Source: Candidatus Poribacteria bacterium (GTDB taxonomy: Bacteria; Abyssobacteria; SURF-5). From it: a stretch of DNA of 36,886 bases. A program made the position numbers and the translations under genes. The notes under the pieces were generated by a model. It searched no databases, had not been told where the DNA came from, and was given only the letters and a program-made list of their open reading frames with translations. Shown piece after piece: positions 1 through 36,886 of the stretch (the first letter of the stretch is position 1; each line of letters opens with the position of its first letter). The DNA lies in assembly GCA_016215705.1 (NCBI GenBank), contig JACRIR010000236.1, positions 1 to 36,886 of the forward strand, given 5' to 3'.

Positions 1-1
1 C

Positions 2-373
2 ATGTATCGGCTTGCCGAACGATTCTTGAGCGAGTGGAACTCGCAGGAAGTGGATCGCGTTGTCGGCGTTTACACGCATGATGTCGTCTACGTTGATCCG
101 AACACGCGAGGCGCAGTAAAAGGTTCGGACGCGCTGCGCCGGTACTTGACCAAGTTGCTCGCGCGATGGAAGATGCATTGGAGTCTGCGCGAGGCGCATC
201 TCTTTGAAGACAAGATCGGCTGCGCAGTGCTCTGGCACGCAACAATTCAAAGAGCAGAGGGCGGAGAAACCGTCGAGATGGACGGCATGGATTTCGTAAG
301 AGTTCGCGGAGACAAAGTCGAGCGGAACGAAGTTTATTTCGACCGCACAATCCTTGCGACGCTCATGGGGTAG
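2..373 (+). CDS. SnoaL/NTF2-like protein, possibly 5'-truncated
   Basis: A 123-residue open frame with the composition and order of the SnoaL-like NTF2 fold: an N-terminal helix (LAERFLSEWNSQEVDRV), a strand containing YVDPNTRG, and a C-terminal strand with RNEVYFDR. Small proteins of this fold act as polyketide cyclases, isomerases or ligand binders, and the substrate cannot be read from sequence. The first ATG lies at base 2 of the window, so the true start may be a few codons upstream and the entry should be treated as possibly partial. It ends 86 bp before the acyl-CoA dehydrogenase on the same strand, so co-transcription with the acyl-CoA genes is plausible. No catalytic assignment is made. 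Confidence 0.75.
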   Translation: MYRLAERFLSEWNSQEVDRVVGVYTHDVVYVDPNTRGAVKGSDALRRYLTKLLARWKMHWSLREAHLFEDKIGCAVLWHATIQRAEGGETVEMDGMDFVRVRGDKVERNEVYFDRTILATLMG

Positions 374-459
374 CAATTGGGGCCATTCACTGGTTTTGCC
401 TTTATGGCAAGAGAATAAGAAAGGCAGCTTTCGCAGCGACCTGAGAGGAGACGGGAAAT

Positions 460-2280
460 ATGGGGAACAATTATTATAGAGTCAACAAACGCGACGTTGA
501 CTTTGTCCTGAACGAGCAGCTTGGAGTCGAGAAGCTGTGCTCATTCGACAAGTACATGGGTTTCTCGCGCGAAGATTTCGACATGATTGTCACCGAGGCG
601 ATCAGGTTTGCCCGGGAAGTACTCGGCCCGATGAATCAGGATGCGGACCGCTGGGGGGTCCGCTTCCACGACGGCCGCGTGGAAGTCTATCCGGAATTTC
701 ATAAGGCATATAAGCTCGCCCGCGAGAACGGGTGGATCGCAATGCCCAACAGTTCCGCTTGGGGCGGGCAGGGACTGCCGGGCGTGATCTCCATGGCTGC
801 GGCTGAGTTCTTCACCGGCGCCTGTATGTCGTTCATTTGCCTGATGCCGGGAACCGGTGTCGGCCACATGGTCGAGAGCTTCGGACCCGACAAGCTCCGA
901 AAACTCTTTTGCGAAAAACTGTACACAGGTGAATGGGCGGGCACCATGTGTCTTACTGAGCCCCAGGCGGGAAGCGCGGTCGGCGACATCAGGACCTCAG
1001 CCCGAAAAGATGGGGAAGCGTACCTGCTCACGGGCACGAAGTGCTTCATCACGTCCGGCAACCACGAAGTGACCGAGAACATCATTCATGCAGTTCTCGC
1101 GCGAGTGGAAGGCGCTCCGCCGGGAACAAAAGGGATAAGCCAGTTTATCGTACCCAAATACTGGGTGAATGATGACGGCGCCCTGGGCCGATTCAACAAC
1201 GTCACCTGCGCTGGCGTCGAACACAAGATGGGGATGAAGGCATCGCCCACGTGCACACTCAATTTCGGCGAGGACGGCCCTTGCCGTGGCTATCTCCTCG
1301 GCAACGCCGAGAACCAGGGCATGAAGCAAATGTTTCAGATGATGAACGAGGCTCGCATCACCACGGGTCTGCAGGGAATCTCGCTGGCCGCAGCCGCATA
1401 CGAAAACGCCATCCAGTACGCTCATGAGCGCATACAAGGAGTGGACATAAGCGCCATGAGGGATCCGAACGCGCCGCGCGTGCCTATTGTCAGGCATGCC
1501 GACGTGCGCCGCATGCTTCTACACCAGAAGTGCATGGTTGAGGGCATGAGGGCGTTCGCTTATCGGTTGGCGTTCTATGACGACCTCGCTCACGTCCACC
1601 CCGACGAAGAAAAACGTAAACTTTACCAGGGCTTTGTTGATCTCTTGACTCCCGTCATGAAGGCCTACTGCTCGGATACCGGCTTCGAAATGACTTCGCT
1701 CGCGATGCAATGCTACGGAGGATACGGCTACTGTCAAGAGTATCCCGTCGAGCAGTACTGCCGCGATTCGCGTATCGCCATGATATTCGAGGGAACCAAC
1801 TTCATACAGGCCGCCGACCTGATTGGCCGCAAGCTCAACGTCGGCGGCGGAGCGCTCATGCAGAGCTACATGGCGTACCTCGATGAGTTCATCGACAGCC
1901 GCCGGGGAAACGGAAAGATGAGCGACCTTGTCGAAAAGCTCGATGCCGCGAAAACGATCCTGTTGGAAACGACAATGAAGATCGCCGGGTTTGCCGCGGA
2001 AGGAGACCTCGATTACGTAATGTCGGTGGCGACCCGATACCTTCATATGTTCGGGGAAGTGGCGATTGCGCGGGAACTCGTCGAGCAGGCGGCAATCGCC
2101 TCCGAGAAAATGGAGGCCACTGCCGGCGGCAGCGCTGACCACAAGTTCTATTCAGGAAAAATCCAGTCGGCGAAATTCTTTGTGAACAATGTGCTTCCGG
2201 GAGTCCGAATGAAATCTGAAATAATCACAAACCGGGACAGAAGTTGCATCGAGATAGCGGAGGACGCATTTTCCGCTTGA
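460..2280 (+). CDS. Acyl-CoA dehydrogenase, long C-terminally extended (DmdC/FadE-like) type
   Basis: This 606-aa flavoenzyme should oxidise an acyl-CoA to the 2,3-enoyl-CoA, passing electrons to ETF. The FAD/substrate motif MCLTEPQAGSAVGD lies near residues 163-176. The motif IFEGTNFIQAADLIGRK near residues 442-458 carries the expected catalytic base, Glu444. About 600 residues is longer than classic 380-aa dehydrogenases and matches the subgroup with an added C-terminal helical domain, which includes 3-methylmercaptopropionyl-CoA dehydrogenase DmdC. The exact acyl substrate is unknown. The start is supported by a GAGGAG ribosome-binding site about 10 bases upstream. A downstream enoyl-CoA hydratase suggests a beta-oxidation-type pair, although a 420-bp spacer with an inverted-repeat element separates them. 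Confidence 0.93.
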   Translation: MGNNYYRVNKRDVDFVLNEQLGVEKLCSFDKYMGFSREDFDMIVTEAIRFAREVLGPMNQDADRWGVRFHDGRVEVYPEFHKAYKLARENGWIAMPNSSAWGGQGLPGVISMAAAEFFTGACMSFICLMPGTGVGHMVESFGPDKLRKLFCEKLYTGEWAGTMCLTEPQAGSAVGDIRTSARKDGEAYLLTGTKCFITSGNHEVTENIIHAVLARVEGAPPGTKGISQFIVPKYWVNDDGALGRFNNVTCAGVEHKMGMKASPTCTLNFGEDGPCRGYLLGNAENQGMKQMFQMMNEARITTGLQGISLAAAAYENAIQYAHERIQGVDISAMRDPNAPRVPIVRHADVRRMLLHQKCMVEGMRAFAYRLAFYDDLAHVHPDEEKRKLYQGFVDLLTPVMKAYCSDTGFEMTSLAMQCYGGYGYCQEYPVEQYCRDSRIAMIFEGTNFIQAADLIGRKLNVGGGALMQSYMAYLDEFIDSRRGNGKMSDLVEKLDAAKTILLETTMKIAGFAAEGDLDYVMSVATRYLHMFGEVAIARELVEQAAIASEKMEATAGGSADHKFYSGKIQSAKFFVNNVLPGVRMKSEIITNRDRSCIEIAEDAFSA

Positions 2281-2700
2281 TATACTGCCGTCCAACATAA
2301 TAGAATCTTAAGGGTCTGTTGAACAAAAGATACTAGTATGACGTTTCCGAAATAACATAGCATAAGCATTTTGAGGATGAGCCCAACAATAACCGTCATT
2401 CTGAGCGAAGCGAAGAATCTCGTTCTTTATGGCTATTGCAACGTTACTTAGGAAGCGCTCTACTAGCCACTTGTCATTCTGAGCGAAGGGCCGCAGGCCC
2501 TAGCGAAGAATCTCTTTGAAATACAGGGACTTAGAAACCGAGAACGAGATTCTTCGCTGCGCTCAGAATGACGGTTGTTATCGCGCTTACCCGAATGAAG
2601 TTTATGCCGTGTTATTCAGGAAACGCTGAACCAGAGAAGAGAATGAAAATAAGGAAGTTGGAACGCACAATTCGTATAGCACAATTCGGAGAAAACGTAG
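2281..2700. other. 420-bp intergenic region with dispersed repeats
   Basis: No credible gene lies here. The region is dominated by copies of an environmental-genome repeat of the form TCATTCTGAGCGAAG...CGAAGAATCT, present near 2395-2420, 2476-2512 and inverted at 2548-2573, arranged inside a longer inverted-repeat element (separate entry). Two short open frames on opposite strands (2148-2399 and 2568-2837) encode similar peptides only because the DNA is an inverted repeat. Bases after about 2640 are A-rich and lead to the enoyl-CoA hydratase start. Confidence 0.7.
2342..2625. repeat. 284-bp imperfect long inverted repeat, MITE-like
   Basis: The outer arms (about 2342-2427 and 2541-2625) are inverted copies of each other. 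The inner 36 bases (2391-2426 against 2541-2575) match nearly perfectly, and the outer part starts with CGTTTCC/GGAAACG and retains AATAACA..GCATAA-type similarity. A third, palindromic repeat copy with GGGCCGCAGGCCC sits in the middle (about 2472-2515). No transposase is encoded, so this could be a non-autonomous element or a folded intergenic repeat cluster. Target-site duplications were not identified. Confidence 0.6.
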
Positions 2701-3486
2701 ATGACAGAACTAATCAACTTGAAACGAGACGGAAACGTGGTTCAACTGCTCCTCAATCGGCCGGAAGCGTTCAATGCGCTGAACTTCGAGGTTATGGAAC
2801 TTCTGGTCGAGCATTTAACAAGTGTTTCGATGGATGACACAGTGCGAGCAATGGTTGTGTCCGGCGAAGGAAAGGCCTTTTGCGCAGGCGGCGACCTTAA
2901 GTGGGCGCTGGGTCAGCCCGAGGGCGCGCCCGCTGCCTTCCACAAACTTGCCGGCCGGCTCCATCCGGCGGTCTTGGAGATTCGCCGAATGCGCAAGCCG
3001 GTTATCGCAGCCATAAACGGAGTGGCGGCGGGCGCCGGGTTCTCACTCGCCCTCGTGTGCGATTTCCGGGTTATGGCGCGGTCTGCCATCTTCAGACAGG
3101 CATACACGTCGGTCGGGTTGTGTATCGACGGCGGTGGCACGTTTACGCTTCCCCGGATTGTCGGTCTGGCCCGCGCGATGGAAATAGCCGCCTTCGATGC
3201 GCCGATTTCATCCGAGCAAGCCCTGGCGTGGGGGCTTGTGACGAAAGTCGTGGACGACGGACAGGCGCTGCAAGAAGCCTCGACCTTGGCGCGCCAACTG
3301 ACGCAGGGCTCGGTTCATTCCTTTGGCTGGAGCAAGCAGCTTATTACCGATTCGTTCAATTCGCCGTTTGAAGCGCACATCGAGCGTGAGCGCGATGCCC
3401 TTTCGCGTTGCGCAGCGCATCACGAGGGCCAGGAAGGACTTCGCGCCTTCGTGGAAAAGAGAAAACCGAAATTCCAGTCGCAGTGA
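2701..3486 (+). CDS. Enoyl-CoA hydratase/isomerase family protein (PaaG-like)
   Basis: A 261-aa crotonase-fold protein acting on CoA thioesters. The first oxyanion-hole segment is GKAFCAGGDLKW (about residues 57-68) and the second is INGVAAGAGFSLAL (about 103-116). Where typical hydratases have QPE with the first catalytic glutamate, this protein has RQAYTSVGL, followed by CIDGGG with Asp143. That arrangement resembles PaaG-type isomerases, in which an aspartate is the key acid/base. Isomerisation of an unsaturated or epoxidised acyl-CoA is therefore at least as likely as simple hydration, but this is inference. It follows the acyl-CoA dehydrogenase on the same strand. Confidence 0.88.
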   Translation: MTELINLKRDGNVVQLLLNRPEAFNALNFEVMELLVEHLTSVSMDDTVRAMVVSGEGKAFCAGGDLKWALGQPEGAPAAFHKLAGRLHPAVLEIRRMRKPVIAAINGVAAGAGFSLALVCDFRVMARSAIFRQAYTSVGLCIDGGGTFTLPRIVGLARAMEIAAFDAPISSEQALAWGLVTKVVDDGQALQEASTLARQLTQGSVHSFGWSKQLITDSFNSPFEAHIERERDALSRCAAHHEGQEGLRAFVEKRKPKFQSQ

Positions 3487-3796
3487 TCACGCAGCGATGC
3501 GAGGCCACAACCAAAGAAGAAAAGAAGGAAGAAACCAAAGAAAAAGAAACTCTGGGATCATGAATGATCATCCCGCGGAACGAGGGACAAGGCGCGAGAC
3601 GAATTATACGAATGAACAGTCTCTTCTTTGTCATTCCCGCGAAAGCAGGAATCCATTTAGCGACAAAGAGTTACTAAACTGTGCTCATAAGAATCACGAC
3701 AAGATTTCAAGAAACTAACAGTGAGTAGTATATGGAGGTCCCGACTTTCGTCGTTGCTTAGCGGGAACACCCTCCAAATCGGAAGCGAGGTCGAAA
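3487..3796. other. 310-bp intergenic region: A-rich tract, REP-like repeat, leader hairpin
   Basis: No gene is seen. The first part is purine-rich (about 3505-3550). A palindromic dispersed repeat of the GTCATTCCCGCGAAAGCAGGAATCC type lies at about 3631-3655; a related motif occurs near 16653 and 21034. Just before the next gene, bases 3733-3776 can fold into a stem in which TGGAGG and TCCCG pair with CCTCCA and CGGGA around an 18-base loop. A GAGG ribosome-binding site at 3787-3790 serves the following ATG. Confidence 0.6.
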
Positions 3797-4222
3797 ATGG
3801 ACATTGACTCAGACATGCTCGAGACGTTCCAGCATATGCTCGGATATTCCGATGAGGAATTGGCAAAGTGGAAGGCCGACCCGCGCAATACGCGCGTGGC
3901 GTCATTGATGCCGGAATTCGCCAAATATCGCGTGGTCGTCGAGGTTCTCAAATCGCACGGTTGCGTAATGAATCATAAGGCGGGTGATAAGTTCTACTTT
4001 ACGGGAAGCGGCGCACTGCTGTGCAATGAGGGGCCTTCCCACATCTGCGCCGGGGCTCTCGCCCCGGTTATGACGTTTGCGTTGCGCGTTCTTGATAAGA
4101 TCGGCGCCGGGCTCGACCCGACAAAGTATTCGTTCAACCGCGTCCGCTGCGTTGACGTCGGACTCGAGAATGGCGGCTGGGGCGAAATTCTGATGGAAGT
4201 CAGAGTCGAGAAGACGGACTGA
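3797..4222 (+). CDS. TIGR04076-like conserved protein
   Basis: A 141-aa protein of unknown function. Residues from about 36 onward (YRVVVEVLKSHGC, then HKAGDKFYF, and GGWGEILMEV near the end) follow the pattern I associate with the small TIGR04076 family, whose members share a conserved cysteine, a K-x-G-D-x-F/Y core and a hydrophobic middle. The first 35 residues look like a helical extension (SDEELAKWKADPRN). No catalytic residue can be named. The start is supported by GAGG six bases upstream. It sits between an enoyl-CoA hydratase and a methyltransferase, which suggests a metabolic accessory role but proves nothing. Confidence 0.6.
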   Translation: MDIDSDMLETFQHMLGYSDEELAKWKADPRNTRVASLMPEFAKYRVVVEVLKSHGCVMNHKAGDKFYFTGSGALLCNEGPSHICAGALAPVMTFALRVLDKIGAGLDPTKYSFNRVRCVDVGLENGGWGEILMEVRVEKTD

Positions 4223-4281
4223 CATTGAGCCATCACAGTCGATAGCGTATAATGTTGAATGTAACGCTGAGAAACAAGGAA

Positions 4282-5088
4282 ATGACCAGGACATATGTTC
4301 ACGGATACGATCAAAGAGAAAGCATTCGTCTTCAAGACCAAGCTTCGACTTTAGTCGAACTATTGCATTCGGATACCTCCTATCCGGCTGGCAGCCGGGT
4401 ACTGGAAGTCGGCTGCGGAGTTGGCGCTCAGACCGTCACTCTCGCGCGAAACAGCCCGCGCGCGCTTATTACTTCGGTCGATATATCCGAATTCTCTCTT
4501 GCCGAAGCCAGGAGAGCCGTGGCAACGGCCGGTCTGTCGAATGTTCAATTCCAGCGGGGCGATATCTTCCACCTGCCCTTTAGGCCCGGCGCTTTCGACC
4601 ATGTTTTTGTCTGCTTCGTTCTGGAGCACCTATCGAAGCCGGTCGACGCGCTGAACGCCCTGAAGAGTTTTCTCAAAGTCGGCGGGACTATCACGGTCAT
4701 CGAGGGAGATCACGGCTCGGCCTATTTCCATCCGGACAGCGAAGCGGCGCATAAGGCGATTCACTGCCAGGTCGAATTGCAGAGACGGGCCGGCGGAAAT
4801 GCGCTGATTGGAAGAGAGCTTTATCCGCTCTTGAGCAAAGCTGGTTTCGGCTCGATTCGAGTGTCACCCCGAATGGTCTACGTTGATTCAAGCAAGCCCG
4901 AACTCGTTGAGGGATTCACCAAAAAGACTTTCACGGCGATGATTGAGGGCGTTCGCGAGTCGGCTCTTGCAGCGGGAATGATCGATCAGCCCACTTTCGA
5001 CAAAGGCATTCAAGACCTCTACCGAACCGCCCAACCGGACGGCGTCTTCTGCTACACTTTCTTCAAGGCGGTGGCAGAGAGAATCTGA
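4282..5088 (+). CDS. Class I SAM-dependent methyltransferase
   Basis: This 268-aa protein carries the glycine-rich SAM-binding motif I (VLEVGCGVGAQ, about residues 38-48), an acidic strand end (SVDISEFSL) and a motif IV-like segment FDHVFVCFVLEHL, all typical of Rossmann-fold methyltransferases of the UbiE/small-molecule group. I prefer the ATG at 4282 (MTRTYVHGYDQRES) because such a start is usual for close family members. An in-frame ATG at 4252 would add ten residues with no visible ribosome-binding site. The AAGGA before 4282 is unusually close, so the start is not certain. The acceptor substrate is unknown. It converges with the MBL-fold gene, leaving a 41-bp gap. Confidence 0.88.
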   Translation: MTRTYVHGYDQRESIRLQDQASTLVELLHSDTSYPAGSRVLEVGCGVGAQTVTLARNSPRALITSVDISEFSLAEARRAVATAGLSNVQFQRGDIFHLPFRPGAFDHVFVCFVLEHLSKPVDALNALKSFLKVGGTITVIEGDHGSAYFHPDSEAAHKAIHCQVELQRRAGGNALIGRELYPLLSKAGFGSIRVSPRMVYVDSSKPELVEGFTKKTFTAMIEGVRESALAAGMIDQPTFDKGIQDLYRTAQPDGVFCYTFFKAVAERI

Positions 5089-5129
5089 ACTTTGTAGTGA
5101 TTGGCTGGCCCTCATTAAGGAGCAGTGTC

Positions 5130-6326
5130 TTATTCTGCCGGAGACAAAACGATTCTCTTGCCCTCTTTCCTGGGCCGGACTCCCGCCTCCTTGAGCACCG
5201 AGGCGACAAGCACATCCATGCGTGATGGGAAGTCAGGGAACTTCATCGCCTTCTTCAGTTGCACACCGGGGCTTCTTGATGCTCCGAGTTCCTCGACTAT
5301 CTCTGCCACAGTCGAATCGCCAATTCTTGAATGAGCGGACAGCGCCTCTTTCTTCAGGCTTGAGTAGTATTCGTGGAAAGTCCCAAAGAACGACGCGCAT
5401 TCTTCGCGTCCGCGAGCGACATCGGCGATCTGAGTCTTGTGAAGCGGGTTCAAACCATACTTCTCGAAAATCCCGGGCATGAACGTCTTTGAACGATGTC
5501 CATCGCCCACGAGTTCAACGTATCCTTCTTTCGCCATGACGCCAAATTGTCCGCTTGTCTTGATTAGTCTGTCGATGGAACTGTAGAAGAAAGCCGGGTT
5601 AATCTCAATCGTTACGTCGCCGGCAAGGAGAAGCTTATTTTCAGGATCGTAGAGTGAAATATGGCCGGGTGAATGGGCCCCATCATGAATGAGAAAGAAA
5701 CGGCCCACCTGCCATCCCTCAAATTCCACGCTCCCGAAGCGCTGCGTGACTCGGTCTTCGAGAGACAGAATATCCGCTCGTTCCGCCAATGTGCGAATTC
5801 CGCCCATGGTCTTGCCGAAGGCGCGCCGCACTATGGCTCGAGCTATGGGATGGGATACCTTCTCCGCAATCCTGACTACGGCGGTCGGCCAATTCCATGA
5901 GAACATGCTCGTGTAGACGTTCTCATATTCCTCGAGACGGGCCAGATCCTCTATCATGTCGGTTACACAGTTGATCGTTTTCACCTCCGGTTCGGGCAGC
6001 AGAAATTTCCACTGAAGGCCGGACTCGAGAACGACCTCGTTGTTCGATGCATGATCGAAATGGCCCTGGGTCAGAGTCAGAATCACTCGCTTCACTCCCT
6101 CTTTCTTATATCTCTCGATGATCTTGAGCATGCGAGACCGATAGAAGGAATGGGCGCCGGTATCCAGAATGACAAGGGAATCTCCATCCCGGAGAATATA
6201 TATATTGGAGGAAGGGTGTTTGACAAAAAATTGGTCGCCGATGTAGCCCTCGAGCATCCACACGTCAGGCGCAATTTCGGCTACGACTGACTTACTGAGT
6301 TCTCCTGCAAATCCGGCGTCAGCCAT
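5130..6326 (-). CDS. MBL-fold metallo-hydrolase with altered metal motif
   Basis: A 398-aa metallo-beta-lactamase-fold protein. The signature strand ILTLTQGHFDHASN contains the motif at residues 87-92 as Q-G-H-F-D-H, so the first histidine of the usual H-x-H-x-D-H is glutamine. A later H-S-P-G-H segment and LLAGDVTIEI supply the next expected metal-ligand regions. The N-terminal strands (NIYILRDGDSLVILDTG) are typical. The start at 6326 is chosen because AGGAG lies seven bases upstream; a longer frame to 6410 has no such support. It is the last gene of a TetR-hydrolase-MBL operon. Hydrolysis of an ester, lactone or thioester is a family-level guess. Confidence 0.87.
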   Translation of the reverse strand: MADAGFAGELSKSVVAEIAPDVWMLEGYIGDQFFVKHPSSNIYILRDGDSLVILDTGAHSFYRSRMLKIIERYKKEGVKRVILTLTQGHFDHASNNEVVLESGLQWKFLLPEPEVKTINCVTDMIEDLARLEEYENVYTSMFSWNWPTAVVRIAEKVSHPIARAIVRRAFGKTMGGIRTLAERADILSLEDRVTQRFGSVEFEGWQVGRFFLIHDGAHSPGHISLYDPENKLLLAGDVTIEINPAFFYSSIDRLIKTSGQFGVMAKEGYVELVGDGHRSKTFMPGIFEKYGLNPLHKTQIADVARGREECASFFGTFHEYYSSLKKEALSAHSRIGDSTVAEIVEELGASRSPGVQLKKAMKFPDFPSRMDVLVASVLKEAGVRPRKEGKRIVLSPAE

Positions 6327-6340
6327 GTGCGTTCTCCTTT

Positions 6341-6656
6341 TCAGGCGTGAAAGCCGTTCAGCCAGTTCAGAATTTCGTTTGTCGCCACAGAAATGTTGCC
6401 GACCTGGCAATGTTGGTCGCCGCCCTCCTCAGCCGTAAAAATCCGCCCTTTCACGGACTTCACATTCGTCAAGGCTTCTTTTTGGAGATAGAAGTACTCC
6501 AGCGGCACAAAATGGTCATTCTCGCCGGCGGTCAAAAGAACATCTTGTTTGACCAGATGTGAAAAGCTCCACGTGCCAGGCTTCGGCGCCGTACGTCAAG
6601 ACCCTGTTGAATTGAAAATTCATCTGGGGCAGGGGAACAAACTGCTTGTATGCCAT
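6341..6656 (-). pseudogene. Alpha/beta-hydrolase remnant with internal deletion and frame change
   Basis: A start codon at 6656 sits one base after the TetR stop and behind a good AGGAAGG site. It begins a frame reading YKQFVPLPQMNFQFNRVLTY, a typical hydrolase N-terminus. After about 25 codons the similarity jumps, in a different frame, to a hydrolase C-terminus: LLTAGENDHFVPL carries the late acidic/histidine region, and the frame ends ILNWLNGFHA at 6343. The nucleophile-serine core (some 250 residues in intact relatives) is absent. The junction lies at about 6575-6600. This is best explained by deletion of the gene's middle, leaving translation of the downstream MBL gene possible from its own ribosome-binding site. 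Confidence 0.75.
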
Positions 6657-6657
6657 A

Positions 6658-7239
6658 TCACACCTTCCTCTTGACGATTGCCTCCACAAGGAATTTCGTC
6701 AGTTCCTCCATTTCTTCTTCAGTTGAGAGACCCTCTTGGGCAGGAAGAGTCCGTGCGTACGTGAATGCTTGCAGAAGCTTGAAGAGAATGTATGATGTTA
6801 TCCCGGTATTAAGATTGCGGAACTTCCCCTGCCTTATCCCTTCCTTCAGGAAGCCCGAGAATATGTCCAGAATCCCTTGTTCGCCCACGTAAAACTCTTT
6901 CTTGAGATATGGAATGAAGCCGTTGTCCTCGTCCCTCAATGCCTTTGCCATAAAAGGTTCGTGCTCGAAATAGTCTCTTGCGACCAGCATAAACCTCTTG
7001 AGCCTTTCCACAGGGTCTCTGACGTCCTCGAGCCTCCCGAGTACAACTCTCCTTGCAGTTAGAGCTTCTCTGATGAACAGAGCAACAAAGAGGCTCTCCT
7101 TGTCTTCAAACAACTCATACAGTGTTCTTTTCGAGACACCCGCATCTCCGGCTATCTCATCGACTGTCGTTTTCTTGAAGCCGAATTTGTCGAATCTCAC
7201 TTTTGCCACGTCCAGAATATGGTTCTTCTTGTCTTCCAT
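6658..7239 (-). CDS. TetR/AcrR-family transcriptional regulator
   Basis: A 193-aa repressor-type protein. The N-terminal helix-turn-helix domain is plain: ILDVAKVRFDKFGFKKTTVD (about residues 8-27), then EIAGDAGVSKRTLYELFEDK (about 28-47). The remaining helical domain would bind a ligand, commonly a fatty acyl-CoA or hydrophobic compound in this family. It is the first gene of an operon with the hydrolase remnant (one base after its stop) and the MBL-fold enzyme, so it probably regulates these. A TTGACA box with a 17-base spacer and CATAAG lies close upstream (about 7242-7270) but would start transcription inside the reading frame, so I do not annotate it as the promoter. Confidence 0.92.
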   Translation of the reverse strand: MEDKKNHILDVAKVRFDKFGFKKTTVDEIAGDAGVSKRTLYELFEDKESLFVALFIREALTARRVVLGRLEDVRDPVERLKRFMLVARDYFEHEPFMAKALRDEDNGFIPYLKKEFYVGEQGILDIFSGFLKEGIRQGKFRNLNTGITSYILFKLLQAFTYARTLPAQEGLSTEEEMEELTKFLVEAIVKRKV

Positions 7240-7299
7240 TTCTTATGCTTTCCAATATCCCTTGTGTCAAACTGCAGTCTGAGAATAACGAATCAAACC

Positions 7300-7352
7300 G
7301 CTGTCATTGCGAGCGAAGGGCCGCAGGCCCAAGCGAAATAATCTCTGTCACA
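7300..7352. repeat. Dispersed palindromic repeat copy
   Basis: Between the TetR and DUF1847 genes lies a copy of the same family as at 2395-2575: TCATTGCGAGCGAAG, then the palindrome GGGCCGCAGGCCC, then AAGCGAAATAATCTC. It may act as a weak terminator or mRNA hairpin for the upstream DUF1847 transcript. No coding capacity is inferred. Confidence 0.6.
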
Positions 7353-7382
7353 TTCTCTTCATGGACTCCCCGATTTCAAGCA

Positions 7383-8012
7383 CTACTGCTGCTCCAAAGA
7401 CTCCTTGTATTGCGGAATCGCGGCCAGGGGATCGTGGTTGAACACCCGGTCCTTGACCGCCAGTATCGTCACCGGCGCGGTCGAATGCCTAATGAAAAGC
7501 GCATCATCGCCGACACACAACCCGAGAAGGACATTCAGGTCGGTCTTGCATCTGTTCATAAGGAATGCCTGTCCGACCGGGTCACACTGTGGCTGGCGTC
7601 CATCAGGATACATCTTGTCCTCGGTTGAAAGGCCGATATCGTCCGAACACAACCCTCCGGTCATGCAGCAAACGGAGACCACATCAAAGTCGCGTTTCTC
7701 AAATACGTCCGAGACTACTTTCGCCTGATCCGAGAGGCCAATGCAAAACGCCAACCCCAGCCTCCTGAAACCCATGTTACGGGAATAGATCATTATTTCC
7801 TCGACCCGATTCTTGCTTAATCCGGAATCCTTCCACGTTCTGGCGACTCCTCCAAACATTCTTCTGATTTCGGGTTCCGCAACCACATTCCGCACTTCAT
7901 CGAAGACGGCGGGAACCGTTCTCATCGGGCAGAACTTCGGACCGTCTTGGTTCGGACCCAATAAACACGACTTGGACAAACATTTCACGCATTTACACAG
8001 CGTATCTTGCAT
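7383..8012 (-). CDS. DUF1847-family cysteine-rich protein
   Basis: A 209-aa protein rich in cysteines, matching my recollection of the DUF1847 family. An N-terminal cluster (CKCVKCLSKSC, then FCPMR) looks like a metal site. Further conserved-type cysteines occur in FCIGLSDQ, CCMTGGLC, QPQCDPVG, NRCKTD and LGLCVGDD. The pattern suggests Fe-S or zinc binding, but no reaction is established. The ATG at 8012 is chosen because AAGGAGG lies eight to nine bases upstream; the frame could open at 8033. It is transcribed alone from a consensus sigma-70 promoter (separate entry), which implies substantial basal expression. Confidence 0.8.
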   Translation of the reverse strand: MQDTLCKCVKCLSKSCLLGPNQDGPKFCPMRTVPAVFDEVRNVVAEPEIRRMFGGVARTWKDSGLSKNRVEEIMIYSRNMGFRRLGLAFCIGLSDQAKVVSDVFEKRDFDVVSVCCMTGGLCSDDIGLSTEDKMYPDGRQPQCDPVGQAFLMNRCKTDLNVLLGLCVGDDALFIRHSTAPVTILAVKDRVFNHDPLAAIPQYKESLEQQ

Positions 8013-8357
8013 CGTTTGCCACCTCCTTCCCAATAAAAACCAAAAAACTGATTTAGTTTTATAGTATTATACCACAAACAGACTCCTTGTCAAGAAAAAA
8101 AAGTCGAATATGGATGTGTCAGTTTTGGGTCATAAAATTTGAACTAAGAACTTGATTCGTCATTTGGGCGTTGCCCATTTGAGCCTCAAGTCAAATTTCA
8201 AGACATGGCGCTTGCTTGCGAGTTGTTGCAAGAAAAGCATGAGAACGGGAGCTCAAGCAAAAGCAGTTCTGCAATCGACGCGAGCAAAGTGCACAGCATA
8301 CTGCGCGCATACAGAAGAACATTGAACTTGTCGAAAAGCAGGCTTGCTGGCCCATAC
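8013..8357. other. 345-bp intergenic region holding the DUF1847 promoter
   Basis: The right-hand gene (lnt) ends at 8358 and the left-hand one starts at 8012, both on the minus strand. The first 80 bases contain the ribosome-binding site and promoter of DUF1847. The rest, about 8100-8357, holds a small hairpin (GGGC-GTT-GCCC near 8165-8175) and otherwise shows nothing recognisable. Short frames here on both strands have no family resemblance. Confidence 0.6.
8066..8093 (-). promoter_or_regulatory. Consensus sigma-70 promoter of the DUF1847 gene
   Basis: Read on the minus strand, TTGACA (8093-8088) is followed by a 16-base spacer and TATAAT (8071-8066). Both hexamers match the housekeeping consensus exactly. 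Transcription should start near 8059, giving a leader of about 45 bases before the AAGGAGG and ATG at 8012. Confidence 0.8.
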
Positions 8358-9902
8358 TCACGCAGGAAGGCTTGGCGATTTTCTCAGGTATGCGAGAAGC
8401 ACCATGACCAATGACGCAATTATGCACGTGTAAGGGAAGACGAATCCATATCGAGTATAAAGGGTCAATCCTTGCATTAGCTGAATTGAACCCGTTGTGC
8501 CTCCAGTCTGACCTATTTCAAGAGACTTTGTTACCCTCCCTTTCGGATCGATGATTTGAGATATTCCCGAAGTAGCGGCGCGAGCCACGAATCTTCCGTT
8601 CTCAGTCGCCCTCATCGAAGTCATGGCAGAATGCTGCTTGTGCTGTAACGCGCTCCAATGAATAGCATCGTACGTCGGGATGAAAAGCATTTCGGCCCCA
8701 TTCCGTGTCAATCTTCTCGCGACATAACTGTAATCCGCGTCATAACAGATCAGGATTCCGACCTTCCCGAATTCAGTCTCAAACACGGGGAAAGTCTTTC
8801 CAGCTACGCCGTCAGAAAAAAATTGTATGGGATTATTCTTGTAATACTTCCCGACCATCTGGCCCTGCGGCGAGAATAAGAACGCCGTATTGTAGCATTT
8901 CAGGATACTGTCGATTTCCGCGGTCGGATAGCCGCGCCTTTTCATCAAACGTGCTCTTAACTGGCTGCTGTATTCCTGCGCCCTGGATTTACCACCGAGT
9001 ATTAAGTAGCTGTTCTCCTGACGCGCCAGATCGCTGAGCCGATTGACCAGGTCCGGCTCCTCTTCCAGGAACTCCGGCACGGCGTACTCCGGCCACAAAA
9101 TGAACTGTGTGGCGTTGTCCAACTGTCGCGTTATACGGGCATAGGCCGAGAAATCGGAGCTTTCATCCTGCACCAGGCCGACGCTGATATTTGGCGCGTA
9201 ATGCTCCCGCAGGGAATGAGTGCCAACAAGAGCCATTATTCCGGCGCTCAGGCCAAGGACAGCAAGAGAAGCGGTGAACGCTATCTTGTCTTTCCTGTGC
9301 AAGATCAGGGCGGCAATTGCCGAATTCACAAGGACGATCATGAATGAAATGCCGTACTGGCCCAGAATACTGGCGAACTGCAAGGTCGGCAGGAAGTTGT
9401 GCTGCGAATACCCCAAATTCATCCATGAAAACTTCAGCCACCATCCTTCCGACTTGAAGTATTCCATCGCAGTCCACAAAAGAGGAGGAGCGTACAAAAG
9501 GGCGAAACCAGTTCTTGTTCTTGTCAGCACGAATTTCAGGATATGGGCAAAAATGAGGACATATAGACATAAAACGGCAATCAAGAAGGCCGCCAGTATG
9601 CCTAAGATATTGAAAATCCAATACAAGGAACCATAGTAGAACACTATTCCCATTAGTCCGCCGAGCAACTGCCCGTCACGGTAAGCCACTCCCCATTTCT
9701 CGCGTTTCTCGGCGCGGCAATTGGCCAAAGCGCAAAAGAAGGGAACTAATGCGAACCAGACAAGGAAGTGCAGGTCGAACGGCGGGAACGACAGCAAGAG
9801 CATGACACCCGAGAAGAAAGTCAGAAGGTATGGGTTTAGAAACAGTCTTCTCTTTCGGACCGCAAAAGCAGGTAGTATGTCAGATCGCTCCTGCAAAATC
9901 AC
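8358..9902 (-). CDS. lnt: Apolipoprotein N-acyltransferase (Lnt) homologue
   Basis: This enzyme transfers the third acyl chain to the N-terminal cysteine of lipoproteins in the inner membrane, with its active site on the periplasmic side. The protein begins with several hydrophobic helices (for example LLTFFSGVMLLLSFPPF and HFLVWFALVPFFCAL). A nitrilase-like domain follows, with Glu272 in WPEYAVPEF, Lys355 in KYYKNNP and Cys386 in LICYDADY, close to the E267/K335/C387 triad of the E. coli enzyme. A terminal helix ends the protein. The GTG at 9902 has GGGAGA just upstream and gives 514 aa, the family length; ATGs at 9923 and 10043 are alternatives without good sites. A frame to 10385 overlaps the divergent ferredoxin gene and is too long. 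Confidence 0.85.
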   Translation of the reverse strand: MILQERSDILPAFAVRKRRLFLNPYLLTFFSGVMLLLSFPPFDLHFLVWFALVPFFCALANCRAEKREKWGVAYRDGQLLGGLMGIVFYYGSLYWIFNILGILAAFLIAVLCLYVLIFAHILKFVLTRTRTGFALLYAPPLLWTAMEYFKSEGWWLKFSWMNLGYSQHNFLPTLQFASILGQYGISFMIVLVNSAIAALILHRKDKIAFTASLAVLGLSAGIMALVGTHSLREHYAPNISVGLVQDESSDFSAYARITRQLDNATQFILWPEYAVPEFLEEEPDLVNRLSDLARQENSYLILGGKSRAQEYSSQLRARLMKRRGYPTAEIDSILKCYNTAFLFSPQGQMVGKYYKNNPIQFFSDGVAGKTFPVFETEFGKVGILICYDADYSYVARRLTRNGAEMLFIPTYDAIHWSALQHKQHSAMTSMRATENGRFVARAATSGISQIIDPKGRVTKSLEIGQTGGTTGSIQLMQGLTLYTRYGFVFPYTCIIASLVMVLLAYLRKSPSLPA

Positions 9903-10034
9903 CGATTCTCCCTGATTCTGCATGCAGGGGACATAGAACGAAAGTTGCTTCACTTGATTCAGGGGCTCTGACAACTCGTCGAATTTAATATCATACACTA
10001 CCAGGCACGTGGTTGTCCAAACCTCGGAAGTGTT

Positions 10035-10064
10035 TTGCAGCATCGTTCTCTTTTGCGATATAAT
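10035..10064 (+). promoter_or_regulatory. Possible promoter of the AOR locus
   Basis: A perfect TATAAT (10059-10064) lies 75 bases before the ferredoxin-subunit ATG. Eighteen bases upstream is TTGCAG, which matches the -35 consensus in only three positions. A start near 10071 would give a leader of about 70 bases. The -35 is weak, so an activator may be needed or another sigma factor may be used. Confidence 0.4.
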
Positions 10065-10139
10065 GGGATTTGGCGCTGAGGACGCCAAGCGGGAGGATGT
10101 GACAAGTTGCAGGAATATGACTGTTGCTGCGAGGATTCC

Positions 10140-10589
10140 ATGAAAAAGCTCTTGGTTGTTCCAAATTTGTGCATCGGATGCAGGGAATGCGAGCTTATGT
10201 GTTCGCTGAAGCACTACGGCGTGTTCAATCCTGCTCTGGCGCGGATACGGGTCGAATACGATGCGGAGGCGAACTGCTACAATCCTGTGATATGCGAGCA
10301 GTGTGAGGATGCGGCGTGCGTCGAATCGTGTCCTGCGGAAGCCGTGAGCCGCGACCCGCAGACCGGCGTAATTGTGATTGACCAAGAGAAATGCACCTTG
10401 TGCCTAACATGCGTCGAAGAGTGTCCGAACCACGCAATCAATATCGCTCCCGATGGCACACTTCTAAAGTGCGACTTGTGCGGCGGGGAGCCGATATGTG
10501 TTCAGTTCTGCTCCAAGCGACCGGAAATGAGCAGCCCGCTCATGGCGAATCCGGAGGGCGCGACCGCGCTCATAGTAGGCGAAAAGTAA
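10140..10589 (+). CDS. 4Fe-4S ferredoxin subunit of aldehyde oxidoreductase locus
   Basis: A 149-aa electron-transfer protein with four cysteine groups, enough for four [4Fe-4S] clusters: C-x2-C-x2-C-x3-C at the N-terminus (CIGCRECELMC), then CEQCEDAACVESCP, CTLCLTCVEECP and CDLCGGEPICVQFC. The arrangement resembles the Fe-S subunits partnered with AOR-family and DMSO-reductase-family enzymes. It would carry electrons from the following AOR subunit to a further acceptor. The ATG at 10140 has GAGG six bases upstream and fits the family start (MKKLLVV). A TTG at 10107 with GGGAGG before it would add eleven residues rich in cysteine and is the main alternative. Confidence 0.9.
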   Translation: MKKLLVVPNLCIGCRECELMCSLKHYGVFNPALARIRVEYDAEANCYNPVICEQCEDAACVESCPAEAVSRDPQTGVIVIDQEKCTLCLTCVEECPNHAINIAPDGTLLKCDLCGGEPICVQFCSKRPEMSSPLMANPEGATALIVGEK

Positions 10590-10708
10590 AAGGGCAAAGG
10601 CGAAAGGGAGGCGCGCAGTTCCTGCCCTTACGTTACCTTTGCGCTCTTTGCGCCTCGGCTCTGCGTCCCTTTGCGGTTAGGGATTCTTGAAGGAGAGGTT
10701 TTCTGCCT
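10590..10708. repeat. Short intergenic repeat of TTTGCG/CTCTTTGCGCC type
   Basis: Between the ferredoxin subunit and AOR lies a low-complexity stretch with reiterated TTTGCG and GCGCC words (about 10640-10677), a type of intergenic filler repeat seen in many environmental genomes. Its end contains GGAGAGG (10692-10698), the AOR ribosome-binding site. No gene is seen. Confidence 0.45.
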
Positions 10709-12673
10709 ATGCACGGTCATGGCGACGTAGTGACAATTGATCTGACGCATGGCTCGATCAAGCGTGAGCCGTTCCCCGTTAACCTTGCGAAGAAATTCAT
10801 CGGCGGAATGGGAATCAACGACTGGCTCTTGTGGAACCATTTCCTGAAAGTCGATCCTCATATTGATCCTCTCAGCGCAGACAACGTTCTCATCGCAGGA
10901 CTGGGACCACTTGGTGGAACCGGCTTCGGTCTCGGCAGCAAGATGAAGTTCACTTACAAGTCACCGGTCACCGGATTCTTCGGCGACAGCACATGCGGCG
11001 GGAACTTCGGCTCGCAGATGCGTTGGTCGGGTATCGACCATCTTGTTATTAAAGGACGGGCCAGGAAACCGGCCTATCTCTATATTCATGATTCCGGGAT
11101 TGAGATACGCGACGCCGCCCATCTGTGGGGTTCGGGCACTCACGAAACAATAAAGAAGCTCCGCGCGGGGGAAGTCCCTTCGCGCGCGGGCATTGTCTGT
11201 ATCGGGCAGGCCGGCGAGAACGGTGTCCGGTACGCTTGTACTGTCGCGACCGAGGAGCGCGCGGCCGGCCGCACAGGCTCGGGCTGCGTCGCCGGAAGCA
11301 AGAACCTCAAAGCCATTGTCGCTTCGGGCTCACGAGGCATCACGGTGAGCGACCCCGAAGGCGCAGTCGGGGCTGCTCGCCGTATTTTCGAGGCCATAGA
11401 CGCCGACCCTCTCATATTCGTCTTCAAGAAAAACGGCACGTTCAATATGGTGGATTTCTACGATGCGATAGGCGGCAACGCATATCGCAACAATCAGCTT
11501 TCTAAAGTGCCCGACGAGAGAATACGGTTCCTGACTTCCGACTGGTACACCGCTAACATGAAATTGCGCGACCTCGCGTGCTCGCCCGGATGCACTTTCG
11601 GTTGTGACTCCTCGTGCCGGATCAAGGGCAGTGAGACCGAACTTGCAAGAAGACTTGCCGGCCCTGCGGGGGGTAGCCCCGAGTACTTGAGCATCGCCTC
11701 GTTCGGCATGGGCTGCGATATACCCGACCTTGCCGCGGTCACCCATTTCCACCGCAGGTGCAACGAATATGGGATGGACTTCGCGGAGGTTGGCGGAATC
11801 ATTCCGCTTCTCATGGAGTTGTGGCAACGCGGTATCCTTACGGAAGAACACACGCGCAAATGGTTCGGCGAGCCGCTCTCTCTCGAGTGGGGAAACTTTG
11901 ACGCAGTCGAAAAGATTCTTCACGCCATCGCTTTTCAGGAGAATGAACTCGGCAGGATATGTTCGGGTAACACAGAAAAGGTCGCCGAGGCCCTCGAAAA
12001 AATCACCGACCTGCCCGTCACGCCCTATATGGTCTGTGGGAAAGGCGGGAATGCTTTTCAAGAGGAAGTACGCTCGTTCCCGATATGGGCGGTCAATGCC
12101 GCCGTGGCCTCGCGGGGATGCGACCATCTGAAAGGGCTCAATATCATCGACAAAGGATTCCGGCAAGACATCTCGACGGAATGGCTCGGGAAGCCGGATG
12201 CAGGTGTCGGATATACGCCGGACCTCAAAGGCGCCGCTGCGGCGCTCGCCGAAAATTATGCGGCAGCGATCAATTGCCTGGGCATCTGCATCTTCCGGCC
12301 CGCGACTGACCCGTTATGCATGCCGCCCTCTCTCTTTACGGATGCGTACTCAGCGCTGACCGGTATCCCGCTCACTCCCCCGGACCTGCTGCTGGCAGGT
12401 GAACGCGCCTGCAATCTCGAGAAGGCGTTCAACTCGCGCATAGGACTGCGGCGAGGGGACGACCGCTTGTGTGCGCGGTGGATGGATGAACCCGTGACGT
12501 TCGAGTACGGCGCGGGAATGAAAGCAGGAGAATACCTGGACAGGCTCCTCGACGAATATTATGAGCGGCACGGATGGGACAAGCGAACGTCGCTGCAGAC
12601 CCGCGCAAAGCTCGATGCGCTCGGGCTCTCAGACGTCGCCGATGTGCTGGAAAAGGAAAAAGCGACGGCATAG
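10709..12673 (+). CDS. Aldehyde:ferredoxin oxidoreductase family catalytic subunit
   Basis: This 654-aa protein belongs to the AOR family of tungsten/molybdenum-bispterin enzymes, which interconvert aldehydes and carboxylic acids. The N-terminal domain 1 has GLGPLGGTGFGLGSK and SPVTGFFGDSTCGG (about residues 70-100), the pterin-binding region. The cluster region reads CSPGCTFGCDSSC with cysteines 291, 295, 299 and 303, and a late NCLGICIF supplies Cys527, matching the fourth cluster ligand. The usual first spacing is C-x2-C-x3-C; here it is C-x3-C-x3-C, so ligand assignment is uncertain. The preceding ferredoxin subunit and the downstream MoaD-like protein support an operon dedicated to this enzyme. 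Substrate is unknown; a BamB-like reductase role cannot be excluded. Confidence 0.9.
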   Translation: MHGHGDVVTIDLTHGSIKREPFPVNLAKKFIGGMGINDWLLWNHFLKVDPHIDPLSADNVLIAGLGPLGGTGFGLGSKMKFTYKSPVTGFFGDSTCGGNFGSQMRWSGIDHLVIKGRARKPAYLYIHDSGIEIRDAAHLWGSGTHETIKKLRAGEVPSRAGIVCIGQAGENGVRYACTVATEERAAGRTGSGCVAGSKNLKAIVASGSRGITVSDPEGAVGAARRIFEAIDADPLIFVFKKNGTFNMVDFYDAIGGNAYRNNQLSKVPDERIRFLTSDWYTANMKLRDLACSPGCTFGCDSSCRIKGSETELARRLAGPAGGSPEYLSIASFGMGCDIPDLAAVTHFHRRCNEYGMDFAEVGGIIPLLMELWQRGILTEEHTRKWFGEPLSLEWGNFDAVEKILHAIAFQENELGRICSGNTEKVAEALEKITDLPVTPYMVCGKGGNAFQEEVRSFPIWAVNAAVASRGCDHLKGLNIIDKGFRQDISTEWLGKPDAGVGYTPDLKGAAAALAENYAAAINCLGICIFRPATDPLCMPPSLFTDAYSALTGIPLTPPDLLLAGERACNLEKAFNSRIGLRRGDDRLCARWMDEPVTFEYGAGMKAGEYLDRLLDEYYERHGWDKRTSLQTRAKLDALGLSDVADVLEKEKATA

Positions 12674-12678
12674 CGGAT

Positions 12679-12696
12679 AATGATGAATGATGAATG
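12679..12696 (+). repeat. Left inverted repeat flanking the four-helix-bundle gene
   Basis: AATGATGAATGATGAATG starts five bases after the AOR stop codon and overlaps the start of the next gene. Its first 14 bases are exactly complementary to 13079-13092 after that gene. Confidence 0.7.
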
Positions 12697-13076
12697 AAAA
12701 GTACAAAATGGTGACGGGAAGAAAGCAAGACCTTCTCTTGAGGACCAAGGCGTTTGCGTTGCGGATTGTCCGGCTGTATTCAGCCTTGCCGAAGACGACC
12801 GAAGCTCAGGTCATCGGCAAACAGGTTCTGCGTTCTGGAACATCGGTCGGAGCACATGTGCGAGAAGGGAAAAGAAGCCGCACGGATGCCGAGTTGATCA
12901 GCAAACCGGAAGGTGCCTTACAGGAGCTTGAGGAAACCGTTTATTGGCTTGAACTACTCTCTGAAGCGGGGATCGTCAGAACTGAACTACTCACGGATTT
13001 GATGAAGGAAGCCCATGAGCTAACCGCCATTTTCGTGGCCGGCGTGAAGACGGTTAAGCAACGGAGGGCGAAATGA
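12687..13076 (+). CDS. Four-helix-bundle protein (S23/TIGR02436 family)
   Basis: A 129-aa protein of the S23-type four-helix-bundle family, recognised by LRTKAFALRIVRLYSALP, then GKQVLRSGTSVGAHVREGKR and LQELEETVYWLELL. Family members occur as ORFs within intervening sequences of 23S rRNA genes, as stand-alone genes, and as the related Avd accessory proteins of diversity-generating retroelements. The molecular role of stand-alone copies is not known to me. It lies between the AOR gene and the moaD-like gene, which normally would be close neighbours, and is bordered by ATGATGA-type inverted repeats on both sides. That position suggests insertion of a small unit rather than a function in aldehyde oxidation. 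The start is embedded in the left repeat. Confidence 0.85.
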   Translation: MMNEKYKMVTGRKQDLLLRTKAFALRIVRLYSALPKTTEAQVIGKQVLRSGTSVGAHVREGKRSRTDAELISKPEGALQELEETVYWLELLSEAGIVRTELLTDLMKEAHELTAIFVAGVKTVKQRRAK

Positions 13077-13078
13077 AT

Positions 13079-13107
13079 CATCATTCATCATTCCACATTC
13101 ATCATTG
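13079..13107 (+). repeat. Right inverted repeat flanking the four-helix-bundle gene
   Basis: CATCATTCATCATT (13079-13092) is the exact inverted complement of 12679-12692, and a further CATTCATCATT follows at 13097-13107. The pair encloses the four-helix-bundle gene. Confidence 0.7.
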
Positions 13108-13137
13108 ACTTGGGCCGCTGACATAATGGACACAGCA

Positions 13138-13410
13138 ATGAGAATAAGAGTCAGGTTTCTGGGAGCGTTCGCCGATGTGACCAACTCGAAAGAAGAGATG
13201 TTTGAACTGAAGACGCCCTCGGTCAACTCATTGCTTGACCATCTGGTCGAACGGAAGGGCGAAAGGTTTCACGCGCTCGCCTTTGATCCTGCAACCCGGC
13301 GCCTGCGCGGTGGGACAACGCTTCTCGTGAATGGTCAGAGGCGTGGGTTGCAGCACGAACTGTGTGACGGCGACGAAGTCACGCTGCTCACTCCCATCGC
13401 CGGCGGTTGA
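13138..13410 (+). CDS. MoaD/ThiS-family sulfur carrier protein
   Basis: A 90-aa ubiquitin-fold protein starting MRIRVRFLGAFADV and ending in the diagnostic Gly-Gly (LLTPIAGG). In the MoaD family the C-terminal glycine is adenylated by MoeB and carries a thiocarboxylate that builds the dithiolene of molybdopterin. Its place after an AOR gene suggests it supplies or specialises cofactor synthesis for that tungsten/molybdenum enzyme, a gene arrangement common for AORs. I chose the ATG at 13138 because homology begins there. In-frame starts at 13126 and 13105 exist and none has a convincing ribosome-binding site, so translation may depend on transcription read-through and coupling from AOR. Confidence 0.87.
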   Translation: MRIRVRFLGAFADVTNSKEEMFELKTPSVNSLLDHLVERKGERFHALAFDPATRRLRGGTTLLVNGQRRGLQHELCDGDEVTLLTPIAGG

Positions 13411-13422
13411 CATGATGAAAGG

Positions 13423-13806
13423 CTATTCCTTCGGGCGATGTTTCCGCAGGACTTCGATAAAACTCAGCAGGGCGGTTTTCCCCTTCTGGTCGAGATTCAT
13501 GAACTTGAGGCCGACTGGAAATTTCCCGGTTGAAACCGGCGAGGTCATTGTCCAGCGCACCTCAGCCTCAAAAACCAACTGAGGTATATTCCTCCCGAAT
13601 ATCTGCAGTTTGACGGCTGTCCCTTTCTTGAGTTCAACCGGAGTAAGCACTCCTGCTCCTGCTTCGCTCAGATTCACCACCTCGGCCCTCGGCGCGCGTT
13701 CCGGACTTTGGTTCGGCAGCGTCAAAACCGCCTCGTCGATCAATGAGCCGATCACGGCCCTGGGCCAGCCTCTGCGCTCGACAAAGAGCTTCTCAACTTC
13801 CTTCAT
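13423..13806 (-). CDS. PilZ-domain protein (probable c-di-GMP receptor)
   Basis: A 127-aa single-domain PilZ protein. The N-terminal arginine motif (ERRGWPR, about residues 10-16) and the N-L-S-E-A-G-A-G motif (about 44-51) correspond to the RxxxR and (D/N)xSxxG signatures that bind cyclic di-GMP. The barrel strands continue with VKLQIFGRN and FEAEVRW. It would respond to c-di-GMP and act through a partner, which cannot be named here. It converges with the MoaD-like gene (12-base gap) and is followed on the same strand by a small membrane protein and an aminotransferase. Confidence 0.82.
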   Translation of the reverse strand: MKEVEKLFVERRGWPRAVIGSLIDEAVLTLPNQSPERAPRAEVVNLSEAGAGVLTPVELKKGTAVKLQIFGRNIPQLVFEAEVRWTMTSPVSTGKFPVGLKFMNLDQKGKTALLSFIEVLRKHRPKE

Positions 13807-13866
13807 CCAATCTTCTCCCGAAGCGCATTTTGTGTTTGCTTCATGAATCCGGACGGAGGGGATTAT

Positions 13867-14103
13867 TCATCTCTTGAATATCGTCGAAAAAATTACCGCG
13901 ATTGCGCCCAAAACGGCGCCGACGACCGTGCCTCCAATGAAGCCGATGAATCCGAGGCGTACAGCGTTCATGAGCAGGTCGAATGGTGTCTCGCCAAGCA
14001 TTTGATAGACACCGAACCCGGCTCCTCCGAGGGCGCCGAGCGTGGCGAACGTTTCCATCAGATGCACAAAAGCGGCTTTTCGAGTTCCCCTGTCAATCGC
14101 CAT
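13867..14103 (-). CDS. Small glycine-rich membrane protein, unknown function
   Basis: A 78-aa protein predicted to have two hydrophobic glycine-rich segments (TFATLGALGGAGFGVY and FIGFIGGTVVGAVLGAIAVI) with a positively charged C-terminus (FKR). The ATG at 14103 is supported by AAGGGAG about seven bases upstream; an in-frame extension to 14127 has no such support. Glycine-zipper-like helices suggest tight helix packing in the inner membrane. No family was recognised. It lies between the PilZ gene and the aminotransferase on the same strand. Confidence 0.65.
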   Translation of the reverse strand: MAIDRGTRKAAFVHLMETFATLGALGGAGFGVYQMLGETPFDLLMNAVRLGFIGFIGGTVVGAVLGAIAVIFSTIFKR

Positions 14104-14202
14104 GTTGGTCTCCCTTCGTATGGTCAAACTTCAGGGAAAATCATCCAGAGAGAGCCTTCGCTTATTCGGGAACGCCATGCCGCCAAGTTTCACCGAATAA
14201 GT

Positions 14203-15303
14203 TTAGAATTCTCTTGCCAGCTTCTGCAGCACCTCGATTCCTCGATGGATCGTTTCATCCGGCGCAGCAAAGGAGAGCCGGAAATGCGAATTCTTTTCGG
14301 AAAAGACATTGCCGGGAATGATCAGCAGGTTGTTTGCAATCGCTTTTTCGACAAACTTCGCGCCGTCGCCACCCGGCGCTTTGGGAAAAATGTAAAACGC
14401 GCCGCCCGGTTTCTCGACTTCAAAAAAACCTTTCAGCCCTTCATAAATGAGGTCGCGCTTCGCGCGATATTCGGCGATATGCCGACTGATATCAAGGTTG
14501 AGCGCAGCGACGCCCGCCTTCTGGGCAAAAGAAGGCGCGCACACGAAACTATACTGCTGAAGCATCTTCATCGACTCTATTATCTCTTGCGGTCCGGCGG
14601 CATAGCCTAGCCGCCAACCGGTCATGGCGGAAGACTTGGAAAACCCGTTGAGCAAAAGAGTCTTCGAGTAGTACCTGGCGAAAGTGTCGGGCGGTTGATC
14701 GTAAATAAAGTGATCGTATATCTCGTCGGTTATCACGAGCAGGTCGTGCCGACGAGCAAACTCGGCGATTCCGCGCAGTTCATCGGAGGAGTACACTCTC
14801 CCCGTTGGATTCGCGGGACTGTTTATGACGAGAAACTTCGTTCGTTTCGTGACTTTTTCCTCGAGCCTCTCCGGGAGCAATGCAAAATCAGGGTATGTAT
14901 CGACGAAAACCGGCTTCCCGCCGAAAAGGTTCGCCAGATGCTTGTACATTACAAAATAGGGATCGGGCAGGAGCACTTCGTCGCCCTGCTCGACGAGCGC
15001 GATGAATGCCAGCATGAGACCGCCGGAAACCCCGGAGGTTATCAGCACGTCCTCGAATTCGACGCCGCAGCGGGCGCGATAGTAGTCCTGTATCGCGCTG
15101 CGAAGCTCCGGAATTCCCTGCGTAACGGTGTATCGGTTGAATCCGTCGCGGATACTTTGAATGCCGACTTCCTTTATGGCTTCAGGAACATCAAAGTCGG
15201 GCTGTCCGATGCTAAGGTTTATGGGATTGTTGAGTTTGGACGCAAGATCAAAAACCTTCCGAATACCGGAGGAGTCGATCAGTTTCATTCGATTGGCAAG
15301 CAT
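14203..15303 (-). CDS. PLP-dependent class I/II aminotransferase
   Basis: This 366-aa fold-type I aminotransferase shows the substrate/PLP landmarks NLSIGQPDFDVP (about 29-40), NSPANPTGRVY (about 160-170), TDEIYDHFIY, and the Schiff-base motif GFSKSSAMTGWRLGY with Lys223. The late segment FRLSFAA carries the arginine that binds the substrate carboxylate. It transfers an amino group between an amino acid and a 2-oxo acid in the cytoplasm; aspartate, alanine or aromatic specificity cannot be decided. A GGGGA site lies shortly before the ATG. Upstream on the same strand is a coiled-coil lipoprotein gene, separated by 144 bp. Confidence 0.9.
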   Translation of the reverse strand: MLANRMKLIDSSGIRKVFDLASKLNNPINLSIGQPDFDVPEAIKEVGIQSIRDGFNRYTVTQGIPELRSAIQDYYRARCGVEFEDVLITSGVSGGLMLAFIALVEQGDEVLLPDPYFVMYKHLANLFGGKPVFVDTYPDFALLPERLEEKVTKRTKFLVINSPANPTGRVYSSDELRGIAEFARRHDLLVITDEIYDHFIYDQPPDTFARYYSKTLLLNGFSKSSAMTGWRLGYAAGPQEIIESMKMLQQYSFVCAPSFAQKAGVAALNLDISRHIAEYRAKRDLIYEGLKGFFEVEKPGGAFYIFPKAPGGDGAKFVEKAIANNLLIIPGNVFSEKNSHFRLSFAAPDETIHRGIEVLQKLAREF

Positions 15304-15447
15304 ATATTCCCCTGCTTTGTTTCCGGCGCTGACACCTTTGTAAATGGTGTAGGCGCTTCGCCCTTTCGAGCGGAGCGCCTATCAAGGAAAACGGAACATC
15401 ACGGACAAACCGGCATTTCGGGTCTGTCCCTGACTTGGCTTTTCTTC

Positions 15448-16059
15448 TCAGGATCTTTCCGCCTCGGGCGCTTGCTTCTCTTCTGCGCCCCCCTCTTTCT
15501 TCTCTTCGGTCGATGCGGCTGTGTAAACCGCCTGCTGCCGCCTTATCGCAGCCAACCGCTCCTCCTCCTCGCGCTCAAGTCGCCGTCTTCTTATGGCATA
15601 AGCGACAAGCACCACAATTATGATTATGATAATGGCAATTATCGTCTTGCCGCCGGTCCTTTGGGTACCTTTCGCGGACACCGGTCTTTCTATATATATT
15701 TCGCCGAGCGTGGACGCCGACCCTTGAATCGCGGACACTCTCTGTTCCAGCAGCTTGGCCTTTTCACGCAATGCGTTCGCTTGCTCGTCAAGCGAAATCG
15801 ACTTTCTCCTCAGTGAATCGGCTTCCTCATATAGATCATGGGCCGAATCCCCAAGGCTTTTGGCCTCGTTCGAGAGCGCGTCGGCTGCGCTTGCCACCGC
15901 TGCCTGCTCGATCTTCAACTCTTCCGACTCTTTCACGATGCGGGTAATGGCTATCTCCGTCGATTCGGCCTTCTGCTTTGCCGCCTTCCGGCCACATGCA
16001 ATCATTGCAAGGGAAACCACAAGCGCAACCGTGACCACCAGCGTAAGTTTTCTCATCAT
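15448..16059 (-). CDS. Coiled-coil lipoprotein-like membrane protein, unknown function
   Basis: A 203-aa protein starting MMRKLTLVVTVALVVSLAMIACG, which looks like a signal with a lipobox (Cys22, though Met at -3 is unusual). A helical region rich in Ala, Glu, Ser and Lys (about residues 35-125) is a probable coiled coil. A very isoleucine-rich transmembrane stretch (IIAIIIIIIVVLVAYAI) precedes RRRRLEREEEERL and a charged tail. A lipoprotein signal plus a second membrane span is odd. The alternative is two membrane helices with the coiled coil outside. The start is uncertain: the frame opens at 16131, ATGs exist at 16071 and 16059, and GAGAGG lies about 12 bases before 16059. Confidence 0.6.
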   Translation of the reverse strand: MMRKLTLVVTVALVVSLAMIACGRKAAKQKAESTEIAITRIVKESEELKIEQAAVASAADALSNEAKSLGDSAHDLYEEADSLRRKSISLDEQANALREKAKLLEQRVSAIQGSASTLGEIYIERPVSAKGTQRTGGKTIIAIIIIIIVVLVAYAIRRRRLEREEEERLAAIRRQQAVYTAASTEEKKEGGAEEKQAPEAERS

Positions 16060-16201
16060 TTGCAACCACATCCTCTCTCTTGCGAGACCCTTGGGGCCAG
16101 GGCCTTCTGACTCCGCTTGCTCTCCTGACATTTCGAGAGAGCCCCACGCGCGCAGGCCGACTTTATTTATACGTCTGTCTTTTTACCCAATAAATGTCAA
16201 A

Positions 16202-16230
16202 ACTTTACCAAAATCCGCAGGGAATGTCAA
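16202..16230 (-). promoter_or_regulatory. Possible promoter of the coiled-coil protein gene
   Basis: On the minus strand TTGACA (16230-16225) is followed by 17 bases and TAAAGT (16207-16202), four of six matches to the -10 consensus. A start near 16195 would give a leader of about 135 bases. Confidence 0.4.
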
Positions 16231-16248
16231 ATCGTAACAACCCATATG

Positions 16249-16278
16249 TTGACAGGCTCTTTCCCGACCCAATATAAT
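16249..16278 (+). promoter_or_regulatory. Sigma-70 promoter of the 99-aa gene
   Basis: TTGACA (16249-16254), an 18-base spacer and TATAAT (16273-16278) precede the gene at 16327. Both hexamers are exact consensus. GGAGG lies about 10 bases before the ATG. Confidence 0.75.
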
Positions 16279-16326
16279 TGAGATACAAATCATCCCCATT
16301 TCGCATATCACGGAGGTTTTTCAAAA

Positions 16327-16626
16327 ATGTACGAAAAAGGAAATACAGTCAAGGTAGCGGTGAACGTTGGAGACAGTGGACTGAAGGAACTCGCGTTTGT
16401 CGGCAGGATCGTGATAGACGCCACGGATTTCATGGCAATTCAATTCGATACAATAATAATTCCGAAAATGGAAATCAAGTCTGCCGACCTCCTGCCTGAT
16501 AAACCCCTCGAGGAAGTGCTCGGCACAAGCATTTCAAAGAACGATGCCGTTCACAGGCCCAAACCACCCATCGTCGAGAATGTAAGATTCCTTTCGCAAG
16601 AACCGGAAGCAAAGGGAGGTAAGTAG
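16327..16626 (+). CDS. Conserved-looking small protein, unknown function
   Basis: A 99-aa protein I do not recognise. It starts MYEKGNTVKVAVNVGDSG and alternates short hydrophobic strands (KELAFVGRIVIDA, FMAIQFDTIIIP), suggesting a small beta-rich cytoplasmic domain, followed by a flexible, charged C-terminal tail (RFLSQEPEAKGGK). No signal peptide, cysteine or membrane segment is present. Evidence that it is real is good: a consensus promoter at 16249-16278, a GGAGG ribosome-binding site, and sense-strand codon usage like its neighbours. It stands alone between a divergent lipoprotein-like gene and a 490-bp regulatory gap. Confidence 0.65.
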   Translation: MYEKGNTVKVAVNVGDSGLKELAFVGRIVIDATDFMAIQFDTIIIPKMEIKSADLLPDKPLEEVLGTSISKNDAVHRPKPPIVENVRFLSQEPEAKGGK

Positions 16627-16786
16627 GAGGCAGATTCTCGCTCCCTTCTCGTCATTCCCGCGAAAGCGAAAATCCAATGTCTGGACAGTAGGATTTCAGA
16701 GATCGCTCTCCGCCGCACGGAATTCCCCGCATCAACTGCCTTTTGGATTGCAAACACGCCAAATTGGGGAAACATTCTCGGTCAAT

Positions 16787-16803
16787 TGTAATCTTACGTT
16801 ACA
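16787..16803. promoter_or_regulatory. Operator-like inverted repeat, site 1
   Basis: TGTAATCTTACGTTACA has TGTAA/TTACA half-sites separated by seven bases. It is about 310 bases upstream of the fused spermidine-synthase-like gene and has a close relative at 16881-16897. Confidence 0.45.
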
Positions 16804-16880
16804 CAAGAAGCTTCCTTTCATGCAACATGCTGCCCCAGAAGGGCTTATGATGGCCGATCTGAAGAGTTTCCGCACAAACA

Positions 16881-16897
16881 CGTAACAATATGTTACA
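16881..16897. promoter_or_regulatory. Operator-like inverted repeat, site 2
   Basis: On the minus strand this reads TGTAACATATTGTTACG. The inner 15 bases GTAACA-ATA-TGTTAC are a perfect palindrome. Half-site spacing equals site 1, and the centres are 94 bases apart, close to nine helical turns. This suggests binding of one dimeric regulator at both. Confidence 0.5.
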
Positions 16898-17116
16898 TTC
16901 AACGCGTTCCCCCCCATCTCGGCATTGATATATAACTAGTTAACAACAAAAGGCTTAAAACATAATGGATCATGCCTGGCAATATGGCAACGGTCTTGCG
17001 CACTAAAAAAGGGGGGAAGTCAACCGCGAACCTCCTGCAGGTTCACAACCGTATCGAGTTTGTTGAAAGGCGGCGCAAAAGTGTTAGACAGAAATCCGAG
17101 AGAAGGCAAGGACTTA

Positions 17117-19855
17117 ATGATGCCATTGTTGTGGGTTTGTTTCTTTCTTTCGGGTGCATGCGGCCTGGTATATGAGGTCACGTGGACTCGTATGCTGACG
17201 CTCGTTTTCGGCGCTTCAGTGTTTGCGATGAGCGCGGTCCTCACGGCCTATATGGGAGGATTAGCGCTTGGCAGCTATTTGTTCGGCGCAACCGTGGATA
17301 GGAGCAAGAATCCTCTCCGGCTATATGCCCTCCTTGAAATCGGAATCGGGCTATATGCTTTCATGCTGCCGCTTGTTGTGAAGCAGTTTGACCTTTTCTA
17401 CGTAACACTCTTTCGCATTGCGAACCCCTCGTTCTATGTTCTTTCGTTGATCCGTTTTGTTCTGGCCGTTGCGGTATTAATCATCCCAACGACTCTGATG
17501 GGCGCTACGCTTCCGGTGTTGAGTCGTTTTGCCGCCCGCCAACTGAAAAACATCAGTTGGAGTACGGGAAGCATATACGCGATGAACACGTTTGGAGCGG
17601 TGTTGGGATGCGCGGCGGCGGGTTTTTTCCTGATCGGCAAACTCGGAGTCATGCAGACGATCTACATCGCCGTCCTAACGAATCTCACGATTGGCGCAGC
17701 GATATATTTTCTTTTTGGAAAAGCGGATTCGCGCTGGATTGTGGACCAGGCAAGTGAGGCCGGCCTGTCTACAGCGGAGATTTCCCGCGTCAAGATGAAC
17801 GACGTCGGCCCGGCCTATCCGCCTTCTATCATCAGGATGGTGCTCTTGCTGTTCGCCACCTCCGGTTTCTGTTCTCTTGCATATGAGGTGTTGTGGACCC
17901 GCGCGCTCGTGTATCATCTCAATATCAGCGTCTACGCCTTCACGACAATGCTCACAACGTTCCTGGTGGGCATCGCGCTGGGGAGTCTTGTTTTTGCGCG
18001 CATCGCCGACAAGAGCCGGGACCCGCTTCTGTTGTTTTGCGCAATAGAGGTACTTATCGGGATTTCGGCCGTTTTGTCGCTTCCCGTATTTGGCAGGCTA
18101 TTCGGTGAGCTCGATAGGGCCCTCCCCTGGTTCGGCACAGTGAGCTGGCTTCCAAGCCCGAATAAGTTTGTCAAGTCGTTCCTCGTTATGTTTGTTCCTA
18201 CCTTCTTGATGGGAGCTGCGTTCCCGGTGGTAGTCAGGATATGCGTGCACAGTGTGAAGAGAGTGGGTGACAGCGTGGGCAAGCTTTATTCGGCCAACAC
18301 GCTGGGATGTATCCTGGGCTCCTTCGCAGCAGGCTTTGTCTTGATTCCGCTTTTCGGTATCGGCAAGAGCATCCTGATTCTCGGATGTGTGAATGCGGCG
18401 ATGGGTGTCGCCCTTTTCTGCGCACATCCCGGTTTCTCTCTGACAAGAAAGGGTTACGTGTTTGTAGGAGTGGCGCCCATTCTGCTGTTTTTCGGCCTGT
18501 CTGCTTCAAGGTTCGTGAACGTTCAATTCACCAGCGTGCTCGAGGACGTCGGCCGGACTCTGTACTACAAAGAGGGCATCGGCGCCACGGTGAAAGTATT
18601 CGAGAACAAGAACACCGGGAACCATGAGATAAGCATCGACGGGTATCCTGTCGCCTGCTCGGGAAACGAAGCGAACTGGCAGGGTCCTGAAATCCAACAG
18701 GCGTTGGCTCACTTCCCGATGCTGCTTCACTCGGACCCGAAAGAAGTCTGCATCATAGGTTTTGGAGCCGGCGGCACATCGTACAACGTGAGCTTGTATG
18801 ATGTTCGAAGCATTACATGTGTCGAACTTAGCCCCGAAGTGCCCAAAGCGGCGCCCTTGTTGGCCGACGTAAACCACAATATTTTGAACAATCCGAAGTT
18901 CAATCTTGTTGTTGAGGATGGCCGCAACTACATCTTGCGAACGGGAAAGCGATTCGACGTTATCACCGTCGATGCGACATCCCCAAAATTTGCCGGCAAC
19001 GTCTCGCTCTACACCAAAGAGTTCTATGATATGTGCAGGGAAAAACTCGCGCCTGGCGGAGTCATGGCGTTATGGACACCATATCATCTGCTCTCAAAAA
19101 GGGAAGACTTGATGTTGTTCAACACTTTCAGGCAATCATTCCCGCATTTTTCGGTGTGGTACACAAGTGGACGCGGCTATTTTGTGCTCTTAGGATCGAA
19201 TGAGCCCATCAAGATCGATTTCAACAACGTTGAGAAGCGAATGAGCCGGCCGGAAATCCAAAAAGAACTCGCCACGGTGGCTTTGAGAACTCCCTATGAT
19301 TTTCTGGCATGCCACATTATGAACGAAGATGCGGCGGATGCGTGGTTCGAGGGAATTCCCATCAATACCGACAACCACCCGTACATCGAATATTTCAGGG
19401 ATGACGGTAACGGCCTTGGCGAGCTTATATTTGACGGACGGGCCGGAGAGCCGACGGTTTATAATTTCGGCCGGACGCCGGAAGAAACCGCGCAAAAGAC
19501 GGCGGAATACAAGAGGTTCATGGAAGCAACCAATCACATAATTTCTGCGCATTACTGGCGGCAGAAAGGATACATCGGAGAAGCAATTAAACGGACGCAC
19601 CTTGCGCTCATCTCAGATCCGGTCAACCGCGAAGCGCTCATGCTCGACAGGTTCCTGGAAGATAAATACAAGATGATTTATTGGGCAAAGGCCGCCGCGG
19701 CTTACGAGAAGAAGGACGTAAACACCGCTGTCTTGGCTTGCGTCAACATACTCAAAGTCATTCCGAACGACCAGGATACTCTCAAGCTCCTTGCCGTGCT
19801 GCGTCGCAACATCGACACTCAGGACGGCGGCCCCAAATTCATGAGCGGGTCATAA
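17117..19855 (+). CDS. Membrane-fused spermidine-synthase-like protein with C-terminal helical repeats
   Basis: A 912-aa protein. The first ~470 residues are polytopic membrane helices in two related halves: CGLVYEVTWTRML near residue 15 and CSLAYEVLWTRAL near residue 252, each followed by a G-x-A-L-G-S motif. Residues ~475-760 are a Rossmann domain of the spermidine/spermine synthase family, with VCIIGFGAGGTS (about 545) as the nucleotide loop, CVELSPEVPK, and FDVITVDATSP (about 612-622). The C-terminal ~110 residues look like TPR-type helices. True aminopropyl transfer is uncertain, because the acidic residues of genuine SpeE enzymes are only partly visible. I chose the ATG at 17117 over a TTG at 17060 because AAGG lies just before it and membrane similarity starts there. 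Confidence 0.85.
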   Translation: MMPLLWVCFFLSGACGLVYEVTWTRMLTLVFGASVFAMSAVLTAYMGGLALGSYLFGATVDRSKNPLRLYALLEIGIGLYAFMLPLVVKQFDLFYVTLFRIANPSFYVLSLIRFVLAVAVLIIPTTLMGATLPVLSRFAARQLKNISWSTGSIYAMNTFGAVLGCAAAGFFLIGKLGVMQTIYIAVLTNLTIGAAIYFLFGKADSRWIVDQASEAGLSTAEISRVKMNDVGPAYPPSIIRMVLLLFATSGFCSLAYEVLWTRALVYHLNISVYAFTTMLTTFLVGIALGSLVFARIADKSRDPLLLFCAIEVLIGISAVLSLPVFGRLFGELDRALPWFGTVSWLPSPNKFVKSFLVMFVPTFLMGAAFPVVVRICVHSVKRVGDSVGKLYSANTLGCILGSFAAGFVLIPLFGIGKSILILGCVNAAMGVALFCAHPGFSLTRKGYVFVGVAPILLFFGLSASRFVNVQFTSVLEDVGRTLYYKEGIGATVKVFENKNTGNHEISIDGYPVACSGNEANWQGPEIQQALAHFPMLLHSDPKEVCIIGFGAGGTSYNVSLYDVRSITCVELSPEVPKAAPLLADVNHNILNNPKFNLVVEDGRNYILRTGKRFDVITVDATSPKFAGNVSLYTKEFYDMCREKLAPGGVMALWTPYHLLSKREDLMLFNTFRQSFPHFSVWYTSGRGYFVLLGSNEPIKIDFNNVEKRMSRPEIQKELATVALRTPYDFLACHIMNEDAADAWFEGIPINTDNHPYIEYFRDDGNGLGELIFDGRAGEPTVYNFGRTPEETAQKTAEYKRFMEATNHIISAHYWRQKGYIGEAIKRTHLALISDPVNREALMLDRFLEDKYKMIYWAKAAAAYEKKDVNTAVLACVNILKVIPNDQDTLKLLAVLRRNIDTQDGGPKFMSGS

Positions 19856-19981
19856 GAGAATTGTCATTACGCAGTCTTTTCGCTCAGAATGATGGGTAGT
19901 TCTCGGCTATTCCCTTTCGGCTGATCCTTATTGTCTCCGCATCAGGCTCTTTCGTCTCCGTTGCCCCTTTGGCATTCATCA
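19856..19981. other. Convergent intergenic gap with a repeat remnant
   Basis: The two flanking genes converge here. A degenerate copy of the dispersed repeat (GTCATTACGCAG...TCGCTCAGAATGA, about 19862-19892) is present. No clear stem followed by a T-run is visible. Confidence 0.45.
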
Positions 19982-20935
19982 CTAATCATTTGCTTCGCCT
20001 TTATCTTCTTCCATCTGTTCACTTTCGTCTTTCGTCTTGGCCCCTTTCGTCTTGCTCCGTTCGCCTTCTATTTCCTTCATTTCCTTGGGTTTTTTCAACT
20101 CTGCGTCGATCATTTCCTGAAAACCCGCCAGGCTTCGCTTCTTCAACAACCTTCCGTTCACGAGGATGGTGGGCGTTCCTGTAATCCCCGCCTGCTGGGC
20201 ATCCTTGACATCCCGGCCGATGAGCTCCTGTATCGCCGGGCCCTGTATATCCTTATTGAACTTCTCCGCGTCAAGGCCCAATTCCTCGGCGATCTTCTGA
20301 ACGGTCGCATCGCTGAGGGCGCTCTGGTTCTGAAACAGCTTGTCGTGAAATTCCCAGTATTTTCCCTGGTCGTTTGCCGCAAGCGCCGCCGTGGCGGCTT
20401 TTCGCGCAAACTTGTGCATGCTGAGGGGGAGATTCTTGAAAACGAGTTTCACGTCATTCGGATATTTCTCCAGCACCTGCTGGAGCAGCGGCATGAGCCG
20501 CGCACAGTACGGTCATTGGAAGTCATTGAAGACCGCAATCGTTATCGGCGCGTTCTCGTAACCTTTGTAGGGCAGGCCGGACATGGACATCTCGTAGACC
20601 ATCTCCAATTGGATAGTCTTGAGAGTCTTCTTCGTGCCATCCGTTAGAATAAGTGTGTTGTCCTTCAGAGAATATGTCATCCTGTCGAACTTCTCCTCAA
20701 GCGGTATCCGGAGAATAGCCTTCTCATCCGACAGTGAATAGATGAGGATTTCCTTTGGCGCGAGAATATACAGCCATTGCCCGTCGCCCGATGTGGCGAT
20801 ATCCAGCGGCTCAGCGTCGAGATTGAGGCGCTTGCCCTCCGACCACTCCATGCCGGCATTGACCGGCATGGCCACATACCCCTGAAGTGAAATTAATACC
20901 ACGAGCAGGCACAACGTTTTGTTAAGTGTTTTCAA
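19982..20935 (-). CDS. Secreted DsbA-like thioredoxin-fold protein, probable selenoprotein (Sec-Pro-Tyr-Cys)
   Basis: The frame runs 317 codons with a single internal TGA at 20515-20513. Reading TGA as selenocysteine gives ITIAVFNDFQ-U-PYCARLMPLLQQV, and family members have Cys at this exact place (FQCPYC), so the active site becomes Sec141-Pro-Tyr-Cys144. The fold is otherwise complete: the cis-proline loop GITGTPTILVNG (Pro255) and the helical insert are intact, and no other stop occurs. The start is TTG at 20935 with AAGGAGG eight bases upstream. A signal peptide (LCLLVVLISLQGYVAMPVNA) directs it across the inner membrane. Residues ~25-125 form a strand-rich N-terminal domain, and the last ~35 residues are a charged tail. 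Role: thiol/disulfide or selenol redox chemistry in the periplasm. Alternatives are a pseudogene or a base error. Confidence 0.8.
20468..20485 (-). promoter_or_regulatory. Candidate bacterial SECIS hairpin
   Basis: In the mRNA, CUCCAGC-AGGU-GCUGGAG forms a perfect seven-pair stem with a four-base loop. The loop begins 34 bases after the UGA, within the 16-37 base range of the published bacterial SECIS consensus, and G is among its first two bases. The AGGU loop resembles the AGGUCU loop of the E. coli fdhF element. A second small hairpin (20488-20501) lies between the UGA and this one. Confidence 0.65.
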
Positions 20936-20943
20936 GGAACCGG

Positions 20944-20950
20944 CCTCCTT
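20944..20950 (-). promoter_or_regulatory. Ribosome-binding site fixing a TTG start
   Basis: AAGGAGG lies eight bases before the TTG at 20935 on the minus strand. It selects that codon over the earlier in-frame TTG at 20965 and places the signal peptide at the protein's N-terminus. Confidence 0.75.
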
Positions 20951-21032
20951 TTCTTCTGTCCGCAATCTGCAACTGACACATTATCCCACCGCTTTCCAAT
21001 CTTCGCCCCTTCCTACTTTCCGTCTTTTCTCG

Positions 21033-21108
21033 TGTCATTCCCGCGAAAAGCCCGCCCTCGATCCCCAATCAAGTTGAGGACAAGCTCTGATCGGGAGCGG
21101 GAATGACA
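21033..21108. repeat. Inverted-repeat copy of the GTCATTCCCGC family
   Basis: TGTCATTCCCGC (21033-21044) and GCGGGAATGACA (21097-21108) are exact inverted complements 52 bases apart. Related single copies occur near 3631 and 16653, so this is a dispersed intergenic element. Confidence 0.65.
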
Positions 21109-21374
21109 TCGGGGAATCTGCATTCGTAATAATTCGTTTCGCGCCTTGCGCGATTCGTGACATTCGTGATCCAAACTTTTTCTTCTTTGGTTGGTTGCGG
21201 CTATGCTGTGCCGTGTTTTACGCGACATTGGATCACATTATACACTTTCCCCGGCCAAAACGACACAATTTCCTTGCGCACAATACTGAGGCCCCGGTTC
21301 TTTGCGGGCCTGCAACCCACAAAGAAGACCATCATAGTCTGTTACCAAAAATCCAATTTCTGCAAAAAAAACGC

Positions 21375-21403
21375 TTGACAGAATATAACTTCAGTGATAA
21401 AAT
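21375..21403 (+). promoter_or_regulatory. Isolated sigma-70-type promoter
   Basis: TTGACA (21375-21380), a 17-base spacer and TAAAAT (21398-21403, five of six matches). Transcription would begin near 21410, some 640 bases before the next gene, so it drives either a long leader or a short non-coding transcript ending near the hairpin at 21723-21763. Confidence 0.5.
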
Positions 21404-21722
21404 CTCGCACACTGGCAACCGTCGCGGGGGGGGATTCCCACATGTCTCTCGCCTATTTTCCTTTCGTCGCAGAAAAGCGGATGTTGGGTTATGTCCAGCT
21501 CGCATCAGGTCTCTTGAGTTTCCGCCGCTTTTTTCCACAGATGACTTCAAGAGCGCGGAAGAATCTGTTCAATCACGAGGACGCGAAGGCATGTAGAAGA
21601 ACCGATCATCAATTGTGGATTATACCAGTCCTTGCAGTCGGAAGAATCATCAACCATGAACTACCCAGCGCGGCATACCCGCAACCAAACAGCGCGCATC
21701 GGGCGCGATGACTCGCGCCTCA

Positions 21723-21763
21723 GAAAATTGGGGACACGATGCGACATCGTGTCCCCAATTTTC
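21723..21763. repeat. Perfect 19-bp hairpin, possible terminator or REP element
   Basis: The arms 21723-21741 and 21745-21763 are perfectly complementary around a three-base loop (CGA). They contain GGGGACACGATG and its complement. The downstream sequence is T-rich but lacks a long T-run. Elements with this GGGGACACGAT core are common as dispersed palindromes, so a repeat is as likely as a terminator. Confidence 0.6.
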
Positions 21764-21780
21764 TTCATTTATGTGTGTAG

Positions 21781-21800
21781 GGGCGCAATTCATTGCGCCC
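21781..21800. repeat. Small GC-rich palindrome
   Basis: GGGCGCAAT and ATTGCGCCC are exact inverted complements separated by two bases. This is another common intergenic palindrome type. Confidence 0.5.
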
Positions 21801-22051
21801 GTAAATAATATGCGTTGGGTTCGCGCAAGAAACCACGACACGAATTAACGATTTTGGATGTTGGTAGTACGGAGAGCAGGGAGACTTTAGGAAGAAGAAC
21901 AGGAAGAATCTTCTTCGTGCCCTTCATGACCTCTGCGGTTGATGATTGGTGTAATGCGTTCCGTTCGCGTTCCAATCTTCGTTCCTACGGGAAACTGTTT
22001 TGTCTCCATTTAGTGGGGATGGACTTATCCATTTCAGTTAAGGAGAGGGCA

Positions 22052-25000
22052 ATGAAAGCTTTCAGAATCTCCCGAAACACCTCTGTTCAACTTCACTCCT
22101 TGGTTTTGCTCGTCGCGTTGCTCCTGCTCTTGAGCCCCGTGAGAGCCGTCTGCGGCACGTTCTCGGACGATTTCGAGGACGGCGCTCTCGGATCGTGGTG
22201 GTATGTATTTGACGGGAATGTCGCAGATGCTGATGAGGACAGCGGTGTCTTGCATCTCGCCGGACCCGACGCTGAAGCGAGATTGTGGGGAGATGCTCTC
22301 GCATTCGGCCTGACTGAAAACCTAACCGGTGACGTCGTAATAACGGCTGAATTCAAGGCGATCAATCCTCCTCCCTTTACTATTTATGGAATCCTGGTTG
22401 GCAGAACGGATCGGTCAGAACAGGTCGGAGTGGCAATCTATCATGATTATGACCCTGTTCTGAATCGTGGCACAGTAATGTCCTTTAGCGATGAGAACGT
22501 TTTCTCTCCGCCTGGTTATCCCGCGATAGAGGAGATTGATGTGCCTGAGTTCAATCCAGGCGATGTCGTAACGCTCAAGCTTGAAAAGATCGCTGGTGTT
22601 GTTATGGGATACTATAGCCTTAATGGTCTGCCGTATACACAAATTGGCTCCGCCTCGGCCACAATGCCCGACCCATTCGTTGCGGCAATCTGTGGTGAGA
22701 ACTGGCCGCCGCTGGACGTGTTATCGCCGGAACAAAGGACTCCTTACGATTTCCATGTGGACAATTTTGAAATTGCCGGCGATTCGGTTCCCAATATGAC
22801 AACTGGCGGTGGACCGGACACTTTTGCGGACGATTTCGAGATTATGGATACGTATCTGCTTCCAGTCAATCCTCTCACCAAGTGGCGGCAGGTAGGTATC
22901 GGTCCGAGCAGCTTTTTTGAGAGCAGCACTGGTGCGGGCGGAACCGGCCTGTCCGCGCGATTGATCGACACAGACACCGGCTTCCGAGCGCCGTCTCTCG
23001 CAGCCGACAATGCGCAATACTTTGACTTATCCTCTCTCGTTCTCGAGAGCGAGATCCGTCCCAATCTTGGGGATGACGGAATCTATACGGGGGCAGGCGG
23101 CGTTGGGTTCGGTGTCTACGACGATACTGGCGACCATATAAGCGCAGGCATGGGGACAATGTTATGGTACGACTGGGATATATCAAAGTGGCGTTTCGAG
23201 CTCTTTGACACGCATGAGTATGAAACGGATCGCCATATCATCCAGCGCGACGGTATCGAGCAGTCCGTCCCCGTCGATATTGATCCTACCATTTTCCATA
23301 CAATCAGGATGGAGAAGTCGGGTAATGATCTCTCGGCCGTTCTCGACCGGACATGGGCTTTGTCCGGGACCCCCCGTTTGCCCATAGACATTGCCGGCGC
23401 GGGCCTATACACTCAGATTGGCAACTATCCCGCCGACGCTGACTTTTCATTTGACAATTTCTCAATGAACGCTGAGCCGGACGACCGCCATGTGGTGTTT
23501 CAGGATGTGGACGTCGTCGAGGACACACGCGCCAATGAACTGTTCCCCACATGGTCGCGCGACGGCAAGAAGCTGGCATTTACGCAAAAGGAACTAGAGG
23601 ACCAGTGGGCATTGGACGTGTGGGTGAAACAAATCGATCCGCCACTGCCCGCAGTGAAGTGCTCATGGAGCCATGACCGCGCCGAAGTGTTTGCTGTCCC
23701 CGCGTTCAGCCCGGACTATAGTTATGTAATCTTCACTGCGACGAGATCTACACCTCCTTACGAATTGGAGATAAAAAGGGCCAAGGCGGACGGCACAGGC
23801 GGGGTCGAGACAGTATTCCATGAACCAGGAATCGGCCTGCGCGCGTACGATGTCAGCCCCGGGTTCAATCTTCTTGCGGGTACAAAAGAGGAGTATTCAC
23901 CCGGCGCCAACAAGGGGAATCTCTTTGCGCTGCGCATAACCGATGATGGACGCCGTGTGGCGGGGACAGAAAAACTGCTTACTGATTTCCCCGGTGGTTC
24001 ATGGGGAGCATATGACCCACACTTTGACGCCGATGCTGACCGAATAGTCTTCATGAGTATAGAGGTATCTACGCCACCCGGTCCCAGAAACTCCGACCTC
24101 TATGTGCTCAATGGGGTGCAGGATATTCTCAACGGGGTTACCGCTCCCCCGACATCCTACACCGATCCGAGGCTCGTGCTTCTTGCCACCGGCCCGAATT
24201 TTCAAGCTACAGGTCGTTTCTCCGGCGACGGTTCATATGTATATTATTGTGAGGACGTCAATGGGACTTTCGACGTGGATTACATGGGGGCAAACCCATG
24301 GTTGCCGTGGCTCGATTTGAGTTCGGGCGCGCATTGGGAGATATTCGCGGTCAATCCCGACACTCCGTCTGAGAAAATCAAACTGAATTATTACAGACCA
24401 TACAGCCAGGGTATTCTTGCCGCTTCACCGGACGGAACAAAGCTTGCCTTCATATCCGACAATCGCGCGGATCTCGATCCAGATATCATCGACTCTGACC
24501 TGTATATCGTCACGCTCAAAGTGAGAGAGGCCATCGTTGCGATAGCGGGCGGCGACATCGTTGACGGCAGCGGCACGACGCTCGGTGTCCCTGCCGCCTC
24601 GCTTTCCGAAGACACTACGATTTCGATCAAGACGCCCCTTCCCGGCGATATCCCCGCGCCCGACACACTTCCGGACGGGCTCAAGAACATAGCGTTTGCA
24701 CGCGTGATCGAGGCCGAATCGCCGACCGCCACGATTGACCCGCTCAACCCACCAATTCTGACGATTCAATACACGGATGAGGAGATGACGGGCCTTTCCG
24801 AACTGAGCCTCTGCATTTATGTTTTTAATGAAGATTTATCCAGGTGGGAGGCGCTTCCCGGCTGCATGGTTGACCCTGTCGCTAACACTGTATCCGCTCC
24901 CCTACCCCATCTCTCGATGTTTGTCGCCAGCGCCGCGCTCGACACCGACGGCGACGGAATACTGGACGACGGCGATTACAGTAATGTGGCCGGAGACAAT

Positions 25001-28000
25001 CCTTGCGCGGACGGCGTGACCGCAAATTGCGACGATAACTGCTTCGACCTCGCGAATCCGTTGCAGGAAGACTCCGATGCAGACCTCGCAGGAAACGCTT
25101 GTGATAATTGCCCTGCAATTTCCAATGCCAATCAGGCTGACGGCGACGTAGACGATGTTGGCGACGTTTGCGACAACTGCTCCGCGGTCTCCAATCCGAA
25201 CCAGGCCAATTTCGATGGCGATTCGATGGGTGACGCCTGCGACCCGGACATCGACGGCGACGGACTGACGAACGAGTTTGACTCGGATATCGACGGCGAC
25301 GGAGCGCTCAACCTCGAAGACGCTTTCCCATACGATTCGTCCGAATGGGCCGACAACGATAACGACGGCGTCGGTGATAATGCCGACCCGGACGACGACA
25401 ATGACAACGTCGCCGATATTGTCGACATCTGCCCGTTTGATCCCGCCAACGACATTGACGGCGACGGCCTCTGTGGCGATGTAGACAATTGTCCATCTGT
25501 CAATAATGCCGACCAAGCCGACAGTGATAGCGACGGCATCGGCGACGCCTGTGATTCCTGTAACGACATCGATGGAGATGGAGTGTGCGATGTTGTCGAC
25601 AATTGTCCGTCAGTCGCCAATTCTGATCAAGCGGATACAGATGGTGATGGTGTAGGTAATGCGTGTGAAGCGGCCGCCATTGAGCTAATATACGTTTTCC
25701 AAAGAGAGTGGGGCAGCCTTGGCTCCGGCCCCGGTCAGTTTGGCAGTGATTTGGGGCCGCGTGGAATTGCCGTTGATGAGGCCGGCAACGTCTACGTTGC
25801 GGATTACGGAAATCAACGCATTCAGAAGTTCTCAAGATGCGGCGCCTACTTGGGTGAATGGTCAACAGGTTACTTGGCCCAAATTTATTATTATGAAGGC
25901 TATCTCTATTGCCTGTACCCGCCTGGCGGAATCAAGAAATACGATACAAACGGAAACCTCATTTGGAACGTCCCTGTTTCTATCCCATCGTGGTCGGCTG
26001 GAATGACCATGGATAGCGACCACAATCTGCAGATTTCTATTGCGATTGATCGCAAAGTCGTTAAATACGACCTCAATGGCGCCTATCTTGGCGAATACCC
26101 TGCCACCAATGCCAACTACGACTATGCCGACAACAGGATTCACGCGTCTCCGGACGGCTACATATATATCAGAATAGGCGGCGAAGGCGGGGATATCAAG
26201 AGATATACGAACGCGGGAGTCGATACCGGCTGGAGTCGCGATATAGGGCTGGAGGATTTCCTCTATATTGACTCTTCCGGCAATTTCTACACCGGTTTGA
26301 ATGGGGTAGTGAATAAATACGATTCCAATTGGAATCTCTTGGCAACAGTCGGGTCCGGCGTTGGTTCGGGTCCCGGACAATTCGGCGCAACGTTCGGTCA
26401 AATGACAGAAGATTCCATTGGGAACCTGTACTTCTCCGACGGGCCGAATTACCGAATCGAGGTATTCGCCTCGGAGTGGCAGGGAACTTTCGGCGGTGCC
26501 CAAGAAGACGCAGCCTATGGCGCTGCGCCGACAGATGACGGCGGTTACGTCATTATTGGAGAAACCACTTCCTATGGCGCCGGTTCATATGACATATTGA
26601 TGATCAAGACTGACGCTGATGGAAATACGCAATGGTCGAAGACATTCGGCGGAACCGGCATCGAGAATGGCTTCAGTGTCGAGCAGACAGCCGACGGTGG
26701 CTATATTGTCGCTGGATTGACGACTTCTTTCGGCGCAGGATCATATGATGCATGGCTGATCAAGACCGATGGCAGCGGCGCTGAAGAATGGAGTAGAACC
26801 TTTGGTGGAGGTGGTTGGGACGAAGGGTATTCGGCCCAACAGACATCCGATGGCGGATACCTCATTCTGGGCCGCACAGATTCTTATGGCGCTGGGTCGC
26901 ACGATGCATGGCTGATCAAGACCGACCCAAGCGGGATCGAGGAGTGGAGCGAGACTTTCGGTGGCACAAACTGGGATGAGGCGCGCGACGTCAGGCAGAC
27001 GGGCGATGGCGGATATATCATCTCTGGATGGACGGAGTCTTTTGGAGCAGGTGGAAAAGACGCATGGCTTCTCAAGCTTGATGCCGACAGGAACTCGCAA
27101 TGGAGCAAGACCTTTGGCGGGTCTCTTTGGGATGCAGCAGGTGAAGTGCAATTGACTTCCACAGGCGGCTATATTACATGTGGATACACAGAATCCTACG
27201 GAAATTCAGGTTCGTATGACATATGGCTGATCGAAACCGACGCCATTGGGAATATGGTTTGGTCGCGGACATTTGGGGGCCCGGGCACCGAGCTCGGCGG
27301 TATGGTTCTAAAAACCGCTGACGGAGGCTATATTGTTGGCGGAGGCAGGGAACCCTACGGGTCGGCCGATGCCTTGTTGATAAAAACGGATGCCGCCGGA
27401 AACGAAGTTTGGAGCAGAGTCATAGGAGGAGCGGACTACGACACAATTCAAGACCTCATACAGGAAGGCAGCGAAAGCTATCTCGGCGTCGGTTGGACAC
27501 GTTCGTACGGCGCTGGGCTCTCGGACATTTGGCTCCTCAAGGTTAATCTGAATGAAGACAGTGATCTGGATGGCATATGTGGCGAGGTGGATAATTGCCC
27601 GTTTATTGCCAATATCGATCAATTTGATCTTGACAGCGACGGTTTGGGCGATGAGTGCGACAACTGCCCCAATACGGCCAATTCCGATCAGGCCGACATG
27701 GACAGCGACGGAATGGGTGACGTGTGCGATGACGACACGGATGGCGACCATTGTCCGAACGTCGCTACTGAGATAATGCCGGGGATAATGGTTCCTGCTG
27801 ATCCGAACCCCAACGTGTTCAGCCCGGATACCGATGCAGACTATCTGGGAGACGATTGTGACAACTGTCCGAATGTGGTGAATCCGGGTTGGGCTGATAC
27901 CGATACAGACGGCCTTGGCGATTCGTGCGACAACTGTCCCAATGCGGCGAATGCGGACCAGTCCGACATCGACGGCGACGGGATGGGTGACGTGTGCGAT

Positions 28001-31000
28001 GACGACACGGATGGCGACCATTGTCCGAACGTCGCTACTGAGATAATGCCGGGGATGATGGTTCCTGCTGATCCGAACCCCAACGTGTTCAGTCCGGATA
28101 CCGATGCAGACTATCTGGGAGACGACTGTGACAACTGTCCGAACGTGATGAATCCGGGTTGGGCTGACACCGATACAGACGGCCTTGGCGATTCGTGCGA
28201 CAACTGCCCGAGTGCGGCGAATGCGGACCAGTCCGACATCGACGGCGACGGGATGGGTGACGTGTGCGATGACGACACCGACGGCGACCATTGTCCGAAC
28301 GTCGCTACTGAGATAATGCCCGGGATGATGGTTCCTGCTGATCCGAACCCCAATGTGTTCAGTCCGGATACCGATGCAGACTATCTGGGAGACGACTGTG
28401 ACAACTGTCCGAATGTGGTGAATCCGGGTTGGGCTGACACCGATACAGACGGCCTTGGCGATTCGTGTGACAACTGTCCCAACGCTGCAAACGCCGACCA
28501 GTCAGACACAGATGGTGACGGTACTGGCGACGCCTGTGATTTTGAAGGAGGTGACTTCCGTGACGATTTTGAAGATGGAGTTCTTTCGTCGACTTGGGGT
28601 CTGAATCCTGACGGCACACAAAGACCCATGTGGCTGTATGATTGGGTCGCGCCAGGAATCACAGTGACTGAGGAAGGCGGCGAAATACGATTCTCCGGCA
28701 CTCCATCTGTTTGGCAAGACGCACACTTGACCACCTTTGGCTTCGACGGCACAGGCTCTGTCGACGCTTCCGTCGATTTCAGAAGAGCAGATGGTGGCAC
28801 GAGTCCGTGTGTCAATCTGCTGATTGGGTCTCGTGTGCACGAACAAGACAGCGAGTCTCCCTTCCTCTTTGTTGGAGTGGCGCTGTGCGAAAGCGGATAC
28901 TACCGACTCTACAATACGATCACCGAATGGAATTCCATCTGGCTGCGGCCTGCTTTTGGAGATGAGCAGAATGTTTCCCACAGACTGAGGGTCACTTACG
29001 ATGGCGCAACGGAAACAGTGACCTACTATGTGGACGGAGTCTCTTACTATAGCGAAACCGTTCGTATGGGCAAGAAGCTGTGCGCCACTCTGCGCGTCGG
29101 CGGCGGCTACTCTTACCGTGACGTCCGGTTCGACAACTTCGTTTTGTTTGCGCAACGAGCGGTCCAGCCGCCCGTGGATTCCCTCGATGTCACACTCGGA
29201 GAAATCTCTGAGCTTGAACCGACCGAGCAAGATACCATTTTCTCGGCATGGTCACCCGACGGTAAGAAGGTTGCTTACCATGTCCGCAGCGCTACCAACT
29301 CGACTCTGTGGAACATCTGGGTGAAGGAGGTAAATTCGACAGCGCCGGCATATCCGCTCACCACGGACTCCGACAATGTCAAATACTACACCCACCTGTG
29401 CTGGACACCTGACGGCTCCGGCGTCATCTTCACATCAGGGTGGGGAAACGCTACAGATACCTATTTAAGAATCGCAAACTCGGACGGTTCCGGAACCCGT
29501 GAACTGCTCAGGGAGAACGGCGTCGCATATGCGTCTCCCGACGTGGCCAACGGTCCATTCGGGAGGCAGATGATCTTCACAAAGAACGCCAACCTCTATT
29601 CGATTGCCATTGAGGAGAATGGCGAGCTTGCCGCTCAACCGGGCGACGCAATCCAGTTGACAAATATTCCCAGCGCAGAAATCTACATGCCCCGGTGCTC
29701 GCATGACGGCGACAAGATCGCCTTCGTCCGCTACTTTGATTGGTCCGACAGCGATATCTACCTGCTGCAGGGAGCAAACGATATCCACTCGAATGCATCG
29801 CCTGTCGTTACTTCGTATTTTGACACGCGCATGCTGCCGGTGAGCGACAATGCAAACGTCGCAGGCACTCCCGCAGTTTCTCCGGACGGAAAGTATGTGT
29901 ACTTCACCGAAGATACGAGCGGGAACTACAACATCGACTATGACCTCTCGGGACAAACATGGGCGCTGAAATTCCCGCACACAAACTTCGACCTGTTCTA
30001 TGCGAACGTGGAATCCGGCGCTCCCGTCACCCCACGGCGGATAACCAGTGATTCCACAAACCAGGGTAATTTGAGCGCTTCTCCCGACGGCACAATGCTG
30101 GCGTTCATTGATGACAGCGACCGGGACGGCGACACTGAATTCGACGGAAACATGTATATCGGCACGCTGGTGAAATCGCAGGTTGTTCCGGCAGGAAACG
30201 AAGCGATCATCGAAGATGCGTCAGGCTGCACAATGACGATCCCAGCCGGCGCGCTGCCCGTTGAAACTGAAATAACGATTCAGACCCCGTTCCCTGGCGC
30301 CGAACCATCGGTAGACACTTTGCCGGATGAAACATTGCTCGTGCTTGCCCGTGAATTCGGGCCGCCCGGAACGACATTCACCGAGCCGATCACTATTGTG
30401 ATGACTTACACGGATGAGCAAGTTGAGGCTGAGGGCCTCATCGAGAGCACACTCCAAATCGCGGTCTATCGCAACGGAGCGTGGGAGCCAATCGGCGGAG
30501 TCGTTGACACATTAGGAAACACAGTGACTGCGCAAATTGACCATTTCAGTGTCTTTGGGCTATATGGTGAGTTCATAGACTGCAACAATAACGGCGTCCC
30601 CGATCCTACCGAACCCGATTCCGATGGCGACGGCCTGATTGACGGCTGCGACAACTGTCCAAACGCAGTCAATCCGGGACAGGAAGATTGCGACGGGAAT
30701 GGAATCGGCGACGCTTGCGACACCGTCAACCCGGCCGCAATCGACTCGGACTGCGACGGCGTGGACGACAACTGCAACGGCGTGACAGACGAAGGATATT
30801 CTCCAACCGCTACAATCTGCGGGACCGGCGAATGCGCTTCCACCGGCCAATTGCTCTGTGTTAGCGGCGCTCTGCAAGATACGTGTGTGTCCGGCTCGCC
30901 GACCGGCGCCGACGCAGATTGCGATGGATTGGACCAGAACTGCAATGGCGCGGCGGATGATGCCTATATCCCAATTCCGACATCGTGCGGAATAGGCGAA

Positions 31001-34000
31001 TGCGCGTCCACCGGTCAGATGATCTGCGTCGGCGGCGCATTGCAGGACACCTGCACTGTCGGTTCACCGACCGGCGCTGACGACGACTGCGACGGCCTCG
31101 ATCAGAACTGTAACGGTCTTGCCGATGATTCTTATGCTCCGACGCCGACAAGCTGTGGCACAGGTGAGTGCGCAGCGAGCGGCCAGATGATCTGCTCCAA
31201 TGGCAGCCTGCAGGACACGTGTGTCTCCGGAACTCCCACAGACGAAGTGTGTGATGGTTTGGATAACGATTGTGACGGTGTTGCGGATGATGGACTGGTT
31301 TCTACCCCCACGACTTGCGGAATAGGCGAGTGCGCGTCCACCGGCATCCGAAACTGCACGGGCGGACAATGGGTTGACACCTGTACACCAGGGTCTCCGA
31401 CCGGAACCGATAACGACTGCGACGGTCTCGACCAGAACTGCGACGGAACAGCGGATGATGGCTATGCTCCGACGCCCACAACCTGCGGAGTAGGCGCGTG
31501 CGCGTCCACTGGCCAAATGCTCTGCAGCGGCGGCAGCCTGCAAGACACGTGCGTCGCCGGAACCCCCACCGGCGAAATCTGCGACGGGCTTGACAACGAC
31601 TGCAATGGGAGCGTTGATGACGGCCTCGACGCTGATACGGACGGAGTCTCGGATTGCATCGACAATTGTCCGTCAATATGGAATGCGGGTCAATCTGACA
31701 TTGACTCCGACGGCGTCGGCGACGCGTGTGATACCGACACATTCTTTGATGACTTCAATGACCCAACGACGTATATGCCTCCTGTCAACCCGAACACCAG
31801 ATGGCGACAAATCGGGACTGCGTTTGGAACGTTCTCGACTGACGCGGGTTTCGGTGGAACCGGGTACTCGGCGCGAATGATTGATGCGGATTCAAGCTTC
31901 GATATGCCGGTGCTTGGGGCCGACAATGGACAATACTTCGATCTTTCGTCTGCAACCGTTCAGGCCCTGGTGCGCGCGAACAGCATCTACGGCAGCGGCA
32001 TCGTCGGATTCGGTGTAAACGATGACGCAGGCGAGGGTCTGTGTGGCGGTATCGCGGCGGGATTAGTGAATAGTATAAATACCGGCGGCGCCTGGGTCTT
32101 CGTGCTTTTCGACATCAACGATTACGATACCGCGCCGCATGGTATCGCCTTTATGCCGCTGGCGCCGTTTGGGATCAATCCATTCGAGTTCCATCAGATC
32201 AAGGTGGAGAGCCTGAACGGACAGGTCACGGCAACACTCGACGAAACATGGACATTGAGCGGCGCTCCTCGTCTGGCCATAGATGTTGCGGGCACGGGAA
32301 TCGGTCCCAACGATCTAGGCGATTTCTCGTTCGACAACTTCTCGATGAAAGGTCAGCCGGACAACCGCCATGCCGTGTTCAAGGACGTAGACATAGTCGA
32401 GGACACCCCTGCGGACGAAATCTTCCCGTCGTGGTCGCGCGACGGAAAGAAGATCGCCTACATTCAAGACGAGATGGACACTGGTTCGTGGAACGTGTGG
32501 GTCAAGCAGATTGATCCGCCGACGCCCGCGGTCAAGTGCACGCAGAATTCGGATAAGACTTTCATTTATGCGGTGCCGGCATTTAGCCCGGACTACAGCC
32601 ACGTAATCTTCACTGGATTCAACACCGACTACTCACGGCTCGAACTCAAGAGAGCCAATGCCGACGGCACGGGCGGAGTGGAAACAATTCTCACTGAAGT
32701 CGGCGCCAATTACTGGGGTTACGACATCAGTCCATCTTTGAACCTTCTTGTCGGCGCGAAAGAGTCGTCCTCCGGGACCATTTCAAACCTGTACTCCGTT
32801 CAAGTTACACCTGACGGGCTTCCTGTTGCCGGGACGTATAAGCCCCTCACCGAGTTCCCGGCCGGATCGCCTAGGGTTTACGACCCGCACTTCGACGCAA
32901 CGTGTGACCGCGTGGCCTTTATGAGTTACGTGAACCCGCCGACGGATACGGACCTTTACGTGCTCAACGGCGTGCAGGATATTTTGAGTGGAGTCACGAA
33001 TCCACCGACCTCCTATTCCGATTCCAGACTCACCCTTATCGCCACGGGCCCGAATGCTCAGGCAACCCCGCGATTCTCCGGAGACGGAACACTTGTCTAC
33101 TACTGCGAAGATGTCAACGGGACTTTCAATTACGACTATTTCGGTAATAATCCGGGACTCCCGTGGCTCACCTCATTGTCCGGCGCTCACTTTGAGATTT
33201 TCGCAGTCAATACTCAGAATCCGGCCGAAAGGATTAAACTCAATTACTATAGGCCGTACACTCAGGGAGTCCTGTCTGCTTCGCCGGATGGAACCATGCT
33301 CGTGTTCTCTTCCGACAAGCGCGAAGACGGCGACGGCGTCGTTGATGCCGACCTGTATGTTGTCACGCTGAAAGTGAAGGAGGAGATAGAGGCTTCGACG
33401 GGTGGACAAATTGTTGACGGCAGCGGTACGACTCTCGATATTCCGGGTGGCTCGGTATCCGAGGATACCGTTATATCCGTGGAGACTCCTCTCCCCGGCG
33501 CCATACCCTCTCCCGATACTCTGCCCGGCGGCATGCAGAATATCGCGCTCGCGCGAGTGGTCGAGGCGGAATCACCGACTGCGACCATTAATCCGAATAA
33601 TCCGCCAATACTTACAATTCATTACACGGAAGAGGAAATAGCAGGCCTGCATGAGCTTTCGTTGCGCATCTACGTATTCAACGAAGATACTCTGAGCTGG
33701 GAGGCAATCGGACAATGCCCCGACAATCCGGCTCAAGACTGCACCGTGATTGATCCTGTCGCGAATACTATCTCTGCGCCATTGCCGCACCTGTCTATGT
33801 TCGCCGTCAGCGGCGCAGTGGATACAGATGGCGACGGAATATTGGATGACGGCGATTACAGCAACGTGGTAGGCGACAACCCGTGCGCGGACGGCGTGAT
33901 CGCGAACTGTGACGATAACTGTTTTGACCTCGCAAACGCCGCGCAGGAAGACTCCGACGCAGACTTCATCGGTGACGGTTGTGACAATTGCCCGAATGCG

Positions 34001-36886
34001 CCGAATGCCGACCAGTCGGATGCTGACATTGACACTGTCGGCGACATTTGCGACAACTGCCCTGCAGTATCCAATCCCAATCAGGCTAACATCGACGGCG
34101 ATACGATGGGCGACGTCTGTGACCCTGACATCGACGGCGACGGCATAGCTAACGAGTCTGACCCGGATATTGACGGCGACGGCGTTCTCAACGGTGACGA
34201 CGCATTCCCATACGATCCGACCGAAACGGCCGACACCGATAATGACGGCATTGGCAACAACGCAGACCCTGACGACGACAATGACGGCGTCGCGGATATC
34301 GCGGATATCTGTCCCCTCGATCCCGCCAACGACATCGACGGTGACGGCGTTTGTGGCGATGTCGACAACTGCACGACAGTCGGCAATCCGGATCAAGCGA
34401 ACACAGATGGTGATGCTTTCGGCAATGCCTGCGATATATGCCCGAACGACCCGGACAACGACGCGGATAGCGACGGCATATGCGGCGACGTGGATGCATG
34501 CCCGAACGATCCGAACAACGATATCGACAGTGACGGCGTTTGTGGCGATGTCGATAATTGCCCGACGATTGTCAATTCTAATCAGGCGGACCCCGATGGC
34601 GACGGCATAGGCTCTGCTTGTGACGACGTGGAGTCGCTCGGCTCCGACTACTCGGCCGGTTGTCTCGTCATCCGGAACGGACAGACTTTGGTCACCAATG
34701 GCTACGACATGAATATCGGCCCAATATGCGGAATCGTGATCGAAGCCGGTGGAATCCTGGATGCAAGCTCCGGCGCAGGAGGCGATTCAATCATTACCGA
34801 CTCAGCGAGCGGTACAGGCCCATCAAGCGCGTGGCGCTGTGACGGAAGGTTCGTCGCAGGGGCAAGCACGGTGGTCTTCAACGGCGTAGCCGCCTCGGAA
34901 ATCCAGGTCTTTATGCCGCAGATAAACAGCTTCTTCAGGCTCATTTCAGACGCCGACAGTGTGGCGGCGCCGGGCACAATCTACGTCACGGATGGGCTCG
35001 AGGTGAGAAGCGGCTCGTTCCAGGTCGGTAATGGCTCTACATTCCACGACGTGTTGGTTGCTCCCGCAAGTCTGCTGCAGCCCGGCGGCCAAATCAATGT
35101 TAGTGGCGACTGGATAAACAATGGCAGCTTTGTCAACGGTAGCGTGTCGTTCACAGGCACGGGAGACTTATTTGCCGGCGCTTCTCATTTCAACAAACTC
35201 ATTGTGGCATCCGGCGTACGCACTGTGCTCGGAGACACCTTGTCCGTTGACGGCGCACTCAGGGTGCAGATGAGCGGCGCTCTGCAGAGAACGTCAGGAG
35301 GGTTGACTCTTCAAACGAACTCCACCGTTGGTATTGATAGTGGAGGCGCGTTTGTTCTCGAAGGAAATAACCAATGGATAGTGGGCGCAGGCTCGACTGT
35401 GACCATTCAAGACGGAGCCGTCGCAACGCTCCACGGGACCGATGCCGGCAACATGCTGACCCTCAGGTCCTCCGTGGCCGGAACCGCCTGGCATCTAATA
35501 GACCTGACCATGATGTCAAGCAATCCATCCGTCACGTACGCTGACGTGCGGGATTCTGACGCCGGCTCGGGGAGCCTCGTGTTCGCCGAACACTCGATTG
35601 ACTCCGGCAACAACCTGAACTGGGTGTTCTTGGTTGATAGTGACGGCGACGGCATCTACGACTATTACGATAATTGCGACGCCGTTTCCAATCCGGATCA
35701 GGCGGATGCGGACACTGACACCGTTGGCAATGTCTGTGATAATTGCCCGGCAGTTCCGAATCCGGACCAGGCGGACATGGACAGTGATGGAATTGGCAAT
35801 GCATGCGACCCATGGCCAAATGACCCGCAGAACGATATCGACGGCGACGGCGTGTCCGGCGAGATAGACAACTGCCCGACAGTGGCTAATCCGGGGCAGC
35901 AGGACTGCAATAGTAACGGATTGGGCGATGCCTGCGACTCGATAAATCCGACCGCAGATGATTCCAACTGCGACAATATAGATCAGAACTGCAATGGTGT
36001 CGCAGACGACGGTTATGTCCCAACGCCGACCTCGTGCGGTGTCGGCGCATGCGCTTCCACTGGCCAGATGGTTTGCGTAGCTGGCAGCTTGCAAGACACT
36101 TGCTCGGCAGGTTCACCTACCGGCGCGGATGACGAGTGCGACGGTCTCGATCAGAACTGCAACGGTGTTGCTGACGACGCATATGTTCCGACTGCCACTT
36201 CCTGCGGAGTAGGCGAATGCGCGGCTACCGGCCAGATGGTCTGTGTCGCCGGCAGCTTGCAGAATACGTGCTCCGCTGGTTCGCCGACAGGCGCGGATGA
36301 TGACTGCGACGGCCTCGACCAGAACTGCAACGGCGTTGCTGACGACGCTTATGTTCCAACAGCCACAAACTGCGGAGTAGGCGAATGCGCGTCCACCGGT
36401 GAGATGATCTGCGTTGCCGGCAGCCTGCAAGACACTTGCGCTGCCGGTTCGCCGACTGGCGCGGATGACGAATGCGATGGCCTTGACCAGAACTGCAATG
36501 GCGTTGCTGACGATGCCTACGCTCCGACAGCAACAAGCTGCGGAGTAGGTGAATGCGCCTCCGCCGGCCAGATGGTTTGTGTCGCCGGTGCTCTGCAAGA
36601 CACTTGCTCGGCTGGTTCGCCGACAGGCGCTGACGACGAATGCGATGGCCTTGACCAGAACTGCAATGACGTAGCTGACGATGCCTATGTTCCGACAGCA
36701 ACAAGCTGCGGAGTAGGCGAATGCGCGGCTACCGGCCAGATGATTTGCGTTGGCGGTACATTGCAGGATACTTGCACGCCTGGGGCTCCATCAGCCGAAA
36801 TCTGTGACAGCATGGATAACGATTGTGACGGTCAGGCTGATGAAGGGGTGACACAAACATTCTATCGGGATGCTGACGGTGACACC
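22052..36886 (+). CDS. Giant secreted multidomain repeat protein, 3'-truncated by the window end
   Basis: One frame without a stop spans 4,945 codons and is still open at the last base. A signal peptide (SLVLLVALLLLLSPVRA) follows the start, which has AGGAGAGGG just upstream. Order by residue: jellyroll/LamG-like (36-250 and 257-480), PD40/TolB-like propeller (483-820), ZU5-like (822-962), TSP3 repeats (962-1208), NHL-type propeller (1209-1478), seven ~52-aa W-S-x-T-F-G-G repeats (1479-1832), TSP3 (1833-2165), jellyroll (2166-2380), PD40 (2387-2703), ZU5-like (2709-2840), TSP3, MopE-like array (~2899-3197), jellyroll (3229-3432), PD40 (3440-3775), ZU5-like (3776-3921), TSP3 (to 4194), beta-rich segment (to 4527), TSP3, MopE-like array (4634 on). 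Its acidic D-x-D-x-D-G motifs imply extensive calcium binding at the cell surface or outside. Function (adhesion, matrix) is inference, and the C-terminal anchor is not visible. Confidence 0.88.
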   Translation, partial: MKAFRISRNTSVQLHSLVLLVALLLLLSPVRAVCGTFSDDFEDGALGSWWYVFDGNVADADEDSGVLHLAGPDAEARLWGDALAFGLTENLTGDVVITAEFKAINPPPFTIYGILVGRTDRSEQVGVAIYHDYDPVLNRGTVMSFSDENVFSPPGYPAIEEIDVPEFNPGDVVTLKLEKIAGVVMGYYSLNGLPYTQIGSASATMPDPFVAAICGENWPPLDVLSPEQRTPYDFHVDNFEIAGDSVPNMTTGGGPDTFADDFEIMDTYLLPVNPLTKWRQVGIGPSSFFESSTGAGGTGLSARLIDTDTGFRAPSLAADNAQYFDLSSLVLESEIRPNLGDDGIYTGAGGVGFGVYDDTGDHISAGMGTMLWYDWDISKWRFELFDTHEYETDRHIIQRDGIEQSVPVDIDPTIFHTIRMEKSGNDLSAVLDRTWALSGTPRLPIDIAGAGLYTQIGNYPADADFSFDNFSMNAEPDDRHVVFQDVDVVEDTRANELFPTWSRDGKKLAFTQKELEDQWALDVWVKQIDPPLPAVKCSWSHDRAEVFAVPAFSPDYSYVIFTATRSTPPYELEIKRAKADGTGGVETVFHEPGIGLRAYDVSPGFNLLAGTKEEYSPGANKGNLFALRITDDGRRVAGTEKLLTDFPGGSWGAYDPHFDADADRIVFMSIEVSTPPGPRNSDLYVLNGVQDILNGVTAPPTSYTDPRLVLLATGPNFQATGRFSGDGSYVYYCEDVNGTFDVDYMGANPWLPWLDLSSGAHWEIFAVNPDTPSEKIKLNYYRPYSQGILAASPDGTKLAFISDNRADLDPDIIDSDLYIVTLKVREAIVAIAGGDIVDGSGTTLGVPAASLSEDTTISIKTPLPGDIPAPDTLPDGLKNIAFARVIEAESPTATIDPLNPPILTIQYTDEEMTGLSELSLCIYVFNEDLSRWEALPGCMVDPVANTVSAPLPHLSMFVASAALDTDGDGILDDGDYSNVAGDNPCADGVTANCDDNCFDLANPLQEDSDADLAGNACDNCPAISNANQADGDVDDVGDVCDNCSAVSNPNQANFDGDSMGDACDPDIDGDGLTNEFDSDIDGDGALNLEDAFPYDSSEWADNDNDGVGDNADPDDDNDNVADIVDICPFDPANDIDGDGLCGDVDNCPSVNNADQADSDSDGIGDACDSCNDIDGDGVCDVVDNCPSVANSDQADTDGDGVGNACEAAAIELIYVFQREWGSLGSGPGQFGSDLGPRGIAVDEAGNVYVADYGNQRIQKFSRCGAYLGEWSTGYLAQIYYYEGYLYCLYPPGGIKKYDTNGNLIWNVPVSIPSWSAGMTMDSDHNLQISIAIDRKVVKYDLNGAYLGEYPATNANYDYADNRIHASPDGYIYIRIGGEGGDIKRYTNAGVDTGWSRDIGLEDFLYIDSSGNFYTGLNGVVNKYDSNWNLLATVGSGVGSGPGQFGATFGQMTEDSIGNLYFSDGPNYRIEVFASEWQGTFGGAQEDAAYGAAPTDDGGYVIIGETTSYGAGSYDILMIKTDADGNTQWSKTFGGTGIENGFSVEQTADGGYIVAGLTTSFGAGSYDAWLIKTDGSGAEEWSRTFGGGGWDEGYSAQQTSDGGYLILGRTDSYGAGSHDAWLIKTDPSGIEEWSETFGGTNWDEARDVRQTGDGGYIISGWTESFGAGGKDAWLLKLDADRNSQWSKTFGGSLWDAAGEVQLTSTGGYITCGYTESYGNSGSYDIWLIETDAIGNMVWSRTFGGPGTELGGMVLKTADGGYIVGGGREPYGSADALLIKTDAAGNEVWSRVIGGADYDTIQDLIQEGSESYLGVGWTRSYGAGLSDIWLLKVNLNEDSDLDGICGEVDNCPFIANIDQFDLDSDGLGDECDNCPNTANSDQADMDSDGMGDVCDDDTDGDHCPNVATEIMPGIMVPADPNPNVFSPDTDADYLGDDCDNCPNVVNPGWADTDTDGLGDSCDNCPNAANADQSDIDGDGMGDVCDDDTDGDHCPNVATEIMPGMMVPADPNPNVFSPDTDADYLGDDCDNCPNVMNPGWADTDTDGLGDSCDNCPSAANADQSDIDGDGMGDVCDDDTDGDHCPNVATEIMPGMMVPADPNPNVFSPDTDADYLGDDCDNCPNVVNPGWADTDTDGLGDSCDNCPNAANADQSDTDGDGTGDACDFEGGDFRDDFEDGVLSSTWGLNPDGTQRPMWLYDWVAPGITVTEEGGEIRFSGTPSVWQDAHLTTFGFDGTGSVDASVDFRRADGGTSPCVNLLIGSRVHEQDSESPFLFVGVALCESGYYRLYNTITEWNSIWLRPAFGDEQNVSHRLRVTYDGATETVTYYVDGVSYYSETVRMGKKLCATLRVGGGYSYRDVRFDNFVLFAQRAVQPPVDSLDVTLGEISELEPTEQDTIFSAWSPDGKKVAYHVRSATNSTLWNIWVKEVNSTAPAYPLTTDSDNVKYYTHLCWTPDGSGVIFTSGWGNATDTYLRIANSDGSGTRELLRENGVAYASPDVANGPFGRQMIFTKNANLYSIAIEENGELAAQPGDAIQLTNIPSAEIYMPRCSHDGDKIAFVRYFDWSDSDIYLLQGANDIHSNASPVVTSYFDTRMLPVSDNANVAGTPAVSPDGKYVYFTEDTSGNYNIDYDLSGQTWALKFPHTNFDLFYANVESGAPVTPRRITSDSTNQGNLSASPDGTMLAFIDDSDRDGDTEFDGNMYIGTLVKSQVVPAGNEAIIEDASGCTMTIPAGALPVETEITIQTPFPGAEPSVDTLPDETLLVLAREFGPPGTTFTEPITIVMTYTDEQVEAEGLIESTLQIAVYRNGAWEPIGGVVDTLGNTVTAQIDHFSVFGLYGEFIDCNNNGVPDPTEPDSDGDGLIDGCDNCPNAVNPGQEDCDGNGIGDACDTVNPAAIDSDCDGVDDNCNGVTDEGYSPTATICGTGECASTGQLLCVSGALQDTCVSGSPTGADADCDGLDQNCNGAADDAYIPIPTSCGIGECASTGQMICVGGALQDTCTVGSPTGADDDCDGLDQNCNGLADDSYAPTPTSCGTGECAASGQMICSNGSLQDTCVSGTPTDEVCDGLDNDCDGVADDGLVSTPTTCGIGECASTGIRNCTGGQWVDTCTPGSPTGTDNDCDGLDQNCDGTADDGYAPTPTTCGVGACASTGQMLCSGGSLQDTCVAGTPTGEICDGLDNDCNGSVDDGLDADTDGVSDCIDNCPSIWNAGQSDIDSDGVGDACDTDTFFDDFNDPTTYMPPVNPNTRWRQIGTAFGTFSTDAGFGGTGYSARMIDADSSFDMPVLGADNGQYFDLSSATVQALVRANSIYGSGIVGFGVNDDAGEGLCGGIAAGLVNSINTGGAWVFVLFDINDYDTAPHGIAFMPLAPFGINPFEFHQIKVESLNGQVTATLDETWTLSGAPRLAIDVAGTGIGPNDLGDFSFDNFSMKGQPDNRHAVFKDVDIVEDTPADEIFPSWSRDGKKIAYIQDEMDTGSWNVWVKQIDPPTPAVKCTQNSDKTFIYAVPAFSPDYSHVIFTGFNTDYSRLELKRANADGTGGVETILTEVGANYWGYDISPSLNLLVGAKESSSGTISNLYSVQVTPDGLPVAGTYKPLTEFPAGSPRVYDPHFDATCDRVAFMSYVNPPTDTDLYVLNGVQDILSGVTNPPTSYSDSRLTLIATGPNAQATPRFSGDGTLVYYCEDVNGTFNYDYFGNNPGLPWLTSLSGAHFEIFAVNTQNPAERIKLNYYRPYTQGVLSASPDGTMLVFSSDKREDGDGVVDADLYVVTLKVKEEIEASTGGQIVDGSGTTLDIPGGSVSEDTVISVETPLPGAIPSPDTLPGGMQNIALARVVEAESPTATINPNNPPILTIHYTEEEIAGLHELSLRIYVFNEDTLSWEAIGQCPDNPAQDCTVIDPVANTISAPLPHLSMFAVSGAVDTDGDGILDDGDYSNVVGDNPCADGVIANCDDNCFDLANAAQEDSDADFIGDGCDNCPNAPNADQSDADIDTVGDICDNCPAVSNPNQANIDGDTMGDVCDPDIDGDGIANESDPDIDGDGVLNGDDAFPYDPTETADTDNDGIGNNADPDDDNDGVADIADICPLDPANDIDGDGVCGDVDNCTTVGNPDQANTDGDAFGNACDICPNDPDNDADSDGICGDVDACPNDPNNDIDSDGVCGDVDNCPTIVNSNQADPDGDGIGSACDDVESLGSDYSAGCLVIRNGQTLVTNGYDMNIGPICGIVIEAGGILDASSGAGGDSIITDSASGTGPSSAWRCDGRFVAGASTVVFNGVAASEIQVFMPQINSFFRLISDADSVAAPGTIYVTDGLEVRSGSFQVGNGSTFHDVLVAPASLLQPGGQINVSGDWINNGSFVNGSVSFTGTGDLFAGASHFNKLIVASGVRTVLGDTLSVDGALRVQMSGALQRTSGGLTLQTNSTVGIDSGGAFVLEGNNQWIVGAGSTVTIQDGAVATLHGTDAGNMLTLRSSVAGTAWHLIDLTMMSSNPSVTYADVRDSDAGSGSLVFAEHSIDSGNNLNWVFLVDSDGDGIYDYYDNCDAVSNPDQADADTDTVGNVCDNCPAVPNPDQADMDSDGIGNACDPWPNDPQNDIDGDGVSGEIDNCPTVANPGQQDCNSNGLGDACDSINPTADDSNCDNIDQNCNGVADDGYVPTPTSCGVGACASTGQMVCVAGSLQDTCSAGSPTGADDECDGLDQNCNGVADDAYVPTATSCGVGECAATGQMVCVAGSLQNTCSAGSPTGADDDCDGLDQNCNGVADDAYVPTATNCGVGECASTGEMICVAGSLQDTCAAGSPTGADDECDGLDQNCNGVADDAYAPTATSCGVGECASAGQMVCVAGALQDTCSAGSPTGADDECDGLDQNCNDVADDAYVPTATSCGVGECAATGQMICVGGTLQDTCTPGAPSAEICDSMDNDCDGQADEGVTQTFYRDADGDT
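26487..27545 (+). repeat. Seven ~52-residue propeller-like protein repeats
   Basis: Within the giant gene, units of about 150-160 bases encode the pattern TFGG...DGGYIVxGxT-S-GAG-D-WLIKTD-G-W. The T-F-G-G starts lie near 26489, 26642, 26801, 26954, 27110, 27269 and 27419 (the last as VIGG). The number and strand pattern suggest one closed beta-propeller. Units have diverged at the DNA level, so they are old. Confidence 0.75.
27695..28504 (+). repeat. Three near-identical 270-bp tandem repeats (TSP3-type)
   Basis: Units start at 27695, 27965 and 28235 and differ at only a few percent of positions. Each codes for 90 residues with two C-D-N-C-P thrombospondin type 3 motifs and the segment ATEIMPGxMVPADPNPN. 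Such low divergence indicates recent tandem duplication or gene conversion, and the copy number may vary between strains or be miscounted in assembly. Confidence 0.85.
30745..31640 (+). repeat. MopE-like Cys/Asp-rich repeat array 1 (five units)
   Basis: Each unit couples the putative metal-binding motif C-D-G-x-D-x-N-C-x-G-x-x-D-D to a four-cysteine segment (C-G-x-G-x-C, x-x-G-x-x-x-C, D-T-C-x-x-G). Two units use the variant CDGLDNDCDG or CDGLDNDCNG. The array follows a short TSP3 stretch and precedes the fourth jellyroll domain. Units are diverged. Confidence 0.75.
35970..36886 (+). repeat. MopE-like repeat array 2, 168-bp period, cut by the window end
   Basis: Units of exactly 168 bases (56 residues, six cysteines each) recur: the cysteine of the D-E/D-C-D-G-L-D-Q-N-C motif lies at 36137, 36305, 36473 and 36641. 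They are much more alike than those of array 1, suggesting recent expansion. The last visible unit changes to CDSMDNDCDG and the sequence then leaves the repeat (VTQTFYRDADGDT). Confidence 0.8.

Follow-up and report, generated by a model that had tools for sequence, protein, structure and literature searches.

How is a reading frame to be understood when a single TGA stands precisely where a redox protein would carry its catalytic cysteine? The question is raised by a gene of Candidatus Poribacteria, on the minus strand of a 36,886-nucleotide stretch of DNA (contig JACRIR010000236.1; 'the window' below is this whole stretch). The coding sequence (19982..20935, minus strand) starts with TTG at 20935, after a Shine-Dalgarno motif, AAGGAGG, read directly in the sequence (20944..20950, minus strand) and separated from the TTG by an 8-nt spacer. 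It ends with TAG at 19984-19982, and encodes 317 residues if we include a selenocysteine (Sec) at residue 141, where TGA (20513..20515, minus strand) is the sole internal stop of the frame. The initial annotation had joined two same-frame pieces (20935-20516 and 20512-19982) across this TGA, and had placed it at the first cysteine of a C-P-Y-C-type site. Reading of the minus-strand frame bears out both points, the TGA (20515-20513) being residue 141 in F-N-D-F-Q-U-P-Y-C. The same annotation saw here a selenoprotein. We come to the same view, with a probability of about 0.95, and take pseudogene and sequencing error to be excluded, because the genome holds the Sec machinery, the codon is TGA or a Cys codon, and nothing else, in homologues, and a SECIS hairpin downstream is conserved with Sec and follows it on the tree.

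The protein on either side of the TGA

The chain begins with a hydrophobic segment, a probable signal peptide (residues 1-28; 20852..20935, minus strand), with a model helix at residues 4-19; relatives have hydrophobic starts too. From this hydrophobic N-terminus and model helix, the protein is predicted to be exported to the periplasm. A two-blade beta-propeller-like domain comes next (residues 29-118; 20582..20851, minus strand), followed by a DsbA-like thioredoxin domain (residues 119-285; 20081..20581, minus strand), which is recognized by Pfam and PDB matches. The latter comprises the features of its family: the active site, here U-P-Y-C (residues 141-144; 20504..20515, minus strand; from the sequence and alignments), and a cis-Pro loop, G-T-P-T, at residues 253-256. 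Its matches to the DSBA/Thioredoxin_4 families PF13462 (E 7.7e-30; 104.7 bits) and PF01323 (E 9.1e-24; 84.7 bits) far exceed the curated cut-offs of 23.2 and 25.6 bits, respectively, and its best PDB match by sequence is 3gyk. The full-length AlphaFold2 model, built with 44 sequences, has a mean pLDDT of 91.9, and the fold matches of its catalytic domain are 3gyk (Z 21.6), Wolbachia alpha-DsbA2 (21.3), BdbD (20.9) and Caulobacter ScsC (20.4). The Sec codon is aligned with the otherwise invariant redox cysteine of homologues; by the chemistry of CxxC and UxxC proteins, Sec141 would be the attacking residue and Cys144 its partner.

A highly charged C-terminal tail (residues 286-317; 19985..20080, minus strand) had been listed by the initial annotation among the unusual additions to the protein. 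The tail is real, but it is not conserved: the proteins of the relatives that were compared stop at about residue 285, and the DNA of the tail (window 19985-20080) has matches among dispersed AAGACGAAAGG-type repeats of the same genome, on seven further contigs (L002-L008). Judging from these matches, the frame has run into a copy of a repeat scattered over the genome, and we reject the tail as a functional part of the protein. Among the neighbouring genes in the window no redox partner was found. One of them, at 17060-19855 (plus strand), encodes a 931-residue protein whose N-terminal part is membrane-like, matches MFS weakly and is followed by a Spermine_synth domain. Another, at 21815-36886 (plus strand), is a frame of 5,024 residues, open at the end of the window, with many D-x-D-x-D-G calcium-binding-type repeats.

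The second addition, a strand-rich N-terminal domain, is both real and conserved, and can now be described as a pair of beta-propeller blades. Modelled alone with AlphaFold2 (pLDDT 91.3), it has propellers as its top Foldseek matches, including the designed two-blade Pizza2-SR (TM 0.75 by target length), and a Z of about 10 to WD40 propellers (VIA). Propeller matches in Pfam are weak and restricted to some members, with none for the window protein's own domain. The model has seven strands, four in the first blade and three in the second, and the segment that precedes the first strand, unpaired in the model, looks like a usual outer strand. As the propeller is unclosed in the monomer, we infer a ring made of several chains. 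Closure of each two-blade domain by a neighbouring chain is a proposal to which the model lends a little under even odds; such a ring would most likely comprise three chains, hence six blades, and would present several U-P-Y-C domains.

In which direction would these domains work? Searches for DsbB and VKOR in four genomes (G000, G001, G002 and G093) found none, while the DsbD membrane domain (DsbD_TM) was found in three of them. On this account we somewhat favour disulfide reductase or isomerase work over oxidation driven by DsbB or VKOR; the electrons would then come from a DsbD-type membrane protein. The missing DsbB and VKOR may be assembly gaps in the gene's own 92%-complete draft genome, though the three other genomes agree. 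A DsbD-type protein of G000 (locus L158:343-2718, contig C229) deserves mention for itself: in its 792 residues a transglutaminase-like core precedes DsbD_TM, and a thioredoxin domain forms the C-terminus, a combination of which we know no other instance.

The most serious alternative accepts the UxxC selenoprotein as genuine but has it act, as a monomer, like any DsbA-type oxidase, where the propeller part would be a substrate- or surface-binding domain. It draws on the DsbA-family domain itself and on the presence of BdbD among the top fold matches. That the DsbB or VKOR partner was not found in four genomes, and that the two-blade domain stays unclosed in the monomer model, makes it rather unlikely in our eyes.

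Sec machinery and the site codon in relatives

Whether the UGA is read as Sec depends in the first place on its host. The genome to which the window belongs is a draft of 5.47 Mb in 270 contigs, 92% complete. The initial annotation had proposed to look there for the Sec genes, and all of them are present. The gene for tRNA-Sec lies on contig C59 (68 bits for a cut-off of 47; anticodon TCA, hence tRNA-Sec(UCA)); selB (C228:43728-45614; 371.5 bits, cut-off 242) and selA (C228:46049-47410; 580 bits, cut-off 268) are side by side on contig C228; and selD is found on C134 (391 bits). This selD has a single UGA of its own, within S-S-G-G-U-A-C-K; the hairpin that comes after it has the loop AGGUUCU, as read by eye.

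In related genomes, the nearest homologues come from G002 (56%, Cys), G093 (47%, TGA) and G001 (47%, Cys). A scan of 84,980 genomes yielded 80 loci, mostly from Thermodesulfobacteriota. Wherever the motif was found, the site codon is TGA, TGC or TGT, so that the comparison of homologues proposed by the initial annotation returns Cys or TGA and nothing else; TGA is the site codon in the more distant L035 and L046 as well. Homologues are present in two genomes that lack selA (G044 and G058), with Cys at the site. When members were read again in a fixed frame, the TGA proved to be single in each of 34 Sec members and absent from 34 Cys members. Stops scattered along the homologues, which the initial annotation would have counted against a selenoprotein, were therefore not what was found. 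Two facts argue that the TGA is not there by chance: half of the members of the tree (36 of 72, the window protein counted) share a TGA at this position, and a second internal TGA is absent from all 34 Sec members in which it was looked for.

On this tree (36 Sec, 36 Cys) 18 changes between Sec and Cys are needed, at least 13 of them on well-supported branches. In loci of the Desulfobulbales type, such as L093, L107 and L112, the gene is flanked on one side by a divergent block that looks like trigger factor-ClpP-ClpX, and the proteins encoded downstream resemble PhoH and YbeY, all names having been given by eye. Cultured relatives with the Sec form include Desulforhopalus singaporensis DSM 12130 (L093) and Desulfopila sp. 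IMCC35008 (L092).

Two hairpins downstream of the UGA

The messenger downstream of the UGA folds into two hairpins, at nucleotides 15-28 and 31-48 when the U of UGA is numbered 1. The second, CUCCAGC-AGGU-GCUGGAG (20468..20485, minus strand; loop at 20478-20475), is the SECIS hairpin identified by folding, covariation and the tree test; its AGGU loop comes 34 nt after the UGA. The bSECIS model expects a G within the first two positions of the loop, then G or U, 16-37 nt from the UGA (PMC13188914), and the hairpin of the window satisfies this model as quoted there. A bacterial SECIS, which the initial annotation had recommended looking for, is thus present downstream of the TGA and conserved with Sec. 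Of 40 Sec sequences, 38 keep all of the inner six pairs and a loop that reads AGGU or AGUU, the distant L035 and L046 being the ones that do not; of 43 Cys sequences, 1 does. Pairing of the helix reaches 96.3% in the Sec alignment, where five of the seven pairs show compensatory two-sided changes; in the Cys alignment, the figure is 54.8%. Synonymous recoding, used as a control, reached the seven pairs of the window in about 1% of trials. Kinship was taken into account with 13 independent Sec/Cys pairs placed on supported branches of the tree. On average, 12.7 of these pairs have the hairpin on the Sec side, and no pair shows the reverse (sign test, median p 0.00024). SelB carrying Sec-tRNA-Sec would decode the UGA as Sec, guided by this hairpin and its AGGU loop.

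A covariance model of the SECIS gave no further strong hit in the gene's own genome, as expected of a model trained on the family of the window protein. The selD of that genome likewise combines a UGA with a distant AGGU-loop hairpin, so that a loop far from the UGA may be the usual arrangement for SelB in bacteria of this kind. Among Cys proteins, one member, L135, still keeps the SECIS hairpin; in a paralogue with CPAC at the site and a different N-terminal part (L163; G001:C94:10410-10466), the sequences of both hairpins are almost identical to those of the window. The SECIS-like hairpins of L135 and L163 are probable relics of a change from Sec to Cys. With its many exchanges between Sec and Cys, its SECIS in step with them and these two Cys relics, the family lends itself well to the study of Sec gain and loss.

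The first hairpin, GCGGC-UCAU-GCCGC (20488..20501, minus strand), occupies the space between UGA and SECIS. It was identified by folding, and is more stable in Sec members: the segment has a mean z of -1.65 in Sec and -0.42 in Cys sequences (p 4e-7, in a comparison uncorrected for relatedness). Its 3' arm lies near columns 24-28 and its 5' arm is found in two registers, which is why pairing at a fixed register is kept in only 54%. Such a spacer would shorten the distance between the UGA and the binding site of SelB. The full proposal, that the two-blade fragment closes in trans, probably in a ring of three chains, to make a multi-Sec seleno-isomerase, and that in addition its messenger uses a two-hairpin SECIS with a distance-shortening spacer, is put forward as tentative, at odds of roughly one in three.

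Could the TGA be an accident? A single base change, TGC to TGA, would be enough to turn a Cys codon into a stop through mutation or sequencing error, and the contig belongs to a draft genome. The same TGA is nevertheless found in 35 further members of the tree, as well as in the distant L035 and L046, the hairpin tracks Sec on the tree, and apart from the TGA the frame is both open and conserved; pseudogene and sequencing error, which we consider extremely improbable, are rejected on these grounds. No better is the prospect of two genes, a short exported propeller protein stopping at the TGA and a thioredoxin-like protein started internally, which the in-frame ATG at 20494, after the TGA, would permit: we reject it because the second piece would be without both the entire U-x-x-C site and its domain's first beta strand, the Cys homologues are single genes, and the SECIS is conserved. 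Genes of this selenoprotein branch are likely to come out split or truncated in standard annotation.

Comparison with known systems

UxxC selenoproteins that resemble DsbA are an already known kind. DsbA-like and DsbG-like forms have been described (PMC1088965; PMC1794560) and are listed in a later catalogue (PMC13188914), where 'DsbA-like protein form 1', with PF01323, appears in Table 1; a Sargasso Sea family is found in PMC1088965. The window protein has in common with them a thioredoxin/DsbA domain, Sec for the first Cys of CxxC and a downstream bacterial SECIS. The members aligned here have the two-blade N-terminal domain in addition, by which they may differ from the listed proteins. The widespread branch that combines a signal peptide, two propeller blades and a DsbA domain is apparently undescribed: we found no description of a propeller-DsbA selenoprotein in the open-licence literature, nor any via Rcas_1661.

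The nearest named family is NF041057, the Rcas_1661 family thioredoxin-like (seleno)lipoproteins ('DsbG-like', PMC13188914), with a related UxxC thioredoxin-like domain; 44 of 44 aligned members match it. The window protein, however, reaches 84.5 bits for a cut-off of 190, matches only profile positions 72-246 and has a different N-terminal part. We therefore reject its membership, and note that NCBI's present cut-off leaves such a protein far outside the nearest family that has a name.

Alpha-DsbA2 and ScsC proteins are described as homotrimeric disulfide isomerases (PMC6450060; PMC8900818; PMC5524982). ScsC of Proteus and Caulobacter and Wolbachia alpha-DsbA2 share with the window protein the catalytic fold (Z about 19-21), which in all of them is preceded by an additional N-terminal part. 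They use Cys where the window protein has Sec, and the N-terminus of alpha-DsbA2 is predicted to be helical, in contrast to propeller blades here. For the catalytic domain, the model suggests a likeness of fold only with these trimeric isomerases, as BdbD matches almost as well.

Ring closure by fragments has its own precedents. The designed Pizza2 fragments, which form rings, are like the N-terminal domain in having about 90 residues and two blades (Pizza2-SR, TM 0.75), and in nature the lectin RSL is a two-blade propeller fragment that assembles into a ring. Neither Pizza2 nor RSL has a redox domain, and for the window protein the ring assembly is a proposal drawn from its model, in which an unclosed two-blade domain amounts to a direct structural prediction.

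What the first reader, a model, noticed from the sequence alone, without database searches (positions are those of the whole stretch)
22052..36886. At least 4,945-codon open frame for a giant secreted calcium/metal-binding protein
Codon-by-codon reading from 22052 to the final base shows no stop, although the gene is broken up in appearance by hundreds of antisense open frames. It occupies 40% of the window and is unfinished. The combination of jellyroll, PD40 propeller, ZU5-like, TSP3, NHL propeller, a further propeller and MopE-like arrays in a single chain is one I do not know as a described family.
Basis: partly seen in the sequence, partly recalled or inferred. Interest (0 to 1): 0.75.

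Follow-up and report, generated by a model that had tools for sequence, protein, structure and literature searches.

The report
Giant secreted protein with self-cutting domains
An uncultured deep-subsurface bacterium (Candidatus Abyssobacteria) carries a gene for a huge, very acidic, probably exported calcium-binding protein of about 5,200 amino acids, built from repeated propeller modules, each ending in a domain that by fold and motif looks able to cut its own chain.

Summary
The open frame is real: ATG 22052 (AAGGAGAGGG just upstream) runs 4,945 codons without a stop to 36886, the physical end of contig C178. It breaks inside a 168-bp repeat. Contig C153 overlaps the window end by exactly 141 identical bases and carries the frame on to a stop, giving at least 5,203 aa (546 kDa, pI 4.05) that ends in HYR + PxKF domains. 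A collinear relative in Ca. Abyssobacteria SURF_17 (two overlapping contigs, 4,254 aa) argues against a chimera. Substitution is purifying. The frame holds three copies of a jellyroll-like/TolB-like-propeller/ZU5 module, joined by Ca-type TSP3 spacers, an NHL propeller, another repeat propeller and Cys-rich 56-aa arrays. Each ZU5 domain ends in H-[LF]-S, in the turn between its last two strands. The predicted fold matches ankyrin ZU5 and GAIN domains, and the motif lands on published cleavage-site positions of BAI2, BAI3, rat NLRP1 and UNC5b, though not CARD8. I predict self-cleavage at L954|S955, F2832|S2833 and L3914|S3915, into four non-covalently held pieces. Bacterial ZU5 self-processing was predicted in 2012, so this is a new variant of a known kind. 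Cleavage, Ca binding, export and function are untested.

The parts
22052..36886 (+). Giant ORF, aa 1-4945 of a predicted >=5,203 aa; the rest is on contig C153 (L030:5657-6574, - strand)
22040..22049 (+). AAGGAGAGGG, Shine-Dalgarno-like, just upstream of ATG 22052
   Evidence: by eye
22052..22147 (+). Signal-peptide-like N-terminus (basic start, long hydrophobic run, SPVRA-VCG); SURF_17 has a like N-terminus ending SPAAGA-CG
   Evidence: by eye; no signal-peptide predictor available
22148..22816 (+). First beta-rich, jellyroll-like domain (aa 33-255)
   Evidence: conserved in SURF_17 at 58-59%; no Pfam or NCBIfam hit
22817..24940 (+). Module M1: jellyroll-like (256-478), TolB-like PD40 propeller (480-822), ZU5 (826-963)
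24908..24916 (+). M1 H953-L954-S955, predicted self-cleavage site
24938..25666 (+). TSP3 spacer 1 (aa 963-1205)
25673..26473 (+). NHL propeller (aa 1208-1474); most conserved part against SURF_17 (81%)
26474..27550 (+). Second repeat propeller (about 50-aa 'FGG..DGGYIV.G' units, aa 1475-1833)
   Evidence: self-similarity; weak hits
27551..28546 (+). TSP3 array with 3.2 near-identical 270-bp tandem copies at 27647-28508
28547..30574 (+). Module M2 (divergent, about 30% to M1): jellyroll-like, PD40 propeller, ZU5 (aa 2709-2841)
30542..30550 (+). M2 H2831-F2832-S2833, predicted self-cleavage site
30584..31735 (+). TSP3 plus five 56-aa Cys-rich MopE-like repeats (Cys motifs at aa 2923, 2979, 3035, 3089, 3145)
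31736..33820 (+). Module M3 (62% to M1; 68% to SURF_17 M3): jellyroll-like, PD40 propeller, ZU5 (aa 3777-3923)
33788..33796 (+). M3 H3913-L3914-S3915, predicted self-cleavage site
33821..34621 (+). TSP3 spacer (aa 3924-4190)
34628..35593 (+). Repetitive, perhaps beta-solenoid domain (aa 4193-4514), no family hit
   Evidence: no hits; fold by eye only
35594..36886 (+). TSP3, then 168-bp/56-aa Cys-rich MopE-like array in which the contig breaks

Best explanation
The gene encodes a giant Sec-exported, strongly acidic extracellular or cell-surface protein of Ca. Abyssobacteria, at least 5,203 aa. A recurrent module (jellyroll-like domain, TolB-like propeller, ZU5/GAIN-type domain) is strung on Ca-dependent TSP3 rods, with further propellers and Cys-rich arrays between, and a HYR + PxKF domain at the C-terminus. 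The propellers and jellyrolls would supply binding surfaces and the TSP3 rods reach and Ca-dependent stiffness. The three ZU5 domains would each cut the chain at H-[LF]|S by serine-driven N-to-O acyl shift, so that four pieces (about 104, 200, 113 and 130 kDa) stay together through the last beta strand and can separate under force or after Ca loss. Shown: the frame, its continuation onto C153, module triplication, predicted fold and motif register, conservation, a collinear relative. Inferred: export, Ca binding, actual cleavage, adhesive or matrix role.
For: Frame. C-terminus by 141-bp exact overlap; PxKF 77.1 bits against cut-off 35, HYR 39.1 against 21.7. Collinear relative in SURF_17. Selection: dN 0.16-0.41 with dS 1.7-2.7 or saturated. 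Module triplication. Propeller: TolB-like 2ojh Z 25.3, rmsd 3.0, 260 aligned. ZU5 alone: pLDDT 83.0, pTM 0.77, HFS (123-125) between strands 116-123 and 126-132. Foldseek top 18 all ankyrin/UNC5b/ZO1 ZU5 chains, then CD97 and BAI3 GAIN and NLRP1. VIA-align: AnkB Z 12.2 (rmsd 3.4, 121 aligned), BAI3 GAIN Z 9.5 (3.0, 122), CD97 Z 9.4 (2.9, 121), BAI2 Z 8.6 (2.9, 121), rat NLRP1 Z 7.6 (3.9, 118), UNC5b Z 7.3 (4.0, 125). Register, counting back ungapped from the last aligned residue: model H123 = BAI2 H910 and BAI3 R855, F124 = UNC5b L677, S125 = rat NLRP1 S969, the published cleavage-site positions. H and S are 2 of 18 invariant columns of 172 in 12 of 12 Abyssobacterial ZU5 domains (mean identity 48%).
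Against: No cleavage, Ca-binding or localisation data. The register argument assumes no gap in the last ten aligned residues, and by the same count CARD8 is off by nine. The CxH thiol motif that Zhang et al. 2012 give for the ZU5 superfamily is absent: the residue two before H is L, I or another non-Cys residue. Outside this group H-F-[ST] is present in 7 of 12 readable ZU5-type hits (5 of the 7 from one genome) and absent in 5, one of which reads K-F-S. Ankyrin ZU5, the best fold match, is not known to cleave (recalled). Only 2 of the 5 module ZU5 copies match Pfam ZU5 at E<=1. The whole-module model is weak (pLDDT 63.7). The C153 join passes through a repeat, so copy number and even the partner contig remain inference.
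Confidence: 0.5

Rival explanations
1. The same giant Ca-type surface or matrix protein, but the ZU5 domains are only structural (as in ankyrin); H-[LF]-S is kept because it packs the last turn, and the chain stays whole.
For: Best fold matches are ankyrin ZU5 domains; 5 of 12 readable non-Abyssobacterial relatives lack the histidine motif; the CxH motif of Zhang et al. is absent.
Against: H and S, the two residues the chemistry needs, are invariant in 12 of 12 Abyssobacterial copies while the residue between varies L/F and neighbours vary; the register falls on experimentally known cleavage-site positions.
Confidence: 0.4
2. Assembly artefact: the frame is a misjoin of several tandem genes (TSP3, propeller and MopE-like proteins are common in this genome) across repeats.
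For: Repeats at 27647-28508 and 35984-36783; many related genes in the same genome; the contig does break in a repeat.
Against: SURF_17, a separate assembly, has the N-terminal ~1,500 aa, M3 and the C-terminal 240 aa in the same order; within the window the modules sit in unique, non-identical sequence with no stop or frame change.
Confidence: 0.06
3. An extracellular enzyme or enzyme carrier: sialidase-, lactonase- or S9-peptidase-like propellers acting on polymers, with TSP3 as scaffold.
For: The propeller aligns with sialidases, a lactonase and a gluconolactonase at Z about 19-21, rmsd 3.2-3.6, and Foldseek ranks S9 peptidases and TolB first.
Against: Propellers of many families align at that level; sequence families found are PD40/TolB-like only; no catalytic domain family was hit above its cut-off. 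Active-site residues were not examined.
Confidence: 0.08

Closest known systems
ZU5/GAIN/FIIND cis-autoproteolytic domains (PIDD HF|S, aGPCR GPS H-X-S/T, NLRP1/CARD8 SF|S)
   Same: Predicted fold; H-[LF]-S in the turn before the last strand; register on published cleavage-site positions
   Different: Bacterial, extracellular, three per chain, each closing a propeller module; no UPA or receptor partner seen; no CxH; cleavage not shown
Bacterial ZU5 autopeptidases of polymorphic toxins and large surface proteins (Zhang et al. 2012, PMC3482391; passages read)
   Same: ZU5 with beta-propellers in large secreted proteins; the authors suggest that self-processing may be general among bacterial surface proteins
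   Different: There at the N-terminus of RHS toxins with SpvB; here internal, repeated, on TSP3 rods, with no toxin domain or RHS found by Pfam or NCBIfam
MtsC (NF047638), TSP3 cell-cohesion MYXO-CTERM protein
   Same: Scores 487 bits against a cut-off of 350 through nine TSP3 stretches
   Different: No MYXO-CTERM found; ends in PxKF; more than ten times the size of the 428-position model; other domains
TolB (TIGR02800)
   Same: Propeller fold, TolB-like 2ojh Z 25.3
   Different: 60 bits against a cut-off of 343; part of a giant chain
MopE-type metal-binding motif (PF11617)
   Same: Related Cys/Asp-rich repeats; 49.9 bits in the C153 part
   Different: Window arrays stay below the cut-off; metal not known
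Giant bacterial surface proteins, e.g. Giant1-5 of Apilactobacillus kunkeei (PMC12863079, start of abstract in search listing)
   Same: Giant extracellular repeat proteins of several thousand aa
   Different: No ZU5 cleavage modules mentioned in the part of the abstract seen; not compared by sequence here

Membership tests
ZU5/GAIN cis-autoproteolytic domain | ZU5/GAIN beta-sandwich fold | tested here: met
   Pfam ZU5 26.8 bits for M2, cut-off 21
ZU5/GAIN cis-autoproteolytic domain | H-X-S/T (PIDD HF|S) between the last two strands | tested here: met
   3 of 3 in the window, 12 of 12 in Abyssobacteria
ZU5/GAIN cis-autoproteolytic domain | C-terminal CxH thiol motif as given by Zhang et al. 2012 | tested here: not met
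   no Cys two residues before H in any of 12 copies; so not claimed as a thiol-type member, only as a serine, PIDD/GPS-like candidate
ZU5/GAIN cis-autoproteolytic domain | Actual self-cleavage | not testable with these tools
   needs protein
MtsC (NF047638) | Model score over cut-off | tested here: met
   487 against 350, by TSP3 repeats
MtsC (NF047638) | MYXO-CTERM sorting signal | tested here: not met
   NCBIfam scan of the last 305 aa gives PxKF and two sub-cut-off hits, no MYXO-CTERM; depends on the C153 join
Omp28-related selenoprotein (NF045500) | Selenocysteine (in-frame TGA) | tested here: not met
   278.9 against 200 by 22 repeat stretches, but no in-frame stop codon in 4,945 codons
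Cu-binding MopE motif (PF11617) | Pfam gathering score | tested here: inconclusive
   below cut-off in the window, above it in the C153 part
TolB | TIGR02800 equivalog cut-off | tested here: not met
   60 against 343
Type IX secretion cargo | Por_Secre_tail C-terminal domain (TIGR04183) | tested here: not met
   0 matches in the own genome; 9 of 21 searched genomes have it
PxKF domain proteins (NF038114) | C-terminal domain over cut-off | tested here: met
   77.1 against 35; depends on the C153 join

The most novel reading that the evidence does not exclude
A bacterial surface giant that cuts itself at three built-in, GAIN/ZU5-type break-points, one at the end of each propeller module, so that the working molecule is a non-covalent chain whose links can part under load or when calcium is lost: a bacterial counterpart of the adhesion-GPCR cleavage module, multiplied by internal duplication.
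Probability: 0.4. Interest if true: 0.72.

Novelty: new variant of a known kind. Interest (0 to 1): 0.52.

Why it matters
If the ZU5 domains cleave, this would be a clear test case for a 2012 prediction that self-processing is general in bacterial surface proteins, and for a bacterial origin of the ZU5 domains of animal death and receptor proteins. It also shows how a candidate-phylum bacterium builds a half-megadalton extracellular protein by duplicating one module, and that such genes are cut by contig ends in draft genomes: four of the five PxKF C-termini found in the three family genomes lie on frames that start at a contig end. Equivalog names such as MtsC or Omp28 selenoprotein would mislead annotation here.

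Tried and rejected
Rejected: chimera (collinear SURF_17 relative); type IX cargo; MtsC and Omp28 selenoprotein names; TolB identity. Big_5 (PF13205) in the own genome: none. Shared neighbourhood with SURF_17: tblastx between its upstream stretch and the window's found nothing; a weak tblastx match beyond the C-terminus of C139 and C153 was not borne out by protein comparison, where they share only the giant's C-terminus. So orthology rests on the protein alone. G001 has no full module, only standalone relatives at 30-40% and one PxKF end.

Led nowhere: whole-module AF2 model too weak for the jellyroll; sequence search of PDB with the ZU5 profile found nothing convincing; Pfam/NCBIfam silent on the jellyrolls and aa 4193-4514. 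Fold search of the module mostly tested its propeller. Paper searches without a hit: TSP3 + giant + MopE, Myxococcus + TSP3 + cohesion, ZU5 + thrombospondin + propeller + bacterial; PxKF gave only unrelated papers; MtsC gave unrelated papers among those listed; Hydrogenedent/giant/thrombospondin gave unrelated papers among the 10 listed of 1,195. PMC6121073 (term search of the text only) does not mention thrombospondin, adhesion or giant genes. PMC11361709 only cites the Abyssubacteria paper.

Not done: coordinates of the models were not available, so side-chain geometry at H-x-S, the aromatic partner described in PMC13062082 and propeller active sites were not examined. PxKF and C153 parts were not folded, because the folding tool names only window sequence and certain loci as allowed; I stayed with window and L062.

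Full report
Observation. The frame is there. One search gives one + frame open to the last base; the plausible start is ATG 22052 behind AAGGAGAGGG, hence 4,945 codons. By base composition the chance of no stop is about 10^-86, and codon-position composition changes at the ATG. The window is the whole of contig C178 (36,886 bases), so the gene is cut by an assembly end, in a 168-bp repeat.

The missing end. A search of the same genome (5.47 Mb, 270 contigs) with the last 200 bases finds C153, 100% identical over query bases 60-200 and ending exactly there; the overlap is exactly 141 bases, as left by a k-mer assembler (my inference). The frame continues on C153 and stops after 5,203 codons in all: 546 kDa, pI 4.05. 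The C-terminus has HYR (39.1 bits) and MopE (49.9) by Pfam and the PxKF domain NF038114 (77.1 bits). Because the join crosses a repeat, 5,203 is a lower bound and the partner an inference. A hairpin lies 17-52 bases after the stop.

Organism and relative. The one scan of named genomes (46 loci, own genome left out) gave a single full-length relative of the module: Ca. Abyssobacteria SURF_17 (QZKI01000030.1), a contig of the same 14,309-base length as G002:C111. The other 45 loci match only part of the query, at 21-34% identity. The window genome is in the same family as that genome by the tool's kinship. SURF_17's frame starts with a similar signal-like stretch and also runs off its contig; its contig C139 overlaps by 99 bases and ends it at 4,254 aa. 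The two proteins are collinear: aa 28-1000, 1201-1494, 2451-3199 and 4014-4254 of SURF_17 match 29-994, 1199-1494, 3176-3917 and 4963-5203 of the window, and differ between. dN is 0.16-0.41, dS 1.7-2.7 or saturated, in six comparisons of orthologous or duplicated stretches. This speaks against a chimera and for function.

Anatomy. Self-comparison and alignments show one module three times: jellyroll-like, PD40 propeller, ZU5. M1 and M3 are 62% identical; M2 is about 30% to M1. The propeller is TolB-like (2ojh Z 25.3, rmsd 3.0, 260 aligned). Between modules lie TSP3 rods (21 Pfam stretches; 47 DxDxDG), an NHL propeller, a second repeat propeller and 56-aa Cys-rich arrays. Three 270-bp near-identical copies mark recent growth.

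The ZU5 domains. Each ends in H-[LF]-S: H953, H2831, H3913 (these are 3 of 8 H-x-[ST] in the chain). The M2 domain folded alone gives pLDDT 83.0 and pTM 0.77, with HFS in the turn between the last two strands. Its nearest solved structures are ankyrin, UNC5b and ZO1 ZU5, adhesion-GPCR GAIN domains and NLRP1/CARD8 FIIND. Counting back from the last aligned residue without gaps, H123/F124/S125 fall on BAI2 910-912, BAI3 855-857, rat NLRP1 967-969 and UNC5b 676-678. PMC13062082 gives H910-L911-S912 and R855 as site positions, PMC8081665 gives F968|S969, and PMC3210808 equates UNC5b L677 with CARD8 F296 and gives PIDD's HF/S; passages of these papers were read, not the whole. For CARD8 the same count is off by nine. 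H and S are invariant in all 12 Abyssobacterial ZU5 domains examined (3 window, 2 SURF_17, 7 standalone); L060, matched by its propeller only, has no ZU5 and was left out. Outside, of 12 hits with readable downstream sequence (11, one more cut off by its contig and left out; plus L061), 7 have H-F-[ST], five of them from one genome, and 5 do not.

Interpretation. I predict three serine-type self-cleavage sites, giving four pieces (954, 1,878, 1,082, 1,289 aa). CARD8 pieces stay associated after cutting, and the paper says the same of PIDD-like proteins, so a non-covalent chain is likely if cutting occurs. Zhang et al. 2012 (PMC3482391, passages read) already proposed that ZU5 self-processing may be general in bacterial surface proteins; their CxH feature is not met here. 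So the idea is not new, but the repeated, module-closing arrangement in a half-megadalton Ca-type protein was not found in my paper searches.

Export. Secretin matches: 5 in the genome, no type IX tail; the 2018 description reports a Sec system and no complete set for the six well-characterised secretion systems in the SURF genomes (PMC6121073, passage). The outer-membrane step is open.

Verdict. Real, unusual in size and layout, most parts of known kinds; one sharp, cheap test (self-cleavage of a 133-aa domain) would decide the interesting claim.

Noticed in passing
L056, L058, L059 (G000:C56, G002:C1, G000:C86): Standalone relatives begin with an anti-sigma-like zinc finger and a transmembrane stretch, followed by FecR, PD40 propeller and ZU5 with H-F-S close to the C-terminus (Pfam shown for L056; others by alignment and eye). 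Self-cleaving FecR-type anti-sigma factors are known from memory only; a ZU5 version would be of interest.
   Followed up: partly
L032 (G000:C16) 945-7508 and 7773-15455, L034 (C221): Further TSP3/MopE giants of 2,187 and 2,560 aa lie in tandem, and share with C221 a Cys-containing C-terminal region of about 180 aa (CCPDFGI...RSQT) that no Pfam family covers in the C221 protein.
   Followed up: partly
G000:C153, C187, C74; G002:C139; G001:C66: All five PxKF C-termini in the three family genomes lie near contig ends; four sit on frames that start at a contig end, so such giants are easily broken in drafts.
   Followed up: partly
window 27647-28508: 3.2 copies of a 270-bp unit, 93% alike: recent tandem growth of a TSP3 rod.
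   Followed up: no
L115, L125, L127, L128, L130 (genome G094): ZU5-type domains with 'SGDPIM' repeats inserted before H-F-[ST]; an odd repeat insertion in several proteins of one genome.
   Followed up: no
L061 (genome G030): A ZU5-like region whose turn reads K-F-S instead of H-F-S; a natural candidate for a non-cleaving variant.
   Followed up: no
window 22052-36886: NCBIfam equivalog models MtsC and Omp28-related selenoprotein both pass their cut-offs on repeats alone, so automatic naming of this gene would be wrong.
   Followed up: yes
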